A stretch of DNA of 64,000 nt from Parapedobacter composti (GTDB lineage: Bacteria; Bacteroidota; Bacteroidia; Sphingobacteriales; Sphingobacteriaceae), in contig NZ_FOLL01000003.1 in NCBI RefSeq assembly GCF_900112315.1, positions 1 to 64,000 of the forward strand, in the 5' to 3' direction. Under the pieces are notes generated by a model. The model saw only the letters and a list, made by a program, of their open reading frames with translations. It was not told where the DNA came from and ran no database searches. A program made the position numbers and the translations under genes. Numbering within the stretch: the stretch's first letter is position 1; each line of letters starts with the position of its first letter. Below are positions 1-64,000 of the stretch, piece after piece.

Positions 1-76
1 CAATCCGACCCAAAAACCCAAACAAACAACCGGAAAAAAAACCTCAACGAACAACCGCCTCCTCCGAAACGGGACG

Positions 77-107
77 CAAAGGTAGAAAGGTTATCAACTA
101 TTTCCAA
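77..107 (-). promoter_or_regulatory. Leftward promoter for a gene beyond the left edge
   Basis: Read on the minus strand, TTG (107-105) is followed after 20 bp by TACCTTTG (84-77). This fits the Bacteroidota sigma-A consensus (TTG, 19-21 bp, TAnnTTTG). It points out of the window, so the gene it serves is not visible. Positions 108-283 show no coding sequence. Confidence 0.5.
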
Positions 108-283
108 GCACTATCGCCTATTTTTTTTCAACGAATCCATTACATCCTCAAAACCAGCCAATAAAAATTAAACGGCAATTCTTTACTGTTTCCCTACCGT
201 CGATACATTGCATAGCATGGCCAAAGCGGGCAAAGCCAAACAGAAATTTATGCTATATTTATTGACCTATTTATATTTCCAAA

Positions 284-886
284 ATGGAACCAATCTACTA
301 TATCGACCTGTTGGGCACAATGGTCTTTGCCATTTCCGGCGCCATGGCTGCTATGCGGCATAACATCGACATTTTCGGAGCCGCATTTACGGGATTTGTT
401 ACCGCCATCGGCGGCGGCAGTCTCAGAGATATTTTTCTTAATCTTCGGCCCGTGTGGGTAGATGACGGGAACTATCTTTTAGCGATATTGGCTGGTGTAC
501 TGGCCTCGGTCTTGCTAAAAAGGCAATTAGATAAGCTGGCCCGCACGCTCACCCTGTTTGATGCACTCGGCATCGGCTTTTTTACCATCGTTGGCGTTCA
601 AAAATCACTCGCATTCGATAGCAGCTCAGCAGCCGCTGTGGTCTTAGGACTGTTTTCTGCGGTGATGGGTGGGGTCACCCGTGACACCCTATTGAACGAA
701 ACACCCTTGATTTTCCGTAAAGAAATCTATGCCACGGCATGCCTTTCCGGCGCCATCCTTTTTGTCGTACTGAACCGCTTCGGGGTTGACTACAACCTAA
801 ATGCCTTTCTGAGCGCTAGTGTAGTGGTTATTATTCGCATTATTGCCGTGAAATACCGGCTGGCCCTCCCTATCGTGGGAGGATAA
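284..886 (+). CDS. TRIC-type cation channel / UPF0126 membrane protein
   Basis: This 200-residue, almost wholly hydrophobic protein has the internal duplication typical of the TRIC (UPF0126, YicG/YvgT-like) family: two three-helix halves, each with a glycine motif followed by Arg-Asp (GGGSLRD at 43-49 and GGVTRD at 129-134). Family members studied by structure are trimeric monovalent-cation channels in the inner membrane, but the physiological role in Bacteroidota is unknown. The length is normal for the family. It converges on def with only 6 bp between them. No convincing TAnnTTTG box was found upstream. Confidence 0.85.
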   Translation: MEPIYYIDLLGTMVFAISGAMAAMRHNIDIFGAAFTGFVTAIGGGSLRDIFLNLRPVWVDDGNYLLAILAGVLASVLLKRQLDKLARTLTLFDALGIGFFTIVGVQKSLAFDSSSAAAVVLGLFSAVMGGVTRDTLLNETPLIFRKEIYATACLSGAILFVVLNRFGVDYNLNAFLSASVVVIIRIIAVKYRLALPIVGG

Positions 887-892
887 AGGCAT

Positions 893-1462
893 TCAGCGTT
901 TCCGCTTCAATGCTGGAAACTTCATTCGGTAATCTACCGTCACATGTCCGCGAGAAATTGCATCTAATTTACTTTTAATCAAAGCTTTCCGCAACGGACT
1001 CAGTTTATCGGTAAACAACTTGCCTTCAATATGATCATACTCGTGCTGGATAATCCGCGCCGCTAACCCAGTATATTCTTCCTCATGCATTATCCATTTC
1101 TCGTCAACATAACGGATACGGATGTTCGGAAACCGGCTGATGTCCTCGCGGATATCCGGAATGCTCAGGCACCCCTCATTAAATGACCATTTATCACCGT
1201 GCTCATCCAATAACTGTGCGTTGATGAATACTTTTTTAAAATCCCGGAGGGATGGTTCATCATCGGCAAATGGACTTGCATCGATAACAAACAGTCGGAT
1301 CGACAGGCCTACCTGAGGCGCAGCCAAACCAACACCATGTGCAGCATACATGGTTTCGAACATATTGGCAATCAACTCGTCCAAGCCCGGATAATCCTTC
1401 TCAATAGCCGCACTCTTCCGCTTCAGTACCGGGTCGCCATAGGCGATGATGGGTAATTTCAT
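893..1462 (-). CDS. def: Peptide deformylase
   Basis: This 189-residue protein removes the N-formyl group from nascent proteins in the cytoplasm. All three family motifs are present: GVGLAAPQVG (43-52), EGCLSIP (96-102, metal ligand Cys98) and QHEYDH (139-144, metal ligands His140 and His144, catalytic Glu141). Length and motif spacing are those of a catalytically complete enzyme. A minus-strand TACCTTTG box lies at 1561-1554, about 90 bp upstream of the ATG, back to back with the xseA promoter. In Bacteroidota def is often beside ruvX; here the two are 36 kb apart. Confidence 0.97.
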   Translation of the reverse strand: MKLPIIAYGDPVLKRKSAAIEKDYPGLDELIANMFETMYAAHGVGLAAPQVGLSIRLFVIDASPFADDEPSLRDFKKVFINAQLLDEHGDKWSFNEGCLSIPDIREDISRFPNIRIRYVDEKWIMHEEEYTGLAARIIQHEYDHIEGKLFTDKLSPLRKALIKSKLDAISRGHVTVDYRMKFPALKRKR

Positions 1463-1581
1463 TCAAAAAAACATTTAATAATGTAAAAAGGTCTCGTAAG
1501 CCCACAATCCTTCGATCTGTATATGAGACACAGAATTTACGTTTTGCAAGGCACAAAGGTAGTGATTTTATGGAAAAAGCT

Positions 1582-1589
1582 TATCTTTG
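1582..1589 (+). promoter_or_regulatory. -7 element of xseA, 3 nt from the start codon
   Basis: TATCTTTG matches TAnnTTTG exactly and ends three bases before the ATG at 1593. With the usual start point about four bases after the final G, transcription would begin at or next to the A of ATG. No good -33 TTG lies at 19-21 bp. The in-frame TTG at 1587 lies inside this box, so it is unlikely to be the start codon. Confidence 0.5.
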
Positions 1590-1592
1590 GTT

Positions 1593-2927
1593 ATGCCGGA
1601 GAAACTGCCAGACAAGATTATTTTTTCCTTAGCGGAGGTCGCCCGCAGCATCCAGAAAACTATTTCAGAACGCTATAAAAGCGTTTACTGGATAAAAGCG
1701 GAGATGAATAAGCTCAACTACTATAGTCATTCAGGCCATTGCTACCCCGAGCTAGTTGAAAAAAAGGAAGGCAAAGTCATTGCAGAAATGCGATCGGTAT
1801 TGTGGAGCGGCGATTACCAGCGAATCAACCGACGATTTATCGCTCTCACAAAAGAGACCTTGAAAGACGGTATTACTATTCTCTTCCAAGCAGCCATAAC
1901 ATATGATCCTGTATATGGCCTCAGCCTCCGCATTGTAGATATCGACCCCGCCTATTCATTAGGCGAGCTTGAGCGGGAAAAGCTGGAAAGTATTGAACGG
2001 CTCAAACGCGAAGGGTTGTTTTATGCCAACAAACAATTACCCTTTCCACTCGTTCCCAAACGATTAGCTGTGATATCGGTAGAAACCAGTAAAGGTTATT
2101 CAGACTTTCTGAAGATTATCACAGGGAATCCCTGGGGTTACCGATTTGAGCACAAGCTGTTTCCAGCCCTGCTACAGGGCGAAAAAAGCATATCTTCCAT
2201 TGTCAATCAACTGACTGCCATCGAACAACAGCTTGACCAGTATGATGTTGTCGCTATAATCCGGGGTGGCGGCGGTGATGTAGGGCTATCGAGTTACAAC
2301 AGCTATCTGCTCGCCTCGGCCATTGCACGCTTCCCTATCCCGGTGCTGACCGGCATAGGACATTCAACCAACGAAACCGTCAGCGAAATGGTGGCGCACC
2401 AAAAAGCCATCACCCCTAGCGAGCTGGCAGACTTTCTTATTCAGCGGTTCCATGAATTTGCTGCACCGGTTATACAAGCCCAGGAAACCATCGTGCGTAA
2501 AGCAACGCTATTGTTAGCTAACCATAAAGACACTCTTAATAACTGCGCGCGCTATTTCCGCTTAAACAGCATTCACCTGCTGAACCAACAGCGAAAAATA
2601 ATCGAACATAACACCATTCGGTTAGGCATTGCCGCCTCCACTGCAACAAAGCGTCAGCACCAAGCCCTGCAATACCCCGCGCAGGCATTGCAAACGGCGT
2701 CCATGGCTGCGCTCAAAAACAACCATATAAGCCTAAATGCCATGGAAAAGTCCATTGAGCTTTTGGACCCCCAGCAGGTTCTAAATCGGGGATACAGCAT
2801 TACGCGGCACAATGGTCGAGCCGTTAAGTATGCGGCAGAAATAAGTAAAGGCGATATATTGGAAACATTTTTCGCCTCCGGAAGTATCAAAAGTACCGTA
2901 CAGAGTAAATCCGTACCTAATGAATAA
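1593..2927 (+). CDS. xseA: Exodeoxyribonuclease VII large subunit
   Basis: This 444-residue cytoplasmic nuclease subunit degrades single-stranded DNA together with XseB. The N-terminal 110 residues form the OB-fold DNA-binding part. The catalytic domain carries RGGGGDVGLSSYN (about 222-235), then IPVLTGIGHSTNET and the ITPSELAD stretch, which are the XseA signature regions. A long helical region follows and the C-terminus has the LDPQQVLNRGYSI motif common in the family. I chose the ATG at 1593 rather than the TTG at 1587, which sits in the promoter box. xseB begins 3 bp after the stop, so the two subunits form one operon. Confidence 0.93.
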   Translation: MPEKLPDKIIFSLAEVARSIQKTISERYKSVYWIKAEMNKLNYYSHSGHCYPELVEKKEGKVIAEMRSVLWSGDYQRINRRFIALTKETLKDGITILFQAAITYDPVYGLSLRIVDIDPAYSLGELEREKLESIERLKREGLFYANKQLPFPLVPKRLAVISVETSKGYSDFLKIITGNPWGYRFEHKLFPALLQGEKSISSIVNQLTAIEQQLDQYDVVAIIRGGGGDVGLSSYNSYLLASAIARFPIPVLTGIGHSTNETVSEMVAHQKAITPSELADFLIQRFHEFAAPVIQAQETIVRKATLLLANHKDTLNNCARYFRLNSIHLLNQQRKIIEHNTIRLGIAASTATKRQHQALQYPAQALQTASMAALKNNHISLNAMEKSIELLDPQQVLNRGYSITRHNGRAVKYAAEISKGDILETFFASGSIKSTVQSKSVPNE

Positions 2928-2930
2928 ATA

Positions 2931-3140
2931 ATGAATAAATCGTATACCTATACAGATGCATTCAATGAATTGCAGGCAATTGTTTCCGAAATCGAGCGGG
3001 GAGATATCTCCATCGACGAACTCTCAGACAAAGTAAAACGGGCAACGTTGTTAATACAAACGTGCAAAACCAAACTCACGGCCACAGAAGAAGAGGTAAG
3101 CCGTATACTGGCATCATTGGCAGCCGACGAAAACCAGTGA
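2931..3140 (+). CDS. xseB: Exodeoxyribonuclease VII small subunit
   Basis: This 69-residue protein is helical and has the XseB pattern: an aromatic residue near the start, then FNELQAIVSEIE, DISIDELSDKVKRA and a charged C-terminal helix. Several copies bind one XseA subunit to form active exonuclease VII. It begins 3 bp after xseA and ends 3 bp before the stop of the convergent transporter gene, so the region is tightly packed. Length is typical (60-80 residues). Confidence 0.92.
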   Translation: MNKSYTYTDAFNELQAIVSEIERGDISIDELSDKVKRATLLIQTCKTKLTATEEEVSRILASLAADENQ

Positions 3141-3143
3141 ACG

Positions 3144-4394
3144 TCAGTCGCCCAATTCTGACTCCAGCTGCTGCATATCCAATTCATTCTCCCAACGGGC
3201 CACCACCAACGTTGCGGCAGTATTCCCAATAAGATTAGTCAACGCTCGTGCTTCGCTCATGAAGCGGTCAATGCCAAATATCAACGCAACGGATTCCACC
3301 GGCATGTGCCCTACCACCGGTAACGTGGCTGCCAGAATAATAAATCCGCTCCCGGTTACACCCGCCGCTCCATTCGAGGTAATCGTCAGTACAAACAAAA
3401 GGAACAACTGTTCCCCCAAATCCATGGGCATATCCAGGGCTTGCGACAGAAAAATGGCTGCCATTGTAAGATAGATAGTAGTACCGTCCAAATTGAAAGA
3501 ATACCCTGTAGGAATGGTCAGCCGCACAACGGGCCTAGAACACCCCATCTGTTCGAGCTTCTGCATTATGGCAGGTAAGACGGACTCTGACGAGGAAGTG
3601 CCCAGAACCACCAATAGCTCTTCCTTTATGTAACGCACCAACTTAAAAATACTTATTCCATGGTATTTTAAAACCAGTCCAAGCGCGAGGAATATGTAAA
3701 GCAGGCACGTAACGTAAAAGGTTACCATCAGCATACCCAAAGAAGAAAGCGAGCCGATACCGTATTTTCCGATCGTAAAACCCATGGCACCCATCGCACC
3801 TATTGGTGCCACTTTCATGATCATCTTGATAACGGCGAAAAGTCCATCTAAAAAAGACTGCATCACCCGCATTGCCGGCTCCGCTTTAGTGCCTATTTTG
3901 GACAGTCCATAACCAAACAACACAGCAAAGAAAAGTACCTGCAATAAATCCCCTGAAGACAAAGCCCCGAAAACATTTTCGGGAATAATATTCAGCAAGA
4001 AATCCTTAATCCCGCTCCCCCGATTGCTTTGATCGATATATCCGGCCACCTCCGTGGTATCCAGCGCATCCGCGTCTACATGCATCCCTGCTCCCGGCTT
4101 GACAATATTGATGACCACTATTCCCAAAACCATGGCGATCGTAGTGGAAACCTGAAACCATAGCAATGCTTTTACACCTACTTTTCCTATTTTTTTTACG
4201 TCTTCCATTCCCGCAATACCTAATACGATACTGCAGAATATCAGCGGTGCAATCACCATCTTAATCATCTTGATAAATCCATCGCCCAACGGCTTTAGTT
4301 GCACACCCAACGATGGATAAAAATGGCCGATCAAGACGCCTATGATTATCGCAATAATAACTTGGAAGTAAAGCAGACTAAACAGTTTTCTCAT
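3144..4394 (-). CDS. Dicarboxylate/amino acid:cation symporter (DAACS family)
   Basis: This 416-residue inner-membrane protein belongs to the GltP/DctA/GltPh family, which imports C4-dicarboxylates or glutamate/aspartate with Na+ or H+. The diagnostic re-entrant loop TSSSE (266-270) and the NMDGT-type motif, here NLDGT (301-305), are intact, as are about eight hydrophobic segments. The substrate cannot be decided by reading. Its start overlaps the nagA stop by 4 bp (ATGA), so the two are probably co-transcribed and translationally coupled. That pairing is unusual, because NagA releases acetate and glucosamine-6-phosphate rather than a dicarboxylate. Confidence 0.92.
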
Positions 4395-5500
4395 TGGGGC
4401 GAACCTCCCAAGAATACATGTTTAACTGAATATTGCTGGTCAAAAACAACGAGGTTAGCTACACTCCCCACCGATATCCGGCCCAAATCTTCCTCGCCGA
4501 TCAATAAAGCCGGATACAACGACGCCATTCGCAAAGCTTCGTCCAGCGGAATACCCACGCGCTCCACACAGTTGGCTACTGCTTGCATCATGGTCAACGA
4601 AGAGCCGGAAAGCGTGCCGTCCGGCAGACTATAACGGTCTCCATTGAATACATGCCTGTAGATCCCGGTCTGTGTTTCGGCTACAGCATCGGTAATCAAA
4701 AACAGCCGCTCGTTCAGCAACTTTTTGCTAATGGCAATTACTTCATAATCCACGTGGATACCATCCGCTATGATACTCGCCACCACCTTATCCGACTGGA
4801 AAACGGCCGCCGGCAATCCAGGATTGCGGTGGTGTAGCGGAGACATCGCGTTGAACAGATGGGTAACGGCTTGGATACCATGGCTAAATCCGGCGGTGGC
4901 TTCTGAAAAGGATGCGTCGCTGTGGCCGGCAGAGAGCACCACCCCAGCGTCCAAAAGAAGCCGGATAGTTTCGCCGTTAAAACGCTCCGGCGCGATGGTC
5001 ATCATTCGCAAGCGCCCCTTTGCTCTCTTCAGCAATGCGGCTATTTCCCATTGTTCCGGTTGACGGATATACTCCGCGGGATGGGCGCCCCTTCTGTTGG
5101 GATTAAGATAAGGCCCCTCCAAGTGCAGTCCAAGCAAAGCTGGATGGGTATAACCGTTCAATACCTGCAGCGATTGGTCTACCACCGCCATCGTATTCGT
5201 TGCCATGGTAATCATAAAGCTGGTTGTCCCGCCCGCTACCAAGGCATTCGCTATCTCGTCCAGCGCATCGCCAGCAGGATCAGCCGAAAAAAGCCTCCCG
5301 CCGCCTCCGTATACCTGTAAGTCGATAAAACCCGGCGCTACAACATCTCCTCCGACATCAAAAATTTCAGCCTCCTCGGGAATTCCGTCCGGGGGAATTA
5401 ACCCTGCAATTTTACCGTTCGTTATCATCACCGCCAAGCCTTCAACAAAAGCGTTGCCCGTAAAAACGACCCCATTAGTGATTACAATTGGTGGTTCCAC
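4391..5500 (-). CDS. nagA: N-acetylglucosamine-6-phosphate deacetylase
   Basis: This 369-residue cytoplasmic amidohydrolase converts GlcNAc-6-phosphate to glucosamine-6-phosphate and acetate. Family motifs are [13 protein letters not shown] (57-68; NagA enzymes lack the usual HxH here, so Gln is normal), [10 protein letters not shown] with metal ligand Glu128, AGHSD (His193), THLFNAMSP (His214), ADGIHV (246-250) and the catalytic Asp271 in ITDAVAE. Length is typical. A DeoR-type regulator is transcribed divergently 110 bp away and may control it, as DeoR/GlpR-type proteins often sense sugar phosphates. No nagB lies in the window. Confidence 0.93.
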
Positions 5501-5609
5501 TATTCTATTTCCTGCCTTTAATTCCTATTGACTCATGTTACTGGGGCGTAATTATACTCATTTTCCGTTATTTTTCTATCTTTACCCAATTAAATAAACC
5601 GCTTATATC
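5501..5609. promoter_or_regulatory. Divergent control region between nagA and the DeoR regulator
   Basis: This 109-bp AT-rich gap contains TATCTTTA (5577-5584), one base from the TAnnTTTG consensus, 25 bp before the regulator ATG. No clear box was found for nagA. Any operator of the DeoR protein would most simply lie here, but I saw no strong palindrome. Confidence 0.35.
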
Positions 5610-6353
5610 ATGTTAAAAGAGGAACGGCAAGCCTTCATCATCCACCAGATAAACCTGCACAATAAGGTTTTATCTTCTGATCTCAGCGTCCAGCTTAATG
5701 TATCTGAAGATACCATCAGGCGCGATTTGAACGAACTGGCTGAAAACGGCCAAGTACTCAAAGTATATGGCGGCGCGCTCTCCAAATCATTCCAGTATCC
5801 GTTTCAGGAAAACAACGTATATGCACGTGACGCAAAAAAACAAATAGCGGGTAAGGCGCTTAAGCTTATACAGAACGGTATGACCGTACTGGCGGGTGGA
5901 GGCACAACTATGCTCGAATTGGCACGCATCGTACCAGAAAGTCTGCAATGCACATTTTTTACCATCAGTCCGTTGGTAGCCCTTGAATTGGCGGAACGAA
6001 CCAATGCCGATGTCATTCTCCTTGGCGGTAAATTGTCCCGCAACACCAACATCAGCATCGGATCACAGGTAATCAACCAATTATCCGAAATCCGCGTAGA
6101 TTTGTGTCTTTTGGGCACCAATAGCTTGTCTGTGGAAGACGGTGTTACGGATTCTGATTGGGAGGTGGTACAAATCAAGAAAGCGATGATCCGGTGCTCC
6201 AGTAAAACCGCCATCCTCAGTATAGCGGAAAAACTCAATTCCGTGCAGAAGATGAAAGTATGTAGCCTCAATGCTATTTCTTACTTAGTAACCGATTTAA
6301 ACCCCAAACATCCCAGCTTGGCTGGATTCGGCAAAGTGGTAGAAGTCGTTTAA
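5610..6353 (+). CDS. DeoR/GlpR-family transcriptional regulator
   Basis: This 247-residue repressor-type protein has an N-terminal winged helix-turn-helix (about 6-58, with the signature SEDTIRRDLNELAENGQVLKVYGGA) and a C-terminal DeoRC sugar-phosphate sensor domain (about 75-235, including LAGGGTTMLELAR and DVILLGGKL). Such regulators usually control nearby sugar-phosphate catabolism. The divergent nagA gene makes an amino-sugar phosphate the likely ligand, which is inference. A flippase gene starts 12 bp downstream but is probably functionally separate. Confidence 0.92.
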   Translation: MLKEERQAFIIHQINLHNKVLSSDLSVQLNVSEDTIRRDLNELAENGQVLKVYGGALSKSFQYPFQENNVYARDAKKQIAGKALKLIQNGMTVLAGGGTTMLELARIVPESLQCTFFTISPLVALELAERTNADVILLGGKLSRNTNISIGSQVINQLSEIRVDLCLLGTNSLSVEDGVTDSDWEVVQIKKAMIRCSSKTAILSIAEKLNSVQKMKVCSLNAISYLVTDLNPKHPSLAGFGKVVEVV

Positions 6354-6365
6354 GGGGTAACGTCC

Positions 6366-7697
6366 ATGAAACTTCCGTCCTTACCCGGGTTCAACCCCGA
6401 CGCGTTCGATAAATACATCAAAAATACCGGTTGGTTGATGACGGCACGTCTGGGATCCATTATCATAAAAATGGTTGTAAGTGCCATGGCCATTCCCAAT
6501 TACCTTGGAAGCGCACAGAACGGCACACTAAACTATCCCTTGGTTTTGGTCACTTTCTTTAGTGCGGCCTGCACACTCGGGATGGACAGTTTTGTAACAC
6601 GGCAGTTGTTGCAACAACCGGATAAACAGGAGGCGATTCTGGGTACTGCGTTCCGGCTCCGGCTACTTGCCGGCATCGCTGCCCTCCCGCTCATCTATAT
6701 CACTTACCTGTTAATTGACGGGCTTGGAGGCGCGCCCGCGGCACCCTACCGGTACGTTGCTATCGCATCGTTTATTTGCCTGTTCCAGTCTGTTAACATT
6801 ATTGACAGCTATTTCCAAGCCAAAATACAGGGAAAACACATCATGCGCGTTCAAATAGGCGCCAATCTTATATCTGCCATGTTTAAGCTGGCACTCATCT
6901 GGTGGCGTGCGCCACTTGAATGGTTTGTATGGGGGCTTCTGCTGGATGCTGTCTTTCTCGCGATTGGATACTTGTACGTTTACCAAGGGCGTGGCAACAG
7001 CGTTTTCCGCTGGAAATTCGACCTCGGAATCGCAAAGCACCTATTACGGTATTCCTGGCCTTTGGCACTTTCTTCGTTTGCCATCATCCTTTACATGAAA
7101 ATAGATCAATTGATGCTTGATGCTTACTTGGGCGAAGCCATATTCGGTGTGTATGATACGGTGGTGAAGTTGAGCGAAGGGTGGTATTTCGTCCCCACCG
7201 CTATCGTCAGCGCCCTCTTTCCGGCTATCATGAATGCCAAGCGGGATGATCCGGTTCGCTATCAACGCCGGTTGCAGCACCTGTATGAACTCATGACAAT
7301 CATTAGCGTTGGCATCGCATTAGCTACAACATTCGCTGCTCCGTTCATTTATAAAAACTTTTATACATCAGACTATGCTCAGGGAGCGCAAGTGCTCACC
7401 ATTCATATATGGGCCGGCGTATTTATGTTCCTTTACGTCGCAAGCGGTCAGTATTTATTGGCAGAAGGCTACACCATCCTTTCTTTGGCACGGGCGGCCA
7501 CTGGCGCTGTGGTAAATATCACATTGAACATCTGGTGGATTCCTCAACACGGCATGACCGGCGCAGCCTATGCTACATTATTGACATATGCGAGCACAGC
7601 CCTGTTTGTTATCTTTGTGCCGAAAACGAGGGCCCAAGGATGGATGATACTGAAAGCGCTGTTTTTTATTCCAATGATTCAACGTTTATTGAGATAA
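6366..7697 (+). CDS. Polysaccharide/oligosaccharide flippase (Wzx-like)
   Basis: This 443-residue inner-membrane protein has about 12 hydrophobic segments and the look of the MOP-superfamily O-antigen/teichoic-acid flippases, with an early GMDSFVTRQLL stretch and a central SSFAIILYMKIDQLML segment typical of that family. It would move lipid-linked glycan units to the periplasmic face. It is followed without a gap by a pyruvyl-transferase gene and then a glycosyltransferase, so the three probably act on one surface glycan. No polymerase or initiating transferase is beside them, so the cluster is small or split. Confidence 0.87.
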   Translation: MKLPSLPGFNPDAFDKYIKNTGWLMTARLGSIIIKMVVSAMAIPNYLGSAQNGTLNYPLVLVTFFSAACTLGMDSFVTRQLLQQPDKQEAILGTAFRLRLLAGIAALPLIYITYLLIDGLGGAPAAPYRYVAIASFICLFQSVNIIDSYFQAKIQGKHIMRVQIGANLISAMFKLALIWWRAPLEWFVWGLLLDAVFLAIGYLYVYQGRGNSVFRWKFDLGIAKHLLRYSWPLALSSFAIILYMKIDQLMLDAYLGEAIFGVYDTVVKLSEGWYFVPTAIVSALFPAIMNAKRDDPVRYQRRLQHLYELMTIISVGIALATTFAAPFIYKNFYTSDYAQGAQVLTIHIWAGVFMFLYVASGQYLLAEGYTILSLARAATGAVVNITLNIWWIPQHGMTGAAYATLLTYASTALFVIFVPKTRAQGWMILKALFFIPMIQRLLR

Positions 7698-7698
7698 T

Positions 7699-8646
7699 AT
7701 GCCCGTAATCACTTTTGACACATCGATTGCTACAACCAACTTAGGTGACCATATCATTATGGATGCCGTAAAGCAAATTGTAAACGAACTTTTCGTAGAC
7801 GACTTTGTCATTAACATTCCGACACATTTTTCCATTCATCCCAAAGATCTTCCCAAGCTTCGCAAATATCAACTGGGTATCGTAGGGGGAACTAACCTGC
7901 TTAAAAACGATACGCTGCTCAACAGTCAATGGAAGGTCGGTTTGAAAGACCTCATCGTACTGCGCCATAAAGCGGTTCTACTGGGTGTAGGCTGGTGGCA
8001 ATATCAAGAAAAGCCCGTCTCTGCCTATTCTCGAATGATGTACCGTAACCTGCTTTCCACTCGTTACAATCACGCTGTGCGGGATAACTACACACTACAT
8101 AAACTGAATAACATCGGTATTAAAAACGTAATCAATACAGGTTGCCCTACCGTATGGGAACTAAATGAACCTCACTGTTCACAGATAAATCCCAAAAAAC
8201 GAGATAAAGTGGTCACCACGGTGACCGACTATATGCGCGATCCAGAGCGTGATCGCCGAATGCTTGAAATTTTAAAAAAACATTATCAGGATGTCTACGT
8301 GTGGATACAAGGCGCTAAAGATCAAGCCTACATCGAAAGTCTGGCCCCTGATATCCGTTATCTGCCACCCAAACTCTCGGCGTTTGACACGTTCCTTGAA
8401 CAAGAGCCTTGTGAATACGTGGGTACGCGCCTGCACGCCGGTATACGTGCGCTACAGAAAAAAAGGAAAGCTATCATCATCGGTATTGATAATCGTGCAA
8501 TAGAAATGCGCAATGATATCGGATTAAACGTACTCGAACGACAGTACATAGATCGCCTGGAAGAAAAAATACATGAAGAAACAAGCACCAAATTGCATCT
8601 TGACACTGCCGCAATACAGCGGTGGAAAGCACAATTTGCACATTAG
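7699..8646 (+). CDS. Polysaccharide pyruvyl transferase family protein
   Basis: This 315-residue cytoplasmic protein resembles the CsaB/WcaK family, which adds ketal-linked pyruvate to glycans from phosphoenolpyruvate. Visible hallmarks are an N-terminal NLGDHIIMDAVKQIV, the GIVGGTNLL segment, LLGVGWW, the DNYTLHKLNNIG stretch and the C-terminal GTRLHAGIRALQKKRKAIIIGIDN region (G-x-R-x-H-x-x is the family's conserved site). It starts 1 bp after the flippase stop. Substrate is unknown. Some members of this broad family have other roles, so the reaction is an inference. Confidence 0.82.
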   Translation: MPVITFDTSIATTNLGDHIIMDAVKQIVNELFVDDFVINIPTHFSIHPKDLPKLRKYQLGIVGGTNLLKNDTLLNSQWKVGLKDLIVLRHKAVLLGVGWWQYQEKPVSAYSRMMYRNLLSTRYNHAVRDNYTLHKLNNIGIKNVINTGCPTVWELNEPHCSQINPKKRDKVVTTVTDYMRDPERDRRMLEILKKHYQDVYVWIQGAKDQAYIESLAPDIRYLPPKLSAFDTFLEQEPCEYVGTRLHAGIRALQKKRKAIIIGIDNRAIEMRNDIGLNVLERQYIDRLEEKIHEETSTKLHLDTAAIQRWKAQFAH

Positions 8647-8723
8647 AAAATCACTGAAGTGTTTGCAGCTTCAAAGAACTATGTCATTCCGGTACAGAAA
8701 CCCAAAAGCTTAATGGAGCCCCA

Positions 8724-9482
8724 ATGAATACCGCTGCGCCCAAACTTTCTGTCATCACCGTAGTGTACAACAATGTGCGCGACATTGAGCGTACCATACA
8801 ATCGGTCATTAACCAAACATATCCCCATATCGAATACCTAATCATCGATGGCGCCTCTACGGACGGTACCGTAGATATCATTAAACAGTATGCCAAACAC
8901 GTAACTCGGTGGATCAGCGAGCCAGACAAGGGCATATACGATGCCATGAACAAGGGCCTTACCGTAGCCACTGGCGACTATGTGCTGTTCATGAACTCGG
9001 GTGATGAGATTTATGCGCCGGATACGGTTGCACAGGTTTTTGCTTCGGCACCCGACGCAGATATTTACTATGGCGAAACCGAACTGTTTAATGAGCATTG
9101 GGAGTCGCTCGGCCTGCGCCGGCACTCCGTCCCTGATCAATTTTCATGGCGGAGCTTTCGCTACGGGATGAACGTCAGCCATCAAGCGCTCTACATCCGC
9201 CGCTCACTTACCGGACCTTATGATGTGCGATATCAGCTCAGTGCCGATATCGATTGGGTGATTCGGGCCGCCAAACGTGCTGAAAAGACCGTTAACACCC
9301 GGCTCTTGGTTGCCAAATACCTGGTTGGCGGCCTATCAAAGAAAAGGCATTGGCAAAGTCTCAGGGAGCGCTTCCTGATTTTCAGCAGACATTACGGCTT
9401 GATACCTAATCTCATTAATCATGTGGTGATTGCCTTTAACCTTGCCGTGTATTATATTCGTCATGGCAAAACTAACGACTGA
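8724..9482 (+). CDS. Family 2 glycosyltransferase
   Basis: This 252-residue GT-A enzyme shows the GT2 pattern: LSVITVVYNN (8-17), IDGASTDGT (41-49), EPDKGIYDAMNKGL (66-79) and ATGDYVLFMNSGDE (82-95), where SGDE occupies the nucleotide-sugar/metal site. The SEPDKGIYDAMNKG pattern resembles colanic-acid-type (WcaA/WcaE-like) glycosyltransferases. A C-terminal hydrophobic segment (HVVIAFNLAVYYI) suggests membrane association. It is 77 bp downstream of the pyruvyl transferase gene and overlaps the next small gene by 20 bp. The sugar transferred cannot be told. Confidence 0.92.
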   Translation: MNTAAPKLSVITVVYNNVRDIERTIQSVINQTYPHIEYLIIDGASTDGTVDIIKQYAKHVTRWISEPDKGIYDAMNKGLTVATGDYVLFMNSGDEIYAPDTVAQVFASAPDADIYYGETELFNEHWESLGLRRHSVPDQFSWRSFRYGMNVSHQALYIRRSLTGPYDVRYQLSADIDWVIRAAKRAEKTVNTRLLVAKYLVGGLSKKRHWQSLRERFLIFSRHYGLIPNLINHVVIAFNLAVYYIRHGKTND

Positions 9483-9711
9483 TACGATGAAATCCGAAGA
9501 AGTTCTGCAAGACCTTGTCAGCACCAAAATGCCTTTCGGCAAATACAAAGATTCCTTCATTTGTAATCTTCCGGAGGCATACCTCGTGTGGTTCCATCGA
9601 CAGGGATTCCCTGCCGGAAAACTCGGGATGTTGCTGGCCACAATGTATGAGATAAAGCTCAATGGACTGGAATACCTGCTGCATCCCTTGCGAAACAAAA
9701 ACACGGGATGA
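9463..9711 (+). CDS. DUF3820 family small protein
   Basis: This protein has 82 residues from the ATG at 9463 (or 74 from the ATG at 9487), with the DUF3820 pattern: a short acidic N-terminus, then KMPFGKYKD, PEAYLVWFHRQGFPAGKLG and LGMLLATMYEIKLNGLE. Family members are small cytoplasmic proteins of unknown function, sometimes labelled quorum-sensing-regulated; I know of no proven activity. The ATG at 9463 overlaps the glycosyltransferase gene by 20 bp, which would allow coupling. Longer upstream starts run deep into that gene and are unlikely. Confidence 0.8.
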   Translation: MAKLTTDTMKSEEVLQDLVSTKMPFGKYKDSFICNLPEAYLVWFHRQGFPAGKLGMLLATMYEIKLNGLEYLLHPLRNKNTG

Positions 9712-9724
9712 GTGTTTTACCCAT

Positions 9725-10345
9725 ATGACCCGCCCTTTTGTTAAGCTTGGCTACTATTTCGCTACATGTATCATCGGGTTGGCGCTGGCCGCCTGCGGCG
9801 GCCAAAGCGGGAACACCGGAGATAGCGAAGCACGGAGTGTCGACGCTGCGCACACTATAGACACGTCCAACGGCTTACGGTTAGTACCCGGCCGATCGGT
9901 CGGCGGTATCCGACTCGATGATGCCGATTCGGCATTGTTTCGCAAGCTTGGCCAGCCCGACTTCACTAACGCGGCCATGGGTAAAGCTGTGTTAATGTGG
10001 TATATTCGCGCTGATACCCCCGCACACTCTTTATCAGTTTTTACCAGCCGCGAAATAGGAAGCGACGACGAGACTGCCCGTATCCGGCGGATACGCGTTA
10101 CTTCGCCGCAGTACGAGACCTCAAACGGCATACGGGTGGGCGAATCCCTGCGCGAGTTATCTATTATGTATCCCCGAGACCTTCACATTGTAGAAACTTA
10201 CGAGGACGACGGCCAGCAATATACCATCTACAGCACCCGGGGGGGTATTGCGTTTGAAGTCGACACGCACAACCGATGCGTCGCCATCTTTATCCAAAAA
10301 CCGGAGGCCAGCAAAGAGCCCTATTTACCGTTACGTGGTAAGTGA
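9725..10345 (+). CDS. Predicted lipoprotein of unknown function
   Basis: From the ATG at 9725 the 206-residue product begins with a lipoprotein signal (ATCIIGLALAAC, lipid-modified Cys about residue 21). The rest is hydrophilic with repeated beta-strand-like stretches (GRSVGGIRLDDADSALFRKLG, TIYSTRGGIAFEVD). A further in-frame ATG at 9662 would put 21 residues before the signal peptide and overlap the DUF3820 gene, so it is rejected. The pattern of a short leader and a G-x-I-x-L-(G/D) motif resembles small periplasmic proteins that compare a property with a threshold, but I do not recognise a family. Confidence 0.7.
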   Translation: MTRPFVKLGYYFATCIIGLALAACGGQSGNTGDSEARSVDAAHTIDTSNGLRLVPGRSVGGIRLDDADSALFRKLGQPDFTNAAMGKAVLMWYIRADTPAHSLSVFTSREIGSDDETARIRRIRVTSPQYETSNGIRVGESLRELSIMYPRDLHIVETYEDDGQQYTIYSTRGGIAFEVDTHNRCVAIFIQKPEASKEPYLPLRGK

Positions 10346-10449
10346 CGACGTCTAAAGACAGCTCTTGTCGTCTCTGCACTTCGTATTCATCGCGACGGAG
10401 CCCTAAAACAGTCAACCTATGGCTAACATAAAGACGGGCCGGTTACTCC

Positions 10450-11880
10450 CTACCGCTTTACCGCATCATGAAACTCCAATGCATACTGGTTTAGTATCCG
10501 GACGGTATTGCGTACATCACTCTCTGTTGTTTCTGGATGAATGGCGCATATCCTCAAGACTTTTTTCCCGTGAAGCTCCGTTGTGAAAACGCCCGCATAA
10601 CCGTTTTCAATCATACTTTTTGAAATCCGTTGATTTAGCTCGTGGCGCTCGTCCTCAGAAAGGTCTGCCGGAGCATAACGGAAATTGACTATCGCTAGCT
10701 GTGCTGGGGACACAATTTCCCAATACTTCTTTTTACGCAGCTCATCTTCTGCCCAAGCAGCCAGCTGAAAGCCGTGTTCAATTGCTTCACTCATCCCCAG
10801 GCTACCGAGCCCTTGCAAGGTCAGCCATAATCTAAGGCCTCGCGCCGGTCTCGTTAATTCAACACCCAGGTCCATCGCATTTGCATGGCTGTGATCTGAT
10901 TCTAAATCTTTCAGGTACTCGGGCCGTACGTGAAAACTCCGGATAAGATCCATCTTGTCTTTTACCAGCACCATGGCACATCCATACGTCTGAAACAGCC
11001 ACTTATGCCCGTCCCAGCTAATGCTGTCGGCCTGTCCAATTCCATCCAACAGGTGCCTGTATTTCAGCGACAGCATCACCGAAGCGCCGTAAGCGCCATC
11101 CACGTGCATCCAGATTCCATATTCCTGACATATCGCCGCGATCTGCCGAAGCGGGTCAATGCTACCGGTATTAGTGGTTCCAGCGGTGGCAATTACCGCA
11201 AAAGGGATGAGCCCGGCTGCGAGATCCTGCTCAATCGCCGTGCGCAGCAATAGAGAGTCCATACGGAAGGAAGTGTCCGTAGCCACAGTGCGTATCCGGT
11301 GGCTAGGTATACCGATAATGCGCAATCCCTTCATCACGGAACTGTGCGATTGGTCAGACACATAAGCTACACCAAGGTGCAAGGTACGCTCATCCAGCAC
11401 CTTATCCCGGGCGGCAATAAGCGCCGTCATATTAGCCATAGACCCTCCAGAAACAAACAGCCCGCCAGACGAATCCCCATAGCCTGCCTGCTGGCAAAGC
11501 CAATGGATGAGCTCCTGCTCTATACAGCTGGCCGCCGGACCGTTTGCCCAGCTTCCGGCATGGATATTATAGGCAGACGTCATGATATCGCCAAGCCACG
11601 AAAGCCGGGACGCAGGACCGGGAATGAAGCCGAAAAAGCGGGGATGATCTGTCCTTACACCGTAGGCAAAAATGTCGTCTACAAGTTCATTCACAATGTC
11701 CTGTATAGCCCGCCCCTTATTTGGGATACCCCTGTGCTTAAGTTGTTCGATCTGGTGCTCGTCAATTTCGTTAACGGCGCTTCTGGCATTGCGATCGCGC
11801 TTATCGGCCCGGAAGCGGAAAGTAAATGCTTCAATGGCCTCTTCCACTTTTTGGTCCAGTTCATGCATTTTGATACTCAT
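10450..11880 (-). CDS. PLP-dependent group II amino-acid decarboxylase
   Basis: Taken from the ATG at 11880, the 476-residue protein fits aromatic-L-amino-acid/glutamate-type decarboxylases. Motifs are SGGSMANMTAL, the ring-stacking His179 in SDQSHSSVMKG, ATAGTTNTGSIDPL, HVDGAYGAS with the pyridine-binding Asp261, and SWDGHKWL with the PLP lysine 293. Upstream ATGs at 11919 and 11946 would add residues not typical of the family. The substrate (aromatic amino acid, glutamate or aspartate) cannot be told by reading. It stands alone between a lipoprotein gene and the gene-poor stretch. Confidence 0.88.
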   Translation of the reverse strand: MSIKMHELDQKVEEAIEAFTFRFRADKRDRNARSAVNEIDEHQIEQLKHRGIPNKGRAIQDIVNELVDDIFAYGVRTDHPRFFGFIPGPASRLSWLGDIMTSAYNIHAGSWANGPAASCIEQELIHWLCQQAGYGDSSGGLFVSGGSMANMTALIAARDKVLDERTLHLGVAYVSDQSHSSVMKGLRIIGIPSHRIRTVATDTSFRMDSLLLRTAIEQDLAAGLIPFAVIATAGTTNTGSIDPLRQIAAICQEYGIWMHVDGAYGASVMLSLKYRHLLDGIGQADSISWDGHKWLFQTYGCAMVLVKDKMDLIRSFHVRPEYLKDLESDHSHANAMDLGVELTRPARGLRLWLTLQGLGSLGMSEAIEHGFQLAAWAEDELRKKKYWEIVSPAQLAIVNFRYAPADLSEDERHELNQRISKSMIENGYAGVFTTELHGKKVLRICAIHPETTESDVRNTVRILNQYALEFHDAVKR

Positions 11881-12143
11881 GGTGCTTTGAATTTCTTTGT
11901 AAATTGATGCAGTTAACATCGAATATCTTGGATCGCAAGATAGCATTTTGCCGCCAATGCGGATTCCCTATAGTCAGTTTTATGTCTACGAAGTGGTGTG
12001 GCCGCATCCACATTTCTGCTTCGTTTTTCAGGGCCATCCAATGTCAAACAGAGGCAAAACCGGATGCCGTTCCCCATGGGTAGATAAACCTTATTCCTAC
12101 CCCGGTGTCTTCTTTAAACAGCTAGACAAAAAAATTGATTTTA

Positions 12144-12175
12144 TTTGTCTTGGTGTAAAAAATACACTATCTTTG
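12144..12175 (+). promoter_or_regulatory. Promoter ahead of the 12211 hairpin
   Basis: TTTG at 12144-12147 and TATCTTTG at 12168-12175 are separated by 20 bp, an excellent match to the Bacteroidota housekeeping promoter. No convincing coding frame starts downstream before the hairpin at 12211-12240. Confidence 0.6.
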
Positions 12176-12179
12176 TGTC

Positions 12180-12250
12180 ATCATAATTTAGGTTTATAAT
12201 TGGTTAGTTAAAAGGTCTCCATCCTCCCCGTTTGGAGACCTTTCATTTTT
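12180..12250 (+). ncRNA. Candidate small RNA ending in a terminator hairpin
   Basis: A transcript from the promoter at 12144-12175 would start near 12180 and reach a perfect 10-bp hairpin (AAAGGTCTCC at 12211-12220 with GGAGACCTTT at 12231-12240) followed by CATTTTT, giving an RNA of about 70 nt. The 13-nt loop contains CCUCC. It matches no RNA family I know. Alternatively the hairpin ends the broken leftward frame at 12325-12445 and the promoter drives nothing stable. Confidence 0.35.
12211..12250. terminator. 10-bp hairpin with T-rich tail, usable on both strands
   Basis: AAAGGTCTCC / GGAGACCTTT form a perfect stem with a 13-nt loop; the plus-strand tail is CATTTTT and the minus-strand tail is TTTTAAC. 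The intervening stretch 12251-12531 carries only the decayed minus-strand frame described next. Confidence 0.6.
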
Positions 12251-12324
12251 CCCGACGACTCAAACCATTCTTCCAGCCTGCCCGGTCGCCGTTGGTTCTC
12301 CTCAAGTGACCAGATATCCCTTCC

Positions 12325-12445
12325 TCAATTGAACGCTTTGGTAACGGTCCTCCTACGATGGTTTTGCTCTTTTGCTTGACCATAGCATCCGCCAAGGACT
12401 ACTGCAGACAGACAACCTAAACCAATAAAACGTAATTAATCTCAT
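12325..12445 (-). pseudogene. Frame-shifted remnant of a small lipoprotein
   Basis: On the minus strand an ATG at 12445 opens a frame that, after removal of one T from a TTTT run (12427-12430), becomes a classic lipoprotein signal: FIGLGCLSAVVLGGC followed by a polar tail, ending at TGA 12327-12325. The same frame stays open past that stop to about 12208. The frame as it stands encodes a different, unconvincing peptide. It may be a decayed gene, a sequencing error in the T run or a chance frame. Confidence 0.35.
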
Positions 12446-12531
12446 CTGGCTGAAACAAGAATATCTACGATCGTGCCGGCATGCACATCTAAACCACATT
12501 CACTGTTGTTTTTTATATGGCTGAAATTCAC

Positions 12532-12552
12532 TATCTTTGGAAAAAGGAGGTG
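12532..12552 (+). promoter_or_regulatory. -7 box plus perfect Shine-Dalgarno of the DUF4833 gene
   Basis: TATCTTTG (12532-12539) is followed directly by AAAAAGGAGGTG (12541-12552) and an ATG at 12556. AAGGAGGTG is complementary to nine bases of the 16S rRNA 3' tail, at ideal spacing. Transcription would start near 12543, so the leader is almost only the Shine-Dalgarno. The earlier in-frame ATG at 12517 lies upstream of this promoter and is rejected. Strong Shine-Dalgarnos are rare in Bacteroidota. Confidence 0.6.
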
Positions 12553-12555
12553 CTT

Positions 12556-13161
12556 ATGCATGCGCTGGCGTTTCTTCAGCAACATGCCTTACATAATGTA
12601 TGGCTAAACACGATCAAAGGCAGCATTTCTGTGATTCTCCTTTTTTCCGCGCTGCGGCTCATTGCTCAGGAAAATGACTTCGACAAACAGGTGGCCGTCG
12701 ATAAATTACCCGTCCCGAACGAACACCGGCAACTGTTTTACCTGCAGCGCGATCCCGACGAAAATACGGTCGTCTACCAGCTCAATATGGAAAACAATGC
12801 GGTAGATCCGGAAAAACCGGTAAATATCTACTGGATACGGTATGCCGAAGGAGGTAAACGCAAGGGATTGAATTTCGTACAGCAGACCATGGCCTACGGT
12901 ATCAGCCATAAAATACTTGAAAACGGTGATTTCGAACTGCGTCTGGCCGCTTACAGGCAATTGCCTTTGCGGCTATCCTATTGCCAGAAGAGAAAAAAGC
13001 ATGTTGTTTTGGCCACCATCAACAACCACGAAGTCATTTTAGATCGCATTTTCGTCCGTATTACGGGCGGATCGATGTTCAGTCCTGACATTGCATATTT
13101 TGAATTGAGCGGGCGCGATACCGCCACGTTAGCCCGCGTAACGCAACGGATAAAACCATGA
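12556..13161 (+). CDS. DUF4833 domain protein, probably exported
   Basis: This 201-residue protein has a hydrophobic segment (residues about 19-36, IKGSISVILLFSALRLIAQ) that reads as a signal peptide or anchor. The remainder fits DUF4833: LFYLQRDPDENTVVYQLN, NIYWIRYAEGGKRKGLNFVQQTMAYGI, and a C-terminal beta-rich part ending in IFVRITGG and IAYFELSGRD. The family has no known function. It overlaps the next gene (pcm) by 4 bp, and both products appear exported, which suggests joint work in the cell envelope. The start is fixed by the Shine-Dalgarno at 12544-12552. Confidence 0.82.
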   Translation: MHALAFLQQHALHNVWLNTIKGSISVILLFSALRLIAQENDFDKQVAVDKLPVPNEHRQLFYLQRDPDENTVVYQLNMENNAVDPEKPVNIYWIRYAEGGKRKGLNFVQQTMAYGISHKILENGDFELRLAAYRQLPLRLSYCQKRKKHVVLATINNHEVILDRIFVRITGGSMFSPDIAYFELSGRDTATLARVTQRIKP

Positions 13162-13847
13162 AAGCATTGGCTGCAATAAGCGTCTTGCTCGCCGTCACGG
13201 GGCATGTCTACGGCCAAGCCGAAGAACACCGGCGGGCGCGGATGGTGCGGCAGCAGTTGGAAGCCCGCGGAATCAGCCATAAGGCAACCCTGGACGCTAT
13301 GCAACACGTAGAAAGGCACTTGTTCGTGCCAGCAAAATACCGGCAACAAGCCTATGATGACACGCCGCTTCCTATCGGACATGGGCAAACCATCTCACAG
13401 CCCTATATCGTAGCGTATATGACACAATTGCTTGGCCTAAAGGCAACCGATCGTGTGTTGGAAATCGGGACCGGCTCCGGCTATCAAGCAGCCGTTCTGG
13501 CTGAAATTGTCAAGGAAGTTTTTACGATCGAGATCGTAAAGCCATTGGGCCAGAACGCCCAAAAAGTACTCAGCAAGTTGGGATATGACAACGTAACCGT
13601 AGTTATCGGCGACGGCTACAGGGGGTTGGATACCCAAGCCCCGTTTGACGCAATTATGGTTACCGCGGCGGCGGAAGATGTTCCCCCTCCACTTATCAGC
13701 CAACTCAAAGACGGCGGAAAATTAGTGATGCCAGTCGGCGCGCCGGGAGATGTGCAGACGCTCATGCTGGTAGAAAAAAGAAAAGGTAAACCCATCAAAA
13801 CGGAACTTATGCCGGTACGGTTCGTGCCCTTTACGCGTGATCAATAA
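13158..13847 (+). CDS. pcm: Protein-L-isoaspartate O-methyltransferase with signal peptide
   Basis: This 229-residue SAM-dependent methyltransferase repairs isoaspartyl residues by methylation. Family marks are ISQPYIVAYMTQLL (79-92) and the SAM loop LEIGTGSGYQAAV (101-113), with PFDAIMVTAAA and the C-terminal VRFVPF. Unlike cytoplasmic E. coli Pcm it starts with a cleavable-type signal (MKALAAISVLLAVTGHVYGQ, cut near residue 20). If exported it would need SAM outside the cytoplasm. The start overlaps DUF4833 by 4 bp. The 3' end overlaps convergent bshC by 7 bp. Confidence 0.92.
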   Translation: MKALAAISVLLAVTGHVYGQAEEHRRARMVRQQLEARGISHKATLDAMQHVERHLFVPAKYRQQAYDDTPLPIGHGQTISQPYIVAYMTQLLGLKATDRVLEIGTGSGYQAAVLAEIVKEVFTIEIVKPLGQNAQKVLSKLGYDNVTVVIGDGYRGLDTQAPFDAIMVTAAAEDVPPPLISQLKDGGKLVMPVGAPGDVQTLMLVEKRKGKPIKTELMPVRFVPFTRDQ

Positions 13848-15430
13848 ATAATAGTGAACTTAAAATCCAGCGGATTAAAAAGGCTGATTAGTTCCCTGAT
13901 TAGCTGATCGCCATGCTTCACGTAAAGCAGTCCAAAATTTTCCGACCGCTCCTGCAAAACCCCGCCCGGAAACAGTTTTTCTTTAATCCGTTCAATTTGG
14001 ATAAGGGCGTCTTCATGATTCCGCTTATCAGCCTTAATCAACTTCCTTTCAAGATTATTGATGGCCTTTTTCAGCCGCGCCTTCACAGCATCTGTACTGG
14101 GCCCCAGGCTGGGGTCTATTTTGTGTGCACGCAACCTCAGCTTACCAAAGATAGCATTGAGTTCCATCCATTCATCATTGAGATTCAGCCGGTGTTTGGT
14201 GTGGCGCCGCACATATTCTTTCTTCAGTTCTTCAGTGTCCTTGAAAATACTTTTAAATGTCAGATCCAACCGGAGTACCTTCACGGCCATGTTGTCATCG
14301 GTAATCATTGCCGAATTGCGTGGCACCAATATGGGAAAATCTACGCCATAATAGTCAAACACACCCTTAAGCTGCAGCCAGTAAACCATTTCGGCACCAC
14401 CACCAATATAAGCCAGATTAGGTAAAATTATCTCTTCGTAAAGCGGGCGCATTACCACATTTGGGCTAAACCGCTCGGGACGTTGGTAAATCTCCTTTTT
14501 TAGCTCATCTTCCGTAAAAAACAGCTTTTGGTGCAGTACCTCATACCGGCCGTCGTCTAACCGAACCATCCGTTCCCGGTAGGTGTCAGTAAGGTAAAAG
14601 AAGTTAATCTCACGGGCATGAACCTGAGTTGCAAACCCCGCGTCCTGAAGCGCATCGGATGTACGGGCAATAGCACGATGGCTATGCTCACCAAGCATAT
14701 CCTGCACAATATAGGGGGCGAAACTACGCTTGAAATCAGCGTCATCGGCATCTATGGTAACCAGTCCGTAGCGCCCAAATAAGCCATTCACTAAGTACCG
14801 CGTGGCGGCGGCAAGGCTGTCGTGCCGCAGATAAGCTGCTTCAACTAACTCAGCGAGCTTTGCCGAATTATCAGAAAGGCCCAGAAATTTCTGATATTGC
14901 CTTACCGCTTCGACCATGCCGGCGGGATTCATCCTCCCCGTAGCCCCGGTTGCCGCGGCTTCCCATGCAATCGTTTTTCCCTGAAGCCGCGCATGATTGA
15001 TTTCTGCAAAATCATGATCCTCCGTGGCCATCCAATACACCGGCACGAACCGATGGTCAGGAAAAGCCTTTTGCAGATCCTGCGCCAGCCTAATCGTGCT
15101 CACGATTTTGAAAATAAAATAAAGCGGTCCAGTAAAAATATTGAGTTGGTGCCCCGTGGTAACGGTAAAAGTGTTTTCATCAAGCAGCGCGGTCACATTA
15201 GCGGCCACTTCAGGCGTCTGTTCCAGCAACCTGCCATACTGTTGCCGCAACCGCTGAACCAATAGTTGGCGATCCGTTTTGCCAACCTTAGCCTGCAACT
15301 GCTGGGCAAAACCTGCTATATCAGGCCTATTACCTGCAAAAGGAGCAAGCGCAGGGTCGTTGTCCAAGTACGACAGCAACGTTTTTGAAAAGCTGTTGGT
15401 ATCGCGGTAGTCTATATAGGTGGCTTTCAT
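13841..15430 (-). CDS. bshC: Bacillithiol biosynthesis cysteine-adding enzyme BshC
   Basis: This cytoplasmic protein of 529 residues (from ATG 15430) performs or supports the last step of bacillithiol synthesis, adding cysteine to glucosaminyl-malate. BshC hallmarks are TGHQLNIFTGPLYFIFKI, WMATEDHDFAEINHA, FPILVPRNSAMI and a C-terminal coiled-coil. Length agrees with the family (about 530-540). The in-frame codon at 15436 lies closer to the promoter box and is less likely. It sits with its 3' end overlapping pcm. The other bsh genes are not in the window. Confidence 0.93.
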   Translation of the reverse strand: MKATYIDYRDTNSFSKTLLSYLDNDPALAPFAGNRPDIAGFAQQLQAKVGKTDRQLLVQRLRQQYGRLLEQTPEVAANVTALLDENTFTVTTGHQLNIFTGPLYFIFKIVSTIRLAQDLQKAFPDHRFVPVYWMATEDHDFAEINHARLQGKTIAWEAAATGATGRMNPAGMVEAVRQYQKFLGLSDNSAKLAELVEAAYLRHDSLAAATRYLVNGLFGRYGLVTIDADDADFKRSFAPYIVQDMLGEHSHRAIARTSDALQDAGFATQVHAREINFFYLTDTYRERMVRLDDGRYEVLHQKLFFTEDELKKEIYQRPERFSPNVVMRPLYEEIILPNLAYIGGGAEMVYWLQLKGVFDYYGVDFPILVPRNSAMITDDNMAVKVLRLDLTFKSIFKDTEELKKEYVRRHTKHRLNLNDEWMELNAIFGKLRLRAHKIDPSLGPSTDAVKARLKKAINNLERKLIKADKRNHEDALIQIERIKEKLFPGGVLQERSENFGLLYVKHGDQLIRELISLFNPLDFKFTIIY

Positions 15431-15437
15431 CAACACA

Positions 15438-15445
15438 CAAAAATA
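15438..15445 (-). promoter_or_regulatory. -7 element of bshC
   Basis: On the minus strand TATTTTTG ends 7 bases before the bshC ATG at 15430. This predicts a 5' leader of only about 3-4 nt. No TTG lies at the ideal -33 distance. Confidence 0.4.
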
Positions 15446-15478
15446 GCAGTTGCCTCTGAAAACCGTGAGGGATAACGA

Positions 15479-16813
15479 TTATTTGACAATCGTTCCATAC
15501 AAGTCAAAATCTTCCGCGCGATCTATCCGGATCTCCGCGAAACGACCCGGCGCCAGGTAATTATCGGCCGCCGGAATGAGCACCTCGTTATCTACCTCGG
15601 GAGAATCGTATTCTGTACGGCCGATAATGTAGTCACCCTCTACCTTATCCACCAGCACACGGTAAGTCCGGCCTATCTTCGCTTGGTTGATTTCATAGGA
15701 AATCCCTTGCTGAATCTCCATGATCTGATCTACGCGCTCAGTCTTCACTTCTTCGGACACATCGTCCGCAAGGTGATAGGCATGCGTATTTTCTTCATGA
15801 GAATACGTAAAACATCCAAGACGGTCGAAACGCGTGTCGGACACCCACTGCAGCAACTCTTCGAAGTCCTGTTCCGTCTCTCCGGGATATCCGCAAATCA
15901 ACGTGGTGCGCAGGGCGATACCCGGTACGCGGTCACGGATGGCTTTGACGAGGTCAATGGTCTTCTGTTTCGTGATACCCCGCCGCATGGACTTGAGCAT
16001 GTGGTCGCTGATGTGCTGCAGGGGCATGTCCAGGTATTTGCAGATGTTATTACGCTCATTCATCACGTCAAGTATATCCATCGGGAAACCCGAAGGATAA
16101 GCATATTGTAAGCGTATCCATTCTATTCCATCCACGTCAGAAAGCCTGCGTAACAGGTCGGCCAAGTTGCGCCGCCCATACAAATCAAGACCGTAGTACG
16201 TGAGATCCTGGGCTATCAGAATGAGTTCTTTGACGCCGTTTTTTGCCAAATGCGCTGCTTCCCTAACTAAGTTTTCCACCGGCTTGGAAACATGCTTGCC
16301 CCGCATCAGCGGAATAGCACAGAAAGAACATGGCCGGTTGCAGCCCTCGGCGATCTTGAAATAAGCAAAATGCGACGGCGTAGTCAGCATTCGCTCCCCC
16401 AGCAGCTCATGCCTGTAATCGGCACCAAGAGCTCCCAGCAACTCAGGCAGGTCGTTCGTTCCAAAGTAGGCGTCTACATTGGAAATTTCAGCCTGCAGCT
16501 CAGGCTTGTAACGCTCGGAAAGGCACCCAGTCACAATAACCTTGCCCACTTTCCCTTCGTCTTTAAGCGCACTGTATTGGAGGATAGTATCGATAGACTC
16601 CTGCTTCGCATTGTCAATGAACCCGCAGGTGTTGATGACCACTATATCGTCGGCCTGTACATCCTCCGCCTCATGCACCACTTGCAATTGGTTACCCCGC
16701 AACTGGCCCATCAGCACCTCACTATCGTGGAGATTTTTCGAACAGCCTAAGGTCACCACATTCACGCGCGTCTTATGTGATGCAGCGACTGATTTAATTT
16801 GCTTTGTTTTCAT
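15479..16813 (-). CDS. rimO: Ribosomal protein S12 methylthiotransferase RimO
   Basis: This 444-residue radical-SAM enzyme methylthiolates an aspartate of ribosomal protein S12. It has an N-terminal UPF0004 domain with three iron-sulfur ligands (Cys24, Cys63, Cys97), the radical-SAM CxxxCxxC (Cys158, Cys162, Cys165 in EGCNRPCSFC) and a C-terminal TRAM domain (about 375-444). TLGCSKNLHDSE and RGKHVS are RimO rather than MiaB signatures. It follows ftsY with 9 bp between and is probably in the same transcript. Confidence 0.95.
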   Translation of the reverse strand: MKTKQIKSVAASHKTRVNVVTLGCSKNLHDSEVLMGQLRGNQLQVVHEAEDVQADDIVVINTCGFIDNAKQESIDTILQYSALKDEGKVGKVIVTGCLSERYKPELQAEISNVDAYFGTNDLPELLGALGADYRHELLGERMLTTPSHFAYFKIAEGCNRPCSFCAIPLMRGKHVSKPVENLVREAAHLAKNGVKELILIAQDLTYYGLDLYGRRNLADLLRRLSDVDGIEWIRLQYAYPSGFPMDILDVMNERNNICKYLDMPLQHISDHMLKSMRRGITKQKTIDLVKAIRDRVPGIALRTTLICGYPGETEQDFEELLQWVSDTRFDRLGCFTYSHEENTHAYHLADDVSEEVKTERVDQIMEIQQGISYEINQAKIGRTYRVLVDKVEGDYIIGRTEYDSPEVDNEVLIPAADNYLAPGRFAEIRIDRAEDFDLYGTIVK

Positions 16814-16822
16814 AGCATGGCG

Positions 16823-17788
16823 TCATCGCTTGAACAGCGAATCCACAAATTCCTTTTTATTGAACAGTTGGAGATCTCCCACCTTTTCACCGACACCGAT
16901 ATACTTCACGGGAATCTTGAACTGGTCGGAAATGCCGATGACCACCCCTCCCTTTGCGGTGCCATCGAGCTTGGTAAGGGCCAGTGCGTTTACATCGGTG
17001 GCCTGGGTAAATTGCTTGCATTGCTCGATGGCATTCTGACCGGTCGAGGCGTCCAGAACCAGCAAAATTTCATGCGGAGCTCCTGGCACCACCTTCTGCA
17101 TCACCTGCTTGATTTTGGCCAATTCGTTCATCAGCGCCACCTTATTGTGCAGTCTCCCCGCGGTATCAATGATGGCGACATCATCGCCATTAGCCACGGC
17201 AGACTTAACGGTGTCAAACGCTACTGAAGCCGGATCCGAGCCCATGGCCTGGGCCACCACGCGCACCCCCACTCGTTCACCCCAAAGCCTAATCTGGTCA
17301 ACCGCCGCAGCCCTGAACGTGTCGGCGGCACCCAGCACCACGCTGTTGCCTGCCTCCTTAAGTTGATGGGCAAGTTTGCCGATGGTGGTGGTTTTGCCCA
17401 CCCCGTTAACACCCACCACCATGATGACGTAAGGTTTATGGTCGCCATACTCAAAATGCTCGAAATCGGCACTGTTATTTTCGGCAAGTAAACTCTGAAT
17501 TTCTTCCCGAAGAATGCTGTCAAGCTCCGAAGCATTCACATACTTATCACGCGCTACACGGGCCTGAATACGCTCGATGATCTTAAGCGTGGTGTTTACC
17601 CCCACATCCGACGTTACCAGCACCTCCTCCAAATCGTCCAGCACCTCGTCGTCCACCGTGGATTTACCCACGACGGCCTTGGTAATCTTAGCGAAAAACC
17701 CTTCCTTGGTCTTTTCCAGCCCCTTGTCAAGCGCTTCCTGCGCTTCAGGGGTTCCTTGCTTTTTCTTGAAAAAATCGAATAATCCCAT
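16823..17788 (-). CDS. ftsY: Signal recognition particle receptor FtsY
   Basis: The GTPase receptor docks SRP-ribosome complexes at the inner membrane. From the ATG at 17788 it has 321 residues: a short acidic N-region and helical N domain (about 10-100), then the G domain with GVNGVGKTT (126-134), GAADTFRAAA (153-162), DTAGR (208-212) and TKLDG (272-276). A longer in-frame start at 17872 would run through the terminator hairpin and is rejected. The usual acidic A domain is almost absent, as in many Bacteroidota FtsY proteins. Confidence 0.95.
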   Translation of the reverse strand: MGLFDFFKKKQGTPEAQEALDKGLEKTKEGFFAKITKAVVGKSTVDDEVLDDLEEVLVTSDVGVNTTLKIIERIQARVARDKYVNASELDSILREEIQSLLAENNSADFEHFEYGDHKPYVIMVVGVNGVGKTTTIGKLAHQLKEAGNSVVLGAADTFRAAAVDQIRLWGERVGVRVVAQAMGSDPASVAFDTVKSAVANGDDVAIIDTAGRLHNKVALMNELAKIKQVMQKVVPGAPHEILLVLDASTGQNAIEQCKQFTQATDVNALALTKLDGTAKGGVVIGISDQFKIPVKYIGVGEKVGDLQLFNKKEFVDSLFKR

Positions 17789-17816
17789 TGCGGCTACAGC
17801 TAAACTAAAACATAAC

Positions 17817-17854
17817 AAAAAAGCCCTTCCGGTACATCCCCGAAACGGCTTTTT
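17817..17854 (-). terminator. Terminator between DUF4295 and ftsY
   Basis: Read leftward, AAAAAGCC-g-TT-t-CGG pairs with CCG-g-AA-g-GGCTTTTTT around a 7-nt loop, ending in a T-run. It would end the L28-L33-DUF4295 transcript or reduce read-through into ftsY. Confidence 0.65.
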
Positions 17855-17875
17855 GCAATACCATAAACACAAAGA

Positions 17876-18061
17876 CTATTGTGCGGCGGCCTCTATAACG
17901 GCTTCTTTTGCCGCTTCAACGGCGTCTTTAATGTGGTCGTTGTGCGCAATCAGCTCCTTGAAGGTATACGCACCTGTCTTCGGAGACCGAACGGCAGTGA
18001 TAACCTTCGTGTAATCTTTACCTTTACCCGTTTTGAGTGATGCTACTGCTTTCTTTGCCAT
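17876..18061 (-). CDS. DUF4295 small ribosome-associated protein
   Basis: This 61-residue lysine-rich protein starts MAKKAVASLKTGKGKDYTK and ends in an alanine/glutamate helix. The DUF4295 family is restricted to Bacteroidota and always lies downstream of rpmB and rpmG, as here. From memory, a family member was modelled as an extra large-subunit protein (bL38) in a Flavobacterium ribosome structure; I am not certain of that name. It is 40 bp downstream of rpmG and ends before a terminator. Confidence 0.88.
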   Translation of the reverse strand: MAKKAVASLKTGKGKDYTKVITAVRSPKTGAYTFKELIAHNDHIKDAVEAAKEAVIEAAAQ

Positions 18062-18101
18062 GTCTTCTATTGTTTGTGCAACCTGCTCAGCAGTTTGCGG
18101 T

Positions 18102-18284
18102 TTACTTAATCTCCTTATGAACGGTTACCCGCCTCAAGATGGGGTTAAATTTCTTAAGCTCCAACCGCTCGGTGGTATTCTTTTTATTTTTGGTGGTGAT
18201 GTAACGCGACATCCCCGGAAGCCCGCTCTCTTTATGCTCGGTGCATTCCAAAATCACCTGTACCCTATTTCCTTTTTTAGCCAT
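18102..18284 (-). CDS. rpmG: 50S ribosomal protein L33
   Basis: This 60-residue basic protein has the L33 pattern [39 protein letters not shown] and a C-terminal [10 protein letters not shown]. It lacks the zinc-binding CxxC pairs found in some L33 types, as is usual in Bacteroidota. It is the second gene of the rpmB-rpmG-DUF4295 cluster, 49 bp after rpmB. Confidence 0.96.
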
Positions 18285-18333
18285 TGTTTTACGATATTAT
18301 CATCCACCGTACCCGGCGGAAATATTTCCCAAA

Positions 18334-18567
18334 TTAAACGTATCCCTTTTTGATAAATTTATTGATAACGGCAGTGATTCCGTTCTTGTTGATGGTTTTT
18401 ATCGCTGAGGTGGATACTTTCAGGGTAATCCAACGGTTTTCTTCCGGAATGAAGAACCGCTTGGTTTGCAAATTAGGGTAAAATTTACGCTTCGTCTTCA
18501 TGTTCGAATTGGAAACGTTATACCCGTTCATCGCGCCCTTACCTGTTAAATCACAAACTCTTGCCAT
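18334..18567 (-). CDS. rpmB: 50S ribosomal protein L28
   Basis: This 77-residue protein begins MARVCDLTGKGAMNGYNVSNSN and continues with RKFYPNLQTKRFFIP and LKVSTSAIKTINKNG, which is the standard bacterial L28 pattern. It is the first gene of the leftward ribosomal cluster. About 200 bp separate it from the divergent rbfA gene. No exact TAnnTTTG box was found for it in that gap. Confidence 0.97.
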   Translation of the reverse strand: MARVCDLTGKGAMNGYNVSNSNMKTKRKFYPNLQTKRFFIPEENRWITLKVSTSAIKTINKNGITAVINKFIKKGYV

Positions 18568-18713
18568 GATTGTATGTTGTTTTTATCTTACTTAAATGCC
18601 TTTTCGCAAAGAGTTTGCAAATATCAGCATTTGTTTTTTATTATACAATTTTTTTTTGAAATGTCTGTCAAACCAGCCCACGGGACATTGAAGCCAATAA
18701 TCAGAAAATTCCT

Positions 18714-18721
18714 TATCTTTG
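18714..18721 (+). promoter_or_regulatory. -7 element of rbfA
   Basis: TATCTTTG matches TAnnTTTG and lies 47 bp before the rbfA ATG. The nearest upstream TTG (18688-18690) is 23 bp away, slightly long. Confidence 0.45.
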
Positions 18722-18768
18722 CCTTACAAGCAATAACTTCTTTCCTTAACAAATAAAGCACGCACACC

Positions 18769-19140
18769 ATGGCTACAGAAAGCAAGAGGCAACAACGGTT
18801 CGCAGGGGTCATCCAACAGGATTTGGGTGAGCTGTTTCAGCGGGAAGGCAACGCATGGGCTCCGGGCGCATTTATCACCGTAACCCGTGTGCGGGTTACC
18901 CCTGATCTGGCCATTGCCCGTGTTTACCTGAGCTTCCTTAACACCAAACAGGCCAAAGAGGATATGGCCAGCATTAAATCGCACACCAATGAAATTCGCT
19001 ATAAACTGGGAGCCCGCATCAAAAACCAGGCGCGCATTGTACCCCAGTTGGAGTTTTTCCTCGATGATACCAATGAATATGTAGAACACATGGATAAACT
19101 CTTTGACGAAATCAGCAAAGAACCCCGCCAACCGGAATAA
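18769..19140 (+). CDS. rbfA: 30S ribosome-binding factor A
   Basis: This 123-residue KH-fold protein helps mature the 16S rRNA 5' end and supports cold growth. RbfA marks are the N-terminal ESKRQQRFAGVIQQDLGELFQ, the central ITVTRVRVTPDLAIARVYLSF and a C-terminal helix with VPQLEFFLDDTNEYVEHMDKL. It overlaps nothing; the aat ATG lies 4 bp after its stop, giving a two-gene operon. Confidence 0.95.
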   Translation: MATESKRQQRFAGVIQQDLGELFQREGNAWAPGAFITVTRVRVTPDLAIARVYLSFLNTKQAKEDMASIKSHTNEIRYKLGARIKNQARIVPQLEFFLDDTNEYVEHMDKLFDEISKEPRQPE

Positions 19141-19144
19141 CCGG

Positions 19145-19786
19145 ATGATTTTCCAGTTGGATACCCATCGCGTCCATTTTCCGGATCCGGCGCTGGCTGA
19201 ACCCGACGGTTTGCTTGCCATAGGCGGTGATCTCCACCCTGAACGGCTCATGGAGGCCTACCGGCAGGGAATTTTCCCGTGGTATAGTGACGATCTTCCC
19301 ATCCTTTGGTATTCGCCGCATGAACGGTTCGTGCTATTTCCAGAAGAGTTGAAAATCAGCAAAAGCATGCGTCGGGTCCTGCGGTCAGGGCAATTTCATA
19401 TCACCTGCAATCATGCTTTTGCCCAGGTCATCGCCGAATGCGCTTCACAGCCGCGCCGCGGACAAGACGGCACGTGGATTACCGCTGATATGCAGCAAGC
19501 GTACTTGGCTTTGCATCGCCTTGGGAAAGCCCACTCCATCGAAACTTGGCATAACGGAAACCTCGTGGGCGGATTGTATGGCGTGGCCGTAGGGCAGCTG
19601 TTTTGTGGAGAAAGCATGTTCAGTAAGGAGGCGAACGCGTCGAAAGCGGCGCTGATATCACTTTGCCAATCGGGGGCCTACCGCTTGATAGACTGCCAGG
19701 TATATACCAACCATCTGGCCTCCATGGGCGCCCGCATGGTGTCGCGCGCCACTTACATGGACTACCTTCGCCGCTTAGGCAGGTAG
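19145..19786 (+). CDS. aat: Leucyl/phenylalanyl-tRNA--protein transferase
   Basis: This 213-residue N-end-rule enzyme adds Leu or Phe from charged tRNA to proteins with N-terminal Arg or Lys, marking them for ClpS/ClpAP. Motifs are FPDPALAEPDGLLAIGGDL, YRQGIFPWY, WYSPHERFVL, DGTWITADMQQAYLALH, HSIETW, GGLYGVAVGQLFCGESMFS and the C-terminal DCQVYTNHLASMGA. The ATG at 19145 gives the usual N-terminus; a start at 19103 would overlap rbfA and add 14 unrelated residues. Confidence 0.95.
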   Translation: MIFQLDTHRVHFPDPALAEPDGLLAIGGDLHPERLMEAYRQGIFPWYSDDLPILWYSPHERFVLFPEELKISKSMRRVLRSGQFHITCNHAFAQVIAECASQPRRGQDGTWITADMQQAYLALHRLGKAHSIETWHNGNLVGGLYGVAVGQLFCGESMFSKEANASKAALISLCQSGAYRLIDCQVYTNHLASMGARMVSRATYMDYLRRLGR

Positions 19787-19792
19787 TTCCCC

Positions 19793-20551
19793 TTATGCTG
19801 GCTGTTGACGTTCAGTTACCCAAAAGTTATTGAACCCCAAACCGCTCTGCAATTCCAATAGCTGTTGCTGAAGCATCTCCAAGATGGCCAGAAAATTATA
19901 AACGAACTGCACCTTATTTTCGGAGTTTTTCACGATGGTGCCGAAATCCAGCTTTTTGTTTATCGCAACCAGCGATGCAATGGCTTTTTTCTGCTGTTCA
20001 ATCGTATAGGGATACTTCACCACCGTATGCCGCACTTCGTTATTACGGTTGGCATAGTGGTGCATTAACCGCTCATACACCACCATAAGCCGATAAAGGT
20101 CAACGGTGGCCAGTTCCTCTCCTTGCCCGCCATGCTCGCCCGCTCGCTGCAAGTCGTCAGCGATATTGCCCCGCCGCGCCTGCATTAACCGTTGCTCTTC
20201 AAGGATACGCAATTCTTCAGATACGTCTTTAAACTGCTTATATAGCACCAGCTTTTGCACGAGATCCTGCTTAGGGTCTATTTCATTGCCTTCCTCGTCC
20301 AGTTCCGGCCGGGGCAGCAGCATTTTCGCCTTAATGCGCATCAAGGTGGCGGCAACGAAAATAAACTCGCTGGCCAACTCCATGTTCAGCGCCTGCATCT
20401 GCTGGATATAATCTAAAAAATCGTTGGTAATTTGCGCAATGGGAATATCATGGATGTTCAACTCATCACGCTCGATGAAAAAGAGCAACAGGTCAAACGG
20501 CCCTTCAAACTGGGGTAGCCTTATTTCATATCCTTCAGACTGCATATCCAT
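19793..20551 (-). CDS. scpA: Segregation and condensation protein A
   Basis: This 252-residue kleisin links Smc heads with ScpB for chromosome segregation. The N-terminal signature YEIRLPQFEGPFDLLLFFI is followed by DIPIAQITNDFLDYIQQM, ELASEFIFVAATLMRIKAKMLLP and a C-terminal winged-helix region. The ATG at 20551 is chosen because the further start (TTG at 20557) overlaps the promoter box. Its 3' end faces aat with 6 bp between. scpB is not in the window. Confidence 0.93.
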   Translation of the reverse strand: MDMQSEGYEIRLPQFEGPFDLLLFFIERDELNIHDIPIAQITNDFLDYIQQMQALNMELASEFIFVAATLMRIKAKMLLPRPELDEEGNEIDPKQDLVQKLVLYKQFKDVSEELRILEEQRLMQARRGNIADDLQRAGEHGGQGEELATVDLYRLMVVYERLMHHYANRNNEVRHTVVKYPYTIEQQKKAIASLVAINKKLDFGTIVKNSENKVQFVYNFLAILEMLQQQLLELQSGLGFNNFWVTERQQPA

Positions 20552-20554
20552 CTG

Positions 20555-20562
20555 CAAAATTA
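20555..20562 (-). promoter_or_regulatory. -7 element of scpA, 3 nt from the start codon
   Basis: Leftward TAATTTTG fits TAnnTTTG and is separated from the ATG at 20551 by three bases, predicting a leaderless mRNA. No ideal -33 element was found. Confidence 0.4.
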
Positions 20563-20670
20563 ATCTTTTGAAGGCGAATATCTTGCAGTAAGCGTTAAAA
20601 CATTTCGGACGATCCCTTGTTTTTGCTGAAATATTACTTACTTTGTACCAATTTGGAAAACCGGGACATT

Positions 20671-22599
20671 ATGGAGATTGAAGCCGGAGAACTACTCAAG
20701 CACATACAGACGCCTGCTGATCTAAAAAGGCTTGGCCAAGCCGAATTGGTCAAGTTATGCGATGAATTGCGCCAGTACATCATTGATACCGTTTCGGTGC
20801 ACGGCGGGCATTTCGCAGCCAGTCTTGGGGTAGTGGAACTCACAGTGGCTCTGCATTATGTGCTTAATACACCCTACGACCAACTGGTATGGGACGTGGG
20901 CCATCAGGCCTATGGACATAAAATCCTCACCGGCCGGCGGGAGGTCTTCCATACCAACCGTGTGTTGGGCGGAATCAGCGGATTCCCCAAACGTAGCGAA
21001 AGCGAATACGACACCTTTGGCGTAGGCCATTCCTCCACTTCCATCTCCGCCGCGCTCGGCATGGCCGTGGCTTCCCATTACAAGGGCGAAACGGATCGCC
21101 AACACGTGGCCGTTATCGGCGACGGCGCCATGACAGCAGGCATGGCTTTCGAAGCCCTTAATCATGCAGGCATCGAAAAGTCCAACCTCCTGGTCATCCT
21201 CAACGACAACTGCATGTCCATAGACCCAAACGTGGGGGCGCTCAAGGAATACCTCACCAGCATCACTACGTCACGATCGTGGAACCGGTTTCGGGACGAC
21301 ATTGCCCATGTGCTCGCCAAAATATCCGAAATAGGGCCCGATGCCTTAGGCATCGCCAAAAAAATCGAAAAGAGCATCAAGGGCACGCTGCTCAAAAACA
21401 GTAACCTGTTTGAATCGCTCAACTTCCGGTATTTCGGACCCGTGGATGGACATGACGTGAAACGGCTGGTAAATACGCTGGACGACTTGCGCGGCATTCC
21501 TGGCCCGAAACTACTGCATTGCATTACGGTGAAGGGCAAGGGTTATGCACTCGCCGAAAAGGACCAGACCACGTGGCACGCTCCCGGACTGTTCGACAAA
21601 ATCACCGGAGAGATAAAAAAATCCAAAACAGACAAGCCCGTAGCCCCAAAATATCAGGATGTCTTCGGCCACACGCTGGTGGAGTTGGCCGAAATGAACA
21701 ATAAGATCATGGGCATCACTCCGGCCATGCCTTCCGGCTCTTCCATGAACATCATGATGAAAGCCATGCCCAACAGGGCATTTGACGTCGGCATTGCCGA
21801 GCAACATGCCGTAACGTTTTCCGCCGGACTGGCCACGCAGGGCATGGTACCATTCTGTAATATCTATTCCAGCTTCATGCAGCGAGCCTATGACCAGGTG
21901 ATACACGATGTGGCCATACAGAACCTCCAGGTTGTGTTTTGCCTGGACCGTGCGGGAATCGCCGGAGCAGACGGCCCAACACATCACGGCGCGTATGATC
22001 TGGCTTACATGCGCTGCATCCCCAACCTCACGGTGTCAGCGCCCATGAACGAAGAAGAGTTGCGCAACTTGATGTATACAGCCCAGCAGGAAGGCGTGGG
22101 GCCCTTTGTTATCCGCTATCCGCGAGGACAGGGGGTAATGCCTGATTGGAAACGGCCGCTTAAGCCCATCCCTGTGGGTAAGGGCCGTAAAATATGTGAC
22201 GGCGAGGAACTGGCCATCCTTAGCATTGGCCACATCGGCAACGAGGCCATCAAAGCCTGCATCACCCTTAACGAAGAAGGCATATTCCCTGCCCATTACG
22301 ATTTACGGTTTGTGAAGCCGCTGGACGAACCACTCCTGCACGAGGTGTTCGGTAAATTCAAGAAAATTATTACCGTCGAAGATGGCTGTATCCAAGGCGG
22401 TATGGGAAGTGCAGTGCTCGAATTTATGGCCGATAAGGGCTATCAGGCTTCCGTTGTGCGCCTCGGTATACCGGACGAAATAGTCGAACATGGCGAACAG
22501 CAGGAATTGTGGGCTCTCTGCGGATACGATAGCGCGACCATTGTACACACGGCCCGGAAAATGGCCGTTAGCCGCAAAACGGATAGCCTGGCAGGCTAA
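20671..22599 (+). CDS. dxs: 1-deoxy-D-xylulose-5-phosphate synthase
   Basis: This 642-residue thiamine-diphosphate enzyme joins pyruvate and glyceraldehyde-3-phosphate, the first step of the MEP isoprenoid pathway. It shows the DXS features GGHFAASLGVVELTVALHY, VWDVGHQAYGHKILTGRR, GISGFPKRSESEYD, the ThDP motif GDGAMTAGMAFEALNHAG, DVGIAEQHAVTFSAGLA and a C-terminal transketolase domain. The start at 20671 gives the family N-terminus; an upstream in-frame start at 20617 is rejected. ispH, the last enzyme of the same pathway, is also in this window. Confidence 0.96.
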   Translation: MEIEAGELLKHIQTPADLKRLGQAELVKLCDELRQYIIDTVSVHGGHFAASLGVVELTVALHYVLNTPYDQLVWDVGHQAYGHKILTGRREVFHTNRVLGGISGFPKRSESEYDTFGVGHSSTSISAALGMAVASHYKGETDRQHVAVIGDGAMTAGMAFEALNHAGIEKSNLLVILNDNCMSIDPNVGALKEYLTSITTSRSWNRFRDDIAHVLAKISEIGPDALGIAKKIEKSIKGTLLKNSNLFESLNFRYFGPVDGHDVKRLVNTLDDLRGIPGPKLLHCITVKGKGYALAEKDQTTWHAPGLFDKITGEIKKSKTDKPVAPKYQDVFGHTLVELAEMNNKIMGITPAMPSGSSMNIMMKAMPNRAFDVGIAEQHAVTFSAGLATQGMVPFCNIYSSFMQRAYDQVIHDVAIQNLQVVFCLDRAGIAGADGPTHHGAYDLAYMRCIPNLTVSAPMNEEELRNLMYTAQQEGVGPFVIRYPRGQGVMPDWKRPLKPIPVGKGRKICDGEELAILSIGHIGNEAIKACITLNEEGIFPAHYDLRFVKPLDEPLLHEVFGKFKKIITVEDGCIQGGMGSAVLEFMADKGYQASVVRLGIPDEIVEHGEQQELWALCGYDSATIVHTARKMAVSRKTDSLAG

Positions 22600-22767
22600 C
22601 CGTTTATTAAGCGCAAGCGCTGGGCAGCAACGTCGCTGCCACCATCCATCGCGCTCACCAATCATGCAACGTGCTTGTTACGACAATGTTTCGCTTTCGC
22701 AAACGGATTTGTTAACTTAGCCGCGCTGAATGAGACATGCTTCAGCATCCATTCTCATAGATTAAGC

Positions 22768-24417
22768 ATGAAATTGAAGAAGTTATTTTTAGCGGTTTTA
22801 GCGATAGGCCTGTTCTCTGCTCCTGCATTTAGCCAACAATCCATCCCGAGGCCCAAGCTGGTGGTGGGCATCATGGTAGATCAAATGCGGTGGGATTATC
22901 TATATCGCTTCTATGACCGTTATGGCGAGGGAGGGTTCAAACGGTTGCTAAACGAAGGGTTTTCCTGTGAAAATACTTATATCGATTACGTGCCCACCTA
23001 CACCGCCATCGGGCACAGCACGGTATACACCGGCAGTGTGCCAGCGATACATGGCATCGCCGGCAACGACTTCATCATACAGCAAACCGGCCAGCGGATG
23101 TATTGCACGCAAGACGATCATGTACAGGGTGTTGGTACCGACGGAAACGAGGGTAAGCAATCACCTCGTAACCTGTTAACGTCCACCATCACCGACCAGC
23201 TCAAATTGGCCACCAATTTCCGCTCCAAGGTAATCGGCATCGCCATCAAAGACCGTGGCGGAATCCTGCCGGCGGGGCATTTTGCCGATGCAGCATACTG
23301 GTTTGAAGGAAAGTCAGGCAACTGGATCTCCAGCACGTTTTACATGAACGAACTGCCAGAGTGGGTAAAACAGTTCAATGCGCAGAAGCTGGCGGAAAAA
23401 TACCTCCAGCAAGACTGGACCACACTGTATCCCATTGAGACCTATACCCAAAGTATTGAAGACGACAATCATTACGAGGCGACCTATCGGGGTGAGGAAG
23501 CACCCGTGTTTCCCAAAAAGCTCAGCGCACTGGTAAAAGATAACGGCCTCGGCCTTATACGCACCACACCGTTCGGCAATACGCTTACCTTGGATCTGGC
23601 CAGAGCCGCCATCGCCAACGAACAGTTGGGCCGCAACCCGGGCGGATTTACCGACTTCCTATGCATGAGCCTCTCTTCAACGGACTACATCGGTCACCAA
23701 TTTTCGGTAAACGCCATCGAAATCGAAGACACTTACCTCCGGCTGGATGCAGAACTGGAAGAGTTCCTGAACTACCTGGATGAAACCGTGGGTAAAGGCC
23801 AATACACACTGTTTCTTACCGCTGACCACGGCGCGTCCCATAATCCGCTGTTCTTCATGGACAAACGGGGCAACGCAGGTTATTTTGACGAACGTAACGC
23901 GCTCACGGGCCTTAACGCACTGCTTGCCGATCGGTTTGGCCAGGAGAAAATCGTGCGTAGCTTGATGAATTACCAGGTGCACCTTGATTATGAAGTGGTT
24001 GAAGCCAACGGTTTAGACGAGGAAGACATCAAAGAAACTGCTATCAGATTCCTGCGTACCCAGGAAGGTGTGGCTTTCGTAACTGACATGGAAAAAGCCG
24101 GATCGTCCAGCATTCCTGCCCGCATACGCGAACGGATTGCCAATGGGTATAACCCAAAACGTAGCGGATGCATACAGATTATCTTGGAACCACAGTGGTA
24201 TAGTGGATCGCCCCGGTCACGCGGTACCACACATGGCACCTGGGCCTCTTACGATGCACATATCCCCCTGGTATGGATGGGATGGGGTATAAAACATGGG
24301 GCAACAAACCGCGAAACGCACATGACCGATATCGCTTCCACCGTGGCGGCGCTGCTGCGCATCGAAGAACCGAACGGCAACATCGGTCAGCCGGTAGTGG
24401 AAGTATTGGGCCAATGA
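22768..24417 (+). CDS. pafA: Secreted alkaline phosphatase, PafA-like
   Basis: This 549-residue exported enzyme has a signal peptide (1-22, ending APAFSQ) and resembles the calcium/zinc phosphate monoesterase PafA of flavobacteria. The nucleophile Thr79 in PTYTAIGHS, metal ligand Asp38 in GIMVDQMRWD, Asn100 in AGND, and Lys161/Arg163 in IKDRGGILPAGH match the known PafA active-site residues in order and almost in number. Later metal ligands lie in SSTDYIGHQF and TADHGAS. It would release phosphate from monoesters in the periplasm. It stands between dxs and uvrA without an obvious operon partner. Confidence 0.88.
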   Translation: MKLKKLFLAVLAIGLFSAPAFSQQSIPRPKLVVGIMVDQMRWDYLYRFYDRYGEGGFKRLLNEGFSCENTYIDYVPTYTAIGHSTVYTGSVPAIHGIAGNDFIIQQTGQRMYCTQDDHVQGVGTDGNEGKQSPRNLLTSTITDQLKLATNFRSKVIGIAIKDRGGILPAGHFADAAYWFEGKSGNWISSTFYMNELPEWVKQFNAQKLAEKYLQQDWTTLYPIETYTQSIEDDNHYEATYRGEEAPVFPKKLSALVKDNGLGLIRTTPFGNTLTLDLARAAIANEQLGRNPGGFTDFLCMSLSSTDYIGHQFSVNAIEIEDTYLRLDAELEEFLNYLDETVGKGQYTLFLTADHGASHNPLFFMDKRGNAGYFDERNALTGLNALLADRFGQEKIVRSLMNYQVHLDYEVVEANGLDEEDIKETAIRFLRTQEGVAFVTDMEKAGSSSIPARIRERIANGYNPKRSGCIQIILEPQWYSGSPRSRGTTHGTWASYDAHIPLVWMGWGIKHGATNRETHMTDIASTVAALLRIEEPNGNIGQPVVEVLGQ

Positions 24418-24438
24418 CGCCAGCAGACCGGCCTGCCA

Positions 24439-24469
24439 TTGGATACTAAAAAAATTATCCTTATTTTTG
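24439..24469 (+). promoter_or_regulatory. uvrA promoter
   Basis: TTG (24439-24441), 20 bp, TATTTTTG (24462-24469): a near-ideal Bacteroidota promoter. Transcription would start near 24473, so the in-frame ATG at 24471 cannot be used and the ATG at 24510 is the likely start. Confidence 0.65.
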
Positions 24470-24509
24470 CATGCTTCCGCGTGGTAGGCCGCGGACTGGT
24501 AATTCCCGT

Positions 24510-27314
24510 ATGAATACAGCTATCGCAACGCTCGATCCAAAAACCCATATCATCATCAAAGGCGCGCACGTACACAACCTGAAACGTGTGGACGTCGCCA
24601 TCCCCAAAAATAAGCTCGTCGTCATTACCGGTCTTTCGGGCTCAGGGAAATCCTCGCTCGCTTTTGATACACTTTATGCCGAGGGCCAGCGCCGTTACGT
24701 GGAAAGCCTGTCTTCCTATGCCCGACAGTTTATGGGCAGGATGAGCAAGCCAGAGGTAGACTATATTAAAGGAATAGCGCCGGCCATCGCCATCGAACAA
24801 CGGGTTATTACCAGTAACCCGCGCTCAACGGTAGGCACTTCCACTGAAATTTACGATTACCTGAAATTGCTCTATGCCCGCATCGGCAAAACGTACTCAC
24901 CCGTGTCGGGGGCTCAAGTAAAGAAGGATACTGTCACTTCGGTAACGGCTTTCATAACCGCACTGGAGGAGGGTACCGTGACTACCATCAGTGCACCGCT
25001 GCATCCCAGCAACAACCGTAAACTGAAAGAAGAATTGGCTATCCTCCTCCAAAAGGGCTTCGTGCGTGTCGTATACAACGGCTCCATACAGAAAATTGAA
25101 TCCCTGCTGGGCGATGACGCTGTCAATAACCGCACGGCCAGAACGGGCGACCTACGGATTGTGATCGACCGCATCACGGTAGATGGCCAAGAGGATACGG
25201 CCAACCGCATAGCCGATTCCGTGCAAACGGCCTTTTTCGAAGGCAAAGGCGACTGCTACGTGGAAGAAAACGGGTCCACGCGCGTATTCTCCGACCGCTT
25301 TGAACTGGACGGCATCTCCTTTGAAGAACCCTCGCCAAACTTCTTCAGCTTTAATAACCCTTACGGCGCCTGCAAACGCTGTGAAGGATACGGCCGCATC
25401 ATCGGCATCGACCCTGATCTGGTCATCCCTGATAAGAGCCGATCGGTATACGACGGGGCAATCGCCCCCTGGCGCGGCGAAAAAATGGGAGAATGGCTGC
25501 AACGCCTTGTGCGCAACTCCATCAAGTTTGATTTTCCCATCCACCGTGCCTATGCCGACCTTACACCGGAACAAAAAGAACTGCTCTGGACGGGCAACCG
25601 CTATTTCGACGGACTGAACAAGTTTTTCGAAGAGCTTGAAGAACAAACTTATAAAATCCAATATCGGGTAATGTTGTCGCGCTACCGCGGCAAGACAGAC
25701 TGCCCTGAGTGCAAAGGTACGCGCCTGCGTAAAGATGCAACTTATGTAAAAATAAACGGCAAGTCCATCGCAGATGTGGTGCTGATGCCCCTCGATGCCG
25801 CGTTGACGTTTTTCGAACACCTTGAACTCTCGGAAACTGAGGCCAAAATCGCACAACGCCTGCTTACCGAGATCCGCAACCGCCTGCAATTCCTTACCGA
25901 TGTAGGGTTAAGTTACCTTACGCTGAACCGCTTATCAAACACACTCTCTGGCGGCGAGTCGCAGCGCATCAACCTGGCCACCTCGCTGGGCAGTTCGCTC
26001 GTGGGTTCTATTTATGTGCTCGATGAGCCCAGCATCGGCCTGCACCCCCGTGATACCCAGCGCCTCATCGGCGTGCTTAAATCGCTGCGCGACGTGGGCA
26101 ACACCGTATTGGTCGTGGAACATGAACAGGAGATGATGCAAGCGGCAGATTATCTCATCGACATCGGGCCGGAAGCGGGCGTTAACGGTGGCCGGTTAGT
26201 ATTCAGTGGCACCTACAACGAAATCCTGCGAGACGACCATAGCCTTACCGGAAGATATCTCAGTGGCAAAGATCAAATCCCTGTACCTTCGGCCCGCCGC
26301 AAATGGCATGATACCATCCGGATCAAAGGTGCCCGCGAAAACAACCTGAAGGGTATTGACGTGGCCTTCCCGCTTAATGTCTTTACCGTTGTAACTGGCG
26401 TGTCTGGCTCAGGTAAAACGTCCCTCGTGAAGCGTATCTTATATCCTGCCCTGCAAAAAGCACTGGGCAACTACTCCGGCGAACGTACAGGCCTATACGA
26501 TGGTATCGAGGGTGATATTGAACGTGTTGAACAGGTTGAACTGGTAGACCAGAATCCTATTGGCCGGTCTTCGCGTTCCAATCCCGTGACTTATGTGAAA
26601 GCCTGGGACGAAATACGCGCCTTGTATAGCTCCCAGTCGGCGGCCAAAGCAGCGGGCCTCAAACCAGCCGCTTTTTCGTTCAACGTAGAAGGCGGCCGCT
26701 GCGATGTGTGCCAGGGGGAAGGCGATGTTAAAATCGAAATGCAGTTCATGGCAGATATCGTGCTTCCCTGCGAAGCATGCGGCGGCAAGCGCTTCAAACC
26801 GCATGTGCTTGATATCACTTGGAATGAAAAAAATGTAGCTGACGTGCTTGACCTCAGCGTTGAGGAGGCCTTGGCGTTTTTTGCCGAACAACCTAAGATA
26901 CTGGCTAAGCTCCAGCCCTTGGCCGATGTGGGCCTCGGATATGTGAAGTTAGGGCAGTCATCCAGCACGCTGTCCGGCGGCGAAGCCCAGCGTATCAAAC
27001 TCGCCTCCTTCCTCATCAAAGGCAATAACAGCAAAAATACACTGTTCATCTTTGACGAACCGACCACAGGGCTGCACTTCCATGATATCAAAAAGCTGCT
27101 CAAGTCATTCGATGCGCTTATCGCACAGGGCAATACCATTCTTGTCATCGAACATAATATGGATATGATCAAAAGTGCCGACTGGATTATTGACATCGGC
27201 CCGGAAGGTGGCGAAAAGGGTGGCGCGCTGGTTTTTGAAGGCACTCCTGAAGACATGGCCCGTACATCAAACACCCATACGGCGCAGTTTCTGAAGCGGC
27301 ACCTCGCACCGTAA
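24510..27314 (+). CDS. uvrA: Excinuclease ABC subunit A
   Basis: This 934-residue ATPase finds bulky DNA damage with UvrB. It has two ABC ATPase modules: Walker [13 protein letters not shown] near residue 45 and [11 protein letters not shown] near 635, signatures [12 protein letters not shown] and [12 protein letters not shown], and Walker B regions [10 protein letters not shown] and [10 protein letters not shown]. Zinc-binding CxxC pairs are seen at [16 protein letters not shown] and CDVCQGEG with CEACGGKR. Length is typical. The gene is monocistronic here and converges on the permease gene. Confidence 0.97.
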
Positions 27315-27397
27315 AGTGCGACAACGGCAGGCTTGGACATGCCCGCCAAAACTGCCCCCGGAGAAAGAGAAATACCGGTAACCGCGGCAGCCGATGC

Positions 27398-28645
27398 CTA
27401 TTCGTAGCGTAGCGCCTCCACTGGATCAAGCCGGGAAGCTTTGGATGCAGGATAATAGCCAGACACCATACCTACCCCCACGCATACGGCCACGCCTAAG
27501 GCCATCCAATGCCAAGGAATTATGAAACTCGCACCCAGCAACACTGCAACAATATTGCCGATGAGTATACCTAAAAATATACCGGCAAAGCCTCCTATCA
27601 GGCAAATGACAACCGCTTCGGTAAGAAATTGCTGCCGGATTACCTTGGGTGTCGCCCCGATGGCTTTCCGGATACCTATTTCGCGAGTGCGCTCCGTCAC
27701 CGATACCAGCATAATGTTCATCAAGCCGATGGACGCCCCTATAAGTGTAATCAGAGCGATAACCACCGCCCCAACCCGCACGTACATCAGACTGTCGAAC
27801 AGGATCTGAGCAACGGCATCACTCTTGGTAATCTCAAAGTTCGACTCCTGCCCCACCCGCAATCCGCGCACATTACGGAACAGCGCCGTGGCCTCACCAA
27901 TAGCAGCCTCTACCTGCTGTGGGCCGCTAGCCATCACAGTAATGGTATAGGAAGGTCGGCCCAGAGCCATCACTGCCCGAGCCCGCAACAACGGAATAAT
28001 GCAAGCCTTATCACCGCCGAATCCGGCACTGGAACCCTTGTCTTCCAATACGCCGATAATAGCATAGCGCGCATTTCCAATGGTAATGAACTGGTTTATC
28101 GGATCCTCGTTGCTTTTGAACAACCGTCTTACTACCTCAGAGCCCACAATTACCACGTTGCTGCCGTACTCAATCTCCCGTTGCGAAAAGTTCCGGCCAA
28201 GCGACAGCTTGTACCCCGCTGTTTCCAGGTAATTCTCGTCAGCCCCCAGCACATTGATATTGGGATTAGTCTGTTCACTCTTATATTTTGCCGTGGCGCC
28301 AAACGAAGCGTAAGTGCTTACCGATACCAACGCTGGATGATCAAACGCGTCTTTGAACGCTTTCGCCTGATAATAAGTTATCGCCGGATATTGTTTCGGC
28401 CGTGTTCCGCTCCCGCCAATCTGTACGTTCACGCCCCGGTTCCGAATATTAAAGGAGTTGGAACCCATTGCCGAAAAAGATTCAGCAAGCGAATTTTTGA
28501 TGGCGTCAATGGAAGTCAAGATGCCCACCAGTGCCGTGATGCCGATAGCGATAATCAATGCAGTCAAAAACGTGCGCAGCTTGTTGCTGCTTATCGATTG
28601 CAGCGACAGCTTCACATTTTCCCGGTTGGATATCTTGACCGACAT
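27398..28645 (-). CDS. MacB/FtsX-type ABC transporter permease
   Basis: This 415-residue inner-membrane protein has an N-terminal transmembrane helix (about 22-45), a long periplasmic MacB core domain and three C-terminal helices with the FtsX-family signature VTERTREIGIRKAIGATPKVIRQQFLTEAVVI. Such permeases pair with an MacB/LolD-type ATPase and a membrane-fusion protein for efflux or lipoprotein handling. No ATPase gene is adjacent, so its partner must be elsewhere. The two flanking genes look unrelated. Confidence 0.9.
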   Translation of the reverse strand: MSVKISNRENVKLSLQSISSNKLRTFLTALIIAIGITALVGILTSIDAIKNSLAESFSAMGSNSFNIRNRGVNVQIGGSGTRPKQYPAITYYQAKAFKDAFDHPALVSVSTYASFGATAKYKSEQTNPNINVLGADENYLETAGYKLSLGRNFSQREIEYGSNVVIVGSEVVRRLFKSNEDPINQFITIGNARYAIIGVLEDKGSSAGFGGDKACIIPLLRARAVMALGRPSYTITVMASGPQQVEAAIGEATALFRNVRGLRVGQESNFEITKSDAVAQILFDSLMYVRVGAVVIALITLIGASIGLMNIMLVSVTERTREIGIRKAIGATPKVIRQQFLTEAVVICLIGGFAGIFLGILIGNIVAVLLGASFIIPWHWMALGVAVCVGVGMVSGYYPASKASRLDPVEALRYE

Positions 28646-28702
28646 GCAGAACAGTTTTATAAATTATTAGACCCGATGGCCGGCCAACTGTTACACCCGC
28701 TT

Positions 28703-29488
28703 TTATTTCTTTGTGTGGCTAAACAGCCAAGACAGCAATCCGGGTTCTGCAAATGCAGCATCCCAACTATTATGGTTGGCCTCAGGATAAAAGGTGGCTT
28801 GGGGTTTCGCACCTAACCTCCTTAATTCAGAAACAATCACATGAGAATGTGTCGACGGAACAACATCGTCACGTTCACCGTGGAATATCCATAACGGCAC
28901 GTGCGCGTATTTTTTTACATTGGCAGTGTTGTCGCCCCCGCAGATAGCAAATCCGGCTGCAAACAATTTTCGCTTGCGCCGCAAGGCTTCAAAAGTCCCC
29001 ATGGCACCCATAGACAGCCCGCCAATGTATACCCGTTCCTTGTCCACCGCCTCACTTTTCAACACATGCTTCACCAGTCGCAGGAACAAAGCCATTCCTT
29101 CGGTTGGCCTTCCACTTGTGCGGAAATAAAACTCCCGCTTTCCATCAGGCTGCCGCTCAATGTTCACATTGCTCCAGTAAGAATCCAGAGGACATTGCGG
29201 AAAAACCACGATGGCCGGAAAGGCGGTGCGTATACTGTCTGACAAGAAAAGCGACGCCCCATGGGTCAGTTGCTTGGCATTGTCGTTTCCGCGTTCCCCT
29301 GCACCGTGCAGGAAAAATAACACCGGATACGTCCCTTTAGGATCATAACCTTCGGGATACAATATCCTGTACGGTAAGGTATCTCCCCGATGAACCAATT
29401 GTCCGGAATGAAACGCAGATAAATCCTGGGTATGTCCATCTATTGCAAAAAACAGGCAACAAACAACAATAAACGGTGCTTGCTTCAT
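28703..29488 (-). CDS. Secreted alpha/beta-hydrolase (esterase)
   Basis: From the ATG at 29488 the product has 261 residues with a signal peptide (MKQAPFIVVCCLFFAIDGHTQ). The oxyanion region FFLHGAGERGNDN, the nucleophile elbow GLSMGAMGTFE (Ser in GxSxG), GERDDVVPSTHS with an acid, and a C-terminal HNSWD with the catalytic His place it with prolyl-oligopeptidase/dienelactone-hydrolase-like esterases, close to proteins annotated as feruloyl-esterase/phospholipase-like. The substrate is unknown. An upstream in-frame ATG at 29524 would put 12 residues ahead of the signal peptide and is disfavoured. Confidence 0.85.
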   Translation of the reverse strand: MKQAPFIVVCCLFFAIDGHTQDLSAFHSGQLVHRGDTLPYRILYPEGYDPKGTYPVLFFLHGAGERGNDNAKQLTHGASLFLSDSIRTAFPAIVVFPQCPLDSYWSNVNIERQPDGKREFYFRTSGRPTEGMALFLRLVKHVLKSEAVDKERVYIGGLSMGAMGTFEALRRKRKLFAAGFAICGGDNTANVKKYAHVPLWIFHGERDDVVPSTHSHVIVSELRRLGAKPQATFYPEANHNSWDAAFAEPGLLSWLFSHTKK

Positions 29489-29845
29489 GGTATGAAATGC
29501 GGTTAAAGTGTTACGCCAATCCATAAAAATACTACTTAATCCCGTTCAACCAAATAAAATCGCATTCATTGAACTGCGTTCCCAATCTCGCAAAATTAAG
29601 AATTATTGGCAAAAGTCGTGTTTTTCCGGACATATCGGCTCTGTAAATAGGCCGTGGCATTGACAACCCGCCACCCTGCATGTCCCGCCGATACAGGTTG
29701 AGCTTCCACAAGCGATTAGAAAGTTTCCCGTTCCGGCGCCACAGCGCTCCGGCATACGCTCGTGCCAACCCAGCCCGTGAATAAGGCCGGGCCGACATCC
29801 AAACCAAGCAAGGGGTATCGTTGTTGTAAGAAAAACCAAACAGAT
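29489..29845. other. Intergenic stretch without a supported gene
   Basis: These 357 bp between two divergent genes hold a minus-strand TAATTTTG (29598-29591), which may serve the esterase with a leader of about 100 nt. Two long minus-strand open frames (29532-29807 and 29603-29839) overlap each other and match no family I know. No terminator or tRNA was seen. Confidence 0.4.
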
Positions 29846-31012
29846 ATGAGCGAGCTTCTTTTAGGGTTTACCCTGCTGTTGTATACACATCAACCATATC
29901 CTTCATTTGAACAGCAGCTGATAGATGACCAGATATCCATCGGCTATGGCCTGGCTATCGGCGACGTCGACGGCGATGGCCGTCCCGATATCCTGTTGGC
30001 CGACAAAAAGCAGTTCGCATGGTACCGCAACGGCGACTGGAAGAAGTTCATCCTAGCGGAAAACCTCACCGAACATGATAATGTGTGCATTGCTGCCCGT
30101 GATATTGACGGCGATGGACAGGTGGAGGTGGCGGTTGGCGCCCAGTGGAATCCCGAAGAAACCACTGATACCACGCGGTCCGGATCCGTCCATTACCTCA
30201 TTCGTCCGGCCGACCCCACCCAGCGATGGACTCCTGTCAAGCTGCATCACGAGCCCACTGTTCACCGCATGCGCTGGGCAAAAGCTGCAGAAGGGAAATA
30301 CCATCTCGTTGTGTTACCGCTCCATGGCCGGGGCAACAAGGATGGCGAAGGCAAGGGCGCAAAAGTAATCGCTTACGAAAAGCCCGACGATCCGCACCGC
30401 CCGTGGCCATATTGGGTCATCGATGAATCCATGCACCTCACGCACAACCTCGATGTACATGACGACGGACAGAACGAATACATCTATATTGCGGGTAAGG
30501 AAGGGGTAAAGGCCTATTCTTTTTCCAAGGGCAAGTGGCAAACACACGGCGGCCGCTGGTTAATAAAAGGCGACGGGTTCAGTGAAGTCCATGTAGGAAG
30601 TGCCGGCAATAATACGCCGGTATTGGCAGCCATCGAACCGCTGCACGGGCAGACACTTACTATATATGTTCCACGCACAGGCGTCCCCAAAATCAACCGG
30701 GCAGAACGGGTAGTACTGGATGATGCGCTAAATGAAGGCCACGCCTTGGCTGTCGCTGACTTTAACGGGCTTGGCCGGGATCAAGTTGTAGCAGGGTGGC
30801 GTAATCCTAATGGCTCCGGCCACGTCGGCATCAAACTATATGTTCCGTTCAATGCGTTATGGGAAGCGTGGACAACGCTCGCGGTGGATATCGGCGATAT
30901 GGCATGCGAAGATTTGGCGGTGGCCGATCTGGATGGCGACGGGAAACTGGATATTATCGCCGCAGGACGCGCCACCCACAACCTAAAAATTTATTGGAAC
31001 AGGAGCGAATAG
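29846..31012 (+). CDS. Secreted FG-GAP/VCBS-repeat protein
   Basis: This 388-residue protein begins with a short hydrophobic export segment (MSELLLGFTLLLY) and is built of beta-propeller blades with calcium-binding-type motifs: GDVDGDGRPDILLAD (near 45), RDIDGDGQVEVAVG and a C-terminal ADLDGDGKLDIIAAGR. FG-GAP propellers bind ligands or partner proteins outside the cytoplasm; some Bacteroidota members are sugar-related. No catalytic residues are evident. The ATG at 29846 places the export signal at the N-terminus; a start at 29762 would not. Confidence 0.82.
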   Translation: MSELLLGFTLLLYTHQPYPSFEQQLIDDQISIGYGLAIGDVDGDGRPDILLADKKQFAWYRNGDWKKFILAENLTEHDNVCIAARDIDGDGQVEVAVGAQWNPEETTDTTRSGSVHYLIRPADPTQRWTPVKLHHEPTVHRMRWAKAAEGKYHLVVLPLHGRGNKDGEGKGAKVIAYEKPDDPHRPWPYWVIDESMHLTHNLDVHDDGQNEYIYIAGKEGVKAYSFSKGKWQTHGGRWLIKGDGFSEVHVGSAGNNTPVLAAIEPLHGQTLTIYVPRTGVPKINRAERVVLDDALNEGHALAVADFNGLGRDQVVAGWRNPNGSGHVGIKLYVPFNALWEAWTTLAVDIGDMACEDLAVADLDGDGKLDIIAAGRATHNLKIYWNRSE

Positions 31013-31023
31013 CCATCAAACGG

Positions 31024-32292
31024 TTAAGCGTTGCCCCGCTTCGGCTTTTCACCCCGTATCAATTCAAACACGGTAATTTCCGGCAGGATGCCCACACGTC
31101 CTGGATAACCGAGAAAACCAAAGCCGGTATTGACGTAAAGCTGCTGTTCGCCTTCCCGATACAGTCCAGCCCATTCTTTATAAATATACTGAGCCGGGCT
31201 CCATTTGATATTACCTACGCGCACGCCAAACTGCATGCCATGGGTATGCCCCGCGAACATCGCATCCACATCCGGCCGCGACAGCACTTCGGCCCGCCAA
31301 TGTGAAGGGTCGTGCGACAGCAATAGCTTTACCGGCAGCTCCTCGCTGCCTTGGAGCGCCTGATCCAGCCTCCCATGTTTTGGAAACCGCCCGGTACCCC
31401 AGTTCTCTACGCCAATGATACCGATTTCCTCATTGCTAACCCGGAGCCTACGGTTTTCATTGAGCAACAGATCCCAGCCCATTACCTTATGGGTGTCTTT
31501 CAAATCCTGTAAGTTCTTTGCTTTCGCCGCAGAGGCCTCTGGGCCGAAGTGATAATCGCCATAATCGTGGTTGCCCAATACGGAGTAAACGCCCAACGGC
31601 GCCTGCACCTTGGAAAAAATATCCTGGTAATCACGCATCTCCTTAGCGAGGTGGTTCACCAGGTCGCCCGTAAAGAAGACCACGTCCGGCTTCTCCGACA
31701 GCAACAACTCCACGCCCCCCAACACCGCACGCTTGTTGTAAAAACTGCCGGAGTGGATATCCGACAGCTGCCCGATCTTCATGCCGTGAAATTCCTTCGG
31801 CAAGTTCGGCAGATAAAGTTTTTGGCGGCGCACTTGGTAATCATATGCACCGGAAATCACGCCCCAACCCATCGGAGCAATGGGAACGGAAGCAACGAGA
31901 ATACCCGCCTTGGTCAAAAACTCCGACCGTGTAATGCCATTCACGGGGCGCTCCGGCAGCGGTTCCTTCGCCGTTTCCGCTTGTTTAGGCTTCGGAAAAA
32001 CCAACCTTTTCAACCATATCCCGCCCCGCCGGATGTCATCTGCCAGTAAAATCAACAGGTAAATAAATTTTGCGGTAAATGTCAAGAAAAATGCCACGAG
32101 AATAATGGACCGCACCATTAACGGCATACTGATGTAAATGCTCAGCAGCATCGCCCCGGCCAAGGCAAAGCTGTATGTCCACCATAGCCGTGAAAACAAG
32201 GTAGTCTTCGGCCACTTCAACGATGAAGCCCGTAATGCTTTGTAAATATAAAAGTCTATTACGAGTAATATAAAGGTATTGAAAATAATCAT
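31024..32292 (-). CDS. Membrane-anchored metallophosphoesterase
   Basis: This 422-residue protein has four N-terminal hydrophobic segments in the first 175 residues, then a calcineurin-like phosphoesterase domain with all metal motifs: GQLSDIHSG, GDLVNH, GNHDYGDY, LSHDP and AGHTHGMQFG. It resembles the YaeI/YkoQ group of envelope phosphoesterases, some of which act on lipids (for example UDP-diacylglucosamine hydrolase relatives). The substrate here is unknown. It lies 1 bp downstream of hemH and is probably co-transcribed. Confidence 0.9.
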   Translation of the reverse strand: MIIFNTFILLVIDFYIYKALRASSLKWPKTTLFSRLWWTYSFALAGAMLLSIYISMPLMVRSIILVAFFLTFTAKFIYLLILLADDIRRGGIWLKRLVFPKPKQAETAKEPLPERPVNGITRSEFLTKAGILVASVPIAPMGWGVISGAYDYQVRRQKLYLPNLPKEFHGMKIGQLSDIHSGSFYNKRAVLGGVELLLSEKPDVVFFTGDLVNHLAKEMRDYQDIFSKVQAPLGVYSVLGNHDYGDYHFGPEASAAKAKNLQDLKDTHKVMGWDLLLNENRRLRVSNEEIGIIGVENWGTGRFPKHGRLDQALQGSEELPVKLLLSHDPSHWRAEVLSRPDVDAMFAGHTHGMQFGVRVGNIKWSPAQYIYKEWAGLYREGEQQLYVNTGFGFLGYPGRVGILPEITVFELIRGEKPKRGNA

Positions 32293-32293
32293 C

Positions 32294-33355
32294 TTATAAC
32301 GTCAATCTTTCACTTGTCGGCCATCCTGTCAGCTCCCCGCGGGCCATCTGTTCCAAGGCTATAATCCATTTGGCGTGGTCATTGAGGCTTTCTACCAGTT
32401 GCACCGTTTCTCCTCCAAACTCCTTAAACTCAGTTGCATATTCTGTGCCAATCTCGTAAATAGTCTCCAAGCAGTCTGCTACAAACGCTGGACTAAATAC
32501 CAGTAGCCGTTTCTTGCCCCGGGCGGCCACATCCTTGAGCACATCGCTAGTATAGGGCTGTATCCACGGCGTTTTACCCAAACGCGATTGGAAACATACC
32601 GTATAATCGTCCGCTTTCAGACCCAGACGTCCAGCGATGCTCCGGGTCGTCGCATAGCACTGTGCCACATAGCAGAATTTATTGGTTTCGTCTATCCGCT
32701 CGCGGCACCCTGCTTGGTCACAAACATGCTTACCGGTGCCGTCCACATCAAGCAATTGCCTTACCGGAAGGCCATGGTAGCTGAACAGGAAATGATCGTA
32801 GGTTTCGGGCCGGTGTTTTTCCGCGTTTTCCGCAAACACCTCCACCATCAGCTCGTTATCATAAAATTCGTTAACTACCGATAGCTCGGGGAAAGTCTGC
32901 CAGCCGCGCATAACCTCCATAACCTTTTCTATCACGGATCCTGTTGTGGCTGAGGCATACTGCGGAAACAGGGGAATGATGCGGATGCTGTCTACGTTCT
33001 TCTTCTTCAAGTTTGCTAAGGCCGCCGGTATGGATGGGTTCTGGTACCGCATGGCCAATTCCACATGGTAGCTATCGCCTAAGCGTTCCTGAAGCAGTTG
33101 CCGCTGCATCCTGCTGTAATAGAGTAAAGGCGATCCGGTCTGGCTGTCCCAGATAGCCTGATACACTTTTGCCGAGTTCGGTGCCCGAAACGGAACAATA
33201 ATCCCCCTCACCAGCAGCGCCCGCCGCCAAGCCGGGATATCAATGACCCGCCCATCCATCAAAAACTCGATAAGATAACGCTTAACGTCCGGCACAGCGG
33301 GACTATCCGGTGTGCCAAGGTTGATTAACAATACGCCCTTCTTCGCTTTACTCAT
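32294..33355 (-). CDS. hemH: Ferrochelatase
   Basis: This 353-residue enzyme inserts ferrous iron into protoporphyrin IX, the last step of heme synthesis. Features are GVLLINLGTPDSP at the start, MRYQNPSIPAAL, RIIPLFPQYASATTGS, the metal-binding FSYHGLPVR with its conserved His, CYATTRSIA, YTVCFQSRLGKTPWIQPYT and FSPAFVADCLETIYEIG with the catalytic Glu region. The ATG at 33355 is chosen over 33364 because the latter overlaps the promoter box. Confidence 0.96.
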   Translation of the reverse strand: MSKAKKGVLLINLGTPDSPAVPDVKRYLIEFLMDGRVIDIPAWRRALLVRGIIVPFRAPNSAKVYQAIWDSQTGSPLLYYSRMQRQLLQERLGDSYHVELAMRYQNPSIPAALANLKKKNVDSIRIIPLFPQYASATTGSVIEKVMEVMRGWQTFPELSVVNEFYDNELMVEVFAENAEKHRPETYDHFLFSYHGLPVRQLLDVDGTGKHVCDQAGCRERIDETNKFCYVAQCYATTRSIAGRLGLKADDYTVCFQSRLGKTPWIQPYTSDVLKDVAARGKKRLLVFSPAFVADCLETIYEIGTEYATEFKEFGGETVQLVESLNDHAKWIIALEQMARGELTGWPTSERLTL

Positions 33356-33361
33356 GGACAG

Positions 33362-33369
33362 CAAAGATA
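33362..33369 (-). promoter_or_regulatory. -7 element of hemH
   Basis: Leftward TATCTTTG is 6 bases from the ATG at 33355, predicting a leader of 2-3 nt. Confidence 0.4.
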
Positions 33370-33428
33370 CGGATTTATTAGGGGGTATCCGTAAAACGGT
33401 GATAATTTGATGCTTAGATGACCCGAAA

Positions 33429-34277
33429 TTAAAACCCTTCCAACGTGGCTTTCACCTGTTCCATCAGCCACATCGGTGTTGACGTCGCTCCGCACACGCC
33501 CACCGTCTCGCCCGGACGGAAGTTTTCACGCCGCAGCTCTGAAGGGTCGGACACAAAATAGCTGTTGGGATTGCTGCGAAGACATACATCATACAGCACC
33601 CTCCCGTTGGACGATTTCTTTCCTGAAACGAAAACAACTTTGTCAAAGCGTACAGCAAAGGCACCCAAATCTTCATACCGGTTAGACACCTGCCGGCAGA
33701 TGGTGTCGTTCGCCTTCACGTCATAACCCCGGCTGAGCAGTTCGTCCTTAATCGCATAAAACTTATCCACGCTCTTGGTGGTCTGACTGTACAGCGTGAA
33801 GCTATTCGGCAGTTCCACCCCGTCCAGCTCGGCAATATCCTGGAAAACAACGGCCTCGCCATTGGTCTGCCCTTGCAGCCCGATGACTTCCGCGTGGCCA
33901 TGCTTACCATAAATGAATATTTTCTCCTGCTGGTCGTATGAAGTCTTCACCCGGTTCTGCAATTTGAGCACCACGGGGCAGGACGCGTCAATAAGCGTAA
34001 TATTATTCTCCAGCGCTATGCGGTAGGTATCCGGGGCTTCGCCATGTGCGCGGATGAGCACTTTCTCGTTTTTCAGCGCAGGCAGCTGGTCGTGGCCAAT
34101 AATGCGCAGACCCTTGGCTTTCAGTCGAGCCACTTCCTCGTCGTTGTGCACGATGTCTCCCAGGCAATACAGGTAGCCATCCTGTTCGAGGATTTCCTCG
34201 GCCATATCGATGGCATAGACCACTCCGAAGCAGAATCCGGAGTCCTTATCGATGGTCACCTGTAAATTATAGCCCAT
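33429..34277 (-). CDS. ispH: 4-hydroxy-3-methylbut-2-enyl diphosphate reductase
   Basis: This 282-residue iron-sulfur enzyme makes IPP and DMAPP in the MEP pathway. The three cluster cysteines lie in SGFCFGVVYA, DASCPVV and VCGATSTP; the substrate motifs HGEAPDTY, KHGHAEVIGLQGQT and SQTTKS are also present. It has the short Bacteroidota form. The ATG at 34277 (protein MGYNLQVTIDKDSGF) is preferred to the one at 34286, which lies next to the promoter box. Confidence 0.96.
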   Translation of the reverse strand: MGYNLQVTIDKDSGFCFGVVYAIDMAEEILEQDGYLYCLGDIVHNDEEVARLKAKGLRIIGHDQLPALKNEKVLIRAHGEAPDTYRIALENNITLIDASCPVVLKLQNRVKTSYDQQEKIFIYGKHGHAEVIGLQGQTNGEAVVFQDIAELDGVELPNSFTLYSQTTKSVDKFYAIKDELLSRGYDVKANDTICRQVSNRYEDLGAFAVRFDKVVFVSGKKSSNGRVLYDVCLRSNPNSYFVSDPSELRRENFRPGETVGVCGATSTPMWLMEQVKATLEGF

Positions 34278-34283
34278 ACCTTG

Positions 34284-34291
34284 CAAAGGTA
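34284..34291 (-). promoter_or_regulatory. -7 element of ispH
   Basis: Leftward TACCTTTG ends 6 bases before the ATG at 34277. A TTG at 34311-34309 is only 17 bp upstream, shorter than usual. Confidence 0.4.
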
Positions 34292-34302
34292 CACATAAAA
34301 TC

Positions 34303-35457
34303 CTATAGCAAGAAGTTCCGGTACAAGCAGTTGTATACGGCGTGGAGAAAGTCGTTAATCACATCATCCGTAAACCCTGTATTACAGCCGTTGGTAATCG
34401 CTACAATGCCAAACTGCTCATCGGGCTGGAAATACATCGCACTGTACAAACCATAAGCAACGCCTTCGTGCCCGGTAAGTGCCTTGCCCCGAATAAGGTT
34501 GTTTAAGGTGCGCAACGCCAATCCATAACCCGACTTCGGGGTCAGTGCCGTTTGCATCGCGCGGCTGCTTTCTTCAGACAGGATGCGGACGCCCTGGGCT
34601 TGTCCGTAATGCATATGCATGATCATGTATCGCGCCAGATCGTTCACCGGCATTTTCATTCCGCCCGTTGGCGAAAACAGCGGTGTACTATAACCCGGCG
34701 TATAGGCCTTCAAAGCTTCAGCACGCGATTGATACGCCGCCGGAGACGGGGTAAAGCGGTCTGTTTTACTGTCATAGGTATAAAGCGTGGCAAACCGTGT
34801 ACTGTCCAAAGCGTCTACGTTATAACCGCCATACAACCCCAAAGGTTCAAGAATGTGCCGCTGGATATACCGATCAAACCGCTGGCCGGAATGCTTCTCC
34901 AAAATGGCCCCTGCCAGGTTAAAGTTGAGGTTACAGTACTGATAGTCCGTCCCGGGGGCATAATCGTTGTACGCTTTGGCCCATCCGGCGTCCTTTTCCG
35001 GGTTGAGCGCATCCAGCGTAAAATAACCGTTTTTGTCGCTGATACTGGATCGGTGCGAAAGGATCATCCGCAATGTAATCACCGAATCCGGATAGGCAGG
35101 ATTACGCACACGGAAACCGATAAGGTGACTCACATCATCGTCCAGCGAAAGTTTTCCCGCATCTACCAGCTGCATGATGCCCGTGGCCACAAAGGACTTG
35201 GATATCGAGGCTATGCGGAAAACGTCGCCTGCTCTGAGCGGCTCACTTCGCTCCCGATCTTTCCACCCAAAGGAATGGCTATAGATGATGTCGCCGCCTT
35301 TTACCACGGCAACTGATAAGCCTATGGCTTGATGGCGAGCCATAATGGCAGCAAGTTCGTCCTCCGCCGATGCTGCGCGTTGTGCTAAGCAGGGGTTCAC
35401 AATAAAAAACAGCGCCAGCCCCATTACCGCCAGCCGATACAAATTACCTGTGTTCAT
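34303..35457 (-). CDS. Secreted serine hydrolase, beta-lactamase/PBP class C fold
   Basis: This 384-residue protein has a signal peptide (1-25, ending CLAQ) and the SxxK nucleophile motif (Ser84, Lys87 in IASISKSF) and YxN motif (Tyr174, Asn176 in YCNLNFNLAG) of the Beta-lactamase (DUF302-type Pfam 00144) fold. A later HEGV may take the place of the KTG box. Such proteins include esterases, D-amino-acid peptidases and AmpC relatives; resistance cannot be inferred. A near-consensus TATATTTA lies 4 bases upstream of the ATG. Confidence 0.88.
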   Translation of the reverse strand: MNTGNLYRLAVMGLALFFIVNPCLAQRAASAEDELAAIMARHQAIGLSVAVVKGGDIIYSHSFGWKDRERSEPLRAGDVFRIASISKSFVATGIMQLVDAGKLSLDDDVSHLIGFRVRNPAYPDSVITLRMILSHRSSISDKNGYFTLDALNPEKDAGWAKAYNDYAPGTDYQYCNLNFNLAGAILEKHSGQRFDRYIQRHILEPLGLYGGYNVDALDSTRFATLYTYDSKTDRFTPSPAAYQSRAEALKAYTPGYSTPLFSPTGGMKMPVNDLARYMIMHMHYGQAQGVRILSEESSRAMQTALTPKSGYGLALRTLNNLIRGKALTGHEGVAYGLYSAMYFQPDEQFGIVAITNGCNTGFTDDVINDFLHAVYNCLYRNFLL

Positions 35458-35503
35458 GGTGTAAATATAATCATATTTTCAAGACGACCTGTCTATCGGC
35501 ATC

Positions 35504-35534
35504 TTGCATAAGCAATGCAATATACCTAAGTTTG
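35504..35534 (+). promoter_or_regulatory. ndk promoter
   Basis: TTG (35504-35506), 20 bp, TAAGTTTG (35527-35534). This is one of the best consensus promoters in the window, and it excludes the in-frame start at 35504. Predicted leader is about 10 nt. Confidence 0.65.
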
Positions 35535-35548
35535 CAAAAATTTTTTTA

Positions 35549-35974
35549 ATGGCAACTACAACAACGAAAACTTTCACCATGATCAAGCCCGATGCGGTGC
35601 GCAATGGCCACACCGGTGCGATTCTGAACGATATCATTGCAGGGGGGTTTAAGCTCGTGGCGATGAAGTACATTCGCCTGAGCCGGGAAACCGCCGGGGC
35701 ATTTTATGCCGTACACAAAGAGCGCCCCTTCTACGGTGAGCTGGTAGACTTCATGACTTCCGGCCCCATCGTCGCCGCCATCCTCGAAAAGGAAAACGCC
35801 GTTGAGGAATTCCGGAAGCTTATCGGGGCCACCGATCCGGCAAAGGCCGAAGCTGGAACCATACGCAATAAATATGCGAAATCCATCGATGCAAACGCCA
35901 TCCACGGGTCAGATTCGGACGAGAACGCAGAAATTGAGAGCAACTTCTTTTTTTCCCAGTTCGAACGGTTCTAA
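35549..35974 (+). CDS. ndk: Nucleoside-diphosphate kinase
   Basis: This 141-residue enzyme balances NTP pools by phosphate transfer through a histidine. [14 protein letters not shown] (7-20) begins the fold, [12 protein letters not shown] and GPIVAAILE follow, and the phosphorylated His119 lies in the signature NAIHGSDS (117-123). Length and order match the family exactly. A strong hairpin at 36035-36068 follows the gene. Confidence 0.97.
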
Positions 35975-36034
35975 AACCGTAAAGCCAAAACTCAATACCG
36001 GCCCGCGGGTCGTGACAATGCTTCAAACTAACGT

Positions 36035-36068
36035 CGGCTTAACGGGTTATCGGTAGTCCGTTAAGCCG
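36035..36068. terminator. Perfect 11-bp hairpin after ndk
   Basis: CGGCTTAACGG (36035-36045) pairs with CCGTTAAGCCG (36058-36068) around a 12-nt loop. The tail is CTCTCTTTCCCC, not a clean T-run, so termination is likely but not certain. Confidence 0.5.
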
Positions 36069-36174
36069 CTCTCTTTCCCCCCGAACCCCATCGGTCACAA
36101 TTCCTCTTATCGTCCGGCCCCGCATTTAGCCGAAATTGGTAAATTTGAATGCAGCGTTCTTAAAACACCAGGCT

Positions 36175-36657
36175 ATGGCATTTTTTAACAAGCTGATTCC
36201 ATCCAAAAGTAAGTCCCTCTTCCTCTATGGGGCAACGTTGGCTTTTTTAGTGTTTGCACTGAAATGGTTGCAGTGGAAATATTTAATTGTACAAAACTCA
36301 TTAGACATTTATGTCGGGGTGGTTGCTGTGTTCTTTACCCTGATGGGCATCTGGATAGCCATGCAGCTAACCAAACCGAAGATCAAGCAAGTGGTTATCG
36401 AGAAAGAGGTTTACCTTCCCCAACCAGAAACATCTACAATCGATGAAAACGCGTTACAAAAACTGGATTTAACAGCCCGTGAATATGAGGTGCTCCAACT
36501 CCTGGCAAAAGGATACAGTAACGCGGATATCGCCGATCGGTTGTTTCTATCCGTCAGTACCGTGAAAACCCATGTTTCCAATTTATTCATCAAAATGGAC
36601 GTAAAAAGCCGCACACAAGCCGCCGATAAAGCAAAACGATTGCGAATCCTTGCCTGA
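36175..36657 (+). CDS. Membrane-anchored LuxR-type transcriptional regulator
   Basis: This 160-residue protein has two hydrophobic helices (about 16-34 and 43-64) followed by a linker and a C-terminal LuxR/GerE helix-turn-helix (about 100-155, [26 protein letters not shown] split across the window of the domain and [20 protein letters not shown]). There is no receiver domain, so signal input must come through the membrane part. It starts at the ATG 36175 behind a TAAATTTG box at 36140-36147. The following gene encodes a DUF4199 membrane protein and could be its target or partner. Confidence 0.88.
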
Positions 36658-36745
36658 GACTTTCATTTTGGTACTAAAGTATGAATGATTTCCCGCCTAT
36701 TGCCGCTACTTTCGTCACCGGAAAAGAAACGAAAAACTAATAGTT

Positions 36746-37288
36746 ATGAAAAAAACAGCTTTGATCTTCGGCTCGGTAATCGGCATTCCGTTATCCGGGG
36801 GGATGATTTACATGGTTGATTTCCTTTTTTACAAAAACCCGGATGTCAAAGGCAACGACTTCTTGGGTTATATCGTATTGGTCGTCCTGCTTTCTCCCAT
36901 CTTCTTCGGCATCCGGAGCTACCGCAACAACCAATTGGGTGGGGCAATATCGTTTAAGAAAGCCTTAGGCACAGGTGTCTTGATTTCGTTGATCGCGTCC
37001 ACGATATACCTCGTAGTGTGGCTTTTTGCCTATTACCTGTTTTTTTATCCCGATTTTATTGACAAATATACAGCGTACGCCCTCAGGCATTGTGCGCCAA
37101 GCGACGTAGAAGCGAAAGCGCAATCCTTACGGGAATTCGCTCAAATGTACAAAAACCCGCTTTTTGTAATGCTCAGTACGTTCATGGAGATATTTCCGTT
37201 AGGTGTTATCATATCATTGATTAGCGCGTTTCTTTTAAAAAGGAAACAAGGTGCCCCCGATGTACAGGGCACAGGCCCGACTAGATAA
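36746..37288 (+). CDS. DUF4199 membrane protein
   Basis: This 180-residue protein has four predicted transmembrane helices (about 7-27, 40-57, 73-98 and 133-160) and a hydrophilic C-terminus. The pattern of GIRSYRNNQLGGAISFKKALGTGVLISLIAS is characteristic of DUF4199, a Bacteroidota family with no proven function. It lies 88 bp downstream of the membrane-bound LuxR regulator in the same direction, a neighbour arrangement that I have the impression is recurrent. It converges on ybeY. Confidence 0.82.
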   Translation: MKKTALIFGSVIGIPLSGGMIYMVDFLFYKNPDVKGNDFLGYIVLVVLLSPIFFGIRSYRNNQLGGAISFKKALGTGVLISLIASTIYLVVWLFAYYLFFYPDFIDKYTAYALRHCAPSDVEAKAQSLREFAQMYKNPLFVMLSTFMEIFPLGVIISLISAFLLKRKQGAPDVQGTGPTR

Positions 37289-37296
37289 CATTCCGG

Positions 37297-37722
37297 TTAA
37301 AAATCGCGCTTGATCAGGTAGAAGTCCTCCTTCTCGGTCATCTGTGCTTTCTCCGCCTTCTTTTTGTCGCGGTAGCCACACAGGTGAAGGATGCCGTGGA
37401 TAATTACCCGATGCAGTTCATCGCGTTCTGGAACTCCGAATTTGCCCGCATTTTCCCGTATGCGATCGATGCTGATGAAAATGTCTCCTGCGATAACCCC
37501 TTCATGTTCGCTGGCATCAAAGGTGACGATATCAGTAAACGTGTCATGATTGAGGTACTGACGGTTGATGTCCAGTAAGTAGGTGTCACTGCAGAAAACG
37601 ATATTTATCTCCCCTGTGCGGAAGCCTTCAGCCATCGCGGATTCGCTGATCCATTGCCTGATGGCACCCTTTTGCTTAGGTTGGAAATCCGTATCCTCTG
37701 AAAAAAAGCGGATGTTGCGCAT
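37297..37722 (-). CDS. ybeY: rRNA maturation RNase YbeY
   Basis: This 141-residue metalloprotein takes part in 16S rRNA 3'-end maturation and ribosome quality control. The YbeY core is seen in YLNHDTFTDIVTFD, VIAGDIFISIDRIREN and HGILHLCGYRD. The zinc site HxxxHxxxxxH is His109 and His113 with Asp119 in the third position; that change recurs in Bacteroidota as far as I recall. A TACCTTTG box lies about 18 bp upstream of the ATG. Its start is at the end of a divergent-free stretch next to ruvX. Confidence 0.93.
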   Translation of the reverse strand: MRNIRFFSEDTDFQPKQKGAIRQWISESAMAEGFRTGEINIVFCSDTYLLDINRQYLNHDTFTDIVTFDASEHEGVIAGDIFISIDRIRENAGKFGVPERDELHRVIIHGILHLCGYRDKKKAEKAQMTEKEDFYLIKRDF

Positions 37723-37753
37723 GGCGTTTATTTATCAGGCAAAGGTAGAAAGT

Positions 37754-38173
37754 TTACCGCTGAAATGCGCGCTTTTCCAGGTACGATTGCAGGATGAGCA
37801 CCGCCGATACACTGTCAACAAGTCCCTTGGCCTGTCGCTTCCTTTTCGTGCCGCCGCTTTGCGCAATACTTGCCGCAGCCATCTTCGAAGTAAAACGTTC
37901 GTCCACGGTTTCTACAGGAATGCTTGGAAACATCCGGCGCAAGGCTCTGACAAACCCTTTCACATGCTGGACAGACTCCGAGGGCGTACCGTCTAGTTGT
38001 TTCGGCAGCCCCACCACAAATGTTACCACGGTTTCCCGCGTCAAGTATTCCGCCACATAATCCAGCGCGTCTTTGGCGTGCACGGTATCCAGCGCTGTGG
38101 CAATGAGCTGTAACGGATCAGTCACTGCAATGCCGACCCGCTTGGTGCCGTAGTCAAAGGCCATAATGCGCAT
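37754..38173 (-). CDS. ruvX: Putative Holliday junction resolvase / pre-16S rRNA nuclease YqgF
   Basis: This 139-residue RNase-H-fold protein (also called RuvX) processes the 5' end of pre-16S rRNA. It has the family start MRIMAFDYGTKRVGIAVTDP with catalytic Asp7, the middle VVGLPKQLDGTPSE and the conserved VDERFTSK and C-terminal DSVSAVLILQSYLE. The ATG at 38173 is used because residues MRI form the first strand; an ATG at 38191 overlaps the promoter box. It and ybeY, both rRNA-processing enzymes, are adjacent. Confidence 0.93.
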   Translation of the reverse strand: MRIMAFDYGTKRVGIAVTDPLQLIATALDTVHAKDALDYVAEYLTRETVVTFVVGLPKQLDGTPSESVQHVKGFVRALRRMFPSIPVETVDERFTSKMAAASIAQSGGTKRKRQAKGLVDSVSAVLILQSYLEKRAFQR

Positions 38174-38177
38174 CCGG

Positions 38178-38185
38178 CAAAGGTA
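38178..38185 (-). promoter_or_regulatory. -7 element of ruvX
   Basis: Leftward TACCTTTG ends 4 bases before the ATG at 38173, so the mRNA would have essentially no leader. Confidence 0.4.
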
Positions 38186-38216
38186 CACCATTTACTGCGA
38201 ATTATGCGTCCGCAGC

Positions 38217-38414
38217 CTAAAAGATATATATTAAGTAAATAATACCCAGTATCACCACCGCTATCGTAATGGCAATCCAGATAGTGGTGCTTGCCGGCCG
38301 ATCATTACGCTCTTTTATCGCCTCAGGTGCGGGAGCCGGATCGTGCTGATGTGCCTCGTAGTTATCTTCTGCCTGAAGATTTCCCTCTCTGTCTGTTTGA
38401 TGACCCTTCTGCAT
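38217..38414 (-). CDS. Small C-terminally anchored membrane protein
   Basis: This 65-residue product has a polar, proline-rich N-terminal half (about 1-43) and one C-terminal transmembrane helix (TTIWIAITIAVVILGIIYLI, about 44-63). It matches no family I recognise. The tail-anchored layout and lack of overlap with other genes support it as real, but no clear promoter or RBS was seen. It might be a small regulatory membrane peptide. Confidence 0.5.
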   Translation of the reverse strand: MQKGHQTDREGNLQAEDNYEAHQHDPAPAPEAIKERNDRPASTTIWIAITIAVVILGIIYLIYIF

Positions 38415-38513
38415 AACATCAACTTATTGATTCTACATCTTATAACAACGTTGCGCCCGGATTGTTTAGACCATCAAATCGCAATCACATTTCCCGAATA
38501 CCAAATCTTTTCC

Positions 38514-38532
38514 TTATCATTGCACGTGATAA
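38514..38532. promoter_or_regulatory. Inverted repeat in the dnaN promoter region
   Basis: TTATCA (38514-38519) and TGATAA (38527-38532) flank a 7-bp spacer. The repeat begins in a one-mismatch -7 box (TATCATTG, 38515-38522), 20 bp before the dnaN ATG. It could be an operator, or chance. Confidence 0.3.
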
Positions 38533-38541
38533 TGTTCAGCC

Positions 38542-39666
38542 ATGAGATTCATTGTTTCTACTTCGATATTATTAAAGCAGTTGCAGGCCATCAGCGGAGC
38601 CTCAAGTAGCAGCACCGTGCTTCCCATACTGGAAAACTTCCTGTTTGAGATCAAAGACAATGTACTTACCATTTCAGCCACGGATCTGCAGACCAGCATG
38701 GTTACCTCCCTGCCAATAGAAGCCAAGGAAGAGGGGCGCGTTGCGATGCCGTCTAAAATATTGATTGAAACACTAAAAACCCTGCCCGACCAGCCGGTAG
38801 CGTTCTCGGTGGACACCCAAACGCTCGCGGTGGAAATCAGTGCAGGGGATGGCAAATATAAGCTGAGCGGAGAAAACGCAGACGATTTCCCGAAGATTCC
38901 CGTAGTAGACAATGCGTCTACCGTAAACATCCCCGCCTCGGTACTGGCCGAAGCCATTAACAAAACCATCTTCGCTGTCAGCAACGACGAGCTACGCCCG
39001 GCTATGGCTGGCGTACTGGTACAACTGGCCGAGCAGTCGGTCACCTTCGTTGCCACCGATGCGCATAAACTGGTGCGCTACCGCCGCACGGATATCGGCA
39101 GTTCGAAACCAACATCGCTCATTCTGCCGAAGAAGGCTTTATCGCTACTGAAATCGTCGCTTCCAACGGAAGATGTCGCCGTTTCCATGGAATACAATAG
39201 TACCAATGCGTTTTTCAAATTCGGCAGTATCCATTTGATTTGCCGACTGATTGATGAACGGTACCCCGACTATGAGGCGGTAATTCCTCAGGTAAATCCC
39301 AACAAGCTGACGCTTGACCGCCAAACGTTCCTCAGCTCCTTGCGGCGCGTGGTCATCTTTGCAAACAAAACCACCCATCAGGTACGGCTTAGGATATCGG
39401 GCAGTGAACTGAATATCTCGGCCGAAGACCTCGATTTCTCCAACGAAGCACACGAGCGGCTGAGCTGTCAATTTGAGGGCGAAGACATGGAAATCGGCTT
39501 CAACGCCAAATTCCTTGTCGAAATGCTCAACAACCTTGACAGCGAAGAAGTAGTTATCGAAATGAGCACACCGAACCGTGCCGGATTGCTGTTGCCTGCC
39601 GTTAAGGAAGAAAATGAGGATATCCTGATGCTCGTAATGCCCGTCATGTTAAATAATCTGGGATAA
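38542..39666 (+). CDS. dnaN: DNA polymerase III beta subunit (sliding clamp)
   Basis: This 374-residue clamp encircles DNA and tethers the replicative polymerase. It has three repeats of the clamp fold: the N-terminal MRFIVSTSILLKQLQAISGA, the second around NKTIFAVSNDELRPAMAGVL and ATDAHKLVRYR, and the third ending VMPVMLNNL, which replaces the common MPMRL end (Bacteroidota variant). Length is usual. It is not next to dnaA here. A DedA gene follows 5 bp downstream. Confidence 0.97.
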   Translation: MRFIVSTSILLKQLQAISGASSSSTVLPILENFLFEIKDNVLTISATDLQTSMVTSLPIEAKEEGRVAMPSKILIETLKTLPDQPVAFSVDTQTLAVEISAGDGKYKLSGENADDFPKIPVVDNASTVNIPASVLAEAINKTIFAVSNDELRPAMAGVLVQLAEQSVTFVATDAHKLVRYRRTDIGSSKPTSLILPKKALSLLKSSLPTEDVAVSMEYNSTNAFFKFGSIHLICRLIDERYPDYEAVIPQVNPNKLTLDRQTFLSSLRRVVIFANKTTHQVRLRISGSELNISAEDLDFSNEAHERLSCQFEGEDMEIGFNAKFLVEMLNNLDSEEVVIEMSTPNRAGLLLPAVKEENEDILMLVMPVMLNNLG

Positions 39667-39671
39667 CGGCA

Positions 39672-40325
39672 TTGGAACTGATCGCGTCGGTAATCGATTT
39701 TATCCTCCACATCGACCGTCACTTGGTCGAGATTGTCAACGACTACAAAACGTGGACATACCTTATTCTGTTCCTGATTATTTTTGTTGAAACCGGTGTC
39801 GTGGTAATGCCCTTTCTCCCGGGCGATTCCTTGCTGTTCGCTGCCGGAATGCTTGCGGCGCAACCCAATGATCTGAACGTTTGGTTGATGATACTTCTCT
39901 TATTGATCGCAGCAATTACAGGAGACTCCCTGAATTATACCATCGGGAAACACTTCGGGATGCGGATCACCAGATTCAAGCTCTTCGGCAAGCAGCTCGT
40001 AAAAGACGAGCAAATTGAAAAGACACAATCGTTTTACGCTAAATACGGCAGTAAAACCATCGTTATTGCCCGTTTCGTGCCCATCGTCCGCACCCTTGCC
40101 CCCTTCGTTGGAGGAATCGGGCGCATGCATTACGGGACTTTTCTGACCTACAATATCGTAGGCGCCATCCTGTGGGTAGTGGGCATCACCCTTGCGGGTT
40201 ATTTCCTCGGCAACATCCCCATCATAAGGGACAATTTTTCCAAAGTGGTATTGCTGATTATATTCCTTTCCGTGCTTCCCATTATATTTGAGGTCGTAAA
40301 GGAGAGATTCAAAAAAGCGGCATAA
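39672..40325 (+). CDS. DedA-family membrane protein
   Basis: This 217-residue inner-membrane protein fits the DedA/VTT family, now linked to lipid scramblase/undecaprenyl-phosphate recycling and envelope homeostasis. Motifs are EtGVVVMPFLPGDSLLF-like region (35-52), GDSLNYTIGKHFG and the R-x-x-P-x-x-R pattern in ARFVPIVRTLAPFVGG. The only possible start near the conserved N-terminus is TTG at 39672, because no in-frame ATG exists between the upstream stop at 39654 and residue about 40. It is closely downstream of dnaN. Confidence 0.9.
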   Translation: MELIASVIDFILHIDRHLVEIVNDYKTWTYLILFLIIFVETGVVVMPFLPGDSLLFAAGMLAAQPNDLNVWLMILLLLIAAITGDSLNYTIGKHFGMRITRFKLFGKQLVKDEQIEKTQSFYAKYGSKTIVIARFVPIVRTLAPFVGGIGRMHYGTFLTYNIVGAILWVVGITLAGYFLGNIPIIRDNFSKVVLLIIFLSVLPIIFEVVKERFKKAA

Positions 40326-40353
40326 TCCTTGCTGCATCATGGCAAACACGCCC

Positions 40354-40941
40354 ATGAAATTGTTTCTGTTTTTCACCGCATTTACTTTCTTCTCCTGCTT
40401 TTCAGTCCGCAACGATTCAGTAGTTCGCCCCCGCGTAGACCGCAGCGAAGCAAAAACAGCCTTTGCGCTGCTCAATGACATCCGTCAGCGCCCGGAGGCT
40501 TTCCAGCATGAACTTGGCCTAACCAGTCTTAATGGTATTTCAAGAACACCCCTTCGCTGGAACAGCACCTTGGCTAAGGTAGCTGAGGCAAGAGCCTTGG
40601 ATATGGCACAGCGCGAGTATTTCGACCATACCGACCCCGATGGCTTCGGCCCCAATTACCATATAAATCAGGCGGGATATACGCTTAATCCCGACTGGCT
40701 AAAGCACAAAGAAACCAACAATTTTGAGTCCATCGGCGCCAACCACCCGACAGCCGTAGACGGCATTAAAGCATTAATTGCCGGTAAAAATTCGCCCGGG
40801 TTCCGCCACCGCGCCCATCTTCTGGGCATGGACGAGTGGAATGCTTCGCTTAACGATGTCGGCATCGGCTTTGTCCGCGCGCCGTCCGGCAGCCCCTACC
40901 AATCGTATATCTGTGTTATTATTGCCAAGCATGATTGGTAG
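40354..40941 (+). CDS. CAP/SCP-domain lipoprotein
   Basis: From the ATG at 40354 the protein has 195 residues, with a hydrophobic start and a possible lipobox (FTAFTFFSC, Cys15). The body matches the cysteine-rich secretory protein/PR1 fold: LRWNSTLAKVAEARALDMAQREYFDHTDPDGFGP (ligand His near the YFDHTD motif) and FRHRAHLLGMDEWNASLNDVGIGF. CAP proteins in bacteria are extracellular with mostly unknown roles. It starts 28 bp after the DedA gene and could be co-transcribed. Confidence 0.88.
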   Translation: MKLFLFFTAFTFFSCFSVRNDSVVRPRVDRSEAKTAFALLNDIRQRPEAFQHELGLTSLNGISRTPLRWNSTLAKVAEARALDMAQREYFDHTDPDGFGPNYHINQAGYTLNPDWLKHKETNNFESIGANHPTAVDGIKALIAGKNSPGFRHRAHLLGMDEWNASLNDVGIGFVRAPSGSPYQSYICVIIAKHDW

Positions 40942-41031
40942 TCACCTTCTTTGCCATACTCATTTATAATCAAACCGGCATTGCCTTTTGGTCGGTATTG
41001 AATTAATCGTTAGATTTGACTGTTAATGAAT

Positions 41032-41047
41032 GGTGATTTTGATCACA
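41032..41047. promoter_or_regulatory. CRP-like palindrome upstream of the ECF sigma gene
   Basis: GGTGATTTTGATCACA fits TGTGA-N6-TCACA with one mismatch (GTGA 41033-41036, TCAC 41043-41046), centred about 92 bp before the sigma ATG. This suggests carbon-state control by a Crp/Fnr-family protein. Confidence 0.4.
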
Positions 41048-41067
41048 AAGTTGATTGAAATTAAATA

Positions 41068-41081
41068 ATTTGTTAACCTTA
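41068..41081 (+). repeat. 14-mer shared with the susC leader (copy 1)
   Basis: ATTTGTTAACCTTA occurs here, 50 bp before the sigma ATG, and again at 42948-42961 between fecR and susC. TACTTTTG at 41099-41106, a housekeeping-type -7 box, follows. The repeat may be the recognition element of the ECF sigma factor. Confidence 0.45.
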
Positions 41082-41131
41082 CTGTACCAGTTATAGATTA
41101 CTTTTGGCGTTGCTATTGCTACTCACCAATC

Positions 41132-41710
41132 ATGTCGTCTTACAAATCGTATACCGATAGCGAATTGCTCAGTTTGGTTGCTGCCAACAACCACGGCGCG
41201 TATACGGAAATTTACAATAGATATGCCGCTTTGCTTTACGTGCATGCCCGCAGAAAGTTAGCAGACCGTGAAGATGCAAGAGATATTATCCAAGAACTAT
41301 TTACCGCCTTCTGGAATAACCGGGCTTCGTTGGACGAGGAGATTGAATTATCAAAATACCTTTATGCCGCTGTACGCTATAAAATAATCAACCACTTTGC
41401 ACGTAAGAAGCTGAAAACAGCTTATCTGGATACCTTAAGAAACACAGCGGAGATTGAACGGGCGGCGCCGGATCACCGGGTTCGGGAAACGGAACTCAAG
41501 CAATTGATAGAACGGGAAGTCAACCTATTGCCGCGCAAAATGCGCGAAATTTTCTGTATGAGCCGCCAACAAAACCTTTCCCACCGGGAAATCGCCGAAC
41601 AACTCCATATTTCGGAAGCCACCGTAAAGAAACAGGTCAACAATGCGTTGAAAGTACTCCGCGTTAAGCTGGGTCCGCTTTTATCGTTGTGTAGCCTCCT
41701 CCTTTTTTAA
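41132..41710 (+). CDS. ECF-type RNA polymerase sigma-70 factor
   Basis: This 192-residue sigma factor has region 2 (about 20-90, with AYTEIYNRYAALLYVHARRKL and DIIQELFTAFW) and region 4 (about 125-178, LPRKMREIFCMSRQQNLSHREIAEQLHISEATVKKQVNNAL shown here in parts: MREIFCMSRQQNLSHREIAE). It has the Bacteroidota-type size. It is followed by a FecR anti-sigma gene 88 bp downstream and a SusC receptor with an STN domain, the standard trans-envelope signalling set. The sequence suggests autoregulation through the 14-mer above. Confidence 0.93.
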   Translation: MSSYKSYTDSELLSLVAANNHGAYTEIYNRYAALLYVHARRKLADREDARDIIQELFTAFWNNRASLDEEIELSKYLYAAVRYKIINHFARKKLKTAYLDTLRNTAEIERAAPDHRVRETELKQLIEREVNLLPRKMREIFCMSRQQNLSHREIAEQLHISEATVKKQVNNALKVLRVKLGPLLSLCSLLLF

Positions 41711-41798
41711 TAAGCAACACACTTTTTTAATTTTTTTCTACACCCAGCGTCCGAGTTAGCTGACTACCTCCTATGTAAGTGGGGAATACCCAATTCGT

Positions 41799-42944
41799 AT
41801 GGATAAAAAGGATATTAAAAAACTTCTGGAGCGTTACTTGGCAGATGAATGCACAGACGCTGAACGCGCCATCGTGGAGGACTGGTACAACAGGCAGCAC
41901 TCCGAAGCGCCCCACGACATACCAGCAGCGGAAATCGAGGCAGACATTGCGGCCATCAAAAAAGAACTGCCGCAACCTTCCGCCCGGCGACGCTTTGTAA
42001 ATCTGAGGTATCATGCTGCTGCGGCCATTGTCATTATCGGCATTGGCGTCTGGATTGTCCAACCGCGGTTTTTTAATAAACTGGAAGATGCTCCGTTAGC
42101 TGTTATAGACGAAAACGATATCCTGCCGGGAGGAAACCGGGCGCTATTGACATTGGCAGATGGTACGGCTATCCTTCTGGATGACAAGCCCGTGGGAAAG
42201 ATCGCACAAGAAGGAAATAACATTGTCTATAAAAATGCCGACGGCGAATTGGTTTATCGGCGGTCCGATGGTCCACCCTCAGAAGTTCGCGCAAACGAGT
42301 TCCACCGCATCACCACACCTCGCGGCGGGCAATGCCAGCTTACGCTGCCAGACGGGTCGCAGGTCTGGCTTAACGCAGAGTCGGCAATCAGATTCTCAGC
42401 CAATAATTCAGGAGACGAACGGATCGTTGAACTGACGGGCGAGGCCTATTTTGAAGTGGCCCGGGATGCAAACAGACCTTTCAAAGTGATCACCGGCAAG
42501 CAGGTCATCGAGGTTTTAGGAACACATTTCAACGTCAATAGCTATCCGAATGAACCTGTGGTGAGAACGACACTGGTCGAAGGATCCGTTAAAGTTTCGG
42601 AAAAAAGCGAAACACGATCCGTTGTACTCAAACCCGGCCAACAGGCATCTATTGGCGATCAACGCCGCCTAACGGTGCATGACGTGTCCGTAGCGGATGC
42701 CATTGCTTGGAAAAACGGGATGTTCAGTTTTAACGATTCAAATATCGAGTCCATTATGCGGCAGCTTTCACGCTGGTACGACGTGGAAGTCGAATTCGAA
42801 GGAAACAAACCCGAGTTCAAATTATGGGGCGAAGTATACCGGAATGTCAAAGCCTCGGAAGCGCTCGAAATATTAAGCTTTTTCAACCTGAACTATCGGA
42901 TAGAAACGGTCAACGGCGTCAAGAAAATCGTCATTTCCGGATAA
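41799..42944 (+). CDS. FecR-type anti-sigma factor
   Basis: This 381-residue inner-membrane regulator has an N-terminal cytoplasmic part (about 1-68, MDKKDIKKLLERYLADECT), one transmembrane helix (AAAAIVIIGIGVWIV, about 70-85), a periplasmic FecR domain (TPRGGQCQLTLPDGSQVWLNA, AYFEVARDANRPFKV) and a C-terminal DUF4974 domain (FSFNDSNIESIMRQLSRWYDV). In this class the STN domain of the outer-membrane receptor signals to FecR, which controls the sigma factor. Between sigma and FecR lie 88 bp. Confidence 0.93.
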   Translation: MDKKDIKKLLERYLADECTDAERAIVEDWYNRQHSEAPHDIPAAEIEADIAAIKKELPQPSARRRFVNLRYHAAAAIVIIGIGVWIVQPRFFNKLEDAPLAVIDENDILPGGNRALLTLADGTAILLDDKPVGKIAQEGNNIVYKNADGELVYRRSDGPPSEVRANEFHRITTPRGGQCQLTLPDGSQVWLNAESAIRFSANNSGDERIVELTGEAYFEVARDANRPFKVITGKQVIEVLGTHFNVNSYPNEPVVRTTLVEGSVKVSEKSETRSVVLKPGQQASIGDQRRLTVHDVSVADAIAWKNGMFSFNDSNIESIMRQLSRWYDVEVEFEGNKPEFKLWGEVYRNVKASEALEILSFFNLNYRIETVNGVKKIVISG

Positions 42945-42947
42945 AAG

Positions 42948-42961
42948 ATTTGTTAACCTTA
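42948..42961 (+). repeat. 14-mer shared with the sigma promoter (copy 2)
   Basis: The same ATTTGTTAACCTTA as at 41068-41081 follows the fecR stop codon directly. If it is a promoter element it would drive susC from within the operon, with a leader of about 150 nt. Confidence 0.45.
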
Positions 42962-43019
42962 AAATGTCAAATATGAAAAAATCAGCAGTTGCATAAAAAG
43001 AAAAATGAGGTAAAAAGAA

Positions 43020-43045
43020 CGTCTTCTGACTGCCATCAGAAGACG
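43020..43045. terminator. Hairpin in the fecR-susC leader
   Basis: CGTCTTCTGA (43020-43029) and TCAGAAGACG (43036-43045) form a perfect 10-bp stem with a 6-nt loop. No T-run follows, so it may be an attenuator-like or processing hairpin that separates regulator from structural genes. Confidence 0.45.
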
Positions 43046-43121
43046 CGGATTTGTTGAGTTTACCCATTGGGATGATTTTAACTAAGCATTATTAACGAGT
43101 AACCCAAGCATTACAAAAGTA

Positions 43122-46100
43122 ATGAAATTAGGCTTTTACACAATGGCCAAAGCAACTATTTGGCCGCTTCCACAACGATTAAACGGGGCAGAAAGCCCTT
43201 ACTTAAGCAACCATCTTATCACAAAAGGAAAATGGATCATGCGATTCAATCTAATTGTAGCAAGTTTGATACTGGTTTTCACACAAGTCGGAAAGGCAGG
43301 TTATGCACAGAAAGTCACCTTACAGGTAAAAAACATGCCCGTGGAGCAGGTGCTCCAATTGGTCAAACAACAGACAGGATATGTGTTTGTATATAACGAC
43401 GAAAGCCTGAAGCAATTGAAAATCGATGTTTCGGTCAAACACGCATCCATTGACGAGGTTATGGAGGCCTGTTTAGCCGGCCTGCCGTTTTCGTATAAGC
43501 GTGTCGAGCGCAATATCCTGATTAGGCAGGATGCTGAGCAACTCCCTGCGCAGGCACCTGCTCGGCAGCCCCGGGAAATCACGGGCCAGGTTACCGATAT
43601 GGACGGGCAACCGCTGGTAGGAGCCACGGTAGCTGTAAAAGGTACCGCCATCAGCACCGTAACCGACCACAGCGGCAGGTATCGCCTAGCCGTCCCTTAT
43701 CCTGAGGCTATATTGGTATTTAGCATGGTCGGTCATGAATCCCTTGAACTGAATGCAGACCAACCTACGGTAAACGCACAAATTAAGCCATCCATCAGCC
43801 ACATGGATGAAGTCGTGGTAATAGGATATGGCACGCAACGCAGATCCTTGGTCACAAGCGCCATCAGTAAACTGCCCATAGACGAGTCTAACCAGCGTCA
43901 GGTTGCCAGCCCCGCCCAGTTGCTGGACGGCCGGATTCCAGGTGTTACCGTCTCCACCGGCTCGGGCAACCTGGGCAGCGGCGAACGTATGAGTATCCGC
44001 GGTATTTCGTCGCTAAGCGCCAGCAATGAACCGCTATACGTCATTGACGGTATTCCCATTACCAACCAAAACAGCAACCTATACGATTTCGGTGAGTCGA
44101 TGAGTTCGCTGGCCACATTGAGCATCACTGACATCGAATCAATAGAAGTCTTGAAAGACGCGGCTTCCGCGGCCATATACGGTTCCCGCGGCACCAACGG
44201 TGTGGTTGTAATCACCACCAAATCAGGAAAAGAGGGACGCTCCGATATCCGCCTGAATGTTAGTACCGGAATAACGAAGTTCCCTTATCTAAACAAGATA
44301 AAAACCGCCAATTCGAGCCTATACATCCGTGATTTCAATGAAGGCGTCGCCAACTACAATGAACAATACGGACTAAAAATTGGTGATCCGGGTTATAAGT
44401 TGCCGATAGCCAATCCATTTGGCGACCTGCCAGACACGGATTGGATGAAGGTTATTACCCAAACCGGTTCTTTTTACAACATCGATGCAGCCTTTTCAGG
44501 CGGAACGCAACGGAACAAAAATTACTTCGCCGCCAATTACACCGATCAGGAAGGCGTAATCAAAACCAACCGGATGCAAAAGGCGAACCTTAGGGCTAAG
44601 GTAAGCTATCAGCTGGCCCCCTGGCTCGAAATCGGCACAAATAATTCCGGCAATTACGTCAGAAATAACCAGATACCGGGTGCCAGTCTTGGCACAACTA
44701 TCATTGGACGGGCAATCCAACAACGGCCATTCGACAGGCCTTATAAACCCAACGGCGATTATTACGTGGGCGGTACAGACGAACTGGTGTTCCATAACCC
44801 ACTGCAGGTACTTAATGAGGAGAATGTGTACATCCAAGACCTGAGGTACCTCGGTAACTTCTACACCACAATCAAGCTGAAAGATAAATGGTCTTGGAAT
44901 CAGTCGTTCAACGCAGACGTGACCCAGACCTATGACCATACTTATTACAACGAACGGCATCCCTACGGCTTGGGTATCGGCCGGCTATTGGACCGTAACC
45001 GGCTGATCCGGAATTACCTGTATGAAAACGTCGTCAATTATGACGATAAATTCGGAGACCTTTCCGTCAATGCAATGGCCGGACACGCCTTTCAAAAGGT
45101 AACAACGCGGACAACCTATATTGACGCCCGGGGCTTCCCTTCTCCTTCTTTCGTGGTGGCCAGCGCGGCAGCTGAAACTATGGCCTCATCCGGCCTTGGT
45201 ATCTACGCAATGGAATCTTACTTCGGAAGAGCCACCTTCTCGTATTTAGACCGCTATATCCTTACGGGAACACTGCGTACCGACGGATCTTCCCGATTTG
45301 CCAGAGAAAACCGCTGGGGATGGTTTCCCTCCATTTCAGTCGGCTGGAATGTTTCCAATGAACCGTTTATGGCGGGGAGTGAAGCCGATGTCAAATTCCG
45401 CCTCAGTTACGGAAAAACCGGCAATCAAGACGGACTGGGCAGTTATGTTTACCAAGCACTCATGTCTGGAGGGTACAACTATGGTGGCTTGAGCGGCATT
45501 GCGGTAACGACATTTGGAAACCGGGATCTCACGTGGGAAAAAGCCGACCAATTTGATGTAGGCTTCGATGTCGCGCTGCTGAACGGCAAAATCAATATGA
45601 TTTTTGACCTGTATCAAAAGAATACAGCAGACCTGATTTACTCCATGCCCGTCCACGCCACAACAGGCGTTACATCAATCACCACAAATATCGGTTCCAT
45701 GCGCAACCGCGGAGGTGAATTTTCGTTGAACACACACTTTCGATTCGGACAGCTCCAGTGGTTGTCCCAGTTTAATATCGCCACCAACCGGAATAAAATC
45801 ACGGCCCTAATCGGAGATAATACACCGATAAGCATCGGTGGAAACCGTGCCCTTCAAGTGGGTAAAGAAGTCGGCGCCTATTTCCTCTTTGTTCAGGAGG
45901 GAATTTACCAATATGACGGCGAGGTGCCAAAGGCACAGTATGATATCGGCATCCGGGCCGGGGATGTCAAATGGAGGGATGTAGACAACAACGGCATTAT
46001 CAACGACAATGACCGGGTACTTGTCGGCTCAGCCAATCCGGATTTCTTCGGCGGATGGAACCATACGCTCCGGTATAAGGGGCTATCGCTCGATGTCTTC

Positions 46101-46535
46101 TTTTCCTATATGTACGGAAACGACGTTTATGCACAATGGCAAGTCGATGTGGGCCGTCTTGGCCACCGCAATGCCGTACTGGTAGAGCATGCCGAAAATC
46201 GTTGGACAGGCCCGGGTTCAACAAATGTATATCCCCGCTCTCTGAATGGCGATATCAACAATACCCGGAATTCCGACCGCTTCCTCGAAGATGGCTCGTT
46301 TATCCGGCTGCGCACCCTTACCCTAAGCTACAATTTCCCGCAACGCGCGCTCGGAAGGTACCACATGAAAGGGCTACGCGTATTTTGTCAAGGCGATAAT
46401 CTTTTCCTGCTCACCCGGTATCCGGGCTGGGATCCACAGGTCAGCAATAACCTCGACCCCCGCTTCTTCAATGTGGATACGTTCAATGTACCTCAGCCGC
46501 GCACGTTTACGGTAGGTCTTAATCTCAACTTCTAA
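43122..46535 (+). CDS. SusC/RagA TonB-linked outer-membrane transporter with STN domain
   Basis: This 1137-residue outer-membrane protein has a signal peptide region (about 40-62), an STN signalling domain (about 65-130, VTLQVKNMPVEQVLQLVKQ), a carboxypeptidase-D-like domain (about 150-225, EITGQVTDMDGQPLVGATV), a plug with MDEVVVIGYGTQRRS, NEPLYVIDGIPI and VLKDAASAAIYGSRGTNGVV, and a 22-strand barrel. The STN domain fits control by the adjacent sigma/FecR pair. It works with the SusD protein that follows after 11 bp. Substrate is unknown. Confidence 0.95.
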   Translation: MKLGFYTMAKATIWPLPQRLNGAESPYLSNHLITKGKWIMRFNLIVASLILVFTQVGKAGYAQKVTLQVKNMPVEQVLQLVKQQTGYVFVYNDESLKQLKIDVSVKHASIDEVMEACLAGLPFSYKRVERNILIRQDAEQLPAQAPARQPREITGQVTDMDGQPLVGATVAVKGTAISTVTDHSGRYRLAVPYPEAILVFSMVGHESLELNADQPTVNAQIKPSISHMDEVVVIGYGTQRRSLVTSAISKLPIDESNQRQVASPAQLLDGRIPGVTVSTGSGNLGSGERMSIRGISSLSASNEPLYVIDGIPITNQNSNLYDFGESMSSLATLSITDIESIEVLKDAASAAIYGSRGTNGVVVITTKSGKEGRSDIRLNVSTGITKFPYLNKIKTANSSLYIRDFNEGVANYNEQYGLKIGDPGYKLPIANPFGDLPDTDWMKVITQTGSFYNIDAAFSGGTQRNKNYFAANYTDQEGVIKTNRMQKANLRAKVSYQLAPWLEIGTNNSGNYVRNNQIPGASLGTTIIGRAIQQRPFDRPYKPNGDYYVGGTDELVFHNPLQVLNEENVYIQDLRYLGNFYTTIKLKDKWSWNQSFNADVTQTYDHTYYNERHPYGLGIGRLLDRNRLIRNYLYENVVNYDDKFGDLSVNAMAGHAFQKVTTRTTYIDARGFPSPSFVVASAAAETMASSGLGIYAMESYFGRATFSYLDRYILTGTLRTDGSSRFARENRWGWFPSISVGWNVSNEPFMAGSEADVKFRLSYGKTGNQDGLGSYVYQALMSGGYNYGGLSGIAVTTFGNRDLTWEKADQFDVGFDVALLNGKINMIFDLYQKNTADLIYSMPVHATTGVTSITTNIGSMRNRGGEFSLNTHFRFGQLQWLSQFNIATNRNKITALIGDNTPISIGGNRALQVGKEVGAYFLFVQEGIYQYDGEVPKAQYDIGIRAGDVKWRDVDNNGIINDNDRVLVGSANPDFFGGWNHTLRYKGLSLDVFFSYMYGNDVYAQWQVDVGRLGHRNAVLVEHAENRWTGPGSTNVYPRSLNGDINNTRNSDRFLEDGSFIRLRTLTLSYNFPQRALGRYHMKGLRVFCQGDNLFLLTRYPGWDPQVSNNLDPRFFNVDTFNVPQPRTFTVGLNLNF

Positions 46536-46546
46536 CAGTGTCAGTG

Positions 46547-47809
46547 ATGAAAAGATATGTAATATTAATTGCTGGCGTCATGCTTAGCGCATGTGCCAAT
46601 CAACTCGATCAATATTCCTTTTCTGCCATTTCGCCAGATGCGGTCAGCATAAAGGATATTCCCGCCGTTCGGAACGGCATGTACAATAGTGTTCAGAACA
46701 GCCCGGGTGAACGTTCATTTATCCTGTTCGATATGCTTGGCGGCACCATCCAGACCAATACCGGCACTTCACGCGATCTGATCAACTCAACCTTGAGCCC
46801 GCTGAACACCTATATCGCTTCCGGTTGGAACGGCTATTTCAATGCGCTGTTTCAGGTGAATAATATGTTAGCCATTGCCAATCGCTTTCCAGAGGCCGAC
46901 CTTGCAGCACAATCAAAAGGCGAAGCGCATTACTTCCGGGCATACATCTACTACAGTTTAGTAACCCGTTGGGGAGCCGTCCCTATACTCCGGGGGCATA
47001 CGATGGAGCGGGTGCCTCGAGATCCGGTGAATGAAGTCTGGGCATTTATCGAATCAGACCTCGATGCAGCTATCGATTTATTGGGTACTTCTACCAATTA
47101 CTACTATGTGTCGAGAGATGCTGCCAGGGCGCTCAAGGCTCGGGCACTGCTTAGTCAAGGGAAAAACCAAGATGCTGCGGCATTGGCCGAAACGCTTATT
47201 ACCAGCGGTGCCTACCGTTTGGATGCATTCGAGAAAATTTTCCGGAAGCAGGGCAACACGGAAATTATTTTCGCTTTTGAAAACCGTACAGAAGAATCAA
47301 GCATCAATATCAGCGATCTGTTCTATACGTATGCACACCCAAACCGAGGCCAAGGCGTGTATAAGCCTACGCCGGAGGTATTGGCCCTCTTTGCAGACAA
47401 CGATAACCGGAAGGCCATTTCGCTTATCAACATTGCCGGGACGGAATGTATCAACAAATACCCGAGCGGACAAACCGGACGCGATCCGGTTATCATCTCC
47501 CGGATTGCAGAACTGTATCTCATCAGTGCCGAAGCGCAGGGGCGATCTGCCGGTGTCGGGCGACTCAATGAATTGCGCAGGTTTAGGGGTTTGGACAATA
47601 TTTTCCCCGCTAATGACGACGACTACCTGACAGCGATATTAACCGAACGTAAGCGCGAATTACTTGGCGAAAACTTCATGTACCATGATTTGGTTAGAAC
47701 GGGCCGGGCCAAGGAAGAACTCGGACTGCTGGATCACCAATTGGTGCTACCCATACCCGGCCGCGAACTGCTGCTGAACCCCAACCTGACACCAAACCTT
47801 GGATATTAA
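46547..47809 (+). CDS. SusD/RagB lipoprotein, cap of the SusC transporter
   Basis: From the ATG at 46547 the protein has 420 residues, starting with a lipoprotein signal (ILIAGVMLSAC, Cys about 16). SusD features are FNALFQVNNMLAIA, AEAHYFRAYIYYSLVTRWGAVPI (residues around 120-145, KGEAHYFRAYIYYSLV), tetratricopeptide-like repeats and a C-terminal RKRELLGENFMYHDLVRTGRA. It is small for the family (usual 480-600 residues). It forms the lid that binds glycan at the cell surface and shares the operon with the SusC before it. Confidence 0.93.
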   Translation: MKRYVILIAGVMLSACANQLDQYSFSAISPDAVSIKDIPAVRNGMYNSVQNSPGERSFILFDMLGGTIQTNTGTSRDLINSTLSPLNTYIASGWNGYFNALFQVNNMLAIANRFPEADLAAQSKGEAHYFRAYIYYSLVTRWGAVPILRGHTMERVPRDPVNEVWAFIESDLDAAIDLLGTSTNYYYVSRDAARALKARALLSQGKNQDAAALAETLITSGAYRLDAFEKIFRKQGNTEIIFAFENRTEESSINISDLFYTYAHPNRGQGVYKPTPEVLALFADNDNRKAISLINIAGTECINKYPSGQTGRDPVIISRIAELYLISAEAQGRSAGVGRLNELRRFRGLDNIFPANDDDYLTAILTERKRELLGENFMYHDLVRTGRAKEELGLLDHQLVLPIPGRELLLNPNLTPNLGY

Positions 47810-47843
47810 TAGAAATGAGGCATTAATAACGCAAGCTATCCAC

Positions 47844-48785
47844 ATGAGAACAATTAAAAATAAGCTATCGGCGGCATGGTTTATCGCCCTGTTTATGGTC
47901 AGCTGTTACAGCTGCGATAAAAACGTATATCATTTTGAATATTATGCGGAACCCAAAACCGAAACCGGCCGTAAACTGGTAGACGGGACGGATTTCTTCG
48001 CACAGATTTTTTCTGATACTACCTATGCGGTGGCCGACGGTGTGTCGGCCACCGAAATTCAATACCTGTCGCAGAAAGGACTGGCGATGAAGCTCTTTGT
48101 CTTTGACATAGACCTTAGCCACCCCGACGTATCAATCGAAGTGGCCACTCCATTCGGCCTGCCCGCTTATGCCATGCAGCCTATGACCGTGCAGGCCATT
48201 TATGCTGATGCCGAAGGGCATCGCGTTTGGGGAGGTATAAATGCCGACTTTTTCAACATGAGCACAGGTGAGCCCCGGGGCATTCTTTACAAGAAAGGCG
48301 AAGCTATCCGTACGCGGTTCGACAGTGGCACACGGAGCTTTTTTGCGATAAATAAAGCAGGAAAAGCATTTGTTGCGCCGAGTGAAGACTATCCGGCTAT
48401 CGCGGCTGACGATGTTATTCAGGAAGCGGTGGGCGGCAGTGTCAGTTTGGTCAGAGATGGTAACGTCGTTAAACACACCGATACTACCGTTGAGCCCCGT
48501 ACCTGTATAGGAGTAACCTCCGATAGCACAAGGGTGTTTATGGTGGCGGTTGACGGACGCAATTTCTCCTATTCCAACGGCATGCTGTTCGAAGAGCTCG
48601 GACAATGTCTTAAAGCGCTGGGAGCTGCCAATGGCATAAACCTCGACGGAGGGGGCTCCACCACATTTTTTATCCGCAATACACCTGCTTTCACCGAGGG
48701 CCGCTTCGAACTAAGAAATTGGCCCTCTGACAATGGCGGAAAGGAACGCGCCGTTGCCAACGGACTACTTATCATTTCCAAATAA
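47844..48785 (+). CDS. Phosphodiester glycosidase (NAGPA domain) lipoprotein
   Basis: This 313-residue product (start ATG 47844; an earlier in-frame ATG overlaps susD) carries an export signal with a likely lipid Cys21 (FMVSC). The NAGPA-type domain covers about 90-310: AIYADAEGHRVWGGINADFF, PRTCIGVTSDSTRVFMVAVDG and the conserved GINLDGGGSTTF near residue 268. The human relative removes GlcNAc from a GlcNAc-1-phosphodiester (mannose-6-phosphate uncovering enzyme); bacterial relatives act on phosphodiester-linked sugars. With SusC/SusD in front, it may trim phosphodiester-containing glycans at the surface. This is inference. Confidence 0.87.
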   Translation: MRTIKNKLSAAWFIALFMVSCYSCDKNVYHFEYYAEPKTETGRKLVDGTDFFAQIFSDTTYAVADGVSATEIQYLSQKGLAMKLFVFDIDLSHPDVSIEVATPFGLPAYAMQPMTVQAIYADAEGHRVWGGINADFFNMSTGEPRGILYKKGEAIRTRFDSGTRSFFAINKAGKAFVAPSEDYPAIAADDVIQEAVGGSVSLVRDGNVVKHTDTTVEPRTCIGVTSDSTRVFMVAVDGRNFSYSNGMLFEELGQCLKALGAANGINLDGGGSTTFFIRNTPAFTEGRFELRNWPSDNGGKERAVANGLLIISK

Positions 48786-48808
48786 ATGACGGCTTAAGAA
48801 AACGCACT

Positions 48809-50566
48809 ATGCAAACAATAACAAACTATATCGGTATCATTGGCTTATTGCTGGCCTTCTTTACCGCATGCACAGAAAAGAAAGGTCTTGGTAGCTTCGA
48901 ACCCTTGACCCCTGAATTTTCTATCGAAACGAATACCATCAACGTGGGGAAGGAAGGAGGAGAATACCTTATCAACGTCGAATCAAACCTGCCCTGGCGG
49001 GCCAGAAGCAACGCAGACTGGATCAGCTTCAAAAGCGAAAATGCGTTGGCAGACGGAGCCTTTACCTTCGAAGTAACACGCAACCGAACAACCGAGCCGC
49101 GTGTCGCTGAAATCATTGTGTGGGTAACCAAGGAACACGAGAAAACCCTTCAGGTCGTCCAAGCACCAAGCGACCCAAGCGATTTGGCAACACACTATTA
49201 CGTCAAAACGGACGGTAACGAAACCAATTCAGGATTATCTTGGGCAGACGCCATTCCGTTGCAGAAAGCCCTGGACGAAATGGTTAACGGCGACGTCATC
49301 CATATTGCTGCCGGTACGTACCTGCCTTCCAAAACCATATCCGGTGGCAGCGCCGCAAATACTGGTGACATCACTTTTGAGATACACAGCAATGTCACGT
49401 TAATCGGCGGATATCCCGCGGATGCCGCGGACGGCGCTATTGCAAACCCGCAAGTGAACCCCACCATCCTTAGTGGAAATACCCCAGCGGGTCGGGTTTA
49501 TCACACCGTGGCCATCACTGCGCCGCTGCAAGACGGCCAACAGGTGGTTCTGGAGGGCCTGTCAATAAAGCACGGCAGGGCCGCCGCCAGCGGCACGGGA
49601 AGCATCAGCGTCAGTGGGGTTCCCTTTTACCGGTTTTACGGTGGAGGGTTGATTATCGGCAGGTCAACTGTTGACGTGATCAACTGCGAAATTTCAGATA
49701 ATGAATCTGGCTTACATGCCGGCGGCGTGTATATAGCAGGCGGAGGCACGGTCAGGTTCGATGGCAGTGCTATTAGAAATAACCGGGCCACAACAAATTC
49801 CTCAAATGGCGGGGGTATTTTTATCGATGCATCTACCGTTTACTTCAACAACTGTGAAGTTTCCGGCAACATGACTACCGGTGTCGGCGCCGGCATTTAT
49901 GCCTTCAATGCCACACAACCCACATACACCTACATCTACAACACCACCGTCGCAAACAACAACAATAACGCAAATAATGTAAACGAAACCCGTAGAGGCG
50001 GAGGTTTTTATGCACGCGAACATTCGGTCTCTGTAATCGTCAATTCAACATTCTACGGGAATACCGGCGGCCATGGGGCGGGCATCAGCCTTTATGGTAC
50101 TGCAACCGGCGCCTCGCGGATGACAATCATCAGCAGCACGATAACCCGAAACAACGCTTATAACAATGGTGGTGGGGTTGAAATAACCGCCAACACCACG
50201 CTGAACGTATTCAATACCATCATATCGGGCAACCAAGCGGCCAACGGAAACGATGTATACGGCAACGGTAGCGATTTGTCATACAGCGTTCTGGGAAGCC
50301 GGATACTGGATGCTAATGGTGACGACGTTCCGGGGCAATCGTTCGACGCCGAAACGATGTTGGGCCATTTGGCTGACAACGGCGGCGAGACCAAAACCAG
50401 CCTGCTGACGGCAAGCTCTCCCGCTGCCACGCTGGGCATGACGGCATCCGCTTTGGAAGCGCTCGGCGCCACCCTTACGCCCGCTATCACGCCGGAAGTG
50501 ATTGCCAGCGACCAAAACGGAAAATCGCGGACTGGGAAAACCGCTATGGGGGCCGCAATACCTTAA
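48809..50566 (+). CDS. BACON/parallel beta-helix surface lipoprotein
   Basis: This 585-residue protein starts with a lipoprotein signal (IIGLLLAFFTAC, Cys21). A BACON-type Ig domain (about 42-115, INVGKEGGEYLINVESNLPW) precedes a long right-handed beta-helix (about 130-560), with repeats such as NCEISDNESGLHAGGVYIAGGG and SSTITRNNAYNNGGGVE. BACON domains are thought to attach enzymes to mucin or glycan. The helix resembles polysaccharide-lyase/glycosidase or choice-of-anchor proteins, but I cannot assign a catalytic activity. It is the last gene of the ECF-controlled locus; a terminator follows 38 bp later. Confidence 0.8.
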   Translation: MQTITNYIGIIGLLLAFFTACTEKKGLGSFEPLTPEFSIETNTINVGKEGGEYLINVESNLPWRARSNADWISFKSENALADGAFTFEVTRNRTTEPRVAEIIVWVTKEHEKTLQVVQAPSDPSDLATHYYVKTDGNETNSGLSWADAIPLQKALDEMVNGDVIHIAAGTYLPSKTISGGSAANTGDITFEIHSNVTLIGGYPADAADGAIANPQVNPTILSGNTPAGRVYHTVAITAPLQDGQQVVLEGLSIKHGRAAASGTGSISVSGVPFYRFYGGGLIIGRSTVDVINCEISDNESGLHAGGVYIAGGGTVRFDGSAIRNNRATTNSSNGGGIFIDASTVYFNNCEVSGNMTTGVGAGIYAFNATQPTYTYIYNTTVANNNNNANNVNETRRGGGFYAREHSVSVIVNSTFYGNTGGHGAGISLYGTATGASRMTIISSTITRNNAYNNGGGVEITANTTLNVFNTIISGNQAANGNDVYGNGSDLSYSVLGSRILDANGDDVPGQSFDAETMLGHLADNGGETKTSLLTASSPAATLGMTASALEALGATLTPAITPEVIASDQNGKSRTGKTAMGAAIP

Positions 50567-50603
50567 AGGCAACCTGCAGTCAAGACAAATATTCTATTAT
50601 ATG

Positions 50604-50634
50604 AAGGCGTCCTTTTTTCGAGGACGCCTTTTGC
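50604..50634 (+). terminator. Terminator closing the first PUL-like locus
   Basis: AAGGCGTCC (50604-50612) pairs with GGACGCCTT (50622-50630) over a 9-nt loop, with TTTTGCTTT at the end. It ends the sigma-susC-susD-NAGPA-BACON unit before the yicC promoter. Confidence 0.7.
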
Positions 50635-50700
50635 TTTACAGGAAAGCACAATGTAACCGTCCCGTGCTATTAAGAGCAGAGCCGCAAAGCCTTTTTTTAT

Positions 50701-50708
50701 TACCTTTG
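50701..50708 (+). promoter_or_regulatory. -7 element of yicC, 3 nt from the start codon
   Basis: TACCTTTG is separated from the ATG at 50712 by CAC. Because the YicC N-terminus (MIKSMTGYG) is strongly conserved, this start is secure, so the mRNA should be leaderless or nearly so. Confidence 0.55.
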
Positions 50709-50711
50709 CAC

Positions 50712-51587
50712 ATGATTAAATCCATGACTGGCTATGGCCTTGGCGCCAAAGACAACCAAAAGGTAAAATACACGGTAGAAATTAAGTCGCTGAACTCCAA
50801 GTTTCTGGAGCTCAACCTACGGTTGCCTAAGGCGTTTTCCGACAAGGAACTTACGCTTCGGGCCGAATGTTCGCGCCTCATCGAGCGCGGTAAGGTTAAC
50901 ATTACGGTCAACGTGGAATACGTCGATCAGTCGGCCGCTGCAGCGACCATCAATGCCGAACTGCTGAGAAATTACTACCGGCAGCTCGAAGCCATCGCTA
51001 CCGAACTGGGCACCGATAAAGGCAACCTGTTTGAACTCGCGCTGAATATGCCCGAAGTCGTCAGCCACAACGAGGAGGTGGCCGACGAGGAAGAAGCCGC
51101 CCTGCTGATGGGAGCCTTCCAAGAGGCGGTCGCCCGGCTCGACCTGTTCCGCAAAGACGAGGGTGAGGTGCTCCGGCAGGACCTTTCGTCGCGGGCCTCG
51201 GAAATTCTGCACCTGCTCGGCGAAGTGGAAAAGGTCGAAACCGACCGCATACCGCTTATTCGCGAACGGATAAACCAGTATATGGATGAAACCGTCGGCA
51301 AGGAGAATGTAGACATGAACCGCTTTGAGCAGGAACTCATCTTCTACATCGACAAGTTGGATATCACCGAAGAAAAGGTCCGCCTGCGCAGCCATTGCAA
51401 CTATTTCCTCCAAGCCCTTGAAGCGTCCGACGCAAACGGGAAGAAACTGGGCTTCATCTCCCAGGAGATGGGCCGCGAAATCAACACGCTGGGGTCAAAG
51501 GCTAACCATGCCGGCATCCAACAGGTGGTGGTACGCATGAAAGAGGAATTGGAAAAAATCAAGGAACAGCTGTTAAACGTGCTGTAA
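50712..51587 (+). CDS. yicC: YicC family endoribonuclease
   Basis: This 291-residue protein begins with the conserved MIKSMTGYGLG and has the DUF1732 C-terminus with QEMGREINTLGSKANHAGIQ (about 255-275). YicC proteins are reported to be endoribonucleases that promote decay of some small RNAs. YVEIKSLNSKFLELNLRLP-like and RGKVNITVNVE sections are present. It starts the typical Bacteroidota trio yicC-gmk-nadD; gmk overlaps the stop codon by 1 bp. Upstream in-frame starts (to 50502) run through the terminator and the preceding gene, and are rejected. Confidence 0.93.
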   Translation: MIKSMTGYGLGAKDNQKVKYTVEIKSLNSKFLELNLRLPKAFSDKELTLRAECSRLIERGKVNITVNVEYVDQSAAAATINAELLRNYYRQLEAIATELGTDKGNLFELALNMPEVVSHNEEVADEEEAALLMGAFQEAVARLDLFRKDEGEVLRQDLSSRASEILHLLGEVEKVETDRIPLIRERINQYMDETVGKENVDMNRFEQELIFYIDKLDITEEKVRLRSHCNYFLQALEASDANGKKLGFISQEMGREINTLGSKANHAGIQQVVVRMKEELEKIKEQLLNVL

Positions 51588-52159
51588 TGGAAGGAAAGCT
51601 CATCATATTCTCTGCGCCCTCGGGCGCCGGCAAAACAACCATCGTCAAGCACCTGCTGGCCAAACATCCCGACAGGATCAGCTTCTCGATATCGGCCAGT
51701 ACACGGGCGCCGCGCGAGGGTGAAGTCGATGGCCGGGATTACTATTTTATTTCCAAAGAAGAATTTCTGCACCGGATAGCCAAAAAGGAGTTCATTGAAT
51801 TTGAAGAAGTCTACACCGGAACGTTCTATGGTACACTCCGGGCAGAAGTGGAGCGGATATGGGCATTGGGAAGGCACGTTATCTTCGACATCGACGTCGA
51901 AGGTGGCCTGCACCTTAAGCGCAAGTTTGGCGACCGCGCGTTAGCTATTTTTGTGCAGCCGCCGTCGATGGAAATACTGATCCAACGGCTGCGCGGCCGC
52001 GGAACGGACAGCGATGAAAAGCTCGCTGAGCGGATTGCCAAAGCGGAGAAAGAGCTGACGTATGCACACCGGTTCGATATTATCCTGCGGAACGATGACT
52101 TGGAAAAAGCTTGCGCCGAAGCCGAAAAGCTGATGCTGGACTTCTTATCGGCCACTTAA
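51587..52159 (+). CDS. gmk: Guanylate kinase
   Basis: This 190-residue P-loop enzyme phosphorylates GMP to GDP. The P-loop SAPSGAGKTTI (7-17), the GMP-binding SISASTRAPREGEVDGRDYYFIS (33-55, shown by SASTRAPREGE) and the DIDVEGG and LRGRGTDSDEKLAERI sections are canonical. Its ATG shares one base with the yicC stop codon (TAATG), so the genes are translationally coupled. nadD begins 12 bp downstream. Confidence 0.96.
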   Translation: MEGKLIIFSAPSGAGKTTIVKHLLAKHPDRISFSISASTRAPREGEVDGRDYYFISKEEFLHRIAKKEFIEFEEVYTGTFYGTLRAEVERIWALGRHVIFDIDVEGGLHLKRKFGDRALAIFVQPPSMEILIQRLRGRGTDSDEKLAERIAKAEKELTYAHRFDIILRNDDLEKACAEAEKLMLDFLSAT

Positions 52160-52171
52160 CGTACATTACCC

Positions 52172-52753
52172 ATGAAGCGCATCGGATTATTTTTCGGTTC
52201 GTTCAACCCCATACATACGGGGCACCTCATCATTGCTAACTACATGGCCAGTTACACCGACCTACACGAGGTCTGGTTGGTAGTATCCCCCCATAACCCG
52301 CTGAAGAAAAAAGGTTCCCTCATCAATATGTATGATCGGCTGGAAATGGTCAATCTGGCCATCGAACACGCCGAAGGCCTCCGTAGCAGCTCGGTCGAGT
52401 TTTCACTTCCGCAGCCCTCCTATACTATCGATACACTGATCCACCTGCAGGAAAAGCATCCGGAGAAGCAGTTTGTACTCATCATGGGGTCAGACAACCT
52501 GGCGTCCCTCCACAAATGGAAGAACTACGAAATTATCCTGCGCGATTACCACATCCATGTATATCCGCGTCCGGCCTATCCGGTCCCGGCGGAACTGGCC
52601 GCGCACCCTTCGGTCACCATCACCGATACGCCGCTCATGGAGCTTTCCTCCACCTTTATCCGCAGCGCCGTGAAAAACGGCCAGAGCATCCGCTATTTCG
52701 TGCCCGACAAGGTGCTGGATTTTATCGAAAGCAAGGGGCTTTATCTGCACTAA
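52172..52753 (+). CDS. nadD: Nicotinate-nucleotide adenylyltransferase
   Basis: This 193-residue enzyme joins nicotinate mononucleotide with ATP in NAD synthesis. The nucleotidyltransferase start GLFFGSFNPIHTGHLIIANY (5-24, HxGH-type motif), the central GSDNLASLHKWKNYE and the C-terminal LSSTFIRSAVKNG (ISSTxIR motif) are typical. It ends the yicC-gmk-nadD operon. No good terminator was found after it. Confidence 0.95.
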   Translation: MKRIGLFFGSFNPIHTGHLIIANYMASYTDLHEVWLVVSPHNPLKKKGSLINMYDRLEMVNLAIEHAEGLRSSSVEFSLPQPSYTIDTLIHLQEKHPEKQFVLIMGSDNLASLHKWKNYEIILRDYHIHVYPRPAYPVPAELAAHPSVTITDTPLMELSSTFIRSAVKNGQSIRYFVPDKVLDFIESKGLYLH

Positions 52754-52939
52754 GGGCAACAACCGGTTCTCCATGTATTTCTATTTTTTCTTGACGAGTC
52801 ACCCCAAGATTCAGTTTAGGTTTCCTAATAGAGAACTCGGTTTTTAACGCTGCATTTAGCGACACCGAAGAACATGAACGCCAAATAGTAACGCATTAAC
52901 ATTAAACTAACCCGTCTATTATACAGTTGTCTCATATAC

Positions 52940-53077
52940 GTGATAATACGCGTGGGAGGTCGTTTGATTTTTGATGGTGAGTCCCTGCCGGCTACGACAG
53001 CTGTTATAACAGGGGAAATAGCATTTGCAGTCATTTCAATAGCGGCATTTTACTACTTCTTATGCAAAAAGAACTGA
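52940..53077 (+). CDS. Possible 45-residue membrane peptide or gene remnant
   Basis: A GTG-start frame reads VIIRVGGRLIFDGESLPATT followed by a hydrophobic helix (AVITGEIAFAVISIAAFYYFL) and ends KKN. The composition is protein-like, with a basic end after the helix. No ATG or promoter was found, and the frame is closed upstream near 52891, so it may be the tail of a lost gene. The rest of the 363-bp gap 52754-53116 shows nothing else, apart from an overlapping minus-strand frame of poor quality. Confidence 0.25.
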   Translation: MIIRVGGRLIFDGESLPATTAVITGEIAFAVISIAAFYYFLCKKN

Positions 53078-53116
53078 AAGGATACCGGCTGTCTGTCGCA
53101 GGCTGGACGGCCTCCG

Positions 53117-55024
53117 TCACTTAACGGAGCGGCCCGGCGAGCCCTCGATAAAACGCACCCTGAACCGACCGGCTGTATTTGCCGGAATTTCAGCATCAAA
53201 GCCAACCATTACCGTCCCTTTATTCTCTTGGTTATAGTCCCCGTAATTATAATCGCCGAACTCACATTTGTATTGCGAAGGATTCTCCGATGGCCGTATC
53301 ACCAGTTTAAAGGGAACATTAGCATCAAATAGTAGCAGCATGATTTTTCCCTGCTGAGAAAGCCTAATGGTTTGCTTATCCACAATTTCGGCCGATGAAG
53401 GTGTTACCATATTCCACCGCAGATTCACCGGCTCGGCGTTCGACTCAACCAAATCTTCTACTTCAAGATATTCATCGGCTACTATTCGCGCTTTCCGGGT
53501 AGCCGTCTTTAGTTCATCGCGAAAGTTTAAAACCGGCGTCAGATCTACTTTAGCACCCAGCTCTCTGTCGCCTTCATAAGTTTCGATGATCTCCGCTTTG
53601 CCCATCACGTTGTGGCGCTGATTATTGATGGTCAGTGTGTTATGGTTAAGATTGTTATACCTAAAAATATCCCAACGCTGTGAATGTTGCTCCATATTCC
53701 AGAGATCCACTCCCTTAGACTCCAACGTAATATAACTCTGTAAGCCGAAATCCATTGCCCACCTCACATTCCCTACATCATACACGAACGTACCCTGATC
53801 CATATGGCCATGCGCGTCATAAGCTCTCCCCCCTTTAATTCCGAGGTATTTTCCTTCCCCTGTCTTCCAGCTTGTGCGGGCGATAGATACGGGCGTGATT
53901 CCCCGACCCGTGAACACGTTCTTTGACGGTGCCCTGACATCGGATAACGTCAAGTTCTTTCCGAAAATGAGGGCATTGGGCAACAATCTTTCTTCATCGG
54001 AGTTAGTTTTTCTGGTATATATTCCTTTATTGATTAAGGGTATTTCCTGATATATCAAAGTCGGGTCGTCCAACTTATCCGCAAACCAAAACATCGAGGC
54101 GGATGCAGAAACCGATCTGCCGCAATCGTAGTAGTTGAAATAGTATCCTGACGGACCTGACGCAAACAGCATGTAATATGCCGACTCCATAAATCCGGGA
54201 GCGTTGGAAAGACCGTTATCTGAACCCAATGCGCTTTCCAGCGCGTCCAAAAACATCACCTGAAAGCTTGTGCCGTAATTCCAATAGCTGGGCCCTTCCG
54301 GATAATTTCCATCCGGAGCATAAGTCTGCAATGGCAAAACAGTGGATTTCAACGCCCTTTCGATGATAGCTATCGATTGTTCGCGTTCGTCTTCGAAAAT
54401 CGCCAGGGCACCATACACCAGCCCGCCATTGCATACGGGGTTCCAGTTGTTATGGCGCTCAAGAAACGATGCATATTCGGGCATATACGAAGGAACGAAA
54501 GCCTTTTCCACTATCGCTTTACGAACGTTTTCCCGCGTGCTTTCTTTCAGATCGTCATATAACCAGTCGTATGCAATGGCAACCGCCATGCACATCTCTC
54601 CCACATCAAGGAAGTGAGAAGGGTTCCAGGTCTCAAAAGAGCAGACCGCGTTAAGTTCCTTTTCCGCCCGGTCAAGATACCGGATATCCCCGGTCATGCG
54701 GTAACTGTATGACAAATAGTATAACCGCGTAAGCGCTTTCCTGGAAACGGCCAGCAAACGTTTACCCTGTTTTTCGAATACGAGCACGGGTTCAGCCAGT
54801 AACCCCTCACAGACCTCTTTGATGTAGGTGTCGATGCGTTTAAACTCCGGATTTCGCACAAGGGATGATTCAATCAGTTTTTCTTCCCCTTCGGCCAGCA
54901 AAAGCCTAGGGTGGTTTGCCAGTTTTAAATAGTCATATGACCGCGTCGCCGCTTGCTGTGTATGACACGATAAGAAAAAGCCCAACAAACCTATTGCCGA
55001 AAAAATCTTTAATATCACTTTCAT
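53117..55024 (-). CDS. Heparinase II/III-family polysaccharide lyase lipoprotein
   Basis: This 635-residue protein has a lipoprotein signal (AIGLLGFFLSC, Cys20). An alpha/alpha-toroid fills about 35-330, with HNNWNPVCNGG (191-201) and EGPSYWNYGTSF (243-254), which hold likely catalytic Asn and Tyr residues. A beta-sandwich domain follows (about 370-620), with YDAHGHMDQGTFVYDVGNVR (402-421), the heparinase II/III metal/catalytic His region. Such enzymes cleave uronic-acid glycans by beta-elimination; whether the substrate is heparan sulfate, hyaluronan, alginate or another polymer cannot be told. It is the last gene of the leftward PUL operon. Confidence 0.88.
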   Translation of the reverse strand: MKVILKIFSAIGLLGFFLSCHTQQAATRSYDYLKLANHPRLLLAEGEEKLIESSLVRNPEFKRIDTYIKEVCEGLLAEPVLVFEKQGKRLLAVSRKALTRLYYLSYSYRMTGDIRYLDRAEKELNAVCSFETWNPSHFLDVGEMCMAVAIAYDWLYDDLKESTRENVRKAIVEKAFVPSYMPEYASFLERHNNWNPVCNGGLVYGALAIFEDEREQSIAIIERALKSTVLPLQTYAPDGNYPEGPSYWNYGTSFQVMFLDALESALGSDNGLSNAPGFMESAYYMLFASGPSGYYFNYYDCGRSVSASASMFWFADKLDDPTLIYQEIPLINKGIYTRKTNSDEERLLPNALIFGKNLTLSDVRAPSKNVFTGRGITPVSIARTSWKTGEGKYLGIKGGRAYDAHGHMDQGTFVYDVGNVRWAMDFGLQSYITLESKGVDLWNMEQHSQRWDIFRYNNLNHNTLTINNQRHNVMGKAEIIETYEGDRELGAKVDLTPVLNFRDELKTATRKARIVADEYLEVEDLVESNAEPVNLRWNMVTPSSAEIVDKQTIRLSQQGKIMLLLFDANVPFKLVIRPSENPSQYKCEFGDYNYGDYNQENKGTVMVGFDAEIPANTAGRFRVRFIEGSPGRSVK

Positions 55025-55117
55025 TGTTACTTAGTTTTACTATGCCTGGGTGCCTTTCGCCTCATCAGAATACCGGTGCGAGCACCGCGGAAAACGATGC
55101 CCTGCCGCCGATATCGA

Positions 55118-56845
55118 TCACCAATGCAACCGCTGGTCGAGCTTGGTATTTATTGTGACTTCCTGTAAAGGGTAAGGTAATAAGTAGTGCTTTGCCCGAT
55201 CAAACGTAACTCCGGGCTCCAAATAGGTTTGGTGGAATGCATTGTTCTCCACATACATCGGCTGAAATTTAATCGCTTGGTTGGTTTCCACAAGCTTGTC
55301 TTCCAGCAGATTCCAACGCACCAAATCCTGCTTTCGCAGGCCCTCAAAGCATAGTTCCCTCAACCGTTCATCTACCAGTTCCTTAAAAAAATCATCGTGG
55401 TTTAGACTCCCAGCATAAGGCTCAAGCCCCGCCCGTTCCCTTACCGTATTCAGGCTGTTCACCGCTTCTGCTGTGGCGTTTTTAGTTCCGAACCTTCCTC
55501 CGATAATGGCTTCTGCATGCATCAGCAATACATCGGAATAACGTAAAATCGGAAAATTGATGCTTGTGTAATTCGGATCGGTTGCCGATCCCGTTACGTT
55601 GTTCAAAATCGTGTACGCGGCATCCACGATACTGCCCTGCGCCTTCAGTGCATTCAAGTCGGTCGGCTCCCACCGCCTGTATTTCCCGATTCCATACTCC
55701 TGATGCAAGGGATTATCGAAAATATAGCTCATGGTAAACCGCTGGTTGGCACTGGAGTAGTTGTTGCGGTATCCAGCAATGTTCCATTCCCTGCGGGTGT
55801 CTTCCAACAAATAAATATTGTAAACCGGTACGGCCACATTCACATTGGCAAAGCCCCGCGGGATGTCGGCTGTCCCCACGAACTCCACCCCGTTGATGTT
55901 GCCGATCCGTCCATGTACATTCAGCCCCAAGGCAATCAGGTTTCCAAATGAAATTTCGAATAACGATTCCCGGAGGTCATACCGGTTCTGCAAATAATTC
56001 ATAAAGTGGTTCCGGTAGCTCTGCGGATCGGCCGAAAAAGGAACGATGCCATGCCACCCGTCCCGGATAATGATTTCGCACTGTTCCTGAGCTTTCTCGA
56101 AATATTGTTGGGGGTTCTCAAAATAACAATCCGCCTCGTTATCCGCCAGATAGGGCTGAAAGCCACCCATCCGCAGATACAACCGGGCCAGCAAGCCGTG
56201 CGCGGCCATCTTGTTGGGCTCTCCCGGCACATACTCCGAACTGCTGGCATGGTGTAGATGCGTGGCGGCAAACAGAAAGTCCTTTTCCACTTGCTGATAT
56301 ACTTCAAGAACTGGCGAAGGCGCAACGTTGTTGTCGGCTTGGGATGAACTGGGGGTCAGCCTCAACGGCACCGGCCCGAACCAGTTAGCCAGGGTAAAGT
56401 AGCAAAACGCCCTCATGAAGCGTGCTTTCGCCAAATAACCGTTGTATTTTTCCGGCGTAAAGGCTTCCTGATTTAAATGCTTTTCGAGCTGGTTCACCAG
56501 TTGGATGCAGCTATACAGGTGCAGCCATAGGTTTTTGACCTCATCACTTGATGACGTGTAACCGAGCCGGGCTGCAGCCCAGTTGGCGGCCGAGGAGTTG
56601 GTATACATCTCATCTGTACCGCTCTCCAGCATCACATTAAACTTGTAGCCATACATATCGTCATTAGCCATTTCACTATAAATGCCTGAAAGTGCCATCT
56701 CCACTTCCGCCTCAGACGAATAAAACGTTTCATCCTTCCACGATGAAAGGGGATCCAGGTCGAGGAACTTATTGCAGCCCGACAGGCCCAACGCCGTGAA
56801 ACAACAAGTGGCGATAACATACATTCGGGATAGTCTCGTTTTCAT
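55118..56845 (-). CDS. SusD/RagB lipoprotein of the second PUL
   Basis: This 575-residue outer-membrane lipoprotein (signal CCFTALGLSGC, Cys24) has the SusD pattern: NKFLDLDPLSSWKDETFYSS after the Cys, YLAKARFMRAFCYFTLANWFGPVPL (about 140-160), and a C-terminal ELVDERLRELCFEGLRKQDLVRWN and HYLLPYPLQEVTIN. Length is typical. It lies 29 bp downstream of its SusC partner and 93 bp upstream of the lyase gene in the same operon. It would bind the polymer or oligosaccharides at the surface. Confidence 0.95.
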   Translation of the reverse strand: MKTRLSRMYVIATCCFTALGLSGCNKFLDLDPLSSWKDETFYSSEAEVEMALSGIYSEMANDDMYGYKFNVMLESGTDEMYTNSSAANWAAARLGYTSSSDEVKNLWLHLYSCIQLVNQLEKHLNQEAFTPEKYNGYLAKARFMRAFCYFTLANWFGPVPLRLTPSSSQADNNVAPSPVLEVYQQVEKDFLFAATHLHHASSSEYVPGEPNKMAAHGLLARLYLRMGGFQPYLADNEADCYFENPQQYFEKAQEQCEIIIRDGWHGIVPFSADPQSYRNHFMNYLQNRYDLRESLFEISFGNLIALGLNVHGRIGNINGVEFVGTADIPRGFANVNVAVPVYNIYLLEDTRREWNIAGYRNNYSSANQRFTMSYIFDNPLHQEYGIGKYRRWEPTDLNALKAQGSIVDAAYTILNNVTGSATDPNYTSINFPILRYSDVLLMHAEAIIGGRFGTKNATAEAVNSLNTVRERAGLEPYAGSLNHDDFFKELVDERLRELCFEGLRKQDLVRWNLLEDKLVETNQAIKFQPMYVENNAFHQTYLEPGVTFDRAKHYLLPYPLQEVTINTKLDQRLHW

Positions 56846-56874
56846 GATCGATTAAATGAACGTGTTTACTTGAT

Positions 56875-59800
56875 TTAAAAGGAAAGCTCCAATCCGGCTG
56901 ATACCGTTAAACTCTGCGGGTATGCCGAGTAATCCAATCCGGGTGTCAATGCTCCGAACCTGCCCACCGATACATCGGGATCATAACCTTCGTATTTCGT
57001 CAGCGTCAACAGGTTCTGCGCAGAGAGCGACAGTCTGCACCGCTTCATCCGCAGACTCGAAAGCATCCGTTCGGGGAGGTTGTACCCCAGAACAACTGTT
57101 TTCAGCTTAATGTAAGACCCATCATCCACATGCCGCGAATCCAACTTGTAGCCGAAAGGTGTAAGCAGGTTGGTGCCATCGAATCGCATCCCGCCGATAT
57201 CGGTTTCAGGATTGGTAGGGGTCCAGATATTTGCCAATGATTTCAACCCGTTTCTATTAGTATGGTAGATGCTCCCGTATTCTGATTTATTTCCGTTCAG
57301 GATATCGAAACCATAGGCCCACTGTAGAAGAAACTGGAAGTCAAATGACTTATAATTGAAGCTGTTGAATAAGCCTCCCGTATGTTTCGGGTGGGGGTTT
57401 CCGATGATGGTCCGGTCGTTCTGGTTAATAACCCCATCGCCGTTGATATCTTTAAACCGTACCATACCCGGTTTCGTGACGCTTTGATGCGTGGGTATCC
57501 CCTCTTTGAGCCGATACGCACCATCCTCGAACAAAAAATCATCCACTTGGTAAATCCCATCAAATACGAAACCGTATATCATGCCCACGGGCTGCCCCAC
57601 CCGGGTGATGTACTGGTATTCCGTCTGCATGAACTGTACGTCCCATTCCGGATCGGTCAGAATCTGCTGTTGCCCGCTGTTCAGCTGAATGGTTTTGGTC
57701 CGGTTAAACGCTATATTAAAGTTGGTACGCCACACGAAGTCACTTTTCCGGATGTTCTGCGACTCAAAGGTAAATTCTATTCCCCGGTTGGAAACCTCCC
57801 CTACGTTTTGCTGCACACGGTCAAACCCGGTGCTGAGCGCCATATCTGCGCCAAGTAAGAGATCTTTTGTGTTTTTTTGGTAAACGTCAACGGTTAAATT
57901 GAATTTCCGCATCAGTTCAAGATCCAGACCAATATTGCTCTGGGCGGTTTTCTCCCAGCGCAGATCGGGTACTGCCATGTTACTTTGGAAAGCGCCCGGC
58001 GAATAAGTCTGGCCAGTCCCCAATATATAGCCACTATTGGCATTCACGCTGAATAGGTTATACGCAACGAAATCACCGATCCGATTATTACCTGTTACGC
58101 CCCAGCCGCCACGCAGCTTTAAGTCAGAAATCGCCTCAATCGGCTTGATAAACTGTTCCTCCGAAAGTCGCCATGCCAAAGAAAACGAGGGGAAATAACC
58201 CCACCTATTGGCTTTCCTGAACTTTGAAGAACCGTCCGTGCGGAAATTAATGGTAGCCAGATAACGGTTGTCATACGCATAATTCGCTCTTCCGAAGAAA
58301 GAAAGCAAAGCGCTTCTAGAATAATCGGTCCGAGAAATAGTGGGGGTCGTTGCGATGCCGAGGTTGTGGATACCGAACTCATCCGTCGGCAGGTTCGTAT
58401 TTTGCAGGAAAGAATATTCGGAGGTATTGTACTGTGCCTCCACGCCCGCCAGCATACCATACGTATGCTTATTCTTCTGATCCTTAAACCGGAGGAGATT
58501 CGACGTGGACAGGATGTCCCACCGGTTGTCCGTAATCGACCCGTTTATTCCCCGGCTGGTCCGTGATGCTTCATACGTGTCCCTTTTATGGAATATCGTG
58601 GTCTCCCGAAGTGTGGTTCTATAATTGCCCATCGTGCTCCATTCAAACTTCTTCAGGAACTTGAAGTTGAATCCCAATGTCCCTGAAAGCACATCATCCA
58701 CGCGCGTACGCTCCGTATTGTTCAGTATCTTGACCGGATCGAAAAGATAGGGATCCATATCTTCAACGCTACTTTCATCATCTGATGTCCAATTAACCGG
58801 ATTTATCGGTCTGAACGAAATAGCATCGCGGATCACACTGTTTCTCGAATTGCCTGAAACAATGTGCCCATCGTGGTTATTCCGGCTGTACTCAACCTGT
58901 CCGTTTATTTCAAAATCAGGAGCTATTTTATGGGTGACCTTCAGCCTATTGTTGATTTTTCGGAAACCGGTATTAATCAACGTTCCGTCCTGGTTCAGGT
59001 AATTTCCGCTATACAGCAGGGTCGTCTTGACATTCCCGCCCCTCAGCGAAACGGTATGATTGGTCGACCGTGCGGTCCGGAAAATCTCCTCCTGCCAGTC
59101 GGTACCGGCCGCATTCCGGTACAGTTCAGGATCTACCCATCGGCGCAAAAAGAGCTGCACGTTTTCTCCGGGAACATAATTGTCATTGGCGTAGGCCAGT
59201 TTTTCCTGATATTTTACATATTCATAGGGACTGAGTACTTCCATCCTGTTGGGTATCGTTTCAAACCACGAAGACGAGCTTACATCAACATCGGTCCGGC
59301 CATCGCTCCGCCCCGAATGTGTGGTAATGACAACCACGCCGTTCGCTCCGCGCGAACCGTAGATGGCCGTCGCAGACGCGTCCTTCAAAATGTCAAAGCT
59401 CTTGATGTCCCGGGTGTTGATTGTCGAGGGGTCAAACCCTTCCAGGGGAACCCCATCTACGACATACAGCGGAGAATTGTCGCCCGTAATGGAGTTGCCT
59501 CCCCTGATCACGATATTAAGCGGAGCTCCCGGTGTCCCGTCCCGTGAGGTAACCTGCACTCCGGCTACACGGCCAGCCAACGCCTGGTCAAAATTCGCTG
59601 CGGGCGCCGCAGCCAGTTCCCTCGCATTAACGGTGCCCACAGCACCCGTGAGGTCTTCTTTCCTGACCACGTCGTACCCTACCACCACTTCTTCAAGCGT
59701 AATCTCGTCTGCGGTCAATATAATATCGATAATCTGCCGATCGGTTACCGGCTGTTCCTGACGCTGGAACCCTACGGCCGAAAACACCAGAATATCCGAA

Positions 59801-59997
59801 GGTCGGACACTATTGATCACATAGGCTCCCTCATCATTCGTCATTGTTCCCCTGGGTGCACCCTTCACGGCAACACTAACTCCCGAAATCGGTGTCCCGT
59901 CTGTTCCCCTCACGGTACCCTTGATGCTCCGCTGCGCGAACGTCGGCAATGCTGCTATACAAAGCAAAAACAATAATAGTAAGCTGATTGGTTTCAT
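56875..59997 (-). CDS. SusC/RagA TonB-linked transporter of the second PUL
   Basis: This 1040-residue outer-membrane protein has a signal peptide (1-21, ending LPTFAQ), a carboxypeptidase-D-like domain (about 23-95, SIKGTVRGTDGTPISGVSVA), the plug motif EVVVGYDVVRKEDLTGAV, DNSPLYVVDGVPLEGFD, ILKDASATAIYGSRGANGVVV and a C-terminal barrel ending in an aromatic-type LELSF. It has no STN domain, unlike the first SusC, which fits control by the hybrid two-component sensor at the window end rather than a sigma/FecR pair. It lies 114 bp downstream of the surface lipoprotein gene. Confidence 0.95.
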   Translation of the reverse strand: MKPISLLLLFLLCIAALPTFAQRSIKGTVRGTDGTPISGVSVAVKGAPRGTMTNDEGAYVINSVRPSDILVFSAVGFQRQEQPVTDRQIIDIILTADEITLEEVVVGYDVVRKEDLTGAVGTVNARELAAAPAANFDQALAGRVAGVQVTSRDGTPGAPLNIVIRGGNSITGDNSPLYVVDGVPLEGFDPSTINTRDIKSFDILKDASATAIYGSRGANGVVVITTHSGRSDGRTDVDVSSSSWFETIPNRMEVLSPYEYVKYQEKLAYANDNYVPGENVQLFLRRWVDPELYRNAAGTDWQEEIFRTARSTNHTVSLRGGNVKTTLLYSGNYLNQDGTLINTGFRKINNRLKVTHKIAPDFEINGQVEYSRNNHDGHIVSGNSRNSVIRDAISFRPINPVNWTSDDESSVEDMDPYLFDPVKILNNTERTRVDDVLSGTLGFNFKFLKKFEWSTMGNYRTTLRETTIFHKRDTYEASRTSRGINGSITDNRWDILSTSNLLRFKDQKNKHTYGMLAGVEAQYNTSEYSFLQNTNLPTDEFGIHNLGIATTPTISRTDYSRSALLSFFGRANYAYDNRYLATINFRTDGSSKFRKANRWGYFPSFSLAWRLSEEQFIKPIEAISDLKLRGGWGVTGNNRIGDFVAYNLFSVNANSGYILGTGQTYSPGAFQSNMAVPDLRWEKTAQSNIGLDLELMRKFNLTVDVYQKNTKDLLLGADMALSTGFDRVQQNVGEVSNRGIEFTFESQNIRKSDFVWRTNFNIAFNRTKTIQLNSGQQQILTDPEWDVQFMQTEYQYITRVGQPVGMIYGFVFDGIYQVDDFLFEDGAYRLKEGIPTHQSVTKPGMVRFKDINGDGVINQNDRTIIGNPHPKHTGGLFNSFNYKSFDFQFLLQWAYGFDILNGNKSEYGSIYHTNRNGLKSLANIWTPTNPETDIGGMRFDGTNLLTPFGYKLDSRHVDDGSYIKLKTVVLGYNLPERMLSSLRMKRCRLSLSAQNLLTLTKYEGYDPDVSVGRFGALTPGLDYSAYPQSLTVSAGLELSF

Positions 59998-60111
59998 CTT
60001 TTTCTGTTAAGAGAGTGTCGTCCTCGGCACTCCGTTTAATATTGGTTATCCATGCTGTCGTCTCACTTCCGTTAACCGGGCTGTCAGACGGTTTCGGTGA
60101 GCCGGAGATGA

Positions 60112-61716
60112 TTAGTCCGTCGGCTCCACCGCCTTGTAGTGAAAATCGGTCAGGAAATAGATCCCTCCTCTCCCCGGCGCACTGGCGTTGTTCTGCAGCG
60201 CCCCGTCAAAATAGGATGCTATCTTAAATGCAACCGTAACGTTGGGAGAAATTTGACTAACCGGGATATCATACGTGCACTTCACCCATATGTTATAAAA
60301 TGTGCCTAACGACGGCCGCTTTCTGCCGTCCGGATCCGGCCCGCTCTGATTCCCCGGATAGGGCGTCCCGATAAACTCTGGACCCCAGGGAGCACCCGAA
60401 GACTGTCCTGTGCTTACGGTCCCCTGTGCACGCTGGCATCGCATAACGTCGTTGACCTGCGTCCAAGTGCCATTCAACCAGTTCCCTTCAGCATCCTGGA
60501 TGTCCCCTCCTGTATAATCGGTCGAAATATAGACCTCCAGATCAGTGGGGGTGCGGCCATCCGCCATATAGGTTTGGAATGCCGGCATATAATAATAGTG
60601 GAATGACAGCTTATATCCATATTGAAAAGGCGTTAAATCCTGGGTCGTGGTCACCATCCATGAGGTTGTGGGCAGCGTTACCTGTGATGAATTGTGGGTT
60701 TCAGTCTCTAATACCGTTTGTGCCGTATTCTCCTTTGGTCTTTCTGGCGGAGCCGTGAAATACCTGCCGTTACTGTTATTCATCACTCCCCATATATCCG
60801 GCCCTACCCCGGGCTCAACAACCTGCACGGTGAAGCCTTCGCCGCCGGTCGGGCGCGACCCCGAGGTTCGCAAGGTCGGGTAAAAGAAATAGATAGTCTC
60901 TACCGGCATTTCCTCCGGTTTGTCCGTAACGATGGTCGTCAGCCTGTTCTCGAACAATGTAACTTCACCGCTGATGTTGCTAACCACTCGGATTACCGGC
61001 GTTAACGTATCATACCCCGAATATGCATAACCCGGCGCAAGAGAAACAGCACCAGTCTCTTGATCAATGACCAGCTTGTCGGAATGGGTGCCCAGCTCAA
61101 AGGAGACATCCGGATTGGCGTTTGGCATAAGCGGGGCCGTTGTCTTACTCCCCGGATTGCCGTACACCAGGTTCTGGTTCTTCGGTGTATAAACCAGGTT
61201 CGTCGGCAACCGCGGCCCGATATTCAGATGAAACGCATTTTCGAATACGGTTTCATTGCTCACACCTCCCGATTCGGTGCTGACTTTAATGTGGAAATAG
61301 TAATCGCCGGCCGTGAAATTGTGGCCACTGGCGATGGTGATGATGCCATTGCGAGCGGTATTGGTCGCACTCACAACAGTAAGCGGATCCCCGTTTTCGT
61401 CCACGTATCCCAAATCCGGGTCTATCGGAATATCCTGTATGCTGCTTCCGCCGATATTAACGTACGCCAGATAGGAAGCGTCCAACGGTGTGCCGTCACC
61501 CCTGTCAATGCCAATGAGCTCAAATTTCGGTACAAGTCCGCCCGTCTGAACTGTAGGCGGAGCCGTAACGACAGCGGCACCTTCCCTTGCGTTCGCAATA
61601 CTGACGTACCTTAAGTCAGTAGGCTTGCCGGCAGTTAAATCGGGCTTCAGGGAATCCTTGCATGAAACGCCAGCCAGACAGCAAAACAGTAATAAAAGCG
61701 ATGTTTTATTTTCCAT
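60112..61716 (-). CDS. Surface lipoprotein, probable glycan-binding protein of the PUL
   Basis: This 534-residue protein has a lipoprotein signal (LLLLFCCLAGVSC, Cys19) and looks like a string of Ig/cadherin-like modules (about 25-170 and 175-270, the latter with PTNLVYTPKNQNLVYGNPGS) plus a C-terminal carbohydrate-binding-type beta-sandwich (about 285-530). I do not recognise a named family with confidence; similar proteins are annotated DUF4958-like or surface glycan-binding proteins in uronic-acid PULs. Unusually it is the first gene of the operon, before susC. A TACTTTTG box on the minus strand (61746-61739) lies 22 bp upstream. Confidence 0.78.
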   Translation of the reverse strand: MENKTSLLLLFCCLAGVSCKDSLKPDLTAGKPTDLRYVSIANAREGAAVVTAPPTVQTGGLVPKFELIGIDRGDGTPLDASYLAYVNIGGSSIQDIPIDPDLGYVDENGDPLTVVSATNTARNGIITIASGHNFTAGDYYFHIKVSTESGGVSNETVFENAFHLNIGPRLPTNLVYTPKNQNLVYGNPGSKTTAPLMPNANPDVSFELGTHSDKLVIDQETGAVSLAPGYAYSGYDTLTPVIRVVSNISGEVTLFENRLTTIVTDKPEEMPVETIYFFYPTLRTSGSRPTGGEGFTVQVVEPGVGPDIWGVMNNSNGRYFTAPPERPKENTAQTVLETETHNSSQVTLPTTSWMVTTTQDLTPFQYGYKLSFHYYYMPAFQTYMADGRTPTDLEVYISTDYTGGDIQDAEGNWLNGTWTQVNDVMRCQRAQGTVSTGQSSGAPWGPEFIGTPYPGNQSGPDPDGRKRPSLGTFYNIWVKCTYDIPVSQISPNVTVAFKIASYFDGALQNNASAPGRGGIYFLTDFHYKAVEPTD

Positions 61717-62263
61717 GGCCTAGTCATTATAAAAAAAGCAAAAGTACGTGACTGAAGCTTTCTTGGTTTTATAATTGTATTTAACGGTTTTTAATAATTG
61801 CGCTGTGGCAAATATCTAAAGGCAGAGGCGTCCGGCAAGGGGGATAAGTGTCTTAATTACGGGGGCATTTTGGACAGCACGTAGATAAACGCGTCCACGT
61901 TTCTATCCCCCACCCAGAGAGCCTTCCCGTGCCAGCCTTGCAGCTTTTACTCACATACCTTATTCGCCTACTTTCAAAAAAAGCCATTTTATACCTCTTT
62001 TTAAGATAATGTGCCCCCGTTGTGAAAACCGCAAACGTAATACATTGCGACACGTTAAGGATACTTTTTTAACCTATTTTAAACGATTATATGAAACTTC
62101 TGGGCATAAGGTGTCTCTTGACCGGTTTTCCGGGGCTTGCACGCATTGAATGCCTGGGCTGGTAAGCGCCATATACGGCACTATAACCGCACTGTCTGGT
62201 GCCTCTGAGCAGCAAGAACAGCGAGATCACATCAATTCAGAAATAAATTATAGTATATCAAAC
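61717..62263. promoter_or_regulatory. Divergent control region of the second PUL
   Basis: In this 547-bp gap the leftward operon has TACTTTTG (61746-61739). Two pairs of inverted repeats are visible: GGGGGATA (61839-61846) with TATCCCCC (61904-61911), and ACGGGGGCA (61859-61867) with TGCCCCCGT (62012-62020). A 30-codon leftward frame ending about 61857 looks faintly protein-like. No clear TAnnTTTG precedes the GH88 gene. Confidence 0.4.
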
Positions 62264-63442
62264 ATGAATCTTTTAAAAACCACATTCCTATTGCTCCTTT
62301 GTACCATTCTAAGCTGCACTACGCAAAACGAAACGGAAACGCGGCTTAAAAATATCGAACAGCAACTTGCCGGGTTACGCTCCCGGTCTTTACAAGAAAA
62401 CAATATTCCGCGAAGCATTAACAAAGAGGGAGAAATCCGCTGGATAGAGAAACCCTATGATTGGACGGAAGGCTTTTGGCCGGGAACCTGCTGGATGATG
62501 TATGAGCGAACAAAAGATGAACAATGGAAGGAAGCGGCCATTGCAGCACAAAAAATGTTTGAACACCATAAGGATCTCACCACCGACCATGATCTTGGCT
62601 TCATATTCAATAATTCATTTGGAAAGGCCTATAGAATAACCGGTCAAGCACAATACAAACAAGTCTTGATAGATGCTGCGAATGCGTTGATTACACGGTT
62701 CAACGAAAATGTAGGGTGCATTCAAAGCTGGGATGTGGTAAATAACTGGCAAAGTGAGCGGGGATGGATGTTTCCTGTAATCATTGATAACCTGATGAAC
62801 CTAGAACTACTGTTTGAAGTAGCCGAAATAACCGGCGACAGTACCTACAAAACCATTGCCATCACACACGCCAACACGACCATGAGAAACCACTTCAGAC
62901 CCGATGGCAGCTCCTACCACGTGTTGGACTACAACCCTGAAACAGGGGAAATCAACAGCAAGGTTACCGCCCAGGGCTATGCCAACGAAAGCGCTTGGTC
63001 CCGTGGTCAAGCTTGGGCACTGTATGGATATACTATGTGCTATCGATACACCCAAGACATAAAATATCGCGACTTCGCAGAGAAAATCGCAAACTTTATC
63101 CTGAATCATCCCAACTATCCCGCAGATGGCGTGCCTTATTGGGATTTCAATGCACCCAATATTCCTAATGAACAACGCGATGCGTCTTCGGCAGCCATCA
63201 TCGCATCGGCTTTGCTCGAACTCAGCAACTATACGGAAAACCGGTATTTGAAAAATGCCGAACACATCGTTAATTCATTGGCGAGCGATGCTTACACAGC
63301 GGAATTGGGAGAAAACGGACATTTTGTGCTGATGCACAGCGTAGGAAGCATTCCTCATGGCAACGAAATAGATGTACCGCTCAATTATGCCGACTATTAT
63401 TACATTGAAGCATTGGCCCGCCAAAGCGAAAAACGTTTGTAA
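62264..63442 (+). CDS. GH88 unsaturated glucuronyl hydrolase lipoprotein
   Basis: From the ATG at 62264 the protein has 392 residues, with a lipoprotein signal (LLLLCTILSC, Cys18). The GH88 (alpha/alpha)6 barrel shows the two catalytic aspartates in TTDHDLGFIF (Asp110) and PVIIDNLMNLELL (Asp175), plus DWTEGFWPGTCW, NESAWSRGQAWALYGY and RDASSAAIIASALLEL. These enzymes hydrate and remove the 4,5-unsaturated uronate that lyases leave at the non-reducing end. This fits the heparinase-type lyase in the divergent operon. An earlier in-frame ATG lacks a signal peptide and is rejected. Confidence 0.93.
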   Translation: MNLLKTTFLLLLCTILSCTTQNETETRLKNIEQQLAGLRSRSLQENNIPRSINKEGEIRWIEKPYDWTEGFWPGTCWMMYERTKDEQWKEAAIAAQKMFEHHKDLTTDHDLGFIFNNSFGKAYRITGQAQYKQVLIDAANALITRFNENVGCIQSWDVVNNWQSERGWMFPVIIDNLMNLELLFEVAEITGDSTYKTIAITHANTTMRNHFRPDGSSYHVLDYNPETGEINSKVTAQGYANESAWSRGQAWALYGYTMCYRYTQDIKYRDFAEKIANFILNHPNYPADGVPYWDFNAPNIPNEQRDASSAAIIASALLELSNYTENRYLKNAEHIVNSLASDAYTAELGENGHFVLMHSVGSIPHGNEIDVPLNYADYYYIEALARQSEKRL

Positions 63443-63501
63443 TCGTGCTTTAAATCTGGCTGACATAACGCCTGAAAATATCCTCACCAAGGTACGGACG
63501 C

Positions 63502-63533
63502 TTTTTTATCCCCTCGTACAGGGGATAATTTTT
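63502..63533. terminator. Strong bidirectional-type terminator after GH88
   Basis: TTATCCCCT (63506-63514) pairs with AGGGGATAA (63520-63528) around CGTAC. TTTTT follows and TTTT precedes it, so it may work on both strands. Confidence 0.75.
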
Positions 63534-63535
63534 GT

Positions 63536-63543
63536 TAATTTTG
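63536..63543 (+). promoter_or_regulatory. -7 element of the hybrid sensor gene
   Basis: TAATTTTG lies 19 bp before the ATG at 63563 and fits TAnnTTTG. No good -33 was seen because the terminator sits there. Confidence 0.4.
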
Positions 63544-63562
63544 GTCGCTAACCGATTGACTG

Positions 63563-64000
63563 ATGAAAGCGTGTTTTTCTGCTATTTTGCTGTTTTCTGG
63601 CCTGTATGCAAAGATTGCGCTCGCACAGCATTCGGAAGGTATACCCGATGACTTTAAATTCAAACACTTCACCTCCGCCAATGGACTCTCCCAGCGGTCG
63701 GTAATGGCCATTTTGCAAGATAAGAAGGGATATTTATGGTTTGGCACAAGAGACGGCCTAAATCGATTTGATGGCAACAAGTTCATCGTATACCGGCATT
63801 ATTCAACCGATTCCACAAGTTTAAGCAACAATAACATCCACGTCATCTACGAAGACAGCTATGGAAACCTCTGGGTTGGCACCCACATCGGATTAAACAA
63901 ATATAACCCTAAAACTGACAACTTCATTCGTTACGGAAACACTGACCTGCAGCCCCGCCCCGCGGATCACATCATACGTGGTATTGCACAGGTGAGTACA
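63563..64000 (+). CDS. Hybrid two-component sensor (HTCS), N-terminal fragment
   Basis: The frame opens at ATG 63563 and runs off the window end after 146 codons. A signal peptide (about 1-22, ending KIALAQ) is followed by two-component-regulator propeller (Reg_prop) repeats: [31 protein letters not shown] and a second [25 protein letters not shown], given here in part as [23 protein letters not shown] proteins sense oligosaccharides in the periplasm and drive PUL genes through kinase, receiver and AraC-type domains, which lie beyond the window. It is probably the regulator of this PUL. Confidence 0.9.

Follow-up and report, generated by a model that had tools for sequence, protein, structure and literature searches.

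Proteins of the NAGPA (DUF2233, PF09992) family include the vertebrate mannose-6-phosphate uncovering enzyme, whose role is in trafficking, and BACOVA_00430 (3ohg) of Bacteroides ovatus, which reportedly has merely weak activity on the vertebrate substrate GlcNAc-P-Man. SusCD transporters that stand beside phosphodiesterases or phosphatases in place of the usual CAZymes are known from the Pus clusters of Flavobacterium, which are induced by low phosphate and are accompanied by abundant secreted lipoproteins with polygalacturonase homology (PMC8115612). The main text of that study does not contain the words NAGPA, glycosidase or DUF2233, and the likeness to the locus considered here is one of description. 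In addition, a survey of CAZyme-free SusCD loci reported PF00149 or PF01663 genes in 576 of 14,713 loci and proposed nucleic acids as targets (PMC6499787); its main text mentions neither NAGPA nor DUF2233, and the passage on these loci describes no conserved cassette.

The locus described here, part of a window of 64,000 nucleotides (the whole stretch of DNA that was analyzed), combines a SusCD pair with a NAGPA gene, the sole clear enzyme gene in it, for which a role in uptake rather than in trafficking is proposed. We consider it to be an uptake unit for a glycoconjugate containing sugar-1-phosphate diesters, to which we assign a probability of roughly 0.55. The six genes named in a preliminary description were all recovered at their coordinates on the + strand, with Pfam in agreement, and are listed together with two putative regulatory elements:

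40987..41018, + strand: weak Bacteroidetes-type promoter-like match, TTTG-N20-TANNTTTG, 113 bases 5' of the sigma gene
41132..41710, + strand: ECF sigma factor (Sig70_bacteroi1), 192 aa; Pfam sigma-70 r2/r4, NCBIfam
41799..42944, + strand: FecR anti-sigma factor, 381 aa; Pfam FecR and FecR_C
43019..43046, no strand assigned: hairpin of 10-12 pairs between fecR and susC
43122..46535, + strand: SusC-type TonB-dependent transporter whose N-terminal part is an STN signalling domain; listed length 1137 aa
46538..47809, + strand: SusD-type lipoprotein, 423 aa; Pfam SusD-like_3 and SusD_RagB
47799..48785, + strand: NAGPA (PF09992, DUF2233) lipoprotein, 328 aa as listed; Pfam E 1.1e-35
48809..50566, + strand: BACON and right-handed beta-helix lipoprotein, 585 aa; Pfam BACON 1.3e-6, Beta_helix 2.4e-10

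The SusC protein carries STN, CarbopepD_reg, Plug and TonB barrel domains (Pfam) and matches OMP_RagA_SusC at 817 bits (NCBIfam). For the promoter-like match, which follows the Bacteroidetes consensus, 1.8 occurrences are expected by chance in the window, and the hairpin is possibly a terminator or a regulatory site. Adjacent susC and susD genes with a linked regulator, as in a polysaccharide utilization locus, are present, and no GH or PL model reached the Pfam cut-off within 41132-50566, so that a linked CAZyme of known GH or PL family was not found there. The statement of the preliminary description that GH and PL genes of usual type are lacking holds at the level of Pfam models, while its PL part is uncertain because the beta-helix protein has a PL9-like fold. 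A Glyco_hydro_64 match on FecR scored 18.4 bits, below the cut-off of 27.

About 2.5 kb downstream of the cassette a separate locus begins on the opposite strand (53117-63442), which contains heparinase II/III-like, SusCD and GH88 genes and a BT4661-like surface-protein match just below cut-off. A link between the two was rejected, since this locus lies on the other strand and beyond intervening housekeeping genes (YicC and two ORFs resembling Gmk and NadD by eye), and since its heparinase and GH88 genes are missing from all the relatives listed.

The NAGPA protein, for which a start at ATG 47844 is more likely than the listed start at 47799, scored 123.7 bits against PF09992 (cut-off 25). Its residues 52-328 are homologous to BACOVA_00430 (phmmer E 1.2e-30), at only 30-31% identity, and its predicted model (pLDDT 89) superimposes on 3ohg with a Z of 34.7 over 272 residues at 2.5 A. 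The fold and motifs are also common to the vertebrate uncovering enzymes (6pku, 6pki, 6pkg, 6u11), which the model matches at Z 23.5-24.9 and 20-24% identity. The motifs N-x-x-F, R-T, D-G-R and N-x-D-G-G-G-S occur in all 19 aligned NAGPA rows or nearly so, with N148, R234, D252-G253-R254, N281 and D283-G284-G285-G286-S287 invariant (19/19); these invariant motif residues presumably line the cavity. The predicted structure and the alignment thus support a fold and motifs like those of known phosphodiester glycosidases; the putative activity of the cassette NAGPA clade depends on homologues of only 20-31% identity, a point against the phosphodiester reading. A lipobox-like cysteine (C39), kept in all 16 aligned cassette proteins, is consistent with a putative lipoprotein.

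The same probably applies to the beta-helix protein, whose lipobox-like C21 is likewise kept in 16/16 aligned proteins. Its predicted model (pLDDT 89.6) forms a right-handed beta-helix with pectate lyase 1ru4 (Z 31.0, 348 residues, 2.9 A) and rhamnogalacturonan lyase 5olr (Z 26.8, 355 residues, 3.4 A) as top matches, both of which we take to be PL9 enzymes; sequence identity to these two structures is 17-18%, and the sequence profile gave weak matches to 1ru4 and 5olq, mainly at their N-terminal part. This resemblance raises the alternative that the substrate is an ordinary acidic glycan, on which the PL9-like beta-helix protein would be the main enzyme; NAGPA would then either remove a minor decoration linked through phosphate or have drifted to another activity. 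However, PL9 catalysis, as in Pel9A, needs a conserved lysine, and no lysine is conserved at 90% or more across the 16 aligned cassette beta-helix proteins, which share the fold of the PL9 lyases by model. Moreover, SusCD-NAGPA is kept at the 8 of 28 loci that have no adjoining beta-helix gene, and the selected neighbour genes that were scanned included none for pectin or uronate and no GH88, which makes this alternative rather unlikely.

The gene order FecR-SusC-SusD-NAGPA recurs at 27 further loci, with the beta-helix gene next in 19 of them (counted without L080, a near copy of L079, and the partial L090, and with L076, a near copy of L075); with the window included, the beta-helix gene adjoins NAGPA at 20 of the 28 SusC-SusD-NAGPA loci. 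In the reverse direction, a search of 201 family genomes scored up to 8 SusD candidates in each and took NAGPA matches at E <= 1e-10 as neighbours: every one of the 16 SusD places of at least 48% identity, that of the window counted, lies next to NAGPA, compared with none of the three places at 34-38% identity. Absence of NAGPA from orthologous loci, which the preliminary description had named as an observation that would speak against it, was therefore not seen, and a chance grouping of genes is rejected by this test together with the synteny across families. In line with this, the SusD and NAGPA trees have one deep split in common, which divides the rows identically into 8 and 19 at a support of 100/100 and also parts loci with from loci without a beta-helix neighbour. 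These trees were made without L034, L039 and L040 (duplicates of L074, L085 and L083); the S. allocomposti locus is absent from them because L034 was dropped as a duplicate while L074 was not in the set. Taken as observed, these results support NAGPA as a fixed part of the SusCD unit.

The spread of this unit is patchy. SusD at 48% identity or more occurs in 15 of 201 family genomes, and in a class-wide survey of 395 genomes (up to 4 SusD candidates each) SusD at E <= 1e-75 was found in the own genome only and a NAGPA match at E <= 1e-30 in one other genome, so that the survey is no independent test of the SusD-NAGPA linkage. NAGPA genes are also found without SusCD (L128, L129), and the 27 genomes examined for them, which had been chosen for having NAGPA, contain 82 matches. 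Separate NAGPA-GDPD neighbours within 1.5 kb occur in 12 of these 27 genomes (0.22 expected); Exo_endo_phos is the third gene beside them in both scanned loci, L128 and L129, and NAGPA and GDPD are convergent in L130 (G102). Such SusCD-free pairs, as well as an extra NAGPA gene between the sigma and fecR genes in four relatives (L043-L046; Pfam on L043), would fit a NAGPA whose target is the bacterium's own envelope or the sigma/FecR signal and not food. The cassette NAGPA, in contrast, lies directly 3' of susD and shares its history in the trees, and the patchy occurrence does not accord with envelope housekeeping; we regard such a role as very improbable.

Clusters of the Pus type hold a phosphatase or phosphodiesterase together with SusCD. 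Such an enzyme is absent from the window, where Pfam found no phosphatase, GDPD or phosphodiesterase gene within the cassette, nor were such genes found in most relatives, whose flanks are partly annotated. However, GDPD, alkaline phosphatase, Exo_endo_phos or PF01663 genes are present at no fewer than 6 of the 28 loci (L041, L042, L047, L049, L075, L076), which is a lower bound because the Pfam scans covered neighbour families that recur and a choice of single genes; these six correspond to four independent places (two loci each in G107 and Paludibacter, one each in G026 and G087). GH20 genes are also among the additions in some expanded relatives. In a control of 150 of 395 SusD matches in 6 genomes, which did not cover Exo_endo_phos, a GDPD, PF01663 or alkaline phosphatase gene lay within 10 kb of 1/147 SusD without NAGPA versus 3/3 with it, among the matches listed. 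When the cassettes of G000, G083, G159 and G183, which have no such enzyme within 10 kb, were added separately, the contrast for all cassettes was 3/7 versus 1/147 among the SusD matches listed (Fisher 2.3e-4), or 2/6 cassettes if the two of G107 are taken as one (P 0.004); two of the three enzyme-bearing control cassettes are neighbours in one genome, and relatives are not independent.

Individual enzymes differed in their proximity to NAGPA, for which the Poisson values ignore kinship. PF01663 genes, kept at E below ~1e-25 to exclude sulfatase-like cross matches, lay within 12 kb of NAGPA in 5 of 66 cases among the matches listed (0.74 expected, P 0.001). Of these five, the one in the own genome (G000:C41) is part of an ECF-FecR-SusC-SusD-PF01663 set that stands 8 kb away from another NAGPA, and the one in G111 lies past the sigma gene, on the opposite strand. 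GDPD near cassettes alone was not significant (2/114, P 0.053, uniform null). Alkaline phosphatase as a general NAGPA partner was unsupported in 27 family genomes, in which 1 of 31 genes (45 match rows merged to one per gene) lay within 12 kb (0.41 expected, P 0.34); its association comes from L041, L075 and the near copy L076.

The accessory phosphatases at some relatives' loci would also fit Pus-type phosphorus scavenging, whose purpose is phosphate and not carbon and whose expression would track phosphate starvation. The low-phosphate induction of the Flavobacterium SusCD systems points the same way, as do their lipoproteins with polygalacturonase homology, polygalacturonases being beta-helix proteins. 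Nevertheless, the cassette has its own ECF sigma-FecR-STN circuit, and NAGPA would release the sugar and leave a phosphomonoester; both count against scavenging, which appears unlikely.

Phosphodiester chemistry thus is the best reading of the locus, with a putative substrate class. The uptake of a phosphodiester-linked glycan, for which teichoic acid, capsule or phosphomannan were first suggested as candidates, is in part borne out, in that NAGPA is fixed in the SusCD unit, its fold and motifs fit and some expanded relatives add phosphate enzymes, whereas the enrichment of these enzymes comes from few places. In such a system the beta-helix lipoprotein, placed at the cell surface, would bind or open the polymer, whose fragments SusCD would take in, and the NAGPA lipoprotein would then remove a sugar alpha-linked to phosphate, leaving a phosphomonoester. 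Breakdown would be completed by general phosphatases and, in some relatives, also by GDPD, alkaline phosphatase, PF01663 and Exo_endo_phos enzymes encoded in the cassette. ECF sigma-FecR-STN circuits normally sense the substrate being transported. Here, the signal would presumably pass from the STN domain of SusC through FecR to the ECF sigma factor, by which susC-susD-nagpa-betahelix would be switched on. In expanded cassettes GDPD could act on glycerol-phosphate chains, GH20 on HexNAc decorations and alkaline phosphatase on phosphate; our guess is that teichoic acid-like wall polymers best match the set of GDPD, NAGPA, GH20 and phosphatase. More tentatively, and with appreciable doubt, the SusC-SusD-NAGPA(-beta-helix) genes might form a mobile cassette dedicated to the uptake of sugar-1-phosphate-linked polymers, such as Gram-positive wall polymers.

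The preliminary description regarded a SusCD-NAGPA system as undescribed in detail, and no SusCD-NAGPA paper was present among the literature matches listed, a scope from which subscription papers mostly fell out; likewise, a search joining teichoic acid, SusD and polysaccharide utilization gave no match. SusCD systems with phosphodiesterases, on the other hand, are published (PMC8115612, PMC6499787). A mobile cassette of the kind considered above would be a type of nutrient uptake without a report among those matches. The conserved SusCD-NAGPA pairing points to a concrete chemistry that is testable with known substrates and, if the phosphodiester reading is true, would offer a source of bacterial enzymes for sugar-1-phosphodiesters. 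It would also tie glycan uptake in Bacteroidota to the fate of microbial wall polymers rich in phosphate, whose turnover involves a pool of both carbon and phosphorus, and the locus suggests that phosphate-linked sugar polymers, seldom studied in this phylum, may serve as food.

The locus at positions 41132-50566 is best read as an import system whose predicted substrate is a polymer containing sugar-1-phosphate diesters, and in which the NAGPA-family phosphodiester glycosidase would act as the key cutter. Its six ORFs (Pfam, NCBIfam) match those named in the preliminary description, i.e. an ECF sigma factor, FecR, a SusC with an STN region, SusD, NAGPA and a BACON/beta-helix protein. The genes are closely packed from susC onward: susC and susD are 2 bases apart, the listed nagpa ORF overlaps susD by 11 bases (or follows it after 34 bases if it starts at the ATG at 47844), and 23 bases separate nagpa from the beta-helix gene. 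NAGPA (C39) and the beta-helix protein (C21) both carry a lipobox-like cysteine, which each alignment shows in all 16 of its cassette proteins, counting the one from the window. The NAGPA protein matched PF09992 at 123.7 bits (Pfam), and a PDB sequence search retrieved 3ohg of Bacteroides ovatus (E 1.2e-30, residues 52-328) together with vertebrate uncovering enzymes. Structure prediction, proposed earlier as a check, yielded an AlphaFold model (pLDDT 89.1) that matched known phosphodiester glycosidase folds, namely 3ohg (Z 34.7, 272 residues, 2.5 A) and 6pku (Z 24.9, 227 residues, 2.4 A). Moreover, N148, P233-R234, D252-G253-R254, N281, D283-G284-G285-G286-S287 and T289 were invariant in an alignment of 19 rows that takes in paralogues at 20-26% identity, and similar motifs were found in an alignment of uncovering enzymes. 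The 3ohg protein reportedly has weak uncovering activity. The genome holds three NAGPA genes, and in L052, another of its loci (C41), an ECF-FecR-SusC-SusD-PF01663 set lies next to a divergent, different NAGPA gene. The cassette is followed 3' by YicC (Pfam) and by ORFs resembling Gmk and NadD by eye, and past these by a separate locus, mainly on the opposite strand and likely for a uronate-containing glycan:

53117-63442, - strand: heparinase II/III-like enzyme, SusD, SusC and BT4661-like surface protein (slightly under the cut-off)
within 53117-63442, + strand: GH88 gene

NAGPA relatives were searched in 201 family genomes and in wider genome contigs (54 loci from the latter), and their flanks were then read. 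The search for conserved neighbourhoods suggested in the preliminary description recovered SusC-SusD-NAGPA in 27 loci besides the window, each preceded immediately by FecR and, further upstream, by an ECF sigma gene. These loci were told apart by their contigs, and two of them, L075 and L076, are nearly identical copies. The beta-helix gene directly follows NAGPA in 19 of them, from Sphingobacterium, Parapedobacter, Paraflavitalea, Paludibacter, Proteiniphilum, Mariniphaga and further members of the window's family, and is not directly next in eight (L042-L047, L049, L088). In the reverse direction, with 8 candidates scored in each of the same 201 genomes, the SusD search yielded 19 places at E <= 1e-60; the 16 places at >=48% identity (window included, 15 genomes) were exactly those beside NAGPA, while none of the three at 34-38% was. 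The absence of NAGPA from orthologous loci, named earlier as grounds for rejection, was thus not found at any of these 16 places. Likewise, midpoint-rooted SusD and NAGPA trees (27 rows) shared the same split of 8 versus 19 rows with 100/100 support in both, their finer branches being partly different. Since the cassette is patchy in the family (15 of 201 genomes) and in the class (SusD at E <= 1e-75 in one of 395 genomes, its own), yet present in contigs of Paludibacteraceae, Dysgonomonadaceae, Prolixibacteraceae, Flavobacteriaceae and Chitinophagaceae, our results suggest that it moved between lineages. In L078, a further cassette from Parapedobacter, two separate ORFs make up susC (5311-8712).

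The three closest relatives of the window locus (L034/L074, L035 and L036) share 76-77% identity in SusC, 78-80% in SusD, 66-69% in NAGPA and 60-63% in the beta-helix protein, but only 29-30% in sigma and 29-33% in FecR. Among 30 SusC ORFs compared, the window STN region was matched by 22 and had no match in these relatives, nor in L037, L038, L047, L079 and one piece of L078; Pfam likewise found no STN in the L035 SusC. The window sigma, FecR and STN were closest to the other subtype, L043-L046 (50-53%, 48-52% and 76-83 bits, respectively). Because the uptake genes are nearest L034-L036, the window locus thus appears, as judged from sequence, to join a regulatory module resembling one cassette subtype to the uptake module of the other. 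The putative swap spans 41132-43530, covering sigma, FecR and the STN-encoding portion of susC, so that the joint lies within susC. Given this modular divergence of regulators and uptake genes, SusC-SusD-NAGPA-beta-helix looks like the functional core. In L043-L046, the sigma and fecR genes are separated by an additional NAGPA gene.

The beta-helix protein model (pLDDT 89.6) matched two PL9 enzymes, the pectate lyase Pel9A (1ru4; Z 31.0, 348 residues, 2.9 A) and a rhamnogalacturonan lyase (5olr; Z 26.8, 355 residues, 3.4 A), followed by other beta-helix enzymes from Z 26.2 down. The family profile matched PDB sequences weakly (1ru4, E 0.0022; 5olq, E 0.015). As no Lys was conserved at 90% among 16 aligned cassette proteins, we did not assign the protein to PL9; it is equally likely to bind glycans or to have some other hydrolytic function. 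BACON matched at E <= 0.1 in 15 of 18 aligned family members.

Further phosphodiester or phosphate enzyme genes follow the cassette in at least six of 28 loci, which represent four independent places because L041 and L049 adjoin in one genome and L076 is a near copy of L075.

Genes accompanying NAGPA cassettes
L041: GDPD + DUF4996, alkaline phosphatase, GH20
L049: GH20, Exo_endo_phos, GDPD
L042: NAGPA-NHL fusion, PF01663
L047: NHL propeller, Exo_endo_phos
L075 and L076 (the latter assigned by gene cluster): alkaline phosphatase, second 733-aa NAGPA, Exo_endo_phos

GH20 also occurs in L039/L085 (by gene cluster, the family named from L041 and L049), and PLD-like proteins occur in NAGPA loci with other SusCD pairs (L050, L053). 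The adjacent L041 and L049 cassettes (~30 kb, genome G107), which also include NHL, have a transposase (DDE_Tnp_ISL3) upstream. Enlarged NAGPA proteins are encoded at L042:5210-7144 (the NHL propeller fusion) and L075:14170-16371 (domain at the C-terminus), and a SusCD-NAGPA-NHL set is followed by MOFRL/DUF4147, presumably glycerate kinase-like, and GntP permease genes (L048:13119-15797).

As a control, 150 listed SusD genes out of 395 from six genomes were examined for a GDPD, strong PF01663 or alkaline phosphatase gene within 10 kb; among the matches listed, 3/3 SusD genes with NAGPA had one versus 1/147 without. Four cassettes absent from that list all lacked these enzymes nearby; their inclusion gave 3/7 (Fisher 2.3e-4), and merging the two adjacent G107 cassettes 2/6 (P 0.004). 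When each family was compared separately with a uniform null, GDPD near the cassettes was borderline (2/114, P 0.053) and alkaline phosphatase near NAGPA was not enriched (1/31, P 0.34). Outside SusCD loci, 12 of 27 genomes, all selected because they carry NAGPA, had GDPD and NAGPA no more than 1.5 kb apart (12/114 GDPD genes versus 0.22 expected, kinship ignored). The third gene beside such a pair was Exo_endo_phos in the two loci scanned (L128:7716-10197, L129:8070-10826), and the pair is convergent in L130. NAGPA is thus accompanied by phosphodiester enzymes in two settings, near cassettes and without SusCD.

Teichoic acid-like polymers, with a glycerol-phosphate chain, HexNAc-alpha-1-phosphate links and HexNAc decorations, would be a fitting target for the set of GDPD, NAGPA, GH20 and alkaline phosphatase; further candidates include phosphomannan, capsules bearing phosphate and the head groups of lipids. 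The window locus has no GDPD, alkaline phosphatase or GH20 helper genes, and its cassette would depend on enzymes elsewhere in the genome, where the candidates comprise a single match to alkaline phosphatase, three to GDPD and at least 11 to PF01663 (two strong among those listed). PMC11188070 mentions fusions of bacterial NAGPA domains with calcineurin-like phosphoesterases, for which the proposed roles include one in teichoic acid. The preliminary description knew of no detailed account of a SusCD-NAGPA system, and the terms 'NAGPA' and 'DUF2233' are indeed absent from the main texts of PMC8115612 and PMC6499787; however, PMC8115612 already presents the Pus loci of Flavobacterium, SusCD clusters induced by low phosphate that carry phosphodiesterases or phosphatases. 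The cassette gives a good, testable chemical hint.
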